48,441 bases of DNA, from NCBI GenBank assembly GCA_019115085.1, contig DXEF01000023.1, positions 1-48,441 of the forward strand, written 5' to 3'. This stretch comes from Candidatus Agathobaculum pullicola. Its GTDB lineage: Bacteria; Bacillota; Clostridia; Oscillospirales; Butyricicoccaceae. The notes below the pieces were generated by a model. The model had not been told where the DNA came from, did not search any database, and saw only the letters and a program-made list of their open reading frames with translations. The position numbers and the translations under genes are program-made. Of this stretch, positions 1 to 48,441 are shown one piece after another (the stretch's first letter is position 1; the number at the start of each line of letters is the position of its first letter).

Positions 1-163
1 CGATGGGGTTGCGGATGGACTCCAGGGTGGCGTTATACAGGCTGTCCCAGTCCTGGGGCAGGCAAGGGGGATCGGGGACGGTCTCCCCGGGGATGAAGAT
101 GTCGGTGCTGTCGGGCAGCTCGGCGCTCATAAAGCCGTTGCCGTACTCAAAATCCAGTTTCAT
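1..163 (-). CDS. larA: LarA-type nickel-dependent racemase, N-terminal fragment (partial)
   Basis: Only the first 54 codons are in the window; the gene runs off the left edge. The start is the ATG at 163, preceded by GGAGG. The peptide opens MKLDFEYGNGFMSAELP and reaches LESIRNPI. A short beta-rich opening followed by 'aL.nPi' is the usual N-terminus of the LarA/DUF2088 family, whose members racemise or epimerise 2-hydroxy acids with a nickel pincer cofactor. The substrate cannot be read from this fragment. It is the last visible gene of the operon that starts at 6374, 17 bp after the isomerase gene, so it probably acts in the same sugar or hydroxy-acid pathway. The family call rests on a short N-terminus and is moderate. 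Confidence 0.55.
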   Translation of the reverse strand, partial: MKLDFEYGNGFMSAELPDSTDIFIPGETVPDPPCLPQDWDSLYNATLESIRNPI

Positions 164-179
164 TCTTTGACCTCCGTCC

Positions 180-1016
180 TTAGTGGCCCATATAAAGGCG
201 AATAATCTCCAGATACTCCTCCGGGTAGAAGCCGATCTCCCCGCTGAAGCGGGTGAGGGCGATGAGCCCGCCGTCGATCTCCGGGATGGAGGCGAGCATG
301 GCGGCGTTGTCGGCCTTCAGGCCGCCGCCGTACACCACGGGGAGGCCGCCGGTGCGCTCCTTGACAAAGCGGGCGATCTTCTCGATGTAGGGCTTGTCGG
401 CCGGGGTCTTGCCGGGGCCGATGGACCAGATGGGCTCGTAGGCGATGACCACGGCGCTCATGTCCACCCCGTCCAGGCCGATGGAGAGCTGGTCGCCCAG
501 CACCTGCTGCCACTGCTCCTGCTCCTCGCTCTTCTCACCGATGCAGTAGAGCACCTTGAGGCCGGCGGCCTGGGCGCACTTGATCTCCTGGTTGAGCAGG
601 CGGTTCACGGCGGCGGTGTCGGTGACGCCGGCCTCGGCGAGGATACCGGCTTTGTCGTTACGCTCCTCGCAGTGGCCGATGAGGACCCAGCCGCAGCCCA
701 GGGCGGCGGCGGCGTGGGCGGGACGGTTGGTGGTGAAGGCGCCGAAGTTGCCGCCCACGGCGGTATTCATGCGGTAAACGCTCTGAGAGCCTACCTGAAC
801 CGGGCTGTTTTCACAGCGGGCAGCCACAGCGCCCAGAATATGGGCCTCGGGGAAATACTGGACAAACTCAGCCTCCGCGGGGTCGTACTTCTTCAAACCC
901 TCCTGCGTATGCTCCACAATATATCTGCCCCAGTCAGCCACCGGAGCAATACGGTTGACGCCGCCAAATTCCACGGGCACGTCAAACCGCTTCAAATTCA
1001 GATACAGATGCTTCAT
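180..1016 (-). CDS. Divergent triosephosphate-isomerase-like sugar-phosphate isomerase
   Basis: A TIM-barrel protein of 278 residues. I chose the ATG at 1016, eight bases after AAGGAG, over the GTG at 1025, which abuts the Shine-Dalgarno. The TIM catalytic set can be seen: Asn and Lys in LNLKRFD near the N-terminus, the general-acid His in GHCEERND (normally GHSERR) and the base Glu in AYEPIWSIGPGKTP. The phosphate-loop end differs (IDGGLIALTRFSG instead of [11 protein letters not shown]). A canonical tpiA is present at 41704-42474, so this is a specialised paralogue. Its position between a class II aldolase and larA suggests isomerisation of a triose or tetrose phosphate made by that aldolase; this role is inferred. 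Confidence 0.8.
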   Translation of the reverse strand: MKHLYLNLKRFDVPVEFGGVNRIAPVADWGRYIVEHTQEGLKKYDPAEAEFVQYFPEAHILGAVAARCENSPVQVGSQSVYRMNTAVGGNFGAFTTNRPAHAAAALGCGWVLIGHCEERNDKAGILAEAGVTDTAAVNRLLNQEIKCAQAAGLKVLYCIGEKSEEQEQWQQVLGDQLSIGLDGVDMSAVVIAYEPIWSIGPGKTPADKPYIEKIARFVKERTGGLPVVYGGGLKADNAAMLASIPEIDGGLIALTRFSGEIGFYPEEYLEIIRLYMGH

Positions 1017-1028
1017 TCCGGCCACTCC

Positions 1029-2177
1029 TTATTTCTTATAGAAGTCAATCATGTCCTCCAAGGACTTCTGCTCCACCAGAGGCGCTCTTCCATAAGAGCC
1101 GAAATTGACGATCAGGGAGCCTACGGCCTCCTTCACGCCGGCCTCTACCCTGCTCATCAACTGAGCCACGTCGTCGTCGGGCACGTTGTCGGTGAGAACC
1201 GTATCCATGATGGGCGGGAAGAACACGCGGGGATCGAAGGCGGACTTTTTCTCCTCCAGCAGGGCATACACACCACCGATGGAGGGGCTCTTCTGCAGAG
1301 CGGGCTGCTGCGCGAACAGCTCCTTCATGTTGCGGGTGACAGCCAGACGGATATCGGTGTCCACATTGATTTTGCGGATACCGCAAGGGATGGCGGAAAC
1401 CAATTCATCCACGTTGATGCCATAGGCGTTCTGGATATCGCCGCCCAGGTCGTTGATCTCCTTGACGATGTACTGGGGCACGGTAGAGGAGCCGTGAGAC
1501 ACCAGCGCGCAGAAGATACCCAGACGGTTGATGCACTCCTTGATGGCGATGGGAATTTCCCGGCGGAGCTTGGCGTCCTTGCCCTTGTTGGCGCCGTGCT
1601 GGGTGCCATAGGAGATCGCCAGCGCGTCCACCTCGGTTTTCTGGATGAACTCCACCGCATCCAGCGGGTTGGTGTAGGTGGAAGTGGCGGCGAAAACATG
1701 ATCCTCCTGACCGCCCAGCACACCCAGTTCACCCTCAACAGACACGCCCCGGGCATGCGCGTATTTGACCACCTCACGGGTCAGTTCGATGTTTTGCTCC
1801 AGCGGCAGGGAGGAACCATCGATCATGACGGAGGTGTAGCCCCCATCGATGGCGGCCACGCAGGAGTCGAAGTCCTTACCGTGATCCAGATGGAGTACCA
1901 CAGGGATGGGAGAATTTTCGCCGTACTTCTTCACGGCGTTGGCAATGTTGCGGGCACCCTTCTTTTTGTCCTCCAGCGTGCCGTTGGCAAAGTCCACCCG
2001 ACCGCCCATGAAGGCGTTGGCCAGGTCGGCCCCTTGCAGGATGGCAGGGGAACGGAAGGTCTCGTGCATCTCAATTACGGCCTTGGCCTGGGCCACGGCG
2101 TTGACGTTAAAGGCGCCCTGGGCGTAGTTATACTTCTCAGCGGCTTCCATCAAAGGTCTCAGGGGTACCAGCGGCAT
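1029..2177 (-). CDS. Class II (zinc) fructose/tagatose-bisphosphate-type aldolase
   Basis: A protein of 382 residues whose start codon follows AAGGAGGAA. Class II aldolase signatures are clear: LHLDHGKDFDSC with the catalytic Asp and first zinc-ligand His, SVEGELGVLGGQED, SYGTQHGANKG with a second His, and ALVSHGSST with a third. The C-terminal NAYGINVDELV/KINVDTDIRLA region fits the substrate phosphate-binding segment. These enzymes reversibly cleave ketose 1-phosphates or 1,6-bisphosphates to dihydroxyacetone phosphate and an aldehyde. It is longer than GatY/KbaY (about 285 residues) and resembles the longer FBA branch. It follows nagA by 13 bp and precedes the isomerase by about 12 bp. The exact sugar cannot be settled from sequence. 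Confidence 0.88.
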   Translation of the reverse strand: MPLVPLRPLMEAAEKYNYAQGAFNVNAVAQAKAVIEMHETFRSPAILQGADLANAFMGGRVDFANGTLEDKKKGARNIANAVKKYGENSPIPVVLHLDHGKDFDSCVAAIDGGYTSVMIDGSSLPLEQNIELTREVVKYAHARGVSVEGELGVLGGQEDHVFAATSTYTNPLDAVEFIQKTEVDALAISYGTQHGANKGKDAKLRREIPIAIKECINRLGIFCALVSHGSSTVPQYIVKEINDLGGDIQNAYGINVDELVSAIPCGIRKINVDTDIRLAVTRNMKELFAQQPALQKSPSIGGVYALLEEKKSAFDPRVFFPPIMDTVLTDNVPDDDVAQLMSRVEAGVKEAVGSLIVNFGSYGRAPLVEQKSLEDMIDFYKK

Positions 2178-2190
2178 AATAAGTTCCTCC

Positions 2191-3333
2191 TTAATTTTCT
2201 CCGGCGTACACGTTGATGCCGGCTACATAGGTTGCTTTTACATTCAAATCCTGATCCAAAATCACCAGATCGGCGTCCTTACCGAGATCGATCGTTCCCT
2301 TTCGGTGATCCATCCCAATGAGGCGGGCCGGGTTGGCGGTCAGCAAGGGAAGCACTTTCTCCACGCTCTCCCCCGTAAACTTCACCAGATTCTTCAGGGC
2401 CTGCCCGGTGGTCAGGGTGGAACCGGCACGGACGCCGTTTGATACCAGCTTGGCATCGCCATCCTCTACCACCACGTCATTGACGCCCAGCTTATAGTGT
2501 CCGTCGGGCAGGCCGGCGGCCTGAATGGAGTCGGTGACCGCCACCACCTTGTCCCAGCCCTTGCAGGCCAGCAGCATCCGGACCGAGCCGGGATGCAGAT
2601 GTCGTCCGTCACAGATGGCCTCGCAGCACACGGGACGCTCCAGCACTGCCCCCATGATACTGGGGCGGTGCTGATGGAACAGGCCCATGGCATTAAACGT
2701 ATGCGTACAGCAGGCGGCCCCCTTGTCAATGGCGGCGCAGGCGGTCTCATAGTCCGCCCCCGAGTGGCCGATGGCTACGGTGACATGACCGGCGATTTCC
2801 CCAATCATGTCCACCACCCCCGCTACCTCTGGGGAGACGGTGATATAGCGCACGGCGCCGTCGGCGGCCTGCTGATATTTGCGGAAAAGCTCAGCGTTTC
2901 CCTTTTGCAGCAGATGCTCCGGCATGGCCCCCTTATACTCTACCGACAGGAAGGGGCCTTCCAGATGAATACCCATCAGCTGCGCTCCGGTCACCGGAGC
3001 ACCCATGGCGGCCTTAGCATGCTCGATGCACCACAGGGTCTGTTCCTCTGTGTCCGTCAAAATCGAGCACAGCCAGCCCGTAGTACCGTTTTTGGCGAAA
3101 AACCGTCCTATCTTGGCCAGATCCTCTGCTGTGGCGGCGTTAACGTCCACCCCATCGCCGCCATGGGTGTGCAAATCCAGAAAACCGGGGACCAGCATCT
3201 GTCCCTCCAGATCCACCACCTCATCGGCCTTCCCGCCGAATCCGGCAATGCGCCCGTCCTGCACCAGCAGGTCGGTCTCCTGAAAATATCCATTTACATA
3301 AACTCTGCCATGGGTAAAGAGTGTTTTTCTCAT
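2191..3333 (-). CDS. nagA: N-acetylglucosamine-6-phosphate deacetylase
   Basis: A 380-residue amidohydrolase of normal NagA length. It removes the acetyl group from N-acetylglucosamine 6-phosphate in the cytoplasm, giving glucosamine 6-phosphate. Visible motifs in order are PGFLDLHTHGGDG (metal-binding HxH), GIHLEGPFLS (metal-ligand Glu), AIGHSGA, CTHTFNAMG, ICDGRHLHP and AVTDSIQAAGLPDG with the catalytic Asp, then GKDADLVILD near the end. It lies 9 bp after nagB, so the two are co-transcribed and form the standard two-step entry of GlcNAc-6-P into glycolysis. The operon is unusual in continuing into an aldolase, an isomerase and a LarA-type racemase. Confidence 0.93.
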   Translation of the reverse strand: MRKTLFTHGRVYVNGYFQETDLLVQDGRIAGFGGKADEVVDLEGQMLVPGFLDLHTHGGDGVDVNAATAEDLAKIGRFFAKNGTTGWLCSILTDTEEQTLWCIEHAKAAMGAPVTGAQLMGIHLEGPFLSVEYKGAMPEHLLQKGNAELFRKYQQAADGAVRYITVSPEVAGVVDMIGEIAGHVTVAIGHSGADYETACAAIDKGAACCTHTFNAMGLFHQHRPSIMGAVLERPVCCEAICDGRHLHPGSVRMLLACKGWDKVVAVTDSIQAAGLPDGHYKLGVNDVVVEDGDAKLVSNGVRAGSTLTTGQALKNLVKFTGESVEKVLPLLTANPARLIGMDHRKGTIDLGKDADLVILDQDLNVKATYVAGINVYAGEN

Positions 3334-3342
3334 AGTCTCACC

Positions 3343-4158
3343 TCAGAATGGCTGACCGGCTGCAACAGCGTTGGCATAGATGACGGCATCCGGATGGTTT
3401 TGCAGCAAAGTGGCAGGGAAATGGGCGGTTACCTCGCCATACGCCGCCTGACGGATCACCGAGCGATGCCACTCCCGGAATACGCCCAGACGAACCTTGC
3501 GTGCTCCCAGAATCTGCTTGATCCCGATGGTCACCGCCCGCTTGGGCATGGCGTCAATGGCGCCGCACCGGTCGCCGATGGCATTGGCGGTACGGGTCTC
3601 GGGGTTGAGCGAGAGCGCCCGGGTGCCCTGCGCGGCAAACTCTTCTGCGGTCATGTCCTCACGGGATTCGTTAAAGGCCAGATGCCCGTTGATTCCGATG
3701 CCGCCGAAGGCGATATCCACGCCCCCCAGCTCTTCGATGAGGCGATCCACATACCCGGGGTCGGCGGGGTTGGGGAACACTCGCTGCTCGGGTGACATCA
3801 GCAGCTCGGAATCCACCTTGGTGTATACGGTGCGCTCCATGAACCCTCGGAAGGACAGCGGACTCTCCTTGTCAATGTAGGTATCATCGTCATTGAGATA
3901 CTCGTCCATGTTGATAAACCAGCAGTTTTTCAGGCTGACCCGATCTCGGTTCACCAAACGGACAAAGATAGGATACTGGCCCACCGGACCCACAGGGCAG
4001 ATAAATACGGTCTTCTCCCCTTTCTCGTTGTGGGCCTTGATGGTGTTAATCATCTCCATGGCGATTTCATAAAACACTTCGCCGGAGTCCCCCAGCTTAA
4101 TCACTGGAATCTTGGCATCCTTGCCCAGATCCTGCGCAGAAATGTGATAATAGTCCAT
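3343..4158 (-). CDS. nagB: Glucosamine-6-phosphate deaminase/isomerase family protein
   Basis: A 271-residue protein of the NagB/6-phosphogluconolactonase fold, close to family length. NagB converts glucosamine 6-phosphate to fructose 6-phosphate and ammonia. The sequence shows WFINMDEYL (the Asp used in ring opening and isomerisation), FGGIGINGHLAFNES with the catalytic His-Glu pair, and a C-terminal HRSVIRQAAYGEVTAHFPATLL segment. The start ATG follows GAAAGGAAGAA. It sits between the response-regulator gene (33 bp gap) and nagA (9 bp). The N-terminal 40 residues are longer and more divergent than in E. coli NagB, so a related amino-sugar deaminase remains possible. Confidence 0.88.
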   Translation of the reverse strand: MDYYHISAQDLGKDAKIPVIKLGDSGEVFYEIAMEMINTIKAHNEKGEKTVFICPVGPVGQYPIFVRLVNRDRVSLKNCWFINMDEYLNDDDTYIDKESPLSFRGFMERTVYTKVDSELLMSPEQRVFPNPADPGYVDRLIEELGGVDIAFGGIGINGHLAFNESREDMTAEEFAAQGTRALSLNPETRTANAIGDRCGAIDAMPKRAVTIGIKQILGARKVRLGVFREWHRSVIRQAAYGEVTAHFPATLLQNHPDAVIYANAVAAGQPF

Positions 4159-4191
4159 GTGGTTCTTCCTTTCTATAACGGTTTAACAACA

Positions 4192-4857
4192 TTAAAATAG
4201 GTGGGACACGTTCAGATCCCGGATGGTATCCACGATCTCCTTGGTGCGGGTACAGCCAAACTTGCGCAGCAGGCTCTTGATCTGTGTCTTGACGGTGACC
4301 ACCTCCACGCACCGCTGGGCGGCGATCTCCCGTATCTTCTTTCCCTCCAGCAGCAGCCGCACCAGATCCCGCTCGGCGGTGGTGAGCTGAGAGACTGTAC
4401 TGATGAAGAAGAGCAGGGAGCGCTCCGAGGTACGAAGGCGGGAGTACTCCTTGAGCAGAAGATTCTGGATCTTGCCATCCAGCATGGGCTGGCCAGCATA
4501 GGCGCTGCGGATGTGCTGAAGCAGTTCTTCATCCGCACAGCCCTTGACGATATAATCCACCGCTCCCGCGCCCATAGAGGTGAGGATCATGTTGTCGGTC
4601 TCGTGGGCGGTCAGGAAGAGAATCTTAGCATCCGGCTTCTTCTCCAGAATGTGCTCTGTGGCGTAGATGCCGGCGGTGGTGGTTTCCATCTCGATGTCCA
4701 TTAGCAGAAGGTCGAAATCAGTCTCCATGGACAGGGCCTCAATCTCCTTGCCGCTGGCAGCACTCCCCACCACAGTGATATCCTCCTGCTGGTTGAGGAC
4801 ATCACACAAATCCTCGCGGATCAGGTCAAAGTCCTCTGCAACCAAAATGCGAATCAT
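4192..4857 (-). CDS. NarL/LuxR-type response regulator
   Basis: 221 residues. The receiver domain occupies about residues 1-125: acidic pocket VAEDFDLIRED, phospho-acceptor Asp in DLLLMDIEME, Thr in ILFLTAHET and Lys in DYIVKGCADEE. A LuxR-type helix-turn-helix lies at about 155-215 (TTAERDLVRLLLEGKK, then VTVKTQIKSLLRKFG). It is the cytoplasmic output of the kinase encoded just upstream; start and stop overlap as ATGA at 4854-4857. Because it is the second gene of the nag-aldolase operon, it probably controls that operon, possibly through the palindrome at 6424-6444. The target is inferred from position. Confidence 0.92.
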   Translation of the reverse strand: MIRILVAEDFDLIREDLCDVLNQQEDITVVGSAASGKEIEALSMETDFDLLLMDIEMETTTAGIYATEHILEKKPDAKILFLTAHETDNMILTSMGAGAVDYIVKGCADEELLQHIRSAYAGQPMLDGKIQNLLLKEYSRLRTSERSLLFFISTVSQLTTAERDLVRLLLEGKKIREIAAQRCVEVVTVKTQIKSLLRKFGCTRTKEIVDTIRDLNVSHLF

Positions 4858-6374
4858 TCTTTTTCTCCTCCCTTCCCCCGGCGGGCAGTACCATAGCGGG
4901 GCAGAAGGACGAAGAAGGAGGCGCCTCCTTCCGGTCTGTTCTCCACCCGAAGAGAACCCAGATGGCTGCGCACAATGGTACGGACATGGTATAGGCCCAT
5001 GCCCCAGTTGAAGTTGGTATTCTTGCTGGAATAGAAGGGCTCAAAAATATGCTTGAGCGCCTCCGGTTCGATGCCGGTTCCGTGATCCTTGACCTCCAGA
5101 ACGGTGTACAGCCGTTCTTGGTGGCTCACCAGCTCCACCGGCTTATCCTTCTCATATCCGATGGTGGCCTCCCATGCGTTGATCAGCAGGTTGTACAGGG
5201 CCTCGCTCAGATAGTTCTCATCGGCCAACACTTGGATCTGCCGATCCACCAGCGACCGTACCCGGCCATCCGGATACTTCTTATGGAACCGATCCAAGGT
5301 GATCTCCTCCAGACGGCCCAGCGTCACCGGCACCAGACGCACCGACTTGGCTTTGACCGTGCGGTAAAGCTCCTCCGAACGGGTGATGAGCAGCTCGTTA
5401 TTGTCACACAGGCTTTCGGCGTAACCGCGCACCTTGTCCAGATTGGGCTCCTCCTTCTGCAGCTCGCCTCGGATACGCTTGTATAGCACCCGGTTGGCCA
5501 GCAGCTGGTTCTTTATGCTATGCACGAATACCGACGCCCCTGTGCGGGCCACGTCGAACTTGCGCTCCAGCACCACCTCGTTTCGGTCGGACACAAAACT
5601 GGTATGGGTGTAACGCAGCAGGCTGCCCAAGCCGAAAATCCCGCAGACGATGTTGATGACCACCAGAATCACATAGCCCCCCACGCCGAGGGCAAACTGG
5701 AGGTAGCCCACACCCTTGATCCAGGTGTAGTCATAGCTGTAAAAACGGTAAATCTGACCGGGATCCTGCCCGCAGTAGAGTACGTATAAAACGGACAGCA
5801 CCGTCAGCGATATCACGATGGGCAAAAACTTACGCCGAGAGAAGCGCATGGTAGTGGAACAGTACTCTATCACCAGCAACACCACCGATACCACGACGTA
5901 GCACAGCACCCAGCTGTAGGAAAACTGCACCAGTATGTCCTGGGCCACCGGAAACCGTGCCACCAGCGCCCGGTAGACATTGGGGTAATAGATCACCAAA
6001 GAAACCGCCGGCAACACCAGCAACAGCCGACTTAACAGCGGCGCTTTCCGCAGGGCGGAGAGCATGGAGTACCGAAAGGCCAGCTGCACCAGAAACAACG
6101 GAAACAGATAGCGGCCCAAAGCCACAGTATAGCCCAGCTGCCCAAGTGTTACAAACCGGTACTGTACCCAAGTACGGATCTTCCAGTTGAAAAACAGGAA
6201 ATTCATAACCTCTTGAGACAAGCCGCCCTTTTTGGCAATGAAAATCATCAGCCCCACGAAATAGACTGTCAGGCTCAGGCACAGTCCCATCAGCAGCAGG
6301 GTCTCTTTGTTCTTTTTCACACACAGCACCAGAATCGAGCCGATCAACAGCCCTACTGCCAGCAGCAAAAGCAT
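4854..6374 (-). CDS. Membrane-bound sensor histidine kinase
   Basis: 506 residues. The N-terminal half has about seven hydrophobic helices with short loops (LLLAVGLLIGSILVLCV first, IVCGIFGLGSLL last), so the sensor is membrane-embedded with no large outer domain. The kinase core follows: H-box VFVHSIKNQLLANR, N-box NLLINAWEA, G1 VKDHGTGIEP, F-box IFEPFYSSK and G2 WGMGLYHVRTIV. It partners the overlapping response regulator. The start ATG at 6374 follows AAGGAGGG, and this is the first gene of the seven-gene transcription unit. The ligand is unknown; the adjacent genes suggest an amino sugar, a sugar phosphate or a hydroxy acid. Confidence 0.92.
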   Translation of the reverse strand: MLLLLAVGLLIGSILVLCVKKNKETLLLMGLCLSLTVYFVGLMIFIAKKGGLSQEVMNFLFFNWKIRTWVQYRFVTLGQLGYTVALGRYLFPLFLVQLAFRYSMLSALRKAPLLSRLLLVLPAVSLVIYYPNVYRALVARFPVAQDILVQFSYSWVLCYVVVSVVLLVIEYCSTTMRFSRRKFLPIVISLTVLSVLYVLYCGQDPGQIYRFYSYDYTWIKGVGYLQFALGVGGYVILVVINIVCGIFGLGSLLRYTHTSFVSDRNEVVLERKFDVARTGASVFVHSIKNQLLANRVLYKRIRGELQKEEPNLDKVRGYAESLCDNNELLITRSEELYRTVKAKSVRLVPVTLGRLEEITLDRFHKKYPDGRVRSLVDRQIQVLADENYLSEALYNLLINAWEATIGYEKDKPVELVSHQERLYTVLEVKDHGTGIEPEALKHIFEPFYSSKNTNFNWGMGLYHVRTIVRSHLGSLRVENRPEGGASFFVLLPRYGTARRGKGGEKE

Positions 6375-6409
6375 GGCACACCCTCCTTATGTTTACGGTG
6401 TCTGATGCT

Positions 6410-6444
6410 ATTGTAGCGTGAGTCGCTCATTTTGTAAATGAGCG
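6410..6444 (-). promoter_or_regulatory. Promoter with palindromic operator upstream of the TCS-nag operon
   Basis: On the minus strand there is a -35 TTTACA (6433-6438), a 17-bp spacer and a -10 TACAAT (6410-6415). The -35 sits inside a perfect palindrome, CGCTCATTT-tgt-AAATGAGCG (6424-6444). Binding there would block RNA polymerase, so repression is the simplest reading. The regulator could be the operon's own response regulator or an unlinked repressor. Confidence 0.6.
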
Positions 6445-6456
6445 GATTACGCAGGA

Positions 6457-6487
6457 AAGGGGCGGCGGTGTTCCGCCGCCGCCCCTT
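6457..6487 (-). terminator. GC-rich stem-loop after the ABC-transporter operon
   Basis: AAGGGGCGGCGG (6457-6468) pairs with CCGCCGCCCCTT (6476-6487) around a 7-base loop, just past the stop of the substrate-binding protein gene. It separates the two minus-strand operons. There is no good T-run, so it may be a weak terminator. Confidence 0.5.
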
Positions 6488-6499
6488 CTTGGGGTCACA

Positions 6500-7543
6500 T
6501 TAATAGTTGCCGGCTTCGGTCATCACATCAAAGGCAACGTAGTCCTCTACGGGGCATACATCCGCTTCGGTGATGGATCCGCCGCTCAGCAGATTCTGCT
6601 GCTGCAGCTCATAGTAGCCCTTCACAGTACCGTCGGCAACGCCTTCCACTACTTCCTTACCGGTCAGCCAGTCCGCATCGCCGCGCTGGCTGTACATGGT
6701 GTCATAATCCAGCTTTGCCTGATCGGCGCACCACTGTGCCACTTCATCCTGATGCTCGTCAGCAGCGTAATCCATCGCCTTGAACAGAGCGCGCACAAAG
6801 CGGGTGGCTACGTCACCGTTCTCCTCCAGATATTTGGGAGTGGCGATCCAGCTTGCCAGCGAAACAGTGGTGTCGGCAAAGGTCAGGTTGTCTGTGAGCT
6901 TAGTTGCATCCGGCATACCCTCCAGAATGGTCAGGCTGTTGGGCGACCAGGTAGCGCAGGCATCCACGCCGCCGGACATCATCGCAGTCACGATAGAGGG
7001 GGCATCCATATCCATGGCCTGAATGTCGTCCATGGTCATGCCGTTGGCGGTCAGAGAGTTGCGCAGGATGTCCTCACTGGAGGTACCGGAAGAGTAGGCA
7101 ACGGTCTTACCCTTCAGATCCTGTACGGTGGTGATGCCAGGGCCGCCGATGAGGGCGTCGCCGTTGGAGATGTGGGACAGGGCGATGATGGTAGCGTTGC
7201 CCTGAACGCACAGCTTATGGGCGCCTTGACCGATGTAACCGAAGTTGACCGAGCCATTCTCCATAGCGGCGATGATCGTGGGGCCATCCTCGAACTGCGT
7301 GAAGGTGACGTTCAGGCCTTCCTCAGCGAAGTAGCCCTTCTGCTGCGCGGTCATCATGCTCCACATGCCGCCATAGTTCGGCATGTAACCGATGTTGATG
7401 TCCACAGTCTCAGCGGCGGATGACCCGGAACCACCTTCGGCACTCTCACCGCCGGAATTCGTACCCTGGGTATTATTGCCGCAACCTGCCAGCGCACCGC
7501 CCAGCATCGCAGTAGCCAGAAGCATAGCAAAAAACTTTTTCAC
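6500..7543 (-). CDS. SsuA/TauA-type ABC substrate-binding lipoprotein
   Basis: 347 residues starting at a GTG (7543) seven bases after GGAGG. A lipoprotein signal peptide ends in the lipobox LAGC at about residue 20, followed by a Ser/Gly/Asn-rich linker. The mature part is an NMT1/SsuA-like domain with NIGYMPNYGGMW, YFAEEGLNVTFTQFEDGP, MENGSVNFGYIGQGAHKL, LKGKTVAYSSGTSSED and a central DACATWSPNS segment. Such proteins bind sulfonates, nitrate, bicarbonate, riboflavin or thiamine precursors outside the cell and deliver them to the cognate permease. It is the last gene of the operon with the ATPase and permease. The substrate cannot be determined from sequence. Confidence 0.9.
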   Translation of the reverse strand: MKKFFAMLLATAMLGGALAGCGNNTQGTNSGGESAEGGSGSSAAETVDINIGYMPNYGGMWSMMTAQQKGYFAEEGLNVTFTQFEDGPTIIAAMENGSVNFGYIGQGAHKLCVQGNATIIALSHISNGDALIGGPGITTVQDLKGKTVAYSSGTSSEDILRNSLTANGMTMDDIQAMDMDAPSIVTAMMSGGVDACATWSPNSLTILEGMPDATKLTDNLTFADTTVSLASWIATPKYLEENGDVATRFVRALFKAMDYAADEHQDEVAQWCADQAKLDYDTMYSQRGDADWLTGKEVVEGVADGTVKGYYELQQQNLLSGGSITEADVCPVEDYVAFDVMTEAGNY

Positions 7544-7622
7544 ATTGATTCCTCCTGTTTACAATTTTTTGTAGATTCTTTTCCTCTTTTTATTGCAACG
7601 GCCTATGCCGTTCCAACCGAAC

Positions 7623-8414
7623 TTATTTCCGAACCTCCAGATACTCCTGATACACCTGACTCCAGATCTCGTTTTTCAGTTCCAGAAAACGGGGGGTCAT
7701 CTTAGTCTCCTGTGTACGGGGATAAGGAATATCGATGTTGACGATGGACTTGATGCGTCCGGGACGGGCGGACATGATGATGACCTTCTGGGCCAGAATG
7801 ATGGCCTCCTCCACGTCGTGCGTGATAAAGAAGCAGGTCTTACGATCCTTCTCCCAAGTCTCCAGCAGCTCGGTTTGCAGCTGGGTGCGGGTCTGTGCGT
7901 CCAAGGCGCCAAACGGCTCATCCATCAGCAACACCTCAGGATCTGCGGCGTAGGCGCGGGCAATGGCCACGCGCTGCTTCATGCCGCCGGACAACTCCTT
8001 GGGATAGTGGTCAGCGAACTTGACCAGATCCACCTTCGCAAGGTACTTCATGGCCTCGTCCTCCGCCCGTTTTCCCTTAATCCCCTTCATCTCCAGCGCG
8101 AACATGACATTCTTCTTGACCGTCAGCCAAGGGAATAGGGCGTACTGCTGGAAGACCACGCCGCGCTCGGTGCCGGTACCGGTGACCTTTTTGCCCTTGC
8201 AGTAGACGGCGCCGGAGGTGGCGTCATGAAGACCGGCGATGATATTCAGAAGGGTGGATTTACCGCAGCCGGAAGGGCCTACCACGCAGATGAACTCATT
8301 TTCATAGATATCCAGATTCACCCCGTTGAGGGCAACCATCTCGCCGTTGCGGGTATTGTACACCTTGCGGACGTTATCAATTTTGACGATCAGATTTCTC
8401 TCTTCTCCTGCCAT
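7623..8414 (-). CDS. SsuB/TauB-type ABC transporter ATPase
   Basis: 263 residues, one complete nucleotide-binding domain. Walker A is VGPSGCGKSTLLN (about residue 46), the Q-loop is VVFQQYALFPWLTV, the signature is LSGGMKQRVAIARA, Walker B is VLLMDEPFGALD and the switch His is in FFITHDVEEAI. The PFGALDAQTR and PGRIKSIVNIDIPYPR stretches are typical of the nitrate/sulfonate/taurine (NrtD/SsuB) group. The start overlaps the end of the permease gene by 25 bp, consistent with translational coupling. It energises uptake through the adjacent permease. Confidence 0.93.
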   Translation of the reverse strand: MAGEERNLIVKIDNVRKVYNTRNGEMVALNGVNLDIYENEFICVVGPSGCGKSTLLNIIAGLHDATSGAVYCKGKKVTGTGTERGVVFQQYALFPWLTVKKNVMFALEMKGIKGKRAEDEAMKYLAKVDLVKFADHYPKELSGGMKQRVAIARAYAADPEVLLMDEPFGALDAQTRTQLQTELLETWEKDRKTCFFITHDVEEAIILAQKVIIMSARPGRIKSIVNIDIPYPRTQETKMTPRFLELKNEIWSQVYQEYLEVRK

Positions 8415-9175
8415 CCCGTCAGCTTCCTTTCCAAGAATTTAATCACTTTTTCCAATGTAATGCCGATAATACCGATGATAATGACGTAGGCCAGCATAGG
8501 AGCTGAGTCAAACGTGTTGTTGAGCGAGCGGATACGCATGCCCAGACCGGCCATCGCACCAGTAGATTCGGCTGCAATCAGAGTGGTCAGCGCAACCGAT
8601 GCACCCAGCCGGACTGCCGTCAGGATGAAGGGCAGGGTTGCGGGGGTGATGACCCGGATAAAGATGTCCTTATCGGTAGCGCCCAGCACCCGAGCGGCTT
8701 TGATAAGCGTCTCATCCACATTGATGACACCCTGATAGATGGTCACACACATGATGAGGAAGCAGGCGATGGTAATAACGATTATCTGAGGCCGCCGACC
8801 TACGCCGGCACAGATAACGATCAGAGGTACGTAGGCCAGCGGGGGGATGTTACGGACGAACTGAATCCAAGGCTCCAAGATATTACGCACCGGCACGTAC
8901 CATGCCATCAGGATGGCAACAGGCAGTGCGATGATAAAGCCGATAGCATAGCCCATACCTACCGAAATCAGGCTGCTGCTCAGATCCTGCCAAAAGGCAC
9001 CTACCTCCACCATGCGCACGAGACCCTCAAAGGTCACCACTACGTTGGGGAATGCCCGGGATGTCTGGGGGACGATGGACATGATATACCAAACCAGCAT
9101 GGCCACCGCAAAAGAGATCAGCAACCAGACTTTTGGTGGGATCCGGTTAGCCAGGGACGGTTTCTTCTGTTCCAT
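8390..9175 (-). CDS. SsuC/TauC-type ABC transporter permease
   Basis: 261 residues with about six membrane helices: the first in PPKVWLLISFAVAMLVWYIM and later ones around SVGMGYAIGFIIALPVAILMA and IIVITIACFLIMCVTIY. The ABC-coupling EAA-type loop reads DETLIKAARVLGATDKDIFIR, followed by VITPATLPFILTAVRLG. This is the binding-protein-dependent inner-membrane component family of sulfonate, taurine and nitrate importers. The start ATG follows AAGGAGCG. It is the first gene of its three-gene operon. The operon faces away from the recombinase gene, so the promoter lies in 9176-9535. Confidence 0.93.
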   Translation of the reverse strand: MEQKKPSLANRIPPKVWLLISFAVAMLVWYIMSIVPQTSRAFPNVVVTFEGLVRMVEVGAFWQDLSSSLISVGMGYAIGFIIALPVAILMAWYVPVRNILEPWIQFVRNIPPLAYVPLIVICAGVGRRPQIIVITIACFLIMCVTIYQGVINVDETLIKAARVLGATDKDIFIRVITPATLPFILTAVRLGASVALTTLIAAESTGAMAGLGMRIRSLNNTFDSAPMLAYVIIIGIIGITLEKVIKFLERKLTGWQEKREI

Positions 9176-9535
9176 TCTCTTCGCTCCTTCTTACTTTCTA
9201 TCTGCTGCTTGCAGGATTGAGACAGCTGTACTCAACCCTTTGTATATCCAGTATAGTTGTTTCTGCTAAAATAGAAAGTATGAAGTTTTATCATCCCAAT
9301 ATCTCTCGCCTTCCAATAAATCCATGCTTTCCCATAAGTTTACTGGTTATGCCGGAGTGGAACGCTGATGACCCGTTTGAAATGGCGCCGGAAAGAGACG
9401 GAAAAAGTTTCAAGCTTATATATATATATTAAAAAACTGCCGGATGATTTTTTCAAGAGGCAATTTACTTTTTTTCTAAGCGGACAGGCAAGCGGACAAA
9501 TTCTATACATACGATGAACACAGGAGGGAACGCGT
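9176..9535. other. Divergent 360-bp intergenic region between ABC operon and recombinase
   Basis: No gene is seen on either strand. An AT-rich tract lies at about 9418-9436. AAGCGGACA occurs twice in direct orientation with a 12-bp period (9478-9486 and 9490-9498), followed by a TATACA -10-like sequence at about 9504. These could be a promoter and operator for the 48-residue ORF and the recombinase. A TATACT-like -10 near 9255 on the minus strand may serve the ABC operon. Confidence 0.35.
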
Positions 9536-9682
9536 ATGAAAAAAAGAGACTTGCCTGTCGTACATTGTTACTACACCGATGGTGATAAAAGCCTTTCAGA
9601 TATTTTGGAAGAATCTTTTCGGCTTTATCTTGCACGCACCCTTGTTATGACGGAGCAACCCATTGGACAAAATCGGCCGTAA
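9536..9682 (+). CDS. 48-residue protein preceding the serine recombinase
   Basis: ATG at 9536 follows a strong AGGAGGG. The product, starting MKKRDLPVVHCYYTDGDKS and containing LSDILEESFRLYLARTL, has a short N-terminal strand and one amphipathic helix. Its stop codon (9680-9682) directly abuts the next possible start, so it is co-transcribed with the recombinase. I do not recognise a named family. Small proteins next to large serine recombinases often assist excision or control directionality, which is one possibility here. The strong ribosome-binding site and the tight coupling support a real gene. Confidence 0.65.
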   Translation: MKKRDLPVVHCYYTDGDKSLSDILEESFRLYLARTLVMTEQPIGQNRP

Positions 9683-9709
9683 ATGGCCGCCTATCCCGGG
9701 AGGTCTGGC

Positions 9710-11287
9710 ATGTACTTAGAAATAAGCAACCCCACGGACTACCATGTGGCTTTATACATCAGACTATCAAAGGAGGATGAGAACGAAGGGCCATCCCAAA
9801 GCGTTACCAATCAGGCGTCCTTGCTCCAACAGTTCGTTCATCAGCACCGCTTGTCTGTTTACGATACCTATGTAGACGACGGCTGGAGCGGCACCCGCTT
9901 TGACCGCCCCGGTTTCCAGCGGATGATCGCTGACATTGAGGCCAGAAAGGTCAATATGGTCATCACCAAGGATCTCTCCCGTCTGGGCCGCGATTACATC
10001 ATGACCGGCCACTATATGGAGCGGTACTTTCCGGAACACCGGGTGCGGTACATCTCTCTATTGGACGGCATCGACACCGGCGTGGACTCTACCGCCAACG
10101 ATATCACTCCCTTCCGGGCCATCATGAACGACATGTACGCCAAGGATATCTCCAAAAAGATTAAGTCGGTCAAGCGGGATAAACAGCGGAAAGGGCAGTT
10201 TATCGGCGGCAAGCCCCTGTACGGATACCGGATGCACCCGACGCAGAAAAACAAGATCGTCATTGACGAGCAAGCAGCTCCGGTGGTGCGGCGCATCTTT
10301 GCCTTGGCGCTTTCCGGCATGAGCTGCCGCAAGATTGCGATGACGCTCAATGATGCCGGCATACCCACACCGGCCGCCTATTGCGGCTGGAAGGTTGGGA
10401 GCCCCGGCCCCTACACCGGCTTGTGGAGCGGCGAGCGAATCGCTGAAATGCTGAGAAATGAGACTTACATCGGCAACATGGTGCAGGGACGCATGGTGAA
10501 GATCAGCTATAAGTCCAAGAAGTGTTTGCGGCAATCACCGGAAAACTGGGTGGTGGTGGAAGGTACCCACGAGCCGATCATTGACCCGGAAACCTTTCAA
10601 AAGGTGCAGATGCTGCTAAACAGCCGCAAGCACACCCGAAGCCGGACATACGACTTTCTGCTGAAAGGGCTGATCTTCTGCCACGAGTGCGGCCATCCGT
10701 TGGCGGTGCTCAATCGCAAAAACGCCGCCGGAGCGGATCGCCTGTTCTTTGTCTGCCGAACCTACCAGCGGTTTACCAAGGCCGGCGTCTGCACCTGCCA
10801 CTCCATCAAGGAAGAAACGGTAAATCAGGCCGTGCTCGCCAAGGTGCGTGAGATCTGTCAGGCCTATCTCAATCCCGACCGGCTGCGCCCGATTGCGCAA
10901 GCGGCCTTAGAGCATGCCGGCAAATCCACCGGCCGTGAAGCAGAGATACCAGCCCTGCAAGCCAAAATCACGGCTCTGACCACCCATTTGGATCAGATGT
11001 ACTTGGACCGGCTGGGCGGTCTGCTCTCCGAAGAGGACTTCCAGCGCATTTATCAAAAGGTCAAGATGGACCGCACCGCTCTGGAGGAGCGGCTGAAACG
11101 CCTGCACGAGCAGGCAAAACAACCGGTGAACATCGATGAAAAAGCCAAGGCGCTGGTCAAACGCTTTTTGGACGCGGCACCGACCAGCCGGGAACTGCTG
11201 GTCAGCCTCATCGAACGGGTCGAACTGACCGAGGAAAAAGAGATCCTCCTCACATTCCGCTTCCACGAGTTGGAGGCGATTTCTTAA
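9710..11287 (+). CDS. Large serine recombinase (TnpX/SpoIVCA-type)
   Basis: 525 residues from the ATG at 9710, seven bases after GGGAGG; a start at 9683 is also in frame. The resolvase domain shows the catalytic Ser in VALYIRLSKEDE, then VDDGWSGTRFDRPGFQRM, ITKDLSRLGRDY, and FRAIMNDMYAKDISKKIKS. A recombinase domain (SCRKIAMTLNDAGIPTP, RNETYIGNMVQGR) and a zinc ribbon (FCHECGHPL ... CRTYQRFTKAGVCTC) follow, ending in a coiled coil (about residues 395-470). All expected parts are intact, so it is probably active. Its stop lies about 20 bp before the broken end of a sigK-like gene. That places it at an element boundary, as with the recombinases that rebuild sigK during sporulation. Confidence 0.95.
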   Translation: MYLEISNPTDYHVALYIRLSKEDENEGPSQSVTNQASLLQQFVHQHRLSVYDTYVDDGWSGTRFDRPGFQRMIADIEARKVNMVITKDLSRLGRDYIMTGHYMERYFPEHRVRYISLLDGIDTGVDSTANDITPFRAIMNDMYAKDISKKIKSVKRDKQRKGQFIGGKPLYGYRMHPTQKNKIVIDEQAAPVVRRIFALALSGMSCRKIAMTLNDAGIPTPAAYCGWKVGSPGPYTGLWSGERIAEMLRNETYIGNMVQGRMVKISYKSKKCLRQSPENWVVVEGTHEPIIDPETFQKVQMLLNSRKHTRSRTYDFLLKGLIFCHECGHPLAVLNRKNAAGADRLFFVCRTYQRFTKAGVCTCHSIKEETVNQAVLAKVREICQAYLNPDRLRPIAQAALEHAGKSTGREAEIPALQAKITALTTHLDQMYLDRLGGLLSEEDFQRIYQKVKMDRTALEERLKRLHEQAKQPVNIDEKAKALVKRFLDAAPTSRELLVSLIERVELTEEKEILLTFRFHELEAIS

Positions 11288-11306
11288 CGGGCATCGTTTA
11301 CATTAG

Positions 11307-11381
11307 GCGCGGCGCTATGTATCGCGCATTGAAAAACGCGCGCTGGAAAAGCTGCGCGACGCGCTCCGCGAAAGCGTATAG
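11307..11381 (+). pseudogene. sigK: 3' end of a sigK-like sporulation sigma-factor gene (severed)
   Basis: The frame reads ARRYVSRIEKRALEKLRDALRESV and then TAG. This is the end of sigma-70 region 4.2; the SigK-type ending is 'ISRSYVSRIEKRAL.K' followed by a short tail. A TAG lies directly upstream in frame (11304-11306), and no start or remaining sigma domain is present, so the gene is cut just before this point. The recombinase gene ends at 11287. The 5' part should lie on the plus strand beyond the left edge if this is a skin-type insertion; no sigma-like frame exists in 1-9.5 kb. SigG or SigE ends differ more (for example 'VSRLEKAAI'). Confidence 0.72.
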
Positions 11382-11417
11382 CTGCACCGGGCATATCCCC
11401 CCGCTTTATACAGGCCA

Positions 11418-11444
11418 ATGCTGTGGTGTCGGCGGCCACAGCAT
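11418..11444 (+). terminator. Stem-loop after the sigK 3' fragment
   Basis: ATGCTGTGG (11418-11426) and CCACAGCAT (11436-11444) form a perfect 9-bp stem with a 9-base loop. There is no T-run, so it may be a weak terminator of sigK or just structured RNA. Confidence 0.35.
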
Positions 11445-11483
11445 CGGTCTGGCCCGTCCCGCACGGATTTATCCGGTCTGATA

Positions 11484-11512
11484 TTGCGGTGCATTGGCAA
11501 ACATGCTATAAT
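11484..11512 (+). promoter_or_regulatory. Sigma-A-type promoter for the ThyX-like gene
   Basis: TTGCGG (11484-11489), a 17-bp spacer and TATAAT (11507-11512) with a TG extension. It lies 26 bp before the start codon of the gene at 11539. Confidence 0.6.
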
Positions 11513-11538
11513 CAACGTAAAAAAGCGAGGGAACACCG

Positions 11539-12267
11539 ATGAAAACGTATTTGAATCAGATTTCGGGCATAGACGACGCAATCGTTTCCATGTTTATGAG
11601 CAAACGCTCCTGGACGCGCGAAAAGGAACTGCATATTCGCGAAATTTGCCGCACGGTACTGCGTGCGGACGGCGGCTTGCGGGAGTATGACAGCACACTG
11701 GCCGATGCCTTTGCCGAATTCGCGGACTGGATGGACAAGCTGACCAAATGGGGCTGGAAACACACCACCATGCTGCGGTTTATCGATATGTCTGTCACCG
11801 TGGAGGGACTGCACCGCGCCGGTCAGGACGACTGGGACGCACACGCCAAGCGCTTTAACAACCGCATCATCCGTTCGAGCACCCGCCTTGCCTCCTTTTC
11901 TTACGAAATGTCGGCGTGGTATCAGGACAAAATTCTGCCGACCGACCTTGCTCTGCAGGAGCTTGGGCTTACCGTACCGCAGACCATCGAGCACGACGGG
12001 GTGAAATACGTCAAGGCGGTCAATGGCTATATTCGGGAGGACGTGGCGGACAACCCGGATGTCAAGCGCGGGCTGTATATGCTGAGTATTCCGAGCAACT
12101 TCATTTTTAAAATTGACCTGACCGAATGGGGGCATGTTTTCAAGGAACGCAATGCAACCGGTTCCGCTAACCCCGAAGTCAAGCAATGCTGCGAGAGCAT
12201 CGCCGACCAGATAGAGCAGTTCCACAAGCAGTTTAACCGGGATCTGTTTCTCAAGATTCTCAACTGA
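11539..12267 (+). CDS. ThyX-like (FAD-dependent thymidylate synthase-related) protein
   Basis: 242 residues, with start ATG after GCGAGGG. Two blocks recall ThyX. One is KHTTMLRFIDMSVTVEG followed by NNRIIRSSTRLA, in the place of the 'LEH.sftf.ieg' and RHRxxSxNxxSxR motifs. The other is a C-terminal DLTEWGHVFKERN segment, similar to the ThyX 'LrelrHflklR' helix that contacts substrate. The canonical RHR signature is replaced by NRIIRSSTR, so thymidylate synthesis is not assured. The protein has its own promoter and terminator and lies directly downstream of the sigK remnant. It could instead be a ThyX-fold protein of unknown role. Confidence 0.45.
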   Translation: MKTYLNQISGIDDAIVSMFMSKRSWTREKELHIREICRTVLRADGGLREYDSTLADAFAEFADWMDKLTKWGWKHTTMLRFIDMSVTVEGLHRAGQDDWDAHAKRFNNRIIRSSTRLASFSYEMSAWYQDKILPTDLALQELGLTVPQTIEHDGVKYVKAVNGYIREDVADNPDVKRGLYMLSIPSNFIFKIDLTEWGHVFKERNATGSANPEVKQCCESIADQIEQFHKQFNRDLFLKILN

Positions 12268-12310
12268 ATATAAAAGAGACGCGCCACGGTGTCTCCCATC
12301 ACCAAGCAGC

Positions 12311-12348
12311 AAAAACGGCATAGCTTTCGCTATGCCGCTTTCTTTTTT
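12311..12348 (+). terminator. Terminator of the ThyX-like gene, shared with the convergent gene
   Basis: CGGCATAGC (12316-12324) pairs with GCTATGCCG (12329-12337) around TTTC, followed by a T-rich run on the plus strand. The convergent gene's stop codon lies inside the stem, so it probably acts in both directions. Confidence 0.8.
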
Positions 12349-13016
12349 CCCTTTTGACATTCCTGCTTCATGGCGAAATAACCCATCAGCACGGCCCAAA
12401 CATAAGCGCAGGTCTTGGGAATCATCAGCATCCCGACCATAGGCACAGCATCGGCCCACAAAACCACCGGAATATAGAACGCAAAGCTCAGCACGATCGT
12501 CAGCCACATCCAACGGAAGGCACGGTCATGATGCCTTTTCGCCGCCTGATAAAACAGCACAATGACCACCAGTCCCAAAAGCGCAAAGGGAATGTTCCGG
12601 TAAATCCCCCACGAGAGCGGCGCATCCGCGCGCAGCCACTGATTCTGCGGCATCAGGCACAGAACAATGCGCAGTCCCGCCAAACCATACACTGCTGCCG
12701 TCAGACCGCCATGCCCGCTGACCTGATACCTTTGCCGCCAAACACGATACAGCAGCACATAGAAAATGGTCATGGTAATGGAAGTGACGCACTTCCCTAT
12801 TCCCAGCGCGGCTGTATAGTTTTCCAGACCTGTTGTGCAAAGCGCCACTGCACGCGGCACCAGATGAAAGGCATCGCCGGTTCCCAATATCACAGCCATC
12901 CATCCAAATAATCGGAATTGGCGGCTGCCACGACTGCCCCGAATCATCAAAACTCCGACGGTGATGACCAAGGACAGATATACAATATCAAACAGCGTTT
13001 CCATCATTGCCTGCAT
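12330..13016 (-). CDS. Seven-helix integral membrane protein, unknown function
   Basis: 228 residues with about seven hydrophobic segments, starting DIVYLSLVITVGVLMI and ending with a Lys-rich cytoplasmic tail (ECQKGKKKAA). Short basic loops such as RGSRGSRQFR follow the positive-inside rule. I do not recognise a named family or catalytic motif. It is the last gene of a three-gene operon with a TetR regulator and a four-helix membrane protein. Its start is 3 bp from the stop of the preceding gene, suggesting coupled translation. TetR control suggests a transport, envelope-stress or resistance role, but nothing in the sequence proves this. Confidence 0.75.
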   Translation of the reverse strand: MQAMMETLFDIVYLSLVITVGVLMIRGSRGSRQFRLFGWMAVILGTGDAFHLVPRAVALCTTGLENYTAALGIGKCVTSITMTIFYVLLYRVWRQRYQVSGHGGLTAAVYGLAGLRIVLCLMPQNQWLRADAPLSWGIYRNIPFALLGLVVIVLFYQAAKRHHDRAFRWMWLTIVLSFAFYIPVVLWADAVPMVGMLMIPKTCAYVWAVLMGYFAMKQECQKGKKKAA

Positions 13017-13019
13017 ATG

Positions 13020-13472
13020 TTACACATCCTTTCCTTCCGCTCGTTCCCGCATGTTGACAGCGTCCAAGGCCGCTTTGCCATAGTTGCGGCCAAACCAGAC
13101 ACCGGCCAGCAGCAGCGCGGCGCCTAATCCGGAATAGAACACGGCGATAAACCGGTCGGGCGCGATGCCGGACACCCGCAGACCGATTCCACCGGTCATC
13201 ATCACCACCATAATGCCAAAAGCCTTTCCATCGAAAAACTTGAGGAAAAATTGCCGCTCCTCTGCATAGCCAGTGATGCGCGCCGTGTGCTTCCGCACCA
13301 GTTTCCCAAAGATAAACTTTTGGAAAATGGCAAAAACCAGCACGGACAGCAGCAGATTCCATACCGTGATATAAGCCGGATAGGCCAGAACGCCGATACG
13401 GAAAATATTAAATCCCGCCGCGCACCATACCAGACAGGCGATAAGCAGCAGTGTATTGCGCTTTACTTTCAT
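13020..13472 (-). CDS. Four-helix integral membrane protein, unknown function
   Basis: 150 residues from the ATG at 13472, which follows AAAGGAAA; upstream in-frame starts lack a ribosome-binding site. Four hydrophobic segments are visible (TLLLIACLVWCAAGFNIF, VWNLLLSVLVFAIFQKFIF, IMVVMMTGGIGLRVSG, VFYSGLGAALLLAGVWFG). The loop between helices 2 and 3 is basic (LVRKHTARITGYAEERQF). It is the middle gene of the tetR operon, 68 bp after the regulator and 3 bp before the seven-helix protein. The two membrane proteins may act together. No function is assigned. Confidence 0.75.
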   Translation of the reverse strand: MKVKRNTLLLIACLVWCAAGFNIFRIGVLAYPAYITVWNLLLSVLVFAIFQKFIFGKLVRKHTARITGYAEERQFFLKFFDGKAFGIMVVMMTGGIGLRVSGIAPDRFIAVFYSGLGAALLLAGVWFGRNYGKAALDAVNMRERAEGKDV

Positions 13473-13540
13473 ATTCTGTTTCCTTTCGTGTGAATACCGC
13501 TTCGTTTTCGGGACAAAAACCTCCGCGGAACAGAGTTTTA

Positions 13541-14098
13541 TCAATAAAGTGTCCTGCGTACAATTTCCAAAACGACCGAGGGGTCATATTCCTGCCGCTG
13601 CAATGCAGACAGCATCAGAGAAAACAGCGCATCCGCGAACTTCTCAGCCGTGAACTGTTCATCGAAGGCATCCGGTCGAATGTCGGCATCCCGCTTCAAA
13701 ACAGCGCACAATCCATCCAAAATATGCTCCCAGATTTGCTGCATCCGACGTCTTCCGTCCGGCTTATCCTCCGGCATAAAGCCCAAGGAATGCAGCGCAA
13801 AAAAGCCGGGATATCGCTTGCAGCCGTATTCCATGCGCTCATACATCCAGGCGATACATGTCTGGATATCCTGAAATGCCGCCTCGTCCTCCGGCCGATG
13901 GAAAATCTCACACCAGACGCTTTCTACAATAGCGCCGACAAGCTCTGTTTTAGAGGAAAAATAATTGTAAATAGAACCGACCGATACACCGCAGGCCGCT
14001 GCAACCGAACGGATATGCACCGCCGACCATCCTTGCTGCTGCATCAGTTCCCGGCTCGTTTTCAGAATTTCTTCTTTTGACGTCACGATGGTATTCAT
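13541..14098 (-). CDS. TetR-family transcriptional regulator
   Basis: 185 residues from the ATG at 14098 after GAGGTGAAAG. An N-terminal TetR helix-turn-helix is clear at about residues 8-55: EEILKTSRELMQQQG, then HIRSVAAACGVSVGSIYNYFSSKTELV cut here into two pieces. The C-terminal part is a helical ligand/dimer domain. A consensus promoter with a 15-bp palindrome over its -10 lies just upstream (14113-14154), the normal layout of an autorepressed tetR gene. The two downstream membrane-protein genes are in the same unit and should be induced by the regulator's ligand, which is unknown. Confidence 0.92.
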   Translation of the reverse strand: MNTIVTSKEEILKTSRELMQQQGWSAVHIRSVAAACGVSVGSIYNYFSSKTELVGAIVESVWCEIFHRPEDEAAFQDIQTCIAWMYERMEYGCKRYPGFFALHSLGFMPEDKPDGRRRMQQIWEHILDGLCAVLKRDADIRPDAFDEQFTAEKFADALFSLMLSALQRQEYDPSVVLEIVRRTLY

Positions 14099-14112
14099 TC
14101 TTTCACCTCTAT

Positions 14113-14154
14113 ATGAACATTGTTCATTATAGTCTGTCATTGCCTGCATGTCAA
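14113..14154 (-). promoter_or_regulatory. Consensus promoter with TetR-type operator
   Basis: Minus strand: perfect -35 TTGACA (14149-14154), 17-bp spacer, perfect -10 TATAAT (14126-14131). The palindrome ATGAACA-T-TGTTCAT (14113-14127) overlaps the -10 edge and the start of transcription, so regulator binding would repress its own operon. Confidence 0.85.
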
Positions 14155-14222
14155 GCAAAATACTGTACAAAAAGCGTATTCATTCGGAAAATCCCCATGT
14201 CTGCGCTCCCCTATTTTCAAGG

Positions 14223-14258
14223 AAAAAAAGGGCGCTGATATTCCATCAGCACCCTTTT
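14223..14258 (-). terminator. Terminator of the cotJ operon
   Basis: GGG-GCTGAT and ATCAGC-CCC arms pair around a short loop (14230-14254). On the minus strand they are followed by a run of seven T, about 60 bp after the cotJC stop. Confidence 0.8.
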
Positions 14259-14317
14259 CCCTACCTGTATTGATTTTATCTCACACTTTTAATGCCTGCA
14301 AATATCGGCTGCCCGCT

Positions 14318-14974
14318 TTAGTCTGACGTGACGGCAGTATCCGTCTCCGCAGACGCTGCGGTTTTGCGCGCGGTTTTGCGCAGGTCCACCGCGGGATTGA
14401 ACGCATAGTAGTTTTTGCTGTCCAGATGATCCTGTACGACGCGCAGTGCATCGCCGAAGCGCTGGAAATGCACAATTTCACGCGCACGCAGGAACTTGAG
14501 CGGTTCGCGCACATCCGGGTTATCAATTAAACGCAGCAGGTTGTCATACGTCGTGCGTGCCTTCTGCTCGGCCGCCAGATCCTCAAACAGGTCGGTAATC
14601 GGGTCGCCCTTGCTTTGCAGCGCCGCGGCCGAGAACGGAATGCCCGCCGCGGACTGCGGGTAAATACCGGTCGTGTGATCGACGAAGTAAGCGTCAAAGC
14701 CGCCCTCTTTGATCTGCTCCGGGGTGAGGTTGCGCGTTAGCTGGTAGACGATCGCGGCAATCATCTCCTGATGCGCTAATTCTTCCGTGCCGATGTCGGT
14801 GAGGATTGCCTTACCCTCTTTGTAGGGCATGGCATAGCGCTGGTTGAGATAGCGCATCGCCGCTCCAATCTCTCCATCCGGTCCGCCAAGTTGTGTAATG
14901 ACAATCTTTGCGGTCTGCGGATCGGGATTTTTGATATTAACAGGATATTGTAAGCGTTTATCGTATGACCACAT
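14318..14974 (-). CDS. cotJC: Spore coat protein CotJC (manganese-catalase family)
   Basis: 218 residues. The start MWSYDKRLQYPVNIKNPDP and GGPDGEIGAAMRYLNQRY are characteristic of CotJC. The di-manganese ligands of the catalase fold can be seen in TDIGTEELAHQEMI, LAAEQKARTTYDNLLRL and LRAREIVHFQRFGDAL. In Bacillus and Clostridioides it is a spore-coat or outer-layer catalase-like protein made in the mother cell. It overlaps cotJB by one base. The C-terminal tail after FNPAVDLRKTA is Ala/Thr-rich and probably disordered. This supports a sporulating host. Confidence 0.93.
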   Translation of the reverse strand: MWSYDKRLQYPVNIKNPDPQTAKIVITQLGGPDGEIGAAMRYLNQRYAMPYKEGKAILTDIGTEELAHQEMIAAIVYQLTRNLTPEQIKEGGFDAYFVDHTTGIYPQSAAGIPFSAAALQSKGDPITDLFEDLAAEQKARTTYDNLLRLIDNPDVREPLKFLRAREIVHFQRFGDALRVVQDHLDSKNYYAFNPAVDLRKTARKTAASAETDTAVTSD

Positions 14975-15231
14975 TAGTTATCCTCTCCTTCCCACGGCCA
15001 CGGGTCGTCAATCCAGCGCCAGTTGCCGACACGAGTATCCACCTCGCGTGCGGTCAACGGGCCGAAAGCATCCTCGTATTCCGCTGCGGCCTTATCAAAT
15101 GCCGTGCGCATTTTGCTGTAATACGCCAGCGCCGCTGCGTTCTTGGGATGGCCGTCAAGGTACTGGATAACGTCCACCAGCGCAAAATCATACATGCGCA
15201 CACGACTGAGCAGTTTTTCACGTTCGGTCAT
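14974..15231 (-). CDS. cotJB: Spore coat protein CotJB
   Basis: 85 residues, the usual CotJB size. The pattern MTEREKLLSRVRMYDFAL, DVIQYLDGHPKNAAAL and YEDAFGPLTAREVDT, ending in NWRWIDDPWPWEGE, is diagnostic. The aromatic C-terminus 'W.W..dPWPW' is conserved in the family. It is the middle gene of cotJABC, overlapping both neighbours by 1-4 bp. It acts with CotJA and CotJC in the spore coat. Confidence 0.92.
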   Translation of the reverse strand: MTEREKLLSRVRMYDFALVDVIQYLDGHPKNAAALAYYSKMRTAFDKAAAEYEDAFGPLTAREVDTRVGNWRWIDDPWPWEGEDN

Positions 15232-15425
15232 TGCGGAACGGCCTCCTCTCCGAGGAAGGGTTTATCGAGCGCCGGAAAAATCGTACCGCGGCTGAAGGCC
15301 AGCGCGGGTTCATACGGCGTATCAAAGCTTTGCGCCGGCACAAATGCCATGGCAAGCGAAAGCAGACGGGGATCAATGCTGTCCGCAGGCAGCGCCTGAT
15401 CGCCCGAAGAATTGGTCGTATTCAT
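15228..15425 (-). CDS. cotJA: Spore coat-associated protein CotJA
   Basis: 65 residues. The core LSLAMAFVPAQSFDTPYEPALAF cut at PAQSFDTPYEPALAFSRG, followed by GTIFPALDKPFLGEE, matches the CotJA signature ('YVPwQ.....Y....al..GTiFPeLd.PF'). The N-terminal 20 residues are Ser/Asp-rich and variable. First gene of cotJABC; the start ATG follows AGGAGC. Expression is expected in the mother cell under SigE; a matching -10 lies at 15473-15480. Confidence 0.88.
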   Translation of the reverse strand: MNTTNSSGDQALPADSIDPRLLSLAMAFVPAQSFDTPYEPALAFSRGTIFPALDKPFLGEEAVPQ

Positions 15426-15472
15426 ATGCAGGTTGCTCCTTGTTTGTCGGTTTGAGGTCTTGCCTCAATTTC

Positions 15473-15480
15473 AGTGTATG
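15473..15480 (-). promoter_or_regulatory. SigE-like -10 element upstream of cotJA
   Basis: The minus strand reads CATACACT, which fits the SigE -10 consensus CATACAnT. No clear ATA-type -35 is visible at the usual distance. It lies 48 bp upstream of the cotJA start, as expected for this mother-cell operon. Confidence 0.5.
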
Positions 15481-15497
15481 CCGCAGGAAAAAAGACG

Positions 15498-15526
15498 GTG
15501 AAAGCATGGATAAACTGTGGTATACT
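15498..15526 (+). promoter_or_regulatory. Promoter for the ywlG-HAD-TSCPD operon
   Basis: GTGAAA (15498-15503), a 17-bp spacer and TATACT (15521-15526) with a TG extension (TGGTATACT). It lies 25 bp before the ATG at 15552 and is divergent from cotJ. Confidence 0.55.
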
Positions 15527-15551
15527 GTAAGTGTCAAAGGAGGCATAAAAT

Positions 15552-16112
15552 ATGGAGCTTTCTGAAATCAGAGAACAGAGCGCCAAGGCGGCAGCTTTGG
15601 TGTGCGACGCGGCAAAGCTGCGCGCAGGCGATTTGTTTGTGGTCGGCTGCTCATCGAGCGAGGTGTGCGGAGAGCAAATCGGCACACATTCCAGCTTAGA
15701 GGTAGCCGAAGCGGTGTTTGCGGGCATTTATGATGTACTGCATGAGCGCGACATCTATCTTGCCGCGCAGTGCTGCGAACACCTTAACCGTGCGCTCATC
15801 GTTGAGCGGTCGGCGTGCGAACGGTTCGGACTGGATGAAGTCAATGTCATTCCGCAGCCCAAGGCGGGCGGTTCGTTCGGAACCACCGCTTACAAGCGGT
15901 TTGCCGACCCGGTCGCGGTGGAAAGCCTCAAGCAGTCCGCATCCGCGGGCATGGACATCGGCGGCACGCTGATTGGCATGCACATCAAGCCGGTTGTCGT
16001 GCCGCTGCGCATTGCGGTCAAGCACATTGGCCAGGCTATCCTGCTTTGCGCACGCCGTCGCGCCAAGTTCGTCGGCGGCAGCCGCGCAGTATATAACGCA
16101 AAACTTTTGTGA
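15552..16112 (+). CDS. ywlG: DUF436/YwlG family protein
   Basis: 186 residues, normal for the family, with ATG after AAAGGAGG. Conserved stretches are LFVVGCSSSEVCGEQIGTHSS, here seen as VVGCSSSEV and GEQIGTHSS, then AAQCCEHLNRALIVER, VNVIPQPKAGGSFGTTAY and GTLIGMHIKPVVVPLR. Paired Cys residues in QCCEHLNR and the conserved His residues suggest a metal or thiol site, but no activity is established for the family. It starts a three-gene operon with a HAD phosphatase and a TSCPD protein. Confidence 0.88.
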   Translation: MELSEIREQSAKAAALVCDAAKLRAGDLFVVGCSSSEVCGEQIGTHSSLEVAEAVFAGIYDVLHERDIYLAAQCCEHLNRALIVERSACERFGLDEVNVIPQPKAGGSFGTTAYKRFADPVAVESLKQSASAGMDIGGTLIGMHIKPVVVPLRIAVKHIGQAILLCARRRAKFVGGSRAVYNAKLL

Positions 16113-16119
16113 GGGATTT

Positions 16120-16824
16120 ATGCGACTAAAAGCGGTACTTTTTGATTTGGATGATACGCTGTACAGCAGTTTCGGCGCGTGTGATGCCTATGCGTATGAG
16201 CGGCTCGCCGGCTGGGCGGAACAAGAACTCGGCATCTCCGGCGAGGAATTTGCACAGGCGTTTCGCGTCAACCGCTACCGATTGGGACGGCAACAGCCCG
16301 GCATGCCGCCGGTACATGACCGCGTACTGTTCGCGCAGGGCGCGCTCGAGCGGCTGGGCTGCAACGCCATCCGCTATGCCCGCAAGGCGCATCGGGTTTA
16401 CTGGGACGCGGTGCTGGAAAAAATGGAGCTGCGTCCGGGCGTGACCGAGCTGCTGGGCGATCTGCGGCAAGCCGGCGTCAAGACCGCTGTGTGTACGGAT
16501 ATGCTGGCGGATATCCAGATGGAAAAGCTGGAATATCTCGGTCTTGCGGACCGCGTTGACTATCTCGTCTCCAGCGAGGAGGCGGGCATGGATAAACCGG
16601 GCGCGCCGATCTTCTGGCTGGCGCTGCAAAAATGCGGCTGTCTGCCGCACGAGGCGGTGATGGTAGGCGATAACTTCCGGCATGATGTGCAGGGTGCGAT
16701 GGATGTCGGCATAGCGGGCGTCTGGCTCAACTGGACCGGGTTGCCGCGGCCACAGGACGACCGCTCATACCATCAGGTGGATACATTCGTGCAGGCGGCG
16801 GAGCATATCCGCACACTGCTGTAA
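16120..16824 (+). CDS. HAD-superfamily hydrolase, subfamily IA
   Basis: 234 residues from the ATG at 16120 (GAGGG upstream). HAD motifs are in order: nucleophile Asp pair in FDLDDTLYSS, the Thr of motif II in TAVCTDML, Lys of motif III in AGMDKPGAPIF, and acidic motif IV in VMVGDNFRHDVQGA. The helical cap lies at about residues 20-95. The pyrimidine-5'-nucleotidase/YjjG branch of haloacid dehalogenase-like phosphatases is the nearest recognisable group. The substrate cannot be read from sequence. It follows ywlG by 7 bp. Confidence 0.88.
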   Translation: MRLKAVLFDLDDTLYSSFGACDAYAYERLAGWAEQELGISGEEFAQAFRVNRYRLGRQQPGMPPVHDRVLFAQGALERLGCNAIRYARKAHRVYWDAVLEKMELRPGVTELLGDLRQAGVKTAVCTDMLADIQMEKLEYLGLADRVDYLVSSEEAGMDKPGAPIFWLALQKCGCLPHEAVMVGDNFRHDVQGAMDVGIAGVWLNWTGLPRPQDDRSYHQVDTFVQAAEHIRTLL

Positions 16825-16841
16825 GGAGGACAGGAGCGAAC

Positions 16842-17102
16842 ATGCAGCATTTCGATTATAAGCCGCACGGCGTGTGCCCAATGCAGATTTCCTTCGATCT
16901 GGACGGAGATACGGTGCACAACGTCTCCTTTCAAGGCGGCTGCAACGGCAATTTGCAGGCCATCAGCCGTGTTGTGGAGGGCATGACCGTCGAGCAAATC
17001 GAGGGGTATTTCAAAGGCATTTCGTGCGGCGGCAGAGGAACCAGCTGCTCGGATCAGCTTGCAACCGCCGTGCGCGCGGCATACGAACAGAAAAAAGCGT
17101 AA
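16842..17102 (+). CDS. TSCPD-domain protein (TIGR03905-like)
   Basis: 86 residues, with ATG after AGGAGGACAGG. The small TSCPD domain has CPMQISFDLDGDTV, FQGGCNGNLQAISRVVEGM, and the Cys pair in GISCGGRGTSCSDQLA. The same domain ends class II ribonucleotide reductases, where it is thought to bind zinc. As a stand-alone protein its role is unknown. Last gene of the operon starting at 15552; a strong terminator follows immediately. Confidence 0.85.
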   Translation: MQHFDYKPHGVCPMQISFDLDGDTVHNVSFQGGCNGNLQAISRVVEGMTVEQIEGYFKGISCGGRGTSCSDQLATAVRAAYEQKKA

Positions 17103-17103
17103 G

Positions 17104-17138
17104 AAAAAGGACGATGCGACAGGCATCGTCCTTTTTTA
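17104..17138 (+). terminator. Intrinsic terminator after the TSCPD gene
   Basis: AAAGGACGATGC and GCATCGTCCTTT pair around GACAG and are followed by T6. It could also act on the convergent minus-strand gene. Confidence 0.9.
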
Positions 17139-17148
17139 TTGGGAGACA

Positions 17149-17805
17149 TTAGTTCATGATGTGTAAAACCGGCTGCTCTGCGTTCGCCTGCTCCACACAT
17201 ACCGCAAGACAGTAGTCGCGGTCGGCAAACGCGGGCAGGAAAAGCGAATAGCTTCCGGTGACCTCGTCACAATCCAGCCGCGGCGGCATCCGATGGATGT
17301 CGACCCAAAAGCTGCGCAGCGGCAAATCCAGCCCGCGTCCGGTGGATTTGACAAAGCTCTCCTTGAGCGTCCACAGCTTATAAAATGTCTCATCCCGCGC
17401 GGAAGGCAAAACCGTATTGAGGTAACGCACCTCCTCGCGGTGAAAAAAGCGGGAGGCAACATCGCGCCGACCCGGCTCGCAGCGCTCGATATCCACGCCG
17501 ACCGGATGGTCGCTGACTGCGCACACCGCCCAGTCGCCCGAGTGCGACAAGCTGAAATGGATGCCGGGTTCGGAAACCAGATACGGTTTCCCGCCTTCGG
17601 CAATCGAAATGGCAAGCGGGTGAACCACCCATGAATACTGCTGTGAAACCGCATATTCCAGCAAAAGTGATGCCGCAAAGCCCTGCGCTCTGGCCGCCCC
17701 GTGGCGTCGGTCCAGCTGTTCCAGACGGCCGCGGGATAAACGGGCACGAGATGCGCTGTCGTCCGGATTCACGGCGGATACCGGAATGGCATATACAGCA
17801 GTCAA
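17149..17805 (-). CDS. Sfp-type 4'-phosphopantetheinyl transferase
   Basis: 218 residues. Sfp-type enzymes move the phosphopantetheine arm of CoA onto a Ser of acyl- or peptidyl-carrier proteins. The magnesium and CoA motifs are HFSLSHSGDWAVCAV, PVGVDIERCEPGRRDV and FYKLWTLKESFVKSTGRGL. The length fits the Sfp group rather than AcpS (about 120). No carrier protein, polyketide or peptide synthase gene is nearby, so the target is unknown. Single gene, convergent with the TSCPD operon. Confidence 0.9.
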   Translation of the reverse strand: MTAVYAIPVSAVNPDDSASRARLSRGRLEQLDRRHGAARAQGFAASLLLEYAVSQQYSWVVHPLAISIAEGGKPYLVSEPGIHFSLSHSGDWAVCAVSDHPVGVDIERCEPGRRDVASRFFHREEVRYLNTVLPSARDETFYKLWTLKESFVKSTGRGLDLPLRSFWVDIHRMPPRLDCDEVTGSYSLFLPAFADRDYCLAVCVEQANAEQPVLHIMN

Positions 17806-17937
17806 GAAAATTCCCCCTAAAGATTTGCGTGTTGGTGTGATGCGTTGAAGTAAATGATACCCCTATTATACCACGATGAAACATAGGTTGACAATTATCT
17901 TTATCCCTCTGCTACGAAAAAATACATGCGGGCGAAT

Positions 17938-18807
17938 TCAAGCGTCTTTTTTTTGCCGCGCGTGGCAGGGATTTGCTGTTTCGATCGCACCATGCGGACA
18001 GGCGTGCCGACAATCGCCGCAGCGGATGCACTCCATGCTGTTTGGCGTTTGCCACACTGAAATATCCAGCTTGCAGGCCCGTTGGCAGGCGCCGCACCGG
18101 GTGCATTTTTCCGCATTGATACGAAAACGGTACAGTGCAATCGGGTTGAAAAAGCCGTAAATCGCGCCGAGCGGACATAAGTAGCGGCAAAACGGGCGGT
18201 ATACCACCACGCTCAGCACCAGAAGCACGACGAGGATGGCCGCCTTCCACGTGAACAGCCAGCCGAGCGCCGCGCGCAGCGGCGGGTTGGATGCAATCAG
18301 CGGAACACCGGCAAACAATGTACCGGACGGGCAGACGTATTTACAGAACCAGGGCTGCCCCTGCCCTACGATGTCCAGCACGGTCAGCGGCAGGACAATG
18401 ACAAACCCGACGAGAATGACGTATTTGAGGTATTTGAGCACACGATCGCCCGGCAGGCGGCGCAGCTTTTTGGGAAAAGGGATCTTATCCAGCAGATCCT
18501 GCACCAGCCCGAACGGACAGAGCCAGCCGCAGACCACTCTGCCCAATAACGCGCCGAACAACAACAGAAATCCTATCACATAGAAGGTGAATTTGTTGGT
18601 GCGGCTGGTGATGACGGCTTGAAAGGAGCCAATCGGACAGGAGCCGAGCGCGCCCGGACAGGAATAGCAATTCAGGCCCGGCACACAAACCAGCTTGCTC
18701 TCCCCCTTATAGATGCTGCCATTGGCAAAACCGGCGGCGTAACCGTTTGTCAGTGCAGCAAACAGCAGCTGTACCAGTGTGCGGACATGGTCACGCAGCT
18801 TACCCAA
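17938..18807 (-). CDS. NapH/NosR-like membrane 4Fe-4S ferredoxin
   Basis: About 289 residues if translation starts at the TTG at 18807, some 10 bases after a GGAG; no ATG gives a sensible start here, so the start is uncertain. Membrane helices alternate with Cys motifs: LNCYSCPGALGSCPIGS, CGWLCPFGLVQDLLD, CRYLCPLGAIYGFF. Two C-terminal 4Fe-4S clusters follow, CTRCGACQRACKLD and CIRCGDCRHACPHGA. This resembles NapH/NosR/YccM electron-transfer proteins, which pass electrons between the membrane and a partner protein. It overlaps the CD1871A-like small gene by 8 bp and is the last gene of the TlpA-like operon. Confidence 0.85.
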   Translation of the reverse strand: MGKLRDHVRTLVQLLFAALTNGYAAGFANGSIYKGESKLVCVPGLNCYSCPGALGSCPIGSFQAVITSRTNKFTFYVIGFLLLFGALLGRVVCGWLCPFGLVQDLLDKIPFPKKLRRLPGDRVLKYLKYVILVGFVIVLPLTVLDIVGQGQPWFCKYVCPSGTLFAGVPLIASNPPLRAALGWLFTWKAAILVVLLVLSVVVYRPFCRYLCPLGAIYGFFNPIALYRFRINAEKCTRCGACQRACKLDISVWQTPNSMECIRCGDCRHACPHGAIETANPCHARQKKDA

Positions 18808-18946
18808 GGCCGATACACTCCATACAGATATTGACCGCCTTGCGGAATACAATTTGCGTTTCTTCGCGCAGTACGCCCAGCGCAAGAAACAATACGGCAA
18901 CCACCAATGTAATCACGGCGGCACGATTGCGGCGCAGAAAACTCAT
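18800..18946 (-). CDS. CD1871A-family CXXC small membrane protein
   Basis: A 48-residue protein. One N-terminal membrane helix (VITLVVAVLFLALGVL) is followed by REETQIVFRKAVNICMECIGLG, in which the CMEC pair is the family signature. Proteins of this type are usually encoded between a TlpA-like thioredoxin and a 4Fe-4S membrane protein, exactly as here. The start ATG overlaps the thioredoxin gene stop (ATGA, 18943-18946). A redox or electron-relay role with its neighbours is likely but inferred. Confidence 0.82.
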   Translation of the reverse strand: MSFLRRNRAAVITLVVAVLFLALGVLREETQIVFRKAVNICMECIGLG

Positions 18947-19554
18947 GCCTGTACCTCAGCGAGCATGGCGTCGATGGTCTGCGCCCAGTTTTCCTTGCTC
19001 TGCGCGCTGATGATGGCCGAACCAACCTGCGCGCCTTCGCTGTCGACAAAAAACGTGGTCGGCACAGCGGCAATCTGCCCCAGAACCCCGTACAGGTCCA
19101 CGGAAGGCAGCAGATGCAGGTAGTTTGCGCCGGTTTGCTCCACGATGTCGCGGGCGGTTTCCACCTGTTCTTCGCTGATCGTGCCGTCCGTATTCAGCAC
19201 ATCAGAGACCAGGCCGATGATCTGCACCTTTTTATCGGCATATTCCTGCGCAAGTTCGCCCAAATCAGGCATTTCTTCGATGCAGGGCGTGCAAAAGGTT
19301 GCCCATACATTGACCATGGTCAAATCATAATCCGCTAAAACCGACTGATCGACAGTATTGCCATCCAAATCGGTCGCCGAAAAACTGCTGAGCACACCGG
19401 TTTGCTCGGCGGCTTGTCCGCTGTCGCTTTGCGCATCGGTTACGTTCTGTCCGGTCGTGTCCGTACTTGCCGTTTGATTGGCTGAGGAACACGCGCTGAG
19501 CGCCAGCACACCGGCCAGCGAGATGCCCAGCAACGCCAATGGGATTCGTTTCAT
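18943..19554 (-). CDS. TlpA/ResA-like thioredoxin lipoprotein
   Basis: 203 residues from the ATG at 19554. The signal peptide LGISLAGVLALSAC ends in a lipobox Cys, followed by a Ser/Thr/Gln-rich linker. The thioredoxin-fold domain (about residues 65-203) contains MVNVWATFCTPCIEEMPDLGEL with the redox pair CTPC, and the cis-Pro loop IAAVPTTFFVDSEG. It is anchored outside the cell membrane and probably reduces or oxidises extracytoplasmic thiols. Electrons may come through the 4Fe-4S membrane protein encoded two genes downstream. Confidence 0.9.
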   Translation of the reverse strand: MKRIPLALLGISLAGVLALSACSSANQTASTDTTGQNVTDAQSDSGQAAEQTGVLSSFSATDLDGNTVDQSVLADYDLTMVNVWATFCTPCIEEMPDLGELAQEYADKKVQIIGLVSDVLNTDGTISEEQVETARDIVEQTGANYLHLLPSVDLYGVLGQIAAVPTTFFVDSEGAQVGSAIISAQSKENWAQTIDAMLAEVQA

Positions 19555-19696
19555 AGGACGCCCTCCAATAGTATGATTTGTCTTATTATACGAGGTAAAA
19601 AACCATTCTGTCAACACAAAAGAGGTCTGCTTCACTTACTTGTAATCATTTTGACGGACACATCCGATTTCCCGGGAAACATCCCGCGTGCAGAAA

Positions 19697-19741
19697 TGTC
19701 CTGCCCCCATTTGCGCAAACAGCACAAACGGAAGCAGGACA
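19697..19741 (-). terminator. Stem-loop downstream of ppdK
   Basis: TGTCCTGC (19697-19704) and GCAGGACA (19734-19741) pair around a 29-base loop, 33 bp past the ppdK stop. The T-run on the minus strand is short. The rest of 19555-19773 shows no gene. Confidence 0.5.
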
Positions 19742-19773
19742 ATCTCTTTATTATTCTCTTGCTGAACAGGCGA

Positions 19774-22407
19774 TTACGCCATGCCAAGCTCCTTCACACG
19801 AGCCTGCGCCGCCGCCAGACGGGCAATCGGCACACGGAACGGCGAGCAGGATACATAGTTCAGCCCGACATTGTGACAGAACTCGACGGAGGACAGGTCG
19901 CCGCCATGCTCACCGCAGATGCCCAGCTTGATGTCCGGACGGGTACGACGGCCCTCTGCCACCGCGTAACGGATCAACTTGCCAATACCGTTCTGGTCCA
20001 GACGGGCAAACGGATCGGATTCGAGGATTTTCTTCTCAAAATACGTCTCCAGAATACGGCCCACGTCGTCACGCGAGAAACCATACGTCATCTGGGTCAG
20101 GTCATTGGTACCGAAGGAGAAGAACTCAGCCTCCCGCGCAATCTCGTTGGCAGTCACAGCCGCGCGCGGCGTCTCGATCATCGTACCAATCAGATACTTC
20201 ATCTTGAGGCCGGATGCTTCAATCAGCTCATCAGCCTTGGTCTTGATGACCTTCTTGACAAAGCGCAGCTCATTGATTTCGCTGACCAGCGGCACCATGA
20301 TTTCCGGCGTAATCTTCAAACCGTCTTCCTTCCAGACGTTGATGGCAGCGGAAATGATGGCTTCGGTCTGCATCTCGGCAATTTCCGGATACAGCACGTC
20401 CAGACGGCAGCCGCGGGTGCCGAGCATCGGGTTAAACTCGTGCAGGTCGGCAACCTTGCCCTTGAGCTTGTCAAACGAAACGCCCATCTCGTTTGCCAGC
20501 TCCTGAATATCCTCATCCTCCTGCGGCAGGAACTCGTGCAGCGGAGGATCGAGCAGACGGATGGTTACCGGCAGACCGCCCATTGCGCGGTAGATGGCTT
20601 CAAAGTCGCCGCGCTGCATCGGCAGAATCTTGGCCAGCGCGGTCTTGCGCTGCTCCACGGTATCGGAAATGATCATCTCGCGCACTGCCTTGATGCGCTC
20701 GGGCTCAAAGAACATATGCTCGGTACGGCACAGGCCGATGCCTTCCGCGCCGAACTTGCGCGCCTGCGTTGCATCGCGCGGGGTATCGCCGTTGGTGCGG
20801 ACCATCAGGGTGCGGATTTCGTCCGCCCAGCCCATGAAGCGACCGAAATCGCCGGTCAGTTCCGCGTCCTGTGTATCAATCTTGCCGAGATATACGTTGC
20901 CGGTCGAGCCGTCGAGCGAGATGAACTCACCTTCCTTGACCACCGTACCGTCGGCAAAGGTCAGGGTCTTGTTTTCCTCGGAAACCTTGATGCCGTTGAC
21001 GCCGGCCACGCAGCAGGTGCCCATGCCGCGCGCCACAACCGCCGCGTGCGAGGTCATGCCGCCGCGGGCGGTCATGATGCCTTCGGAAACCGCCATGCCG
21101 TCGATATCCTCCGGCGAGGTCTCCTGACGGACCAGAACAACCTTGAGGCCGGTCTTATGAGCCGCCGCAGCTTCTTCCGCGGTGAAATACACCGCGCCGC
21201 AGGCAGCGCCGGGAGACGCCGGCAGGCCGGTGGTAATCGGGGTGGCTGCCTCGAGCGCCGCCGGAACAAACGTCGGGTGCAGCAGTGCGTCAAGCTGCTT
21301 GGGCTCCACCTTCATGATGGCCTGCTCCTTGGTGCAGACGCCTTCATCCACCAGATCAACCGCAACCTTGAGCGCGGCCTGCGCGGTGCGCTTGCCGTTA
21401 CGGGTCTGGAGCATATAGAGCTTGCCGTTTTCGATGGTAAACTCCATATCCTGCATATCGCCATAGTGCTGCTCAAGGCGGGAGGAAATGTCCACAAACT
21501 GCTGATACACTTCGGGCATGGTGTTTTCCAGCGCGGAAATCGGCTGCGGGGTACGGATACCGGCCACAACGTCCTCGCCCTGTGCGTTCATCAGAAACTC
21601 GCCGTACAGCTTCTTTTCGCCGGTCGCCGGGTTGCGGGTGAACGCAACGCCCGTGCCGGAGGTTTCGCCCATATTGCCGAATACCATGGACTGTACGTTA
21701 ACCGCGGTACCCCAGGAGTGCGGGATATCGTTCATGCGGCGGTAGGTGTTCGCACGCGGGTTATCCCACGAGCGGAATACCGCGCGCACCGCTTCCATCA
21801 GCTGCTTCTTGGGGTCCTGCGGGAAGTCCTCACCGAGCGACTTCTTGTAATGATCCTTGAACAAAACGATAAGCTCGCTCATGTCGTCCGCGTCCAGCTC
21901 ATTGTCCATCTTAACGCCCTTTTTCTCCTTGACCTGATCGATAAAGGTCTCAAAGGTGGACTTAGGCAGCTCCATCACGACGTCCGAGAACATCTGAATG
22001 AAGCGGCGGTAAGAGTCACGCGCAAAGCGCGGATTATTCGTCAGTTTTGCGACCGCGTCGCAAATTTCATCGTTCATGCCGAGGTTCAGGATGGTATCCA
22101 TCATGCCGGGCATGGAAGCGCGCGCACCCGAACGAACCGAAACCAGAAGCGGCTTGTCCGGATCGCCCAGTGTTTTGCCGGTGACCTTTTCCAATTTATC
22201 GAGGTACTCAAGGATCTGATCCTGAATATCCGGATAGATCGTCTTGCCGTCCTCATAATACCGGGTGCAGGCCTCGGTTGTGATGGTAAAGCCCTGCGGT
22301 ACGGGCATGCCGAGTCCGGTCATTTCGGCCAGATTCGCGCCCTTGCCGCCAAGCAGCTCACGCATTTTTCCGTTGCCTTCCGGGAACATGTAAACGTACT
22401 TCTTCAT
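19774..22407 (-). CDS. ppdK: Pyruvate, phosphate dikinase
   Basis: 877 residues from the ATG at 22407, after GGAGGAAAG. PPDK interconverts pyruvate, ATP and phosphate with PEP, AMP and diphosphate; in anaerobic Clostridia it often works in glycolysis as well as gluconeogenesis. The ATP-grasp domain opens YVYMFPEGNGKMRELLGGKG. The swivelling His domain has ARGGMTSHAAVVARGMGTC with the phospho-His, and the PEP/pyruvate barrel has GLCRTEHMFFEPERI, LGTRGCRLDVLYPEI and GTNDLTQMTYGFSRDD. Length is normal. Monocistronic with an extended -10 promoter at 22470. Confidence 0.96.
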   Translation of the reverse strand: MKKYVYMFPEGNGKMRELLGGKGANLAEMTGLGMPVPQGFTITTEACTRYYEDGKTIYPDIQDQILEYLDKLEKVTGKTLGDPDKPLLVSVRSGARASMPGMMDTILNLGMNDEICDAVAKLTNNPRFARDSYRRFIQMFSDVVMELPKSTFETFIDQVKEKKGVKMDNELDADDMSELIVLFKDHYKKSLGEDFPQDPKKQLMEAVRAVFRSWDNPRANTYRRMNDIPHSWGTAVNVQSMVFGNMGETSGTGVAFTRNPATGEKKLYGEFLMNAQGEDVVAGIRTPQPISALENTMPEVYQQFVDISSRLEQHYGDMQDMEFTIENGKLYMLQTRNGKRTAQAALKVAVDLVDEGVCTKEQAIMKVEPKQLDALLHPTFVPAALEAATPITTGLPASPGAACGAVYFTAEEAAAAHKTGLKVVLVRQETSPEDIDGMAVSEGIMTARGGMTSHAAVVARGMGTCCVAGVNGIKVSEENKTLTFADGTVVKEGEFISLDGSTGNVYLGKIDTQDAELTGDFGRFMGWADEIRTLMVRTNGDTPRDATQARKFGAEGIGLCRTEHMFFEPERIKAVREMIISDTVEQRKTALAKILPMQRGDFEAIYRAMGGLPVTIRLLDPPLHEFLPQEDEDIQELANEMGVSFDKLKGKVADLHEFNPMLGTRGCRLDVLYPEIAEMQTEAIISAAINVWKEDGLKITPEIMVPLVSEINELRFVKKVIKTKADELIEASGLKMKYLIGTMIETPRAAVTANEIAREAEFFSFGTNDLTQMTYGFSRDDVGRILETYFEKKILESDPFARLDQNGIGKLIRYAVAEGRRTRPDIKLGICGEHGGDLSSVEFCHNVGLNYVSCSPFRVPIARLAAAQARVKELGMA

Positions 22408-22469
22408 TTGGGTCTTTCCTCCATTTCGTTTGGTGCTCTCTTTCAAACACACTTCAATCGCGCAAGAAT

Positions 22470-22478
22470 ATTATAGCA
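22470..22478 (-). promoter_or_regulatory. Extended -10 promoter of ppdK
   Basis: Minus strand TGC-TATAAT, an extended -10 with no good -35, 63 bp upstream of the ppdK start. The remaining 22480-22697 is AT-rich and shows no gene. Confidence 0.5.
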
Positions 22479-22697
22479 TGACGGACGCTTTGTGTTCCAT
22501 TGTAGAATTTCACCGATTTACCCTGCCCTTCTTGTGCAAATTGATGGATGTTATTGCTATTTCCGCAAAATTCAGGGGTTTTTACTTGTATATATTATCA
22601 TTTCTTTCGCATTTTTAAACAAAAAAATTAAAAATTTTATCATAGTTGTCACTTTTAGCGCGCTTTTTGTGAAATCAAACGAAATGACAAGAGAACT

Positions 22698-24341
22698 TCA
22701 TGAAAACCCGCAGGATGCACAAATGCCTGCAAAAGAAAGATCGGCGGCCTGTACCAGACCGCCGATCGGCTGCGAAGAGATACCGGATACGCAGATACCC
22801 AATACCTGCTCCCCGCGATAATAGGTTTCGATAATTTTGACAGACATCAAATACCCCGCCGAGGAGGTAAAGGCGCCGTCCGAGAACTGATAAAAGGTGT
22901 TTCCATTGAGTGCGGCATAGTATTGCAGCATCTGCCGCGTGCCGTCCCCATTCAGGTCGGACAGGCGATAATAGAAATACGTCGTTCCGCGATCCTTGAC
23001 GCTGTCGAGCAGCGGCACGCCGGTAATTATCGAAAAATCCGGCACGGGATACAGCTTGGCATAGCAGTTGGACGCATCCGGCTGGTGCGTGCTGGTATAA
23101 ACCGCCGGGCTGACCGCCGCGCTCCCCTCCAGTGTCTCCAAAACGGAAATCGGAACCGAATACGACGGCGTACCGCTGCCGCGGCTGCTGACCGTGACGC
23201 CAACCAGACGGCCTTGTCCATCCACCAGCGCGCCGCCTGAATTGCCGCTGATGACCGAAGCCGTGCTCTCGATGAGCGTTGTCAGATAATCCCCGTTTTT
23301 CGGATTGGTCACCACGCCCGCCGTCACCTTCGCGCTGCCGCCGCCGGGATACCCGAGCGCGTACACGGTGTCCCCCGTCTGCACGTCGTTGGACGTTTCT
23401 AGATAGGGCAGACCGCTGCCCACCACGCGAATATGCGAAATATCCGCGGTTGTGTCAATGTCGTAGATGGCGACCTCCCGCTTGGTGCCGTCCTGCATTT
23501 CCGCGACCAGACGCTGCACCCCGTTGGCAATATGTCCGCAGGTGACCGCATCGCCATTCGCGCTGATGATCACGCCGCTGCCCATGCTGAGCACATTGCC
23601 GCGCGTATCATACGAATAGAGTTTGAATACCGCGGGCATGCAGCGCGCAAAAATTTCACTTGCCGTCAGCTCGGTGGAAACCTCCAGCGAGAACGTGCGC
23701 CGCAGACTGGGGTCCGCCATGCGGGTGACGATAGCGGCGGCCTCGCTGCGCTTGATTGTGCCCGTGGGCATAAATCGGCCCGCGCTGTCCGATCCGGTCA
23801 GCACGCCCGCGCGATACAGCAGGTAAACCGCCTCCGCATAGGAGGCGGAAGTCGATACGTCCGGAATCGCCCCGTCCGCAATCGTATTGATAGCGCCCAG
23901 CGCATCGGTCGGCAGCGCCGCGGCCAGCACAGAGGCGAACACCGCGCGCGAGGCCGGCTGCGTATAGTCCGAACGCTCCGCTTGCAAGATGCCGTTTTGC
24001 AGCGCATAGTCCGCATAGGTTCGATACCACGGGGACGAGGACGCAAATTCCGCGCTGCCGGTGTTGTAAATGCTGTGCAGGCTGGCCGCCAGCTTGACCG
24101 CTTCCGCCACGGTCAGCGAGCTGTCCGGCGCAAAACGGGTGGCCGACTGGCCGTTAATCAGGCCGTATTCATACGCCGCGCGCACATTATCCGCATACCA
24201 TGCGTTGTCCGCCACGTCGGTAAACTGCCCCGGCGTATACATTGCCTGCGCGGCAAAGTTTTCATAGCCTGCAAACGCGCTCGGCAATAGCCCTAACATC
24301 AGCGCCGCCGCAACAAGCAGGCTGCATATTCTTTTTTTCAC
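22698..24341 (-). CDS. Cell-surface trypsin-like serine protease with SLH domains
   Basis: 547 residues from a GTG at 24341 after GGAGGG. A signal peptide (ICSLLVAAALMLGLLPSAFA) is followed by three S-layer-homology repeats to about residue 205 (FTDVADNAWYADNVRAAYEYG; VLTGSDSAGRFMPTGTIKRSEA). A trypsin-like domain follows, with the catalytic His in VTCGHIANG, Asp in TTADISHIRV and Ser in SVISGNSGGALVDG. The C-terminal part (about 410-547) is of unknown type. The SLH domains would anchor it to cell-wall polymer, so it acts outside the cell. The last 27 codons run through a stem-loop that looks like a terminator. Confidence 0.9.
   Translation of the reverse strand: MKKRICSLLVAAALMLGLLPSAFAGYENFAAQAMYTPGQFTDVADNAWYADNVRAAYEYGLINGQSATRFAPDSSLTVAEAVKLAASLHSIYNTGSAEFASSSPWYRTYADYALQNGILQAERSDYTQPASRAVFASVLAAALPTDALGAINTIADGAIPDVSTSASYAEAVYLLYRAGVLTGSDSAGRFMPTGTIKRSEAAAIVTRMADPSLRRTFSLEVSTELTASEIFARCMPAVFKLYSYDTRGNVLSMGSGVIISANGDAVTCGHIANGVQRLVAEMQDGTKREVAIYDIDTTADISHIRVVGSGLPYLETSNDVQTGDTVYALGYPGGGSAKVTAGVVTNPKNGDYLTTLIESTASVISGNSGGALVDGQGRLVGVTVSSRGSGTPSYSVPISVLETLEGSAAVSPAVYTSTHQPDASNCYAKLYPVPDFSIITGVPLLDSVKDRGTTYFYYRLSDLNGDGTRQMLQYYAALNGNTFYQFSDGAFTSSAGYLMSVKIIETYYRGEQVLGICVSGISSQPIGGLVQAADLSFAGICASCGFS
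22739..22767 (-). terminator. Terminator-like hairpin inside the end of the SLH-protease gene
   Basis: GATCGGCGG and CCGCCGATC form a perfect 9-bp stem, followed on the minus strand by TTTCTTTT. It lies about 40 bp before the annotated stop, inside the reading frame. Confidence 0.5.
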
Positions 24342-24454
24342 TGCGATTCCCTCCGGTTTCGGGCTGAATACAGACAGCGGAGACGCACTCCGCTGTCCTT
24401 CTTCCAGTATAGGCCCGAAGGCTTGTCGGTTTGGTGAACAATCTGTGACTTTTT

Positions 24455-24964
24455 TTATTTTTCCGCTCGATACGCCGCGACAATTTCCCCGATATACATG
24501 GTGTGGTAATCCTTGTCGCCATACCATCTGTCGAGCGTCTCCTGCTGAAGAATGTCCTCGGGCGCAATTTCGCTCTTGCAGCGCTTACGGCAGACAAGCA
24601 CCAGCTCCGCCTCGGCAAAGGTCGGCTGGCCTTCCACCATGACCGGCGTCAGGCCGCTGTCCTTCATCTTATCCATATCGCGGCCGGACTTGCTGCCCAG
24701 CAGGCTGAGCGCGTCGCGGTGTCCATCTTGTAAAAAGGTTAATGTAAAATACTCTGAGTTATCAACAAACTCCTTTGTATAACGGCTGTGGCGGATATAG
24801 CAGGTCACCGAAGGCTTGCCCCAAATCACGCCTACGCCACCCCAGCTGGCGGTCATGGTGTTCCACTTCTGTTCCGTTCCGGCGGAAATCAGCATCCACT
24901 GCTTGCCGATTAACTCAAACGGGTTAAAATGCTGTTCCGCAATGTTGATTTTTGTAAAAGACAT
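24455..24964 (-). CDS. Flavin reductase family protein
   Basis: 169 residues from the ATG at 24964 after AAGGAGGAA. The FMN-binding split-barrel fold shows in GKQWMLISAGTEQKWNTMTASW, here GTEQKWNTMTASWGGVG, IWGKPSVTCYIRHSRYT and GSKSGRDMDKM. Such proteins bind FMN and can reduce flavins or metal/organic substrates with NAD(P)H. The electron acceptor is not evident. It lies 20 bp after ftsK and may be co-transcribed with it, though the functions look unrelated. Confidence 0.88.
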   Translation of the reverse strand: MSFTKINIAEQHFNPFELIGKQWMLISAGTEQKWNTMTASWGGVGVIWGKPSVTCYIRHSRYTKEFVDNSEYFTLTFLQDGHRDALSLLGSKSGRDMDKMKDSGLTPVMVEGQPTFAEAELVLVCRKRCKSEIAPEDILQQETLDRWYGDKDYHTMYIGEIVAAYRAEK

Positions 24965-24984
24965 ATGGATTCCTCCTTGCATGG

Positions 24985-27516
24985 TTATGGGATATCGTGC
25001 CGCCGCAGCTTCATTTCCTGCCACTCGTCTCTGGTAATCAGGATTTGCCGCGGCTTAGAGCCTTCAGACGGCCCGATGATACCGCGTTCCTCGATCTGGT
25101 CGATGATGCGCGCGGCACGCGCATAGCCCAGCTTGAGCCGACGCTGCAGCATGGACGTGGACGCCTGCCGGCAATCCATGATGACATCGATTGCTTCCTC
25201 GATCATCTCGTCCTCATCATCGCCCGCGTCGCCGGACGCGCCGCCGCCCTTGCTGTCCGCCTGCTCGGCCTGACGCTCGATATGCTCGAGGATCTCCTCA
25301 TTATATTCGACCGTGCTTGTCTGCTTGATATGCGCGATGACCGATTCAATCTCGTCAGACGAGATAAAGCAGCCCTGTACACGGGTGGGCTTGCCCTCGC
25401 CCAGCGGCGCATACAGCATATCGCCTTTACCGATGAGCTTTTCCGCGCCGGTGGTATCCAGAATAATGCGCGACTCAATCTGGCTGGCCACCGCAAACGC
25501 GATACGCGACGGGATGTTCGCCTTCATGATGCCGGTAATGACATCGGCGGAGGGGCGCTGGGTCGCAACGACCAAGTGCATGCCCGCCGCGCGCGCCTTT
25601 TGCGCGATACGGCAAATCGAGGTTTCGACCTCCTTGGCGGCCACCATCATCAGGTCGGCCAGCTCGTCGATGACAATGACGATCTGCGGCAGCACCTGAT
25701 ACTGCTCGGGCGTTCCGCCCTCTTCCTGCTCGGCCTTGGCGCGCTCGGCGCGCATCAGGTCGTTATAACCCACCAGATTGCGCACCTGATGGTCGGCAAA
25801 CAGCTTGTAGCGGCGTTCCATCTCGCCAACCGCCCAGTTGAGCGCACCCGCCGCCTTTTTCGGGTCGGTCACGACCGGAATCAGCAGGTGCGGGATGCCG
25901 TTATAGTTGCCCAGCTCGACCATCTTAGGGTCGACCATAATCAGGCGCACCTCTTCGGGCGTGGACTTGTACAAAAGCGAAATCAGCATCGAGTTGATGC
26001 ACACGGATTTACCCGAACCGGTGGTACCGGCAATCAGCATATGCGGCATCTTGGCAATATCGCCGATGACCGGCTTGCCGGTAATGTCCTTGCCCACGGC
26101 AAAGGACAGGCGGCTGCGCGCGTTGGTGAACGCGGGAGAGGAAATACACTCGCGGATGAACACGGTATTCACCGTCTTGTTCGGCACCTCGATGCCGACC
26201 GCCATTTTATCCGGAATGGGTGCAATGCGCACATTGGCCGCGCCAAGCGACAGCGCAATATCATCGGCAAGCGCCGTGATACGCGAAATTTTGATGCCGC
26301 GCGGGATGGTCAGCTCAAACCGCGTGACCGACGGGCCGCGCACAATGCCGATAATCTGCGCGTCGATATTGAATGATTGCAGCGTATCGATCAGGCACTC
26401 GGAATTTTCCTTCAGTTCTGCTTCCGCACCGGCAACCGAGGTATGCTTGCCCTTGCTCAGCAGGTCGATGGGCGGATAGTCGTATACCGGCATGGGCGTT
26501 TTCTGGCTCTCGTCCATCTGCTCGCTCAGCTCCGCCTGCTCGTTCTCGCTGATCTTCTCCGCCTTTTCCGATTTTTCCGGCTTCTCAGGCTGCTCCGGCT
26601 TGGGAGACGGCTCCACCGGCGTCTCCTCCTCCTCGCGGTTTTCCACAAGGTCAAGGATGCTCACCTGTTCACCCGTCGTCTCCTCCTTCAAGGAGCGCAG
26701 ATACTCGTCCGGCGCCATCGGCTTACCGCCGTGCGCATGGCGCACCGGCGCATCCGGATCCGCCCCCGGCTTGTCCTCACCGGGCGGATCGGTGTCAATC
26801 GGGATGTCAATATCCGGCTTGCGGCGGGCGGCGCGCCGCTCCTCGCGCTTTTGGGCATGCGCATTGACCGCCTCATGCACATTCGGCAGCTTGCGCGGCG
26901 CCTCGTAGCGTTCACGTTCCTCTTCATCCTCATACTCATATTCGGGCGGACGGAACATCTCCAGCAGCGCCTGCGGCGTGATGCGGCAGGCAACCAGAAT
27001 CGCCGTGACCGTCAGCACCAGCAGCACCAGCAGCGCCCCCACCGAGGACAGCGCCCACTCCAACACGATATACAGGCCGCCTGCCAGCAAACCGCCGGAC
27101 TTTCCTTCCGTGCCGGTTGTCAGCAGGGCAAACAGTGTTTTCATCGAAAAATCATATTCATTTGCACAGGCAAACGCATGGACAATACCGCCGATGAACA
27201 GCGGCAGCAGCGCGATACTCACGCCGCGCAGCCGCACCGGTCCTTTTTGTCGTGCAAACAGCAGTCCCGCCAGCGCGAGCAGCGCAAACGGCAGCAGATA
27301 GCCGCCTTTGCCAATCATCGCGCCGATGCCGCTGTGCAGCCAGTCCAGCAGCACGCCGTCAATCGGCAGAATTGCCAGCAGGCATAAAAGCCCAAGCACG
27401 CCCCATATTGCGCCCCATGTGGCGCGGGACAGGGCCGGCTCCGGCTCGGGCGCACGCCGCGCGGCTGTTTTTCCGCGCGGCGCGGTTTTCTTGGTTGTGG
27501 TTTTCTTTGCAGCCAA
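24985..27516 (-). CDS. ftsK: DNA translocase FtsK/SpoIIIE
   Basis: About 843 residues with a TTG start at 27516, nine bases after GAGGG; no ATG is better placed. It pumps chromosomal DNA across division or sporulation septa. A basic tail (KKTTTKKTAPRGKTAARR) comes first, then about four membrane helices (to about residue 180) and a Pro/Glu/Lys-rich linker (about 200-370). The motor follows: Walker A AGTTGSGKSVCINSML, Walker B IVIVIDELADLMMVA and the ATQRPSADVITG segment. A winged-helix gamma domain ends it (MLQRRLKLGYARAARIIDQIEERG), which reads polar DNA motifs. Confidence 0.95.
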   Translation of the reverse strand: MAAKKTTTKKTAPRGKTAARRAPEPEPALSRATWGAIWGVLGLLCLLAILPIDGVLLDWLHSGIGAMIGKGGYLLPFALLALAGLLFARQKGPVRLRGVSIALLPLFIGGIVHAFACANEYDFSMKTLFALLTTGTEGKSGGLLAGGLYIVLEWALSSVGALLVLLVLTVTAILVACRITPQALLEMFRPPEYEYEDEEERERYEAPRKLPNVHEAVNAHAQKREERRAARRKPDIDIPIDTDPPGEDKPGADPDAPVRHAHGGKPMAPDEYLRSLKEETTGEQVSILDLVENREEEETPVEPSPKPEQPEKPEKSEKAEKISENEQAELSEQMDESQKTPMPVYDYPPIDLLSKGKHTSVAGAEAELKENSECLIDTLQSFNIDAQIIGIVRGPSVTRFELTIPRGIKISRITALADDIALSLGAANVRIAPIPDKMAVGIEVPNKTVNTVFIRECISSPAFTNARSRLSFAVGKDITGKPVIGDIAKMPHMLIAGTTGSGKSVCINSMLISLLYKSTPEEVRLIMVDPKMVELGNYNGIPHLLIPVVTDPKKAAGALNWAVGEMERRYKLFADHQVRNLVGYNDLMRAERAKAEQEEGGTPEQYQVLPQIVIVIDELADLMMVAAKEVETSICRIAQKARAAGMHLVVATQRPSADVITGIMKANIPSRIAFAVASQIESRIILDTTGAEKLIGKGDMLYAPLGEGKPTRVQGCFISSDEIESVIAHIKQTSTVEYNEEILEHIERQAEQADSKGGGASGDAGDDEDEMIEEAIDVIMDCRQASTSMLQRRLKLGYARAARIIDQIEERGIIGPSEGSKPRQILITRDEWQEMKLRRHDIP

Positions 27517-27668
27517 AGTGTTTTTCCCTCGCTTTATTTGCTTTCCCGCACAGAGCAGCGTGCGGATGCTGTCGGCCATTGGCCGGTGATTTTCGGATAA
27601 GTGCGAAGAAAAGTCCCGTTAGCCGGAACTTTTCTCAACCGCCGCGGCATATGCGCCCGCGGACGGCG

Positions 27669-28502
27669 TCATATCATTTTTATCAGGCTCACCACGATGG
27701 TGATGGTGCCTATCAGCGTACAATACACCACGAACGGGCGGAAGTTGCCGCGCTTGGAAACAAAGCGCACCATGCGGATCGCCGCAAGGCCGGACAGCAT
27801 CGCCGCCAGAATACCCACCAGATAGCAGGCGATGGATGCGTCACCCATTGCCGCCGCCGGGTCCTTGAACACGTCGACCAGTTCCAGAATATTCGCGCCC
27901 AAAATGACCGGCAGAGACATGATAAATGCGAAACGCACGGCAAAATCACGCGAAAAACCGCGGAACAAACCGGTGCAGATGGTAGTGCCCGAACGCGACA
28001 GGCCGGGCAGAACGGCAAAGCACTGGCCGACGCCGACAATCAGCGCATCCAGCCAGGTGGCGTTTTCCTCGGTCTTATGCTTGCGCGGCGCTTTCTCCGA
28101 CAGGTACAACACGGTCGCGGTCACCAGCAGCAGCAGACCAACCAGCAGCGGGGAGGAAAACGCTTCCTCCAGCTTACTCTTGATCGGCAGAATCGCAAAC
28201 ATCGGCACAATGGTCAGCAGGAGCATAACGATAAACCGGCGGTACGGATGACCGTTGATTTTAAAGCCGTCATGAATCCAGCCGAAAAACTCCACAAACA
28301 GCTCTTTAATATCCTTCCAGAAGGCCACAACGACGCTCAGCAGCGTACCAAAATGCAGCAGGACATTAAACAGCATGTAATTGGTTTCCACACCGTCGCC
28401 AAACAGGGTCTGCACCAACACCAGATGGCCGGACGATGACACGGGCAGAAACTCGGTCAGGCCCTGCACCAGACCCTGCAAGATAGCAAACCATAAACTC
28501 AT
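27669..28502 (-). CDS. uppP: Undecaprenyl-diphosphatase UppP/BacA
   Basis: 277 residues, typical length, starting at 28502 after GGAGACA. It recycles undecaprenyl diphosphate to the lipid carrier of cell-wall synthesis; extra copies give bacitracin tolerance. Conserved motifs are GLTEFLPVSSSGHLVL (catalytic Glu and Ser-rich loop) and LPGLSRSGTTICTGLF with the catalytic Arg. About eight hydrophobic segments fit the BacA fold. Separate transcription unit between ftsK and the Cof-type phosphatase. The 27517-27668 gap shows no gene. Confidence 0.95.
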   Translation of the reverse strand: MSLWFAILQGLVQGLTEFLPVSSSGHLVLVQTLFGDGVETNYMLFNVLLHFGTLLSVVVAFWKDIKELFVEFFGWIHDGFKINGHPYRRFIVMLLLTIVPMFAILPIKSKLEEAFSSPLLVGLLLLVTATVLYLSEKAPRKHKTEENATWLDALIVGVGQCFAVLPGLSRSGTTICTGLFRGFSRDFAVRFAFIMSLPVILGANILELVDVFKDPAAAMGDASIACYLVGILAAMLSGLAAIRMVRFVSKRGNFRPFVVYCTLIGTITIVVSLIKMI

Positions 28503-28608
28503 CAGATATGTCTCCTTTTGATGGGGCAAATATTACATACGAAATTATTATAGCATATCTGCACGCCGAATACCACCATTTTCCGCAAAAATGCTGTGTT
28601 TCACAGGA

Positions 28609-29430
28609 TTATCCGTTCTCCGCCAAAATCCGGTCGATTGCCGCGGCCACGCCGTCCTGCGCATTGGTCAGCGTCTGCCGCTTGCAGATTGCCTTGACCG
28701 CGTCGTTGGCATTGCCCATGGCGATGGGCAGCGCAACCGCGCGCAGCATTTCCAAATCGTTTTCGCTGTCGCCGATGGCCGCCGCGTGCGACAGGTCGGT
28801 GCCCAGCTCCCGACACAGCATGCCAAGCGCCGTGCCCTTGTCCGCCGCGGGTGTGACCACTTCAATATTATCCTCCGCCGAGCTCATCACGCGCACACCC
28901 GGAATCTGCAAAATCTGGTCGCGCACCATTTGCAGGGTGACCGGCTCTTTGCTGCGGGCGAAAATTTTATCCACCGATACCTGTCCCTCGGCGATAAACT
29001 CCACAATCGAAGGCACGACCCGCTTGACCGCAAGATACCCCTCGTTGGAGTTATATTTGTCAAATTGCATTTCATCACGGGGGGTGATGAGCAGCGTCTC
29101 CCCCACGTAGACCATGACCATCAACTCGATACGCTCCACCGCCGCCGCCACGCGCACGGCAACCTCCCACGGCATGGACATACGCATCATGCACCGTCCG
29201 GTCGACACGCGCGAAATTGACGCGCCGCCCGCGGTCACCATCAAATCGTCCGTCTGCATCTGCACGGCAAGATCCCGCGCCTCGCCGCAAATGCGTCCGG
29301 TCGAAATCACGACATGCACCCCCGCTTCCCGCGCGCGACGCACTGCGTCAACCGTCGCCGCAGACACCGTATTATCCGGTGTCAACGCCGTCCCGTCCAA
29401 GTCGAGCGCGATCAGTTTGATGTCCGGCAT
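28609..29430 (-). CDS. Cof-type HAD phosphatase
   Basis: 273 residues. HAD motifs: IALDLDGTALTPDNTVS (nucleophile Asp), VHVVISTGRICGEARDL (motif II), and AAIGDSENDLEMLRAVALPIAMGNA (motif IV), with a Lys in TPAADKGTALGML. The large C2 cap at about 85-195 puts it in the Cof/YidA group, which dephosphorylates sugar phosphates and cofactors such as FMN or PLP. The substrate is unknown. It is the last minus-strand gene before the phage-like cassette, which begins about 170 bp away on the other strand. Confidence 0.9.
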   Translation of the reverse strand: MPDIKLIALDLDGTALTPDNTVSAATVDAVRRAREAGVHVVISTGRICGEARDLAVQMQTDDLMVTAGGASISRVSTGRCMMRMSMPWEVAVRVAAAVERIELMVMVYVGETLLITPRDEMQFDKYNSNEGYLAVKRVVPSIVEFIAEGQVSVDKIFARSKEPVTLQMVRDQILQIPGVRVMSSAEDNIEVVTPAADKGTALGMLCRELGTDLSHAAAIGDSENDLEMLRAVALPIAMGNANDAVKAICKRQTLTNAQDGVAAAIDRILAENG

Positions 29431-29602
29431 GTTTCTTTATCCCCCTGTATCTTGCATTTCCTATTCAGGATACCGCAGCGGGCAATAAATTGCAAGCGCG
29501 AAAAAACGTCAAACATTTGTTCTTGTTTTTTCTCGATTTCTCGGCTATTCTTTGGCTCATGGGAAGACAAGCAAATCCACCCCTGAAGGAGTTGATGCCA
29601 TC

Positions 29603-29812
29603 TTGCGAAGTTCAGACGACCCCGGGAGACTTGTCGAGATACTCTACGAGATCGCCGGGGACGCCGATGCACCGGCCAACAGCCGACTGAGCGCGATCAA
29701 GGAGATCCTCGACCGGACAGTCGGCAAGGGCGCGATGCTGGTGGACGAAGAGCAGGGACCTGCGCCGATCGAAATTGTGTTTCGGGTAGTCGACGATACG
29801 AATTCCCCGTAA
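29603..29812 (+). CDS. Small terminase-like protein
   Basis: About 69 residues. The start is uncertain: a TTG at 29603 lies 11 bases after AAGGAG, and another in-frame TTG lies at 29552 without a ribosome-binding site. The product contains DDPGRLVEILYEIAGDAD, an all-helical SRLSAIKEILDRTVGKG segment and a beta-like tail IEIVFRVVDD. Position directly before TerL and the helical repeat style suggest a small terminase or TerS-like DNA-recognition subunit. It is shorter than most TerS proteins (about 100-180 residues). Its end overlaps the TerL frame by one base step (-1). Confidence 0.5.
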   Translation: MRSSDDPGRLVEILYEIAGDADAPANSRLSAIKEILDRTVGKGAMLVDEEQGPAPIEIVFRVVDDTNSP

Positions 29813-31107
29813 CCCGAAGGCAGGCGACATTCGTACAGTCGGGCGCGTTTGAAACGCTGTTCGGCGGTGCGGCGGGCGGCGGCAAAAGCCACGGTCAGCT
29901 GCTCGATGCGCTGCGCTTCGCCGTCTGCTACCCCGGCTCCCGGCAGCTGATGCTGCGGCGCACCATGCCGGAACTGGAGCGCTCGCTCGTGCCCGCGTCG
30001 CTGCGGCTGTTCCCACAGTCGATTGCCAGTTACAAGGTCAGCGACCACCTGTGGCAGTTTGCAAACGGCTCAACGCTTGAGTTCGGCTACTGCGACGCGG
30101 AAAGCGATGTGACCAAGTACCAGAGTGCGGAATACGACGTTTTGCGTTTCGATGAGCTGACCCACTTCACCGAAAGCCAGTTCACCTATCTCATCTCGCG
30201 TGTGCGTGGTGCCAACGGCTATCCCAAGCAGGTCAAAAGCACGACCAATCCGGGCGGCGTGGGGCACCAATGGGTCAAAGCGCGATACATCGACCCGATG
30301 CCCCCCGACACCGAAACCAAGTTTGACGGCGGCTCTCGGCTATTCCTGCCCGCGCGACTCAAAGACAACCCCTTCCTGCGCCGCGCGGACGCAGGGTACG
30401 AAAAGCGGCTGCGGCTGCTCTCGGTACGCGACCGCCGCGCGCTGCTCGACGGGGTATGGGAGCTGGATGAAGGACGTTACTTCAGCGAGTTCAGCCCTGA
30501 CCTGCATGTCGTGCGGCCGCATGCCATCCCCTCTGATTGGCGGCGGTATCTGACCATCGACTATGGTCTGGACATGCTGGCGGCGCTCTGGATTGCGCAA
30601 AGCCCGGACGGGTACAGTGTCGTATACAGAGAGTTATATCAGTCCGGTTTGATTATCTCAGAAGCCGCGGCAGCCATACTCGCCTGTGAGTTGTCCGGCG
30701 AGCATATCGACTGCCGGCTGGCCCCGCCCGACTTATGGAACCGGCGGCAGGAGACTGGCAAAAGCGCGGTGGAACTGTTCGCGGACTGCGGACTGGATTT
30801 TGACAAAAGCAGCAACGAGCGCGTGGCCGGCTGGCTGGCGCTGCATGAGCTGCTCGCCCCGCGCAAAGACGAACAGGGGCAGCCCCGCCCGCGTCTGACC
30901 ATCTTCGACACCTGTCGCAACCTCATTCGCACGCTGCCTGCCTTGCAGCACGATGCGCGCAACCCGTCCGATGTGGCAAACACGCCGCACGAGCTGACCC
31001 ACGCGCCCGACGCGCTGCGCGGCTATGCCGCGACCGTATACGAGCCGCCCGCCCCCAGCCGTCCCACGGCGTATGACTGCGAAGTCGGCGAATTTCTCGC
31101 CTATTAG
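29809..31107 (+). CDS. terL: Phage terminase large subunit (no canonical start codon)
   Basis: About 432 residues counted from 29809, where recognisable TerL sequence begins (TRRQATFVQSGAFETLFGG). TerL is the ATP-driven DNA packaging motor and headful nuclease. Walker A is FGGAAGGGKSHGQLLDA, Walker B is DVLRFDELTHFTESQF, and the nuclease half starts YLTIDYGLDMLAALWIA. The frame is open from 29596 but holds no ATG, GTG or TTG before 29950, which is beyond Walker A. A start at 29950 would remove the ATPase site. Either a -1 frameshift from the TerS-like frame makes a fusion, or the start has been lost, or there is a base error. Confidence 0.85.
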   Translation, partial: VTRRQATFVQSGAFETLFGGAAGGGKSHGQLLDALRFAVCYPGSRQLMLRRTMPELERSLVPASLRLFPQSIASYKVSDHLWQFANGSTLEFGYCDAESDVTKYQSAEYDVLRFDELTHFTESQFTYLISRVRGANGYPKQVKSTTNPGGVGHQWVKARYIDPMPPDTETKFDGGSRLFLPARLKDNPFLRRADAGYEKRLRLLSVRDRRALLDGVWELDEGRYFSEFSPDLHVVRPHAIPSDWRRYLTIDYGLDMLAALWIAQSPDGYSVVYRELYQSGLIISEAAAAILACELSGEHIDCRLAPPDLWNRRQETGKSAVELFADCGLDFDKSSNERVAGWLALHELLAPRKDEQGQPRPRLTIFDTCRNLIRTLPALQHDARNPSDVANTPHELTHAPDALRGYAATVYEPPAPSRPTAYDCEVGEFLAY

Positions 31108-31108
31108 C

Positions 31109-31235
31109 TCCAGGGGGTATCCATGCCCCCTGGATACGCCAAAAGTTCCAGCAGAAGCTTTTGGCGATACCCCCGGATCGCCGCCAAGCGGCTTGGGTCA
31201 ACGTATATTTTCCGCGGCAAAGCCACGAAAAATAT
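31109..31235 (+). other. Structured intergenic segment with nested hairpins
   Basis: The 190 bp between TerL and the next gene hold successive stem-loops. TCCAGGGGG/CCCCCTGGA occupies 31109-31134, CGCCAAAAG/CTTTTGGCG occupies 31137-31166, and GCCGC/GCGGC occupies 31180-31192. An imperfect TATTTT/AAAAATA stem follows at about 31205-31233. GGGGGTATC (31113-31121) can alternatively pair with GATACCCCC (31166-31174), closing a larger structure over the first two. No gene is seen in 31108-31297. Confidence 0.6.
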
Positions 31236-31297
31236 GGATTGCACGTCGCTTTGCTCCCTTTATCGAGTATTTTCACGGATTTACGAGGAGGAACCCA

Positions 31298-31492
31298 ATG
31301 ACCATTTTACTTTACTGCATCGGCGCGGCACTTCTGGTGCTGACCGGCGCGGTCGTGTCCGGCGGTCTGCGCCTGCCGCACCGTCCCGCAAAGAGCGACA
31401 GCGACACGCCCACATCCGTGGACGATGCGCTCAGCCGCGATTTGGCCGCGCTGATGGCTTACGGACGGGAGGACAGCAGCGATGAAATTTGA
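31298..31492 (+). CDS. Small single-helix membrane protein of the head module
   Basis: 64 residues, with ATG after GAGGAGGAA. One N-terminal membrane helix (MTILLYCIGAALLVLTGAVV) is followed by a basic stretch (RLPHRPAK) and an acidic tail (DDALSRDLAALMAYGREDS). It overlaps the portal gene start by 11 bp, so it is a true member of the operon. I do not recognise a family. A holin would normally have a different context, and the single helix plus long soluble tail fits a membrane-tethered accessory protein. Function unknown. Confidence 0.6.
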   Translation: MTILLYCIGAALLVLTGAVVSGGLRLPHRPAKSDSDTPTSVDDALSRDLAALMAYGREDSSDEI

Positions 31493-33044
31493 TCCGTCCC
31501 CCGCCGCCATCTGGCGGAAATACGAGCGCGACCGCGACTATAAACGCTCGATTGGCTTATACGACCGCGTGCGCCGCAACGAGGCGTTCTATCTCGGCCG
31601 TCAGTGGGAGGGGCTGCGCGTGCAGTCACTCGACCCGCTGATTTTCAATGTGCTGCGCCGCTGCGTCAACCTGTTTGTATCCATGCTGGTCTCGGACGAT
31701 GTCGCGGTACGCGCCCAGCCGTTCGATATGGACGATGACGGACGCAAGACCGCCCGTGTGCTCGAGCGCGCGTTCGCGTCCGCGATTGAACGCTCGGGCG
31801 TGAAAGCCCTCGGCCGTCCGCTGCTCAAAAACGCCTGTGTCGACGGCGACGCATGCTTCTACATTCACTTTGACCCCGCGCTCGAAACCGGACAGGCGGT
31901 GAAAGGCGATATCGTGGCCGAGCTGATCGATTCCACCAACGTCTGCTTTGGCAATCCGGCCTCCGACGAGGTGCAGCGTCAGCCGTATCTGATTCTTTCC
32001 ATGCGGCGCGACGTGGACGAGGTGCGCAGGGAAGCGCGGGAAAACGGCCTGTCCGCGGCTGAAGCGGACGCGATTGTGCCGGACGATACCGAGGACTATC
32101 TGCGTTATCGGTTAAACGGCGAAAACGACCGCGTGACCGTGCTGCTGCACATGCGCAAAACGGAAAACGGTATCGCGTTCACCAAAACCACGCGCACCGC
32201 CACCGTCATGCGCGAAAAGGTGCTGCCCTACCGCTATTATCCGGTCACGCACCTGTGCTGGAACCGCGTGCGCGGCTCGTGCCACGGCGAAAGCCCGCTG
32301 ACCGAGGCCATCCCCAACCAAATCGCTATCAACAAGCTGTACTCCATGTATGTGCAGTGCATCAAGCAGGTGGCCTTCCCAAAAATCATCTACGATATGA
32401 CCCGTTTCCCGAATGGATGGTCAAACGATGTGGGCAAGGCGGTCGGCATGCGCGGCAACCCGAACGAGGCCATTGCGACCGCGTTCAAAGCACCCGATAT
32501 CTCCTCACAGGTGCTGGGGCTGCTCAAGCAGATGATGAACGACACCGCCGAGCTGATGGGCGCGAGTGAGGCTGCGCTCGGCACGGTCAAGCCGGACAAC
32601 ACCTCGGCTATCGTTGCTGTGCAAAACGCGACCGCCGCCCCGCTCGAGCTGACCAAGATGGAGTTTTATCGCTTCACCGAGGACTGGGCGCGCATCTTCC
32701 TCGACCTGATGGGCGCGCACTACGGCACCCGCACGCTTGTCGTGGCCGACGAGCCGGGCGAGACACCCTATCGGCAGAGCTTCGACTTCTCCCAGCTCGC
32801 CGGACAGGATCTGCGCTTGCAGGTGGATGTGGGCGCGGCGAGCTACTGGTCGGAAACCATGCAGACCATGACCAACGACCATCTGCTCGAAAGCGGCGTC
32901 ATCACCGACCCGCTTGTGTATTTGGAAAACGTGCCTGATTATCAGGTGCGCGGCAAAAACGACCTGCTGCACGCACTCCGCATGCAGCGACAGCAGCAAA
33001 AGGAGGCAAATACAAATGCAAACCAAGCAGAAACCGACCAGTAA
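31482..33044 (+). CDS. P22-type phage portal protein
   Basis: 520 residues. The start FDPSPAAIWRKYERDRDYKR and RRNEAFYLGRQWEGL, then LIFNVLRRCVNLFVSMLVS, match the opening of podovirus/P22-like portals. A central block PVTHLCWNRVRGSCHGESPLTEAI, cut here at RGSCHGESPLTEAI, and NQIAINKLYSMYVQCIKQVAF are typical. The C-terminal end is Gln- and Lys-rich (RMQRQQQKEANTNANQ). The portal forms the dodecameric ring at one capsid vertex, through which TerL pumps DNA. The ATG at 31482 overlaps the preceding gene, and the end overlaps the scaffold-like gene by 29 bp. Confidence 0.9.
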   Translation: MKFDPSPAAIWRKYERDRDYKRSIGLYDRVRRNEAFYLGRQWEGLRVQSLDPLIFNVLRRCVNLFVSMLVSDDVAVRAQPFDMDDDGRKTARVLERAFASAIERSGVKALGRPLLKNACVDGDACFYIHFDPALETGQAVKGDIVAELIDSTNVCFGNPASDEVQRQPYLILSMRRDVDEVRREARENGLSAAEADAIVPDDTEDYLRYRLNGENDRVTVLLHMRKTENGIAFTKTTRTATVMREKVLPYRYYPVTHLCWNRVRGSCHGESPLTEAIPNQIAINKLYSMYVQCIKQVAFPKIIYDMTRFPNGWSNDVGKAVGMRGNPNEAIATAFKAPDISSQVLGLLKQMMNDTAELMGASEAALGTVKPDNTSAIVAVQNATAAPLELTKMEFYRFTEDWARIFLDLMGAHYGTRTLVVADEPGETPYRQSFDFSQLAGQDLRLQVDVGAASYWSETMQTMTNDHLLESGVITDPLVYLENVPDYQVRGKNDLLHALRMQRQQQKEANTNANQAETDQ

Positions 33045-33543
33045 CCAGATGCCCGGCGCAACCCCTGCCGCGCCTGTTGACCCGTTTGCGGTCGACGCCG
33101 CGCAGACGGCGCAGATGACGCCCAACGAGCAGGCGGCGCAGTCCGGACAGCAGACCTATCCGGTGCCGGTCGACGGCGAAATGCGTGAACTGACGCTGGA
33201 TGAACTGATTCAGGCGGCAAGTCTGGGCCTGTCCAAGCAGAACGCTTACATTCGCCGCAATCGCGCGGCAAACGGCATGCCCAACGGTCAGATTTACGCC
33301 GCGTTTGTCGAGGAGTATCCGGATGTGCGGCCGGACGAAATCCCGCCGCAGGTGTGGGAATGGGCGCAGCAGGAAGGCTCGCTCGTCTCGGCCTACCGCA
33401 AATGGGAAATCCTGACGCTCAAGGACGAGCTGGCCGCGCTCGAGATGAACCAGAAAAACCGCCGCGCCGCGGTCGGTCCCGCGCAGTCGGATGGCGAACC
33501 GGCGGGTGTTGACCCGGTGACGCTGGCGCTGCTGGGCAAGTAA
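33016..33543 (+). CDS. Capsid scaffolding-like protein
   Basis: 175 residues from the ATG at 33016, after AGGAGG, overlapping the portal gene. The N-terminal 55 residues are Pro/Gln/Ala-rich and probably disordered. ELTLDELIQAASLGLSKQN and a helical C-terminal part (YRKWEILTLKDELAALEMNQ) follow. Acidic, helical proteins encoded between portal and major capsid genes usually act as assembly scaffolds. The family is not recognised by motif, so the call rests on position, size and composition. It may also include a capsid-processing function, but no protease motif is seen. Confidence 0.6.
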   Translation: MQTKQKPTSNQMPGATPAAPVDPFAVDAAQTAQMTPNEQAAQSGQQTYPVPVDGEMRELTLDELIQAASLGLSKQNAYIRRNRAANGMPNGQIYAAFVEEYPDVRPDEIPPQVWEWAQQEGSLVSAYRKWEILTLKDELAALEMNQKNRRAAVGPAQSDGEPAGVDPVTLALLGK

Positions 33544-33574
33544 ACAAACAGTATAAACAGGAGGTATTATACTT

Positions 33575-34609
33575 ATGGCTATCAATCTTGCAACCAAATA
33601 TTCCGATCAGATTGCAGAAGTATTCACCCGCGCGTCCTTTATCAAGGGCAAGACCGCCGAGACTTTCGACCTGACCGGTGTGAAAACCCTCAAGGTATAC
33701 ACGCCCATCACGGTGGAAGAGGTCGACTACGACCGCGATGGCGGTCTCAAGCGCTACGGCGACGTGACCGAAATGCAGGACGTTGTACAGGAGCTGACCA
33801 TGACGCAGGACAAAGCGTTCACGCTGACCATTGACAAGGGCAACAACCTTGACCAGAATCTGGTTAAGAACGCGGCCGACATGCTGCGCCTGCAACTGAA
33901 CGAAAAGTCCACGCCCGCGGCGGACAAGTATGCCTTCCAGCGCTTTGTCACCATGGCAGGCACGCTGGCCGAAAGCGACAAACCGACCAAGTCCAACATC
34001 ATCTCCAAGATTGCGGACGCCTCGCAGGCGCTCGACGACGCGCTGGTGCCGGATGACAACCGCTATCTGTATCTGACCAGCGAAATGTACAAGCTGGTCT
34101 GCACCTCGGACGAATTCGCGGGCGTGGATGTGCTCGCGCGTCAGTCTATCGCCAAGGGCGTCTGCGGCGAGGTGTTCGGTATGAACGTCGTGCGCGTCCC
34201 CAAAAGCTACCTGCCCAGCAACGTCTATTTCCTTGTCACGCACAAGGATGCGGTGCTCATGCCGTACAAGATTGCGGACGCGAAGGTACACGAGGACCCG
34301 GTCGGCGTGTCCGGCGCGCTGATTGAAGGCCGTCACTACTACGACGCCTATGTGCTGGGCGCAAAGTGCGGCGGCGTGTATGCGCTGGTCGAGACTGGTT
34401 CGATTTCCGCCGCGCCGAGCGTATCGGGCGGCAAAATCACCGGTACGGGCACGATCCGCTACACGCTGGACGGCTCGGACCCGCGCTATTCGGATTCCGC
34501 GAAGGACTATGTTCTGGATACCCCGCTGACCCCCGAGGATGGCTGCCAGATCCGTGCTTATGCGGTCGATAGCAGCAAATATCCGTCTCCCGTAGCCGCA
34601 GGTAACTAA
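33575..34609 (+). CDS. HK97-fold major capsid protein with C-terminal Ig-like domain
   Basis: 344 residues, with ATG after AGGAGG. The N-terminal part (MAINLATKYSDQIAEVF, SFIKGKTAETFDLTGVKTLKVYT cut at KGKTAETFDL, and DKAFTLTIDKGNNLDQ) and the middle DDALVPDDNRYLYLTSEMYKL are typical of Clostridia-phage capsid proteins of the HK97 fold. LPSNVYFLVTHKDAVLMPYKI fits the P-domain end. From about residue 294 a chitobiase/Ig-like tail is added (IRYTLDGSDPRYSDSAKDY), a type of domain often displayed on surfaces. Highest-copy virion protein of the module. Confidence 0.9.
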   Translation: MAINLATKYSDQIAEVFTRASFIKGKTAETFDLTGVKTLKVYTPITVEEVDYDRDGGLKRYGDVTEMQDVVQELTMTQDKAFTLTIDKGNNLDQNLVKNAADMLRLQLNEKSTPAADKYAFQRFVTMAGTLAESDKPTKSNIISKIADASQALDDALVPDDNRYLYLTSEMYKLVCTSDEFAGVDVLARQSIAKGVCGEVFGMNVVRVPKSYLPSNVYFLVTHKDAVLMPYKIADAKVHEDPVGVSGALIEGRHYYDAYVLGAKCGGVYALVETGSISAAPSVSGGKITGTGTIRYTLDGSDPRYSDSAKDYVLDTPLTPEDGCQIRAYAVDSSKYPSPVAAGN

Positions 34610-34632
34610 AAAAAGCCGCCCTATAGGGCGGC
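34608..34632 (-). terminator. Intrinsic terminator for leftward transcription at the end of the capsid gene
   Basis: The perfect palindrome GCCGCCCTATAGGGCGGC (34615-34632) is followed on the minus strand by T7, which overlaps the capsid gene stop codon. It would end a minus-strand transcript coming from the relic gene at 34673-34957. On the plus strand there is no T-run. Confidence 0.75.
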
Positions 34633-34640
34633 ATAGATAG

Positions 34641-34664
34641 GCTCCCAGCCTGACAGAAAGGCAG
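34641..34664 (+). repeat. 24-bp inverted repeat, left copy
   Basis: Begins GCTCCCAGCCTG and is the exact reverse complement of 35029-35052. Together they bound a 412-bp segment between the capsid and connector genes. The match does not extend beyond 24 bp on either side. Confidence 0.9.
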
Positions 34665-34672
34665 CTGCACTG

Positions 34673-34957
34673 CTTTGAAAGCCGGTCGATGTACTGCTTT
34701 GCCCGCACCAAATCCAAGCCTGTTTTCTCCCGCAGGGATTTGACCGCTTGCACCATCTGTCCGTTTTGCTTCATCTGCTTTTATTCATTTTGTAATATTT
34801 TATTGATATAATCCGTTTTGTAGTTGCCCTGTCCTGTTTGAGCCGCCAAGCCATCCAGCCGCTCTTCCCCTATTCGCATACGCCGCCGCAGCGTCTACAG
34901 CGATAAGAAGCCTGCGAGCATCAGGGCTGCTATCGCCAGCAAAAGCAGGTATTCCAT
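34673..34957 (-). pseudogene. Relic membrane-anchored L7/L12-CTD-like gene with two in-frame stops
   Basis: One frame reads MEYLLLLAIAALMLAGFLSL (membrane helix), TAG (34895-34897), RRRMRIGEERLDGLAAQTG and onward, TAA (34781-34783), then KQNGQMVQAVKSLREKTGLD and LVRAKQYIDRL. The last part resembles the ribosomal L7/L12 C-terminal domain ('viKavR..TGLgLkeAKdlVe'). Bacterial genes with a membrane helix, coiled segment and an L7/L12-like domain exist in Clostridia, so this looks like such a gene inactivated by two stops. A leftward terminator follows it. It lies wholly inside the inverted-repeat-bounded segment. Confidence 0.6.
34784..34812 (+). promoter_or_regulatory. Possible rightward promoter inside the inverted-repeat segment
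   Basis: TTCATT (34784-34789), a 17-bp spacer and TATAAT (34807-34812). The -35 is weak and the surroundings are AT-rich, so chance is possible. In the present orientation it would read toward the connector gene at 35077. Confidence 0.35.
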
Positions 34958-35028
34958 TACCTTGTTTACCCAATCGTATATGTTGCGCGCGGTGCAAGTG
35001 GCTCAACAAGCGATAAACTTTTTTATAT

Positions 35029-35052
35029 CTGCCTTTCTGTCAGGCTGGGAGC
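35029..35052 (-). repeat. 24-bp inverted repeat, right copy
   Basis: Exact reverse complement of 34641-34664, ending 24 bp before the connector gene start at 35077. No target-site duplication was seen next to the two copies. Confidence 0.9.
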
Positions 35053-35076
35053 GATTTCTTACGAGGAGGAACTCTA

Positions 35077-35444
35077 TGACCGGAATTGAATGTTACTGCG
35101 CCGCGCTCAACCTCTTGAGCGAAACACGCGACACCGGCTCATATTATGAGCAATTTGCGCTTGGCGCACTCAATCAGCTGCTGTCGTGCAGTCTGCGAGA
35201 AATCAACGCGCTGCGCACGGCACAGCGCGAAGAGGCGCTGACCGTGCCGCCGCGCTTGACTTCGCTGGAAGAGGACATTCCCGCGGATGACTGTCTTGTC
35301 AGCGAATGTTTCCCTTATGGTTTGGCTGCGCTGCTCGTGGCCGACGATGATAAGGCCAAATTCAACTGGGCGGCCTCGGAATATGCCGAACGTCTGCTGC
35401 GTCACTGCCCGGCGCAGTTGACCGCCGTACAGGAGATGATCTGA
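35077..35444 (+). CDS. Head-tail connector-like protein
   Basis: 122 residues; ATG at 35077 follows GAGGAGGAA. An all-helical small protein: CYCAALNLLSETRDTGS, YEQFALGALNQLLSCSLREIN, and DDDKAKFNWAASEYAERLL. Position between the capsid and stabilisation-like genes, size and helicity match the connector/adaptor slot (P22 gp4 or SPP1 gp15 place). No family motif is certain. Its stop overlaps the next start as ATGA. An upstream frame continuing from 34962 crosses the inverted repeat without a ribosome-binding site, so it was not chosen. Confidence 0.6.
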
Positions 35445-37264
35445 TGCGCGCCTATCAATTCCCGCAGACCGAGGTCGTGCGCGAAACGGTTGTCAGCAGC
35501 TTCGGCGGCGTGGATTTCCGCACCCATCCGACCAAGCTGTCGCTTTCGCGCTCCCCTGATATGCAAAATCTCATCTGTGACCAGAATGACTATCTGGTCA
35601 AGCGCACGGGCTGGCAAACCAAATTCACCTTTGAAGGCCCAATCTACGGTCTGTTTCCCCTGCCGGACAGCGCGGGGTTCGCGGTACACGCGGGCAAAAA
35701 GCTGTATATCCGGCCAATCAACGGCACGCAGACCGAATTGTGCACGGATATGAACGCGGACTTCTCTCAGTCTTTCGTGATGAACGGCGTGCTCTATCTG
35801 CTTGACGGCATGACCTTCCGCGCCGTGCGCCGTAAACAATCCGGAGATGGCTGGGAGGCTGTGCGCGTGCAGGACATCGCTTATGTACCGACCACAACCA
35901 TTTCCGCTCAGCCGACCGGCGGCGGCACCAGCCATGAAGCGATCAATTTGCTGACTCCCAAGCGCATCAACACCTTTATCGGAAATGGCTCGGCAACCCA
36001 GTTTCAGTTGGATGCAAAGAATCTGGATGACGCCGCGGTGACTGCCGCGGTCAACAATCAGGCGGTGACGGTTTCATCCGTCGACCGGGCAACCGGTCTG
36101 GTGACGCTTGCCGCCCCGCCTGCAAGCGGCAACGGACTGGCAAATGTCGCCATCACCTTTTCCAAGACCGTCGCGGGTTATGCCAACAAAATCAACCGCT
36201 GCCGCTTTGCCGGTCTGTACGGCGGCAAAAACGACACCCGCGTATTCCTCGCGGGCAACCCGGATGAGCCTGCCTGTGACTGGCAGAGTGGGCTGTATGA
36301 CCCCACCTATTTTCCGGATACCGGCTATACCCGCATGGGCACGGATGCCTCGGCAATTGTCGGCTATCTCAAACAGTATGAAAGCCAGCTCATTGTCAAG
36401 GCAGGCGGCGCACAGGAATCCGCCAGCTACCGACGTACGTTTACCCTCTCCGACGACGGCACGGCGCTTTATCCGCTCACGCAGGGCGCGCAGGGCGAAG
36501 GCGCGATTTGCTCGCGCAGCTTTGCCTCTCTGAACGATTTGCCCGTGTTCCTGTCCGCCCACGGTGTGCAGGGCGTGTTCGGCACGAGCGTTGCCGAACA
36601 GCGAACCATCCATTCCGTATCAGATGTGGTCACGCCCCGTCTGGAAACAGAGCCGGGGCTGGAAAACGCTTGCGCGATTGTATTTGAGGGCAAATACTAT
36701 CTGGCCATCAATGAACATGTCTATATTGCGGACGGCACGCTTGCCGATACCGACGGCAGTCCCACATGGTTTTACTGGACCAATGTACCCGCACAGTGTC
36801 TGGCCGTTCTGAACAACGAGCTATGGTTTGGCACAGCGGATGGCAAGCTATGCCGTTTTCGGCAAGCGGAGGAAGATAACGCCTACTGCGATGATGAAGC
36901 CGCCATCGACGCCTATTGGCGCACCCCCACCCTGCCGCTCGGCGACTGGGGACGGGTGAAAACCGTGCGTGACGTCATCCCCACGCTGATGCCACATTCG
37001 CGCTCAGGCGCAACCGTACAGTATGAAAGCGAGGACGGAAAAGTTCTGGCGCTCTCGCGCAACATGGATTTGTTCTCGTTTAAAACACTGGATTTCTCAC
37101 GGTTTTCTTTCCGCTGCATTCCGGGTGCACTGAGCTACCGCACCCGCTACCGTCAGCATCGCATGCCGCTGCTCGCTGTGCGCATCGGCAACGACCGGGT
37201 TGGCGAGCCGTTCGGACTGCTGGCGCTAACCATCCGGTGGACAACCGGACAAACCATTATCTAA
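35444..37264 (+). CDS. Packaged-DNA stabilisation-like (beta-propeller) protein
   Basis: 606 residues. After a short opening (SSFGGVDFRTHPTKLSLSRS) come repeated beta-rich blades: NLICDQNDYLVKRTGWQTK, KKLYIRPINGTQTELC, RVFLAGNPDEPACDW, LPVFLSAHGVQGVFGTS, CAIVFEGKYYLAINEHVYI and NELWFGTADGKLCRF. The layout recalls P22 gp10, a beta-propeller plug below the portal, which has the same mix of 'yf-sGy-lrs-pG' opening and surface reads. An insertion at about residues 160-250 (TPKRINTFIGNGSATQFQLD) looks like an added beta domain. The family match is by architecture, not by a defining motif. Confidence 0.55.
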   Translation: MRAYQFPQTEVVRETVVSSFGGVDFRTHPTKLSLSRSPDMQNLICDQNDYLVKRTGWQTKFTFEGPIYGLFPLPDSAGFAVHAGKKLYIRPINGTQTELCTDMNADFSQSFVMNGVLYLLDGMTFRAVRRKQSGDGWEAVRVQDIAYVPTTTISAQPTGGGTSHEAINLLTPKRINTFIGNGSATQFQLDAKNLDDAAVTAAVNNQAVTVSSVDRATGLVTLAAPPASGNGLANVAITFSKTVAGYANKINRCRFAGLYGGKNDTRVFLAGNPDEPACDWQSGLYDPTYFPDTGYTRMGTDASAIVGYLKQYESQLIVKAGGAQESASYRRTFTLSDDGTALYPLTQGAQGEGAICSRSFASLNDLPVFLSAHGVQGVFGTSVAEQRTIHSVSDVVTPRLETEPGLENACAIVFEGKYYLAINEHVYIADGTLADTDGSPTWFYWTNVPAQCLAVLNNELWFGTADGKLCRFRQAEEDNAYCDDEAAIDAYWRTPTLPLGDWGRVKTVRDVIPTLMPHSRSGATVQYESEDGKVLALSRNMDLFSFKTLDFSRFSFRCIPGALSYRTRYRQHRMPLLAVRIGNDRVGEPFGLLALTIRWTTGQTII

Positions 37265-37282
37265 GAAAGGAGGAGATTTCGG

Positions 37283-38197
37283 ATGGCAACCAGTTACAAC
37301 AAGGATTTTGACTATGCTGAGGCGATTGCGAGCACACAGGATGCCGGTGAACGGCAGCAGCTGCTTGCCGCGCGCCAGAGCAAAATCGAGGGCGAGGGAC
37401 TGGCAGGCAAGGTTGCGTCCAACGACGCTGTTTCCACCTGGAATGGCGATTACCGTCCCTATTCGGTCTCCAGCACGGAGCGCGGCGGCAGCGAGGTCAG
37501 CCGATTATACGATGCAGCCGAACAAGCACGGTTGCAGCGCTTGGAGGCTGCTCGTACACGCATCCAACAACAGCTTCAGAGCAACCTATCCGCGATCGAA
37601 AGCGATTATATCGCCGGCATGAGGCAAACCGATATCAACGCACGCCAATCCGTGATTTCCAACGAGGAAACGCTGGCTGCACTCGGTCTGAACATGGGCG
37701 CACGGGGCGCCGCCGCTACCTCGGGCGCCGCGGAAACCAGCCGCATTGCCATTGACAACCAATACCGCAGCGATCTCAACGCGCTGGGTCAGGCGCGTCT
37801 TGCCGCGCGCGCGGCCGCACAGGACAGCGCCTCCGCGCAGCAAGCCGCTTTGGAGAACGATTACTTCACCGCCTCGGAAAACGCGTCGCTCCAGCAGGCA
37901 CAGTCCGCGCTGACGCAGTTCAACACCGACCGGAATTACAGCCTGTCGGTTGCCGGACTGACCGGTTTTCTTAACGGCACGCCTACACTGGCCTATCGGG
38001 ATTATGCTTCCGGTTTGACCAGTCAGGCGCAGACACAGGCTTACGAACAAGCCTTCAATCGCTGGAAAACGTCCGGCTACGTGCAGTCGGGTGACGCCGC
38101 TATTCTCGGTGTGCCTGCCGGCACGCCGACCGCGGATGCCACCTACAAAAACGCCAGTCTGTCCTTACAGCAGTGGAAGGCCGGATATTGGTATTAA
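37283..38197 (+). CDS. Long helical ejection/internal-virion-like protein
   Basis: 304 residues, with ATG after AAAGGAGGAG. Mostly Ala/Gln/Ser-rich helix: LYDAAEQARLQRLEAARTRI, QQQLQSNLSAIESDYIAGM, NEETLAALGLNMGARGAAAT, then SAQQAALENDYFTASENAS. The C-terminal part (QAFNRWKTSGYVQ, SLQQWKAGYWY) is aromatic. Proteins with the pattern 'Y....a.l..l...y......n.....GlnsGa.g.a' occur at the end of head modules in Clostridia phages. Long coiled proteins in this position can be injected with the DNA. No enzymatic motif is seen. Last gene of the module. Confidence 0.5.
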   Translation: MATSYNKDFDYAEAIASTQDAGERQQLLAARQSKIEGEGLAGKVASNDAVSTWNGDYRPYSVSSTERGGSEVSRLYDAAEQARLQRLEAARTRIQQQLQSNLSAIESDYIAGMRQTDINARQSVISNEETLAALGLNMGARGAAATSGAAETSRIAIDNQYRSDLNALGQARLAARAAAQDSASAQQAALENDYFTASENASLQQAQSALTQFNTDRNYSLSVAGLTGFLNGTPTLAYRDYASGLTSQAQTQAYEQAFNRWKTSGYVQSGDAAILGVPAGTPTADATYKNASLSLQQWKAGYWY

Positions 38198-38214
38198 CAT
38201 ACATTTTTCTGTAT

Positions 38215-38254
38215 AAAAAGCCGGTCTCTGCATTTATCGCAGAGACCGGCTTTT
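38215..38254 (+). terminator. Strong terminator ending the head module
   Basis: A 12-bp stem (GCCGGTCTCTGC/GCAGAGACCGGC, 38220-38250) around a 7-base loop, preceded by A5 and followed by T4. It lies 18 bp after the last gene. Confidence 0.93.
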
Positions 38255-38497
38255 GAAAGAAATGAAGATGTGGGCTAAGTTATTGAATGTTTTACACCAT
38301 AGTTGTTCGTTATTCTACAGCGGAGCAACCAATCATCTTGTATAAACAATCATATCACAGCCCTATTCTGAGGTCAACACTTTTCTCTTACAAATACTTG
38401 TATAATTTCTTACATGTTCCATATTCTTGGATTTTTATGCCTTTTTCGTGGAGAAATCTGTATTTTCGACCGACATCAAATTTACTCCCCGCAAAGC
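38255..38497. other. Intergenic region between phage module and eno
   Basis: About 240 bp, AT-rich, with no gene on either strand. A TATAAT at about 38400 on the plus strand is not followed by a reading frame. No sequence matching the left edge of the module (29431-29602) was seen by eye. Confidence 0.4.
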
Positions 38498-38529
38498 AAA
38501 AGCCGTTCATCTTTCGATGAACGGCTTTT
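38498..38529 (-). terminator. Terminator of the glycolytic cluster
   Basis: AGCCGTTCATC (38501-38511) and GATGAACGGCT (38516-38526) pair around TTTC, with A and T runs on both sides. It lies 17 bp after the eno stop. Confidence 0.92.
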
Positions 38530-38545
38530 AAACCTATGCGAATAC

Positions 38546-39880
<1,335 letters not shown>

Positions 39881-39912
39881 TTATTTCAAATTTAGGGGTA
39901 CGCAATAAATAA

Positions 39913-41595
39913 TTACTTGATGAGCAGGCTGTGGCCGGTCATTTCCTCCGGCTGCGGCAGGCCCATCATCTCGAGCAGCGTCGGCGCCAGATCCGCCAGC
40001 ACGCCGCCCTCTGCCAGCTTGCCCGGATGGCCCACCATCACCAGCGGCACCGGATTGGTCGAGTGTGCGGTGAACGGGGTTACGCCGTCTGCATCGAGCA
40101 TCTGGTCAACGTTGCCGTGGTCGGCGGTGATCAGGCACTGACCGCCCATCTTGAGGATGGCGTCCACTACCTTGCCCACGCCGTCATCGGTCGCTTCGAT
40201 GGCCTTGACGGCAGCATCGAACACGCCGGTATGGCCGACCATATCGCAGTTGGCAAAGTTCAAAACGATTACGTCATACTTGCCGGACAGGATGCGCCGC
40301 ACGCACTCCTCGGTCACGGCAGGCTCGCTCATCTCCGGTTGGAGGTCGTAAGTGGCCACCTTGGGAGACGGAATCAGCGCGCGGTCCTCGCCCGGGTATT
40401 CCTTCTCCACGCCGCCGTTGAAGAAGAAGGTAACGTGCGCGTACTTCTCGGTCTCTGCGATACGCAGCTGGGTCAGACCCTTGTCCGAAATATACTCGCC
40501 GAAGGTGTTCTTCAGGCTCTGCGGCTTGAAGGCAACCTCAACGCCGGCGATGGTCGCGTCATACTGCGTCATGCAGACGTAGTGAATGTTGCGGCGCTGG
40601 CGCTTGAAGCCGTCAAACTCATGGTCGACAAACGCACGGGTGATTTCACGCGCACGGTCGGGACGGAAGTTTGCAAAGATGATCGCGTCGTCATCGCGAA
40701 CGGTCGCGCCCTCGGTCACGATGACCGGAACGACAAACTCATCGGTGACGCCCGCGTCATACGACTTTTGCATGGCCTCATGCGCGGTAGCGGCGTGCTC
40801 GCCGATGCCCTCGGCAATCGCCTGATAGGCTTTTTCCACGCGGTCCCAGCGCTTGTCGCGGTCCATCGCGTAGTAACGGCCGGAAACCGTGGCAATGCAG
40901 CCAAGCTCCAGCGTATCGATCTTGTTCTGCAGACGGTCAATATACTCGATACCGGACTGCGGAGGCGTGTCACGGCCGTCCATAAAGCAGTGGAAGCATA
41001 CCTTGCGCAGACCGTTGCGGCGCGCCAGCTCGAGCAGCGCGAACATATGGTCGATGTGCGAGTGTACGCCGCCGTCGGACAGCAGACCAAAGATGTGCAG
41101 CGTGGAATCAAACCACTTGCACTGGTTGATTGCGCTCATCAGCGCCTCATTCGAGAAGAAATCGCCGTCCTGAATGGACTTGGTGATGCGGGTCAGCTCC
41201 TGATAGACGATGCGGCCCGCGCCAATATTGGTGTGGCCAACCTCAGAGTTGCCCATCTGGCCATCCGGCAGACCAACATCCAAGCCAGAAGCGCCGATAT
41301 ATACCAGCGGGTTTTCCTTGAAGATACGGTCAAGATTCGGGGTATTCGCCGCCTCAATCGCGTTACCCTTTTTCTCTTCGCGGTGACCAAAGCCATCCAT
41401 GATGATCAGCGCGGTCGGCTTTTTCGGCTCGTCCGCCTTGTTTGCCGCCGCCTTGCGGGTGGTGGTCTTTTTGGCAGCCGTTGCCTTTTTGGCAGCGGAC
41501 TTTTCCTCAGCCGTAACTTCCGCCTGAGAAGCCTCTGTCACGGCTACATTTTCCTCTTCGATTGCCGCCTTGCTCGGCACATTTTGCTTTTTCAT
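39913..41595 (-). CDS. gpmI: 2,3-bisphosphoglycerate-independent phosphoglycerate mutase with basic N-terminal tail
   Basis: 560 residues from the ATG at 41595. The enzyme core (from about residue 60) is normal: TALIIMDGFGHREEKKGNAI, catalytic Ser in PDGQMGNSEVGHTNIGAGR, MDGRDTPPQSG, NFRPDRAREITR, NFANCDMVGHTGVFDA and LITADHGNVDQM. It interconverts 3- and 2-phosphoglycerate using two manganese ions. Unusually, the first 60 residues form a Lys/Ala/Thr/Glu tail (EEKSAAKKATAAKKTTTRKA) like a histone H1 tail; standard GpmI is about 510 residues and lacks it. It sits between tpiA and eno. The tail could be disordered, regulatory or nucleic-acid binding. Confidence 0.95.
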   Translation of the reverse strand: MKKQNVPSKAAIEEENVAVTEASQAEVTAEEKSAAKKATAAKKTTTRKAAANKADEPKKPTALIIMDGFGHREEKKGNAIEAANTPNLDRIFKENPLVYIGASGLDVGLPDGQMGNSEVGHTNIGAGRIVYQELTRITKSIQDGDFFSNEALMSAINQCKWFDSTLHIFGLLSDGGVHSHIDHMFALLELARRNGLRKVCFHCFMDGRDTPPQSGIEYIDRLQNKIDTLELGCIATVSGRYYAMDRDKRWDRVEKAYQAIAEGIGEHAATAHEAMQKSYDAGVTDEFVVPVIVTEGATVRDDDAIIFANFRPDRAREITRAFVDHEFDGFKRQRRNIHYVCMTQYDATIAGVEVAFKPQSLKNTFGEYISDKGLTQLRIAETEKYAHVTFFFNGGVEKEYPGEDRALIPSPKVATYDLQPEMSEPAVTEECVRRILSGKYDVIVLNFANCDMVGHTGVFDAAVKAIEATDDGVGKVVDAILKMGGQCLITADHGNVDQMLDADGVTPFTAHSTNPVPLVMVGHPGKLAEGGVLADLAPTLLEMMGLPQPEEMTGHSLLIK

Positions 41596-41703
41596 ACTCT
41601 TACTTACTCCTTTACAAAGGCGGACGAAAGGGGACAACGCTGTTTCCGATGTCCCCTCCCGCACGCACGGCGCGGGGAGTAAACCCTCACCGTAATTCTT
41701 ATC

Positions 41704-42474
41704 TTATTGATTCGCTGCTTCGACAATGGTGGCGAAGTCAGCGCTCTTCAGGGAGGCGCCGCCGATCAGGCCGCCGTCAACATCCGGCTGAGCCAGCAGC
41801 TCGGCTGCGTTGTTGGCGTTCATCGAACCACCGTACTGGATGGTGATGCCGCGGGCCGCACGCGCGCCATACTTCTCGCGCAGGCAATCGCGGATAGCGC
41901 CGCAAACCTCGCCCGCCTGCTCGGAGGTAGCGGTCTTGCCGGTGCCAATCGCCCAGATCGGCTCGTAAGCGATAACAACCTTCTTGACATCCTCCACAGC
42001 AACGCCCTGCAGAGCGATCTTAATCTGCTTGCGGATAACCTCCATGGTTACATCCTGCTCGCGCTCGGTCAGGCTCTCGCCAACGCACAGGATCGGACGC
42101 AGGCCATTTTCCAGCGCAACCAGAACCTTCTTCTTGCAGGCCTCGTCGGTTTCGTTAAAGTACTGACGGCGCTCGGAGTGGCCGATGATAACGTACTTCA
42201 CGCCCAGTTCCTTGAGCATATCGGCAGAAATCTCGCCCGTGAACGCGCCGGACTTCTCAAAATGCATATTTTCCGCACCGATGGCAATTTTGGAGCCCTT
42301 GGCCGCCTTGACAGCAGCCTGAATATCGGTAAACGGCACGCAAAGAACCATCTCGCACCACTTGGTCTTGGAGAGCAGCGGCTTCATCTCTTCGATGAGG
42401 GCCTTTGCCTCGGCCGGCGTCTTGTTCATCTTCCAGTTGCCGGCGATGATGGTCTTACGGTATCTGCGATTCAT
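41704..42474 (-). CDS. tpiA: Triosephosphate isomerase
   Basis: 256 residues, with ATG after AAAGGGG. Canonical motifs: [10 protein letters not shown] (substrate Asn and Lys), [12 protein letters not shown] (His), [16 protein letters not shown] (base Glu, flexible loop) and [12 protein letters not shown] with GGLIGGASL for phosphate binding. It converts dihydroxyacetone phosphate to glyceraldehyde 3-phosphate. It lies between pgk and gpmI. No gap gene is in the cluster. Compare with the divergent copy at 180-1016. Confidence 0.97.
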
Positions 42475-42588
42475 TTTGGTTTTACCCCTTTCAAACTTTT
42501 CGACGGCGTATCCGTCCTGATCAATATGTACTATAGCGGGGCAGCTTACGCCCCGATATACAGTACATTTTCGCGCAAAATGCGCAAA

Positions 42589-43779
42589 TTACTTGTCCTG
42601 CAGGCAAGCAATGCCGGGCAGCTCCAGACCCTCGAGGAACTCGAGAGACGCGCCGCCGCCGGTGGAGATGTGGGTCATCTTATCCGCAAAGCCCAGCTTC
42701 TCAACCGCAGCCGCAGAGTCGCCGCCGCCGATGATGGAAACCGCACCGGAAGCCGCAATTGCCTTTGCAACCTCCTTGGTGCCGACAGCGAAGGTGTCAA
42801 ACTCAAACACGCCCATGGGGCCGTTCCAGACAACCGTGCCGGCGTTCTTAACCGCATCGGAGAACAGCGCAATGGTCTTCGGGCCGATGTCCATGCCCAT
42901 CATGTTGTCCGGCAGCTGGCCTGCTTCGTAAACAACCGGCTCCGCGTCCGCACCGAAATGGTCGCCGCAAACCGTGTCAACCGGCAGCAGGAGCTTGACG
43001 CCCTTTTCTTCCGCCTTCTTGATCAGGCCGAGCGCCAGATCCATCTTGTCGTCTTCGCACAGCGAGGTGCCGATCTTGCCGCCCTGCGCCTTGGAGAAGG
43101 TGTAAGCCATGCCGCCGCCGATGATAACGGTGTCGCACTTGTCGATCAGGTTGTTGATGACGTTGATCTTATCGGAAACCTTCGCGCCGCCCAGAATAGC
43201 AACGAACGGACGGGCCGGATCGGAAAGCGCCTTGCCCATGATGGAGATTTCCTTATTGATGAGGAAGCCGCAGACAGCCGGCAGATAGTCGGCAATACCG
43301 GCGGTGGAAGCATGCGCACGGTGGGACGTGCCGAATGCGTCGTTGACAAAGATTTCAGCCATATCGGCAAACGCCTTTGCCAGAGCGGGATCGTTCTTGG
43401 TCTCGCCCTTCTCAAAGCGAACGTTCTCGAGCAGAACCGCCTCGCCCGGCTTGACTTCCGCCGCGAGCTTCTTGGCATCCTCGCCGATGACATCCTTAGC
43501 CAGCTTCACTTCCTGACCGAGCAGCTCGCCCAGACGCTTTGCAACCGGCGCGAGAGAATACTTCATATTAACCTCGCCCTTCGGACGACCGAGGTGCGAG
43601 CACAGAATCACAGCCGCATTGTGATCCAGCAGATACTTGATGGTTTCGAGCGACGCGCGAATACGCTTGTCGTCCGTGATGTTGCCGTTCTCATCCTGCG
43701 GAACGTTAAAATCGCAGCGAACGATAACCTTCTTACCGTTTACGTCGATGTCCTCCACGCTCTTCTTGTTATACTGCAT
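42589..43779 (-). CDS. pgk: Phosphoglycerate kinase
   Basis: 396 residues from the ATG at 43779, after GGGAGAGGGA. Motifs: [82 protein letters not shown] and the C-terminal [13 protein letters not shown] with [14 protein letters not shown]. It makes ATP from 1,3-bisphosphoglycerate in glycolysis. First gene of the pgk-tpiA-gpmI-eno cluster with a good promoter at 43871-43899. Confidence 0.97.
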
Positions 43780-43870
43780 AAATATCCCTCTCCCTTTCTG
43801 AATATAAAAGTTAGCGATACGGAGCAAATTTTCGGCCTTCCCATAAAAAGAATTCCGTTTCCATTACAAA

Positions 43871-43899
43871 ATTATACTCGTTTCTCCCGTGATTCGCAA
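43871..43899 (-). promoter_or_regulatory. Sigma-A promoter of the pgk cluster
   Basis: Minus strand TTGCGA (43894-43899), a 17-bp spacer and TATAAT (43871-43876), 92 bp upstream of the pgk start. Confidence 0.7.
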
Positions 43900-43999
43900 G
43901 CCAAATTGTGAAAAACCTTATCTATCCGTTCTCTTTTAGAGGATTTTTGCGTTTTGCCGAAAATAATTGTGAAATATTAAACAATATGACCAATTGACC

Positions 44000-44875
44000 T
44001 TAGCCGCGAGGCTGTCCATAGAACGCAACGGCAATCGCCTGCGGGCCGGTATTGGTCAGCACGGACGGCCCTATCGGACTGCGCCGCACGTTCATGAAGC
44101 CTATCTCTGTGCGCAGGCGCTTTTCCATTTCATCGATACGGGCAGCCGGTACGTCACCGTAAAGCAGCAGCGCCGCCTGTCTTTCCGGCTGCACCACACG
44201 AGCGGACACCTTGCGAATGATGCCGCTGACTAACGCCTTTTCTCCGCGCACCTTGTCGCAAACCTTGACCTCGCCGCCGCACACATGGCTGATGGGCTTA
44301 AGTCCCAGCGCCTCGCCGACAAAGGCCGCGCCGCCTGAAATGCGGCCGGATTTTTTCAGATGCGTCAGGCTGTACACCCCGAGGAATGCTTCCACGCGAT
44401 TGAGCCGGCTGTTCACCACGCTGCAGATCGCATCAAAGCCCTCCCCTTGATCGCGCATCTGCGTCGCCATCACCACGATATGTCCATAGATATAGGTATA
44501 GGTAGCCGAGTCAATCAGCTCAATCCGCATCGCCTCGCCCGCCTCCTCGCGGAACATGTCGCGCGCAAGGCAGGCCGCCTGATAGGTTCCCGAGCCGTTG
44601 GCATTGATGAGCACACCCAAATAATGCGTGCAGCCGCGCGCAGCCGCACGCTGGTAGGAATCCAGAAATGCGGTCGGCGTGATCATCGCGGTCTTCGGAA
44701 TCTCCCGACTGCTCTCAAGCAGCTTGCAGTATTCCTCGGGCGTGATGTCATAGTATTCGCGGATGGTTCTCCCCTCATGCGTGAGCGTGATGGGAATGAT
44801 TTCAATGCCATGCGATTCCACCAGCGCCTGCGGGATATCCGCGGACGAGTCGGTCATAATATGTATTTTTTCCAT
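44000..44875 (-). CDS. DegV family fatty-acid-binding protein
   Basis: 291 residues from the ATG at 44875 after AAGGAGGGAAA. DegV/FakB motifs: IHIMTDSSADIPQAL at the start, IPITLTHEGRTIREYYD, TPTAFLDSYQRAA, LINANGSGTYQAACLA and LTHLKKSGRISGGAAF, then TNTGPQAIAVAFYG near the end. FakB proteins hold a fatty acid so that FakA can phosphorylate it for phospholipid synthesis. No fakA is nearby, and other DegV proteins have unknown ligands. It is followed by trmL 10 bp upstream on the same strand, so the two form a unit. Confidence 0.92.
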   Translation of the reverse strand: MEKIHIMTDSSADIPQALVESHGIEIIPITLTHEGRTIREYYDITPEEYCKLLESSREIPKTAMITPTAFLDSYQRAAARGCTHYLGVLINANGSGTYQAACLARDMFREEAGEAMRIELIDSATYTYIYGHIVVMATQMRDQGEGFDAICSVVNSRLNRVEAFLGVYSLTHLKKSGRISGGAAFVGEALGLKPISHVCGGEVKVCDKVRGEKALVSGIIRKVSARVVQPERQAALLLYGDVPAARIDEMEKRLRTEIGFMNVRRSPIGPSVLTNTGPQAIAVAFYGQPRG

Positions 44876-44885
44876 GTTTCCCTCC

Positions 44886-45371
44886 TTATCCCCGCGGGAA
44901 TGGTCCCGCTCTCCTGAGGTTTTCAAAACCGGTCTGCCGCAGCGCTTCAAACGCAATCACCGCCACCGAGTTGGACAGGTTGAGGCTTCTCGCACCCTCG
45001 CGCATCGGGATGCGCACGCAGCGTTCCGGATGCGCAATCAGCATCTCTTCGGGCAGGCCCTTTGTCTCCTTGCCGAACAGCAGATAGTCGCCGTCGCGGT
45101 ATGACGCTTCATGATAGGCGCGCGGTGCCTTGGTGGTCGCGTAGAAGTAGCGGCCGTTTGGGTTCTTCTCAAAAAACTCGTTTAAATTTTTATACATGCG
45201 AACGTCCAGCAGATGCCAGTAATCCAGCCCCGCGCGTTTCATCCGCTTGTCATCGATTGCAAAGCCGAGCGGCTCTATCAAATGCAGCACGCAGCCCGTC
45301 GCCGCGCAGGTGCGGGCAATGTTGCCGGTATTCTGCGGGATTTCCGGCTCGACCAGAACAATATGCAGCAT
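44886..45371 (-). CDS. trmL: tRNA (cytidine(34)-2'-O)-methyltransferase TrmL
   Basis: 161 residues, the usual TrmL length. This SPOUT-fold enzyme methylates the wobble base of tRNA-Leu. Motifs are LVEPEIPQNTGNIARTCAAT (start), LHLIEPLGFAIDDKRMKRAGLDYW cut at EPLGFAIDDKRMKRAGLDYW, LLFGKETKGLPEEML and the knot motif RIPMREGARSLNLSNSVAV. The start ATG follows AAGGAGAG. First gene of a two-gene unit with the DegV protein. Confidence 0.95.
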   Translation of the reverse strand: MLHIVLVEPEIPQNTGNIARTCAATGCVLHLIEPLGFAIDDKRMKRAGLDYWHLLDVRMYKNLNEFFEKNPNGRYFYATTKAPRAYHEASYRDGDYLLFGKETKGLPEEMLIAHPERCVRIPMREGARSLNLSNSVAVIAFEALRQTGFENLRRAGPFPRG

Positions 45372-45460
45372 GTGTCTCTCCTTATTTTCAAAGCTTCTTT
45401 TATTTTAGGCGATGCCCACACTTTTTTCAAGATATTTGCTGTTTTTTCGCAAAAATAAAT

Positions 45461-45484
45461 CCCCCAATCTTTTCCGATTGGGGG
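45461..45484 (-). terminator. Terminator of the sigma/anti-sigma operon
   Basis: CCCCCAATC (45461-45469) and GATTGGGGG (45476-45484) form a 9-bp stem. The minus-strand exit is T-rich (ATTTATTTTT). It lies 16 bp after the stop at 45500. Confidence 0.9.
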
Positions 45485-45499
45485 AAAAATAACGCTCTG

Positions 45500-46501
45500 T
45501 TATGCAATTTCCGCGTAAACGCCGTAAACGTAGCCCTGTTCTGCTGCCTGTTCATCGGTGAGCACCTCACCGGTCAGCTGCGGGCCGATGCTATCCTCGG
45601 TGTAGGTGCAGCCCAGCTTACCCGTGTGCAGGGTAAGCGTCTGCGTCTGCTGCGTGCCGTCGGTGAAGGTCACCGTAACGGTCAGGGTCGCGCCGTCAAA
45701 TTCATCGATGCGGCCATGCCACTCGGCCTGCACATCGCCCTCTCTGGGGACCTCTCGCGGCTCGCCCCAGAATCCATAGCTCACTTCCGGGTCGTACTCG
45801 TCCACAAAACCGTTCTCCAGCTTCCAGCAAGCATCGGCGCACCATTCTATCTCGGGTTGTTCCTCCGTTCCACCCATACCGTATGGCATCACCACATCCG
45901 CGCCTTCCAGCCGTGGGTCGGAAGCCGCCTCTGCTGCCGCAGACGCCGAATCTCCACCCGCCCGTAGGGCCGCATCCGCCGCAGCCGTCATCTGATGATA
46001 GGCTTCGATATCGAAATCCTTTACTGTTCTGGCGCGATAGAGCGCCCCTTTATCTATGGATGCACTGACAGTAGCAATATTTTCTCCTGTCACTTTAAAC
46101 AGGCACCCCGAGAAAAAGCCATCGTTCTGGCTCTCCATACCCGCACCATCGGCAAATACAATTTTGCTGCTCTTCGGCTCTATCATCTCGCCCGTATCCG
46201 CGGCATACGCCACAATGCCGAACGAGTGCGCGACAGTTTCCGCCACCGCGTCAGCCGCCGGCTGGCCGCTTTGCTGCGCTTTCCAGACCGCTGTGCCGCC
46301 GACCACCACGCCGAATGCACACGCCACGGCCACAATTCGCTTTGCCATGCCGAACCGGCGGCGCGGCGCGGCTTCCAGATGCTGCGGTGCGCTCTGCTGT
46401 TCCTCCCGGCGCGCCTGCCGCGCGGCCTCAAGGGTGCGGGCTTTCAGCTCATCGGGCGCTTTGATATCCTTCAGTCGGTTCCAGTTGTTCCGGTTGTCCA
46501 T
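45500..46501 (-). CDS. Membrane-anchored anti-sigma-factor-like protein
   Basis: 333 residues. A cytoplasmic N-terminus of about 50 residues (DIKAPDELKARTLEAARQARR) is followed by one membrane helix (RIVAVACAFGVVVGGTAVW) and a 260-residue extracellular part (SFGIVAYAADTGEMIEPK; LTVTVTFTDGTQQTQTLTL). This is the usual anti-sigma layout: the N-terminus binds the sigma factor and the outer domain senses a signal. I see no zinc HxxxCxxC anti-sigma motif. Its start (ATG at 46501 after GGAGGG) lies inside the sigma gene, 53 bp overlap. The signal is unknown. Confidence 0.8.
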   Translation of the reverse strand: MDNRNNWNRLKDIKAPDELKARTLEAARQARREEQQSAPQHLEAAPRRRFGMAKRIVAVACAFGVVVGGTAVWKAQQSGQPAADAVAETVAHSFGIVAYAADTGEMIEPKSSKIVFADGAGMESQNDGFFSGCLFKVTGENIATVSASIDKGALYRARTVKDFDIEAYHQMTAAADAALRAGGDSASAAAEAASDPRLEGADVVMPYGMGGTEEQPEIEWCADACWKLENGFVDEYDPEVSYGFWGEPREVPREGDVQAEWHGRIDEFDGATLTVTVTFTDGTQQTQTLTLHTGKLGCTYTEDSIGPQLTGEVLTDEQAAEQGYVYGVYAEIA

Positions 46502-46988
46502 CGTCAGTTCCCTCCAGTTCGAGTCTCAGTTTTTTGCGGGCGCGGTGCAAGCGGGTGCGCACGGTAACCGGGCGACAGCCCACCAGCGGCGCGATTTCGT
46601 CCGTGCTGTACCCTTCGACATAGTGCAGCCAGACCACGATGCGCAAATCATCCGGCAGAGCGCGCACCGCCTGCCAAAGTTCATCGTTTCTGTCTTTTGC
46701 CGGTGCGGCGGCATCCGGTGCGGCCTCGAGCGGCGCAGTGCGCCGAAACCATGCCGACTGGCGCAGATCATTGCAGCAGTTGACCGTCACGCGCAGCAGC
46801 CACGCCTTGAGATGCTCGTCATCGCGGAAGTCGGTTGTGTCGCGCAGCAGCCGCAGGAATACCTCCTGATACACGTCCTCCGCATCCGCGCGGCTGTCCA
46901 GCCGGCAAAGTGCCAGCCGATATACCGCGTTGCCGCAGCGCTCCATCGCGTTACACAGAAATGTGTCTGAACGCAGGTTGGTTTGCAT
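46449..46988 (-). CDS. ECF-type RNA polymerase sigma factor
   Basis: 179 residues after a perfect AGGAGGATAG site. Region 2 is CGNAVYRLALCRLDSRADAED, then VYQEVFLRLLRDTTDF and HLKAWLLRVTVNCCNDLRQS. Region 4 is VRALPDDLRIVVWLHYVEGYS, then TDEIAPLVGCRPVTVRTRLHRARKKLR, cut here for length. The linker between is Ala/Pro-rich. It works with the membrane anti-sigma encoded by the overlapping next gene. The regulon is unknown, and no matching auto-promoter was identified. Confidence 0.93.
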   Translation of the reverse strand: MQTNLRSDTFLCNAMERCGNAVYRLALCRLDSRADAEDVYQEVFLRLLRDTTDFRDDEHLKAWLLRVTVNCCNDLRQSAWFRRTAPLEAAPDAAAPAKDRNDELWQAVRALPDDLRIVVWLHYVEGYSTDEIAPLVGCRPVTVRTRLHRARKKLRLELEGTDDGQPEQLEPTEGYQSAR

Positions 46989-46994
46989 CTTGCT

Positions 46995-47099
46995 CTATCC
47001 TCCTTTCTGCCAACAACACGAGGAAAAATGCCGGATTGTTCCCAATTCCGCACTTTCTTTTTCGTCGCTGTCCAACCATTCTTTGTTGATAGTGCGCAT
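46995..47099 (-). CDS. Possible 34-codon upstream reading frame before the ECF sigma gene
   Basis: ATG at 47099 opens MRTINKEWLDSDEKESAELG and stops inside the sigma gene's ribosome-binding site (46995). No good ribosome-binding site precedes it. It could be a leader peptide that couples translation to the sigma gene, or chance. Confidence 0.2.
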   Translation of the reverse strand: MRTINKEWLDSDEKESAELGTIRHFSSCCWQKGG

Positions 47100-47172
47100 T
47101 TTCTCTACTCTTATATGGTCATATTGAACAATAATGCTTCGCATTTTTCAGAAATATTGAATAAATTTCATC

Positions 47173-47200
47173 TTGCAGTTTTATATAAAATCACTATAAT
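47173..47200 (+). promoter_or_regulatory. Promoter-like sequence for a possible small RNA
   Basis: TTGCAG (47173-47178), a 16-bp spacer and TATAAT (47195-47200). No open reading frame with a ribosome-binding site follows before the hairpin at 47351. Confidence 0.5.
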
Positions 47201-47206
47201 AGAATT

Positions 47207-47384
47207 ATCAAATCCAGTGTGAGGTCAACCGCTTGTTGTTCCACATCGGTGCCGATCACGCTTGAAGCCGCGTTTCCCGTTCAGATCGCGCGCTTTCCTT
47301 TTTTGACAGTCTCCAATTACCTTTTCTCTTTTATACTATTCTCTTTCACGGGGCTGCCCATATGGGCAGCCCTTCCTCTTTCCC
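47207..47384 (+). ncRNA. Candidate small RNA ending in a GC-rich hairpin
   Basis: About 175 bases between the promoter-like sequence and a hairpin GGGCTGCCC-atat-GGGCAGCCC (47351-47372) followed by TTCCTCTTT. No protein-coding frame stands out. I could not match it to 6S, SRP, tmRNA or RNase P by eye. The rest of 47000-47206 is AT-rich without a gene. Confidence 0.35.
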
Positions 47385-47403
47385 TTGTTTTTCCCACATA
47401 GGA

Positions 47404-47433
47404 AACGGGCGGCATCCTTCGATGCCGCCCGTT
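47404..47433 (-). terminator. Terminator-like hairpin after ribF
   Basis: AACGGGCGGCATC and GATGCCGCCCGTT form a 13-bp stem around CTTC, 11 bp past the ribF stop. The T-run is short (TTT). Confidence 0.7.
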
Positions 47434-47444
47434 GTTTTCATAGT

Positions 47445-48350
47445 TTATTTTGCAAAAAATTGTCGTGTCTGCTTGACATTCTCGTCGATTGCTGCGCGCA
47501 GCGCCTCGGCCGATTCAAAGCGTTTTTCCGGCCGCAGGAACTTGTGCAGCTCCACATGAACCATCTTGCCGTACAGGTCGCCCGCAAAATCGAGCAGATG
47601 CGGCTCGATGGTCGGCGCACCGCCGTCCATAAACGTCGGCTTGATGCCGATGTTGGTTGCCGCGATGTAACGCTTACCGCCCACCAGCACACGCGTCGCA
47701 TACACACCATAGGGCGGCAGCGCCATTTCAGGCGGCAGCGCGAGGTTGACGGTCGGCACTTTCAACACACTGGTTCCCACTCGCCGACCGTGCTCGACCA
47801 CACCGGTCACGGTGTACGGATGACCGAGGAAGCGTGCCGCACCCTCCATGTCGCCCTGCGAAATCAGCTGTCGAATGTAGGTCGAGGAGACCACAATACC
47901 GTCCACCTTAACATCCTCAATGCAGTCATAGCCGATACCGGCCTTACGACATTCCTCTGCCATGCCCTCGGCATTTCCCTTTCCCTTATAGCCGAAACGG
48001 TTGTTGCGGCCCGAGATGAGCCAGCGCGCACCAAACTGCTCGATGAGCATTTTGTGAATGAAATCGCGCCAGTCCATGTGCTGCATATGCTCGTCAAAAT
48101 GGCCGAAGATGACCTCATCCACGCCGCCGAGCACTTTGATTTCCTCGCGGCGATAGGCATTGGCCGTCAGCAGCGGCACCTGACGCCCCAGCACTACGGA
48201 ATCCGGATGTACGTCAAACGTGAACACTGCGCTTGTGCCGCCAATTTGCTTTGCGCGCTCAACCGCGCGCTCCATCAGTGCCTGATGGCCCAGATGGACG
48301 CCGTCAAAATAGCCCAGCGCAATCGCACGCGGCTTTTGATATTCCTGCAT
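47445..48350 (-). CDS. ribF: Bifunctional riboflavin kinase/FAD synthetase
   Basis: 301 residues from the ATG at 48350, after GGGAGGGGG. Riboflavin is phosphorylated to FMN and then adenylylated to FAD. The FAD-synthetase half has AIALGYFDGVHLGHQALMERA with the HxGH-type nucleotidyl motif, TFDVHPDSVVLG and VSSTYIRQLISQGDMEGA. The riboflavin-kinase half starts at about residue 180 with GRRVGTSVLKVPTVNLALPP and LPPYGVYATRVLVGG, then GIKPTFMDGGAPTIE. Length is normal. Probably preceded by truB in the same operon, a common arrangement. Confidence 0.95.
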   Translation of the reverse strand: MQEYQKPRAIALGYFDGVHLGHQALMERAVERAKQIGGTSAVFTFDVHPDSVVLGRQVPLLTANAYRREEIKVLGGVDEVIFGHFDEHMQHMDWRDFIHKMLIEQFGARWLISGRNNRFGYKGKGNAEGMAEECRKAGIGYDCIEDVKVDGIVVSSTYIRQLISQGDMEGAARFLGHPYTVTGVVEHGRRVGTSVLKVPTVNLALPPEMALPPYGVYATRVLVGGKRYIAATNIGIKPTFMDGGAPTIEPHLLDFAGDLYGKMVHVELHKFLRPEKRFESAEALRAAIDENVKQTRQFFAK

Positions 48351-48394
48351 AGGGTTTCCCCCTCCCGAAACCTGCATATCAGCAGATCAACTCT

Positions 48395-48441
48395 TTATCT
48401 AAAATTCTTATAGACGAACAGGCCCAGCCCGCCCTTATCGA
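48395..48441 (-). CDS. C-terminal end of a gene upstream of ribF, possibly truB (partial)
   Basis: One frame from the right edge reads DKGGLGLFVYKNFR and then TAA at 48395-48397, 45 bp before the ribF start. TruB (tRNA pseudouridine-55 synthase) often precedes ribF and ends in a similar hydrophobic-basic stretch. With only 14 residues the identity is a guess. Confidence 0.3.
   Translation of the reverse strand, partial: DKGGLGLFVYKNFR

Follow-up and report, generated by a model that had tools for sequence, protein, structure and literature searches.

Skin elements that split sigK are in print for Clostridioides difficile, Bacillus subtilis, the Bacillus cereus group, Clostridium tetani and an Alicyclobacillus phage (PMC5025042, PMC10745906, PMC5553647, PMC13141910). 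In the published account of the C. difficile element, the recombinase sits immediately before the 3′ part of sigK, attL and attR carry inverted repeats, and excision needs a small directionality factor (RDF) controlled by sigma-E and SpoIIID (PMC5025042). The B. subtilis skin also splits sigK and is described as prophage-like, with its recombinase SpoIVCA under sigma-E and SpoIIID (PMC5025042). Non-phage elements are described as well, including an island in sigK of Bacillus cereus biovar anthracis that is excised during sporulation (PMC10745906) and the non-viral, gene-intervening gin element of Bacillus cereus ATCC10987, which undergoes developmental excision (PMC5595907).

We analysed a window of 48,441 nucleotides, the entire contig C18 of a Candidatus Agathobaculum pullicola bin (G000; 66 contigs, 82% complete, 0.34% reported contamination). 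The window very probably holds the right (3′) end of a skin-type element that intervenes in sigK, was inserted by its own recombinase and would be excised in the mother cell to restore sigma-K. As in the C. difficile skin (CD1231 recombinase, CD1234 RDF), sigK is split and the recombinase lies just before its 3′ part (PMC5025042). Whereas C. difficile is reported to have a separate 72-aa RDF gene under sigma-E/SpoIIID and a constitutive recombinase (PMC5025042), here an ORF of 46-48 aa directly precedes the recombinase, with one putative mother-cell promoter. The C. difficile element is reported to yield no phage particles (PMC13141910). In contrast to the B. subtilis skin, whose site is described as carrying AATGA (PMC10745906), the core is TATGTATC in region 4.2 and not at the classical mid-sigK site. 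The B. subtilis skin is prophage-like; no phage gene was recognised on the assembled parts of the G000 island. The biovar anthracis island differs in its restriction-modification cargo and in having its recombinase beside the 5′ part (PMC10745906), and the gin element in sitting in gerE with three serine recombinases (PMC5595907).

Split sigK and its empty site

The features of the window are listed below.

1..163, minus strand: N-terminal portion of a LarA-like gene truncated at the contig end, cargo (88.9% identical in a 54-aa match with the beginning of the C30:28120-29580 gene)
180..1016, minus strand: triosephosphate isomerase (TPI), cargo (Pfam TIM)
1029..2150, minus strand: class II ketose-bisphosphate aldolase, cargo (NCBIfam TIGR00167 above cut-off)
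2191..4158, minus strand: nagA and nagB-like genes, cargo (nagA, TIGR00221 above cut-off; nagB, TIGR00502 below cut-off)
4192..6374, minus strand: response regulator and sensor histidine kinase, cargo (ORFs; histidine kinase NCBIfam matches below cut-off)
6500..9175, minus strand: SsuA/taurine-like ABC transporter (binding protein, ATPase, permease), cargo (SsuA NCBIfam below cut-off; Pfam BPD_transp_1; ATPase by eye)
9482..9490, plus strand: GGACAGGCA, SpoIIID-like box
9508..9515, plus strand: CATACGAT, sigma-E/sigma-K-type −10
9536..9682, plus strand: 48-aa ORF directly before the recombinase, candidate directionality factor
9710..11287, plus strand: large serine recombinase (ORF opens at 9683; 534 aa from 9683) with Resolvase, Recombinase and zinc-ribbon domains
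11291..11315, plus strand: attR island arm, left half of a predicted attP (CGTTTACATTAG...), inverted repeat with the attL island arm on contig C30
11316..11323, plus strand: recombination core TATGTATC, identical to the core at C30:17721-17728
11316..11381, plus strand: sigK 3′ end with stop; joined to C30:17088-17728 it gives 232 aa
11539..12267, plus strand: ThyX-like gene, chromosomal flank (Pfam Thy1 E 5e-5, just under cut-off)

The initial annotation had seen an intact serine recombinase beside a severed end of sigK, and both parts stand: the 534-aa ORF stops at 11287 and the tail is confirmed by a 7.6-kb alignment. Judging from an alignment of four orthologues, the conserved recombinase start is probably 9710 (MYLEIS). 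The nearest solved relatives by sequence are TnpX (2mhc, E 4e-26; Tn4451-type) and SPbeta YokA (9dxh, E 5e-17), recombinases that are not known to be dedicated to sigK.

The frame from 11307 reads ARRYVSRIEKRALEKLRDALRESV followed by a stop, the sigK tail, and homology to intact sigK loci starts at 11308. Because of this start and the position of the core at 11316-11323, sigK proper runs from YVS onward and the preceding ARR is island DNA, so that an earlier assignment of 11307-11381 to the last 24 codons of SigK was right for the tail and wrong for its first three residues. The tail is not a chance match, since one continuous 7.6-kb alignment at 84% identity links the sequence from 11308 onward to the relative G004, whose sigK locus is intact. 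The cut falls in the sigK segment that codes for the region 4.2 recognition helix (SRSYVS/RIEK), with the core inside this segment, which bears out the earlier placement of the cut in region 4.2 and away from the classical site.

The 5′ part of sigK had been expected to the left of the window, where it cannot be found because the contig ends there; it was found on contig C30 of the same bin (C30:17118-17729, profile positions 11-212 of 227 in a SigK profile search), where it ends ...GISRSYVSERG and a stop. This profile gave eight matches in the bin, one of them strong; the next-best scored 64 bits, and the weaker matches are taken for other sigma factors. The profile search recovered no second full-length SigK in the 82%-complete bin, and with the 5′ partner present on C30 the locus does not show the pattern that the initial annotation had named as contrary evidence, an intact sigK elsewhere with no 5′ partner.

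Relatives that lack the insertion provide the comparison that had been suggested. On the intact sigK locus of G004 (L183), C30:13311-17728 aligns to 72-4490 (89%) and window positions 11308-18889 to 4475-12000 (84%), and the two alignments overlap by 16 bases across intact sigK. The same junction is present in the intact-sigK relatives G014 (L184, 16-base overlap) and G002 (L185, 8-base overlap). The three relatives (overlap 8-16 bp) show a clean empty site, which makes C30 and the window opposite flanks of a single insertion. The ThyX-like gene of the right flank occurs in 10/60 genomes (the window's counted) and adjoins the sigK match in G002, G004, G005 and G014; in other genomes, G018 among them, it is on a different contig from sigK. 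The G005 locus (L186) is also continuous across the junction, but there sigK has no 5′ part and contains a stop: the match covers 61-225 with one TAA and adjoins mobile-looking genes (G005:C9:47000-60000). In G076 the SigK match spans 66-226, and these two truncated genes may mark a third interruption point in sigK.

The attL site on C30 reads ...TCGTATGTATCAGAGCGCGGCTAATGTAAACGA and the attR site in the window TCGTTTACATTAGGCGCGGCGCTATGTATCGCGCATTGAA, with inner island arms that are inverted repeats (CGTTTACATTAG / CTAATGTAAACG). Symmetrical inverted-repeat arms are the usual look of a serine-integrase attP. Joining the outer arms at the core TATGTATC would give an in-frame SigK of 232 aa, and this predicted product aligns to the intact SigK of G004 with 222/232 identical residues. 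Among the other islands measured, the arms differ yet remain symmetrical; the two cores are identical in G028, L082 and L099 and differ by one base in G018, L136 and L153. One case per orientation can be restored in frame, G000 and G018. In a search for free circles, a strict attP pattern, which would miss the L112 and G018 arms, matched 0/394 genomes of the order and nothing in viral_contigs. In L075, L102 and L153, an inverted motif of 20-22 bp (about GATAAGCGGCCATTCATC) occurs twice, ~120 bp inside the left island end and immediately ahead of the recombinase start.

Comparison of the G000 sigK with two intact relatives gave dN/dS values of 0.046 and 0.068, and the interrupted copies of G000 and G018 gave 0.089 between them. 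For the last 18 sigK codons alone, where changes are very few, dN/dS is higher (0.21-0.60); an intact pair has 0.23 there.

Promoter motifs and proposed control of excision

A small ORF similar to the 48-aa ORF, itself without a Pfam match, was found by pattern before the recombinase in 57/75 related loci, five of 80 having been left out for a recombinase starting within 150 bases of the end. Motifs upstream of this ORF were counted in 56 promoters, two of 58 rows being too short. GGACA(A/G)GCA or a one-base variant is present in 25/56 loci (shuffled mean 0.27) and CATANNNT in 48/56 (shuffled mean 2.3), and the two occur together at near-fixed spacing in 23/56 promoters, with no further instance on either strand of these loci (1.80 Mb for both strands). 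When related promoters are clustered, the box is kept in 6/21 clusters and CATANNNT in 18/21; 2.3% of random 35-base windows hold CATANNNT. A regular expression requiring a sigma-E −35 matched 0/58 promoters. We take the box to match the SpoIIID consensus and CATANNNT the sigma-E/sigma-K −10, and from these motifs mother-cell control of the small ORF and the recombinase can fairly be inferred.

Under the skin-type reading, sigma-E, with SpoIIID, would turn on the small ORF and the recombinase in the mother cell during sporulation. The recombinase would then recombine attL and attR, probably aided by the 46-48-aa protein as directionality factor, the island would leave as a circle, and full-length sigma-K would be made, while the forespore chromosome would retain the island. 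Removal in the mother cell by its own recombinase, as the initial annotation had proposed, belongs to this predicted course. Weighing against the skin-type reading are the absence of strict attP matches from assemblies, the missing middle of the island, the cut sigK of G015 with no orthologous recombinase found, the lack of a strong SigE-like match in the bin, the L084 recombinase at a site outside sigK, the apparently uncut sigK of the L112 and L146 genomes, the box in no more than 6/21 clusters, the 0/58 result for a sigma-E −35 and the higher dN/dS of the last 18 codons.

Other elements use sigK simply as attB, as does an infectious Alicyclobacillus phage reported to be 99.99% identical to a sigK prophage (PMC13141910), and the G000 element could likewise be an ordinary integrative island with sigK as its attachment site and no developmental control, its carriers being stuck in sporulation until chance excision. 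We regard this as unlikely, given that the sigK halves are under purifying selection overall, that mother-cell-like promoter motifs precede the small ORF and the recombinase, and that sigK is restorable in frame in one case of each orientation.

Island cargo and sporulation context

The G000 island has at least 24,152 bases, 12,837 on C30 and 11,315 in the window. Six single-contig islands measure 6.8-10.3 kb core to core (G018, 10,333; G028, 8,559; L082, 7,548; L099, 8,680; L136, 9,826; L153, 6,810), and shorter ones are L131 (~3.8 kb) and L124 (~4.4 kb). In addition to the genes listed above, the G000 cargo includes larE, larB and larC (above cut-offs), a nickel-type binding protein (below cut-off) and the C30:28120-29580 gene, for which LarA-type NCBIfam models score below cut-off. 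TPI (E ≤ 1e-90) has two copies in G000 and gave no match in the remaining 59 of the 60 genomes searched, and is therefore accessory. No phage gene was recognised on C30 or in window positions 1-11315 (by eye, with 10 proteins by NCBIfam; the middle of the island is absent from the assembly). From its gene content the G000 island looks non-viral, with metabolic genes. The nik-larEBC cluster recurs in L155 (61-78% identity), upstream of its recombinase, but is not placeable inside an island there because a search of that genome gave no sigK 5′ half. Cargo in other islands looks different by eye: the island of G018 (L073:8861-19183), in the opposite orientation, has CoA ligases, an indolepyruvate oxidoreductase and a sodium symporter, and L126:4790-9591 has two large glycoside hydrolase-looking ORFs.

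The facing contig ends, C30:29420-30565 and window positions 3-1153, carry two larA-tpi-fba copies with 81% identical DNA over the whole overlap; the two sigK halves are on separate contigs, and the middle of the island is missing from the assembly. The simplest explanation of the pair is a duplication within the island. An assembly repeat was rejected, as the terminal words of 21 to 77 bases recur in neither contig. The 81% identity over 1.15 kb would also suit a chimeric bin, in which two related species contributed C30 and C18 and this exact island was never real. Such a chimera is quite improbable: both flanks fit a single locus of G004 and other relatives, the shared TPI was not found in the 59 further genomes searched, and reported contamination is 0.34%. 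Even in that case, one end of such an island would lie in the window.

With regard to sporulation, the bin holds a Spo0A gene above the profile cut-off (the Spo0A profile also picks up a response-regulator receiver domain at C18:4495-4854) and a SpoIIID match of 107.2 bits against a cut-off of 111.5. Genes identified by eye as cotJC, cotJB and cotJA lie at 14318-15425, ~3 kb off the sigK tail. The profile search returned no strong SigE-like match in this 82%-complete bin, and this, together with a sigK that is split in the assembly, would fit a dead insertion in a non-sporulating host with sigK as a pseudogene. That reading is very unlikely, considering the dN/dS values of 0.046-0.089, the intact recombinase and att arms, and the Spo0A and SpoIIID matches in a bin of such completeness.

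Distribution among relatives

Six of 60 related genomes (the window's counted) have a SigK cut near position 213: G000, G013, G015, G018, G028 and G030. An orthologous recombinase (64-100% identity) is present in five of the six, all cut at 212-214, the G013 gene being partial at a contig end; none turned up in G015, where the contig begins 2.9 kb away from the break. For the other genomes of the 60, no recombinase match was listed above 45% (E ≤ 1e-60). In a family-wide set of 61 genomes, the SigK match stops at 212-214 in ten and near 112-120, the classical type, in six, counts that reflect profile ends only and include three of the ten with an inner stop. Both listed SigK-profile matches of G086 (C17:16913 and C19:1863) are cut near 112-120, and sigE is possibly split there as well. 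A classical-position split is also present in G035 (C1:194044-272815), in the same family as the window's host; it spans ~78 kb with its own recombinase beside the 3′ half, near profile position 114 and thus ~100 positions before the 212 cut, with AAATG shared.

A scan of named genomes gave 178 recombinase relatives, of which the best 80 were kept. Among these 80, 74 recombinases abut a sigK half at the same region 4.2 point: the sigK tail follows the recombinase (configuration A) in 63 by pattern and in L158 by eye, and the recombinase faces the sigK 5′ half (configuration B) in 10. Six loci fall outside this tally. The L084 recombinase (3801-5450), 88% identical to the window's, comes from a bin labelled Spirochaetales; the TATGTAG site it abuts is not sigK, and no SigK match was found in its genome. 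L112, with an attP-like site, and L146, which ends too soon, come from genomes whose SigK match reaches position 223, so that sigK is apparently uncut; L159 ends too soon as well. In L092 and L123 no sigK half was recognised beside the recombinase, but each has a 5′ half elsewhere on the locus, with its cut at the same point. Strain-named carriers include Butyricicoccus pullicaecorum ET57 (G028, also L114), Blautia wexlerae MSK.20.46, Pseudoflavonifractor capillosus An827, Flavonifractor sp. An82, Flintibacter muris DSM 110149 and Oscillibacter valericigenes An907.

Both sigK halves are on one contig in ET57 (8.6 kb), An827 (8.7 kb) and MSK.20.46 (about 6.6 kb).

In a quick tree with 86 rows, 83 family rows (77 assigned to configuration A or B and 6 to neither) stand apart from three distant paralogues (SH-aLRT 98), but the tree says little beyond the family being distinct, as rows were picked by similarity. 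On this tree, orientation B requires seven changes, four of them forced by starred branches.

L112, with its intact attP-like site, was considered as an excised circle, a reading dropped because its contig (L167) lacks a terminal overlap and carries, by eye, uvrA, uvrB, radC and pyrE. In G094 (L167, G094:C40, core at ~15943; L168), the recombinase and the attP-like site lie among housekeeping-looking genes, and sigK is uncut on another contig. An arrangement of this kind could suggest that attL and attR came to lie far apart through chromosomal rearrangement, so that recombination inverts or splits the chromosome and releases no small circle; this is highly improbable for G000, whose flanks match one ancestral locus, and six islands of 6.8-10.3 kb are each on a single contig.

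For the family as a whole, we lean slightly towards a broader reading of these data. It would be a non-viral element family for which the codons of the sigma-K recognition helix serve as a dedicated safe harbour in Oscillospiraceae, Lachnospiraceae and Butyricicoccaceae, with exchangeable cargo (nickel-pincer racemase, sugar and CoA-ligase-like genes). The elements would be carried in vegetative cells and spores and discarded only from the dying mother cell, and thus at no cost to the host at sporulation, and they would flip orientation and move between families.

Skin elements and the classical site are known; the region 4.2 lineage is apparently new within the open papers searched, in which no description of a region 4.2 skin family in these lineages was found. 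The suggestion of an undescribed skin lineage fits within the same limits, since the cut lies in region 4.2 and islands of this type occur repeatedly across many genomes. The skins described in the cited papers are single cases and mostly prophage-like, as far as those accounts go, whereas here dozens of related anaerobes, several already in culture, have the same sigK codons occupied by one recombinase family. The islands are small, with no phage gene recognised, and they yield a natural set of attB, attP, recombinase and small-ORF combinations. In genomes of this kind, sigK may be overlooked or cut short by gene callers, so that sporulation could be misjudged. With this family, programmed gene splitting becomes testable across major spore-forming gut lineages.
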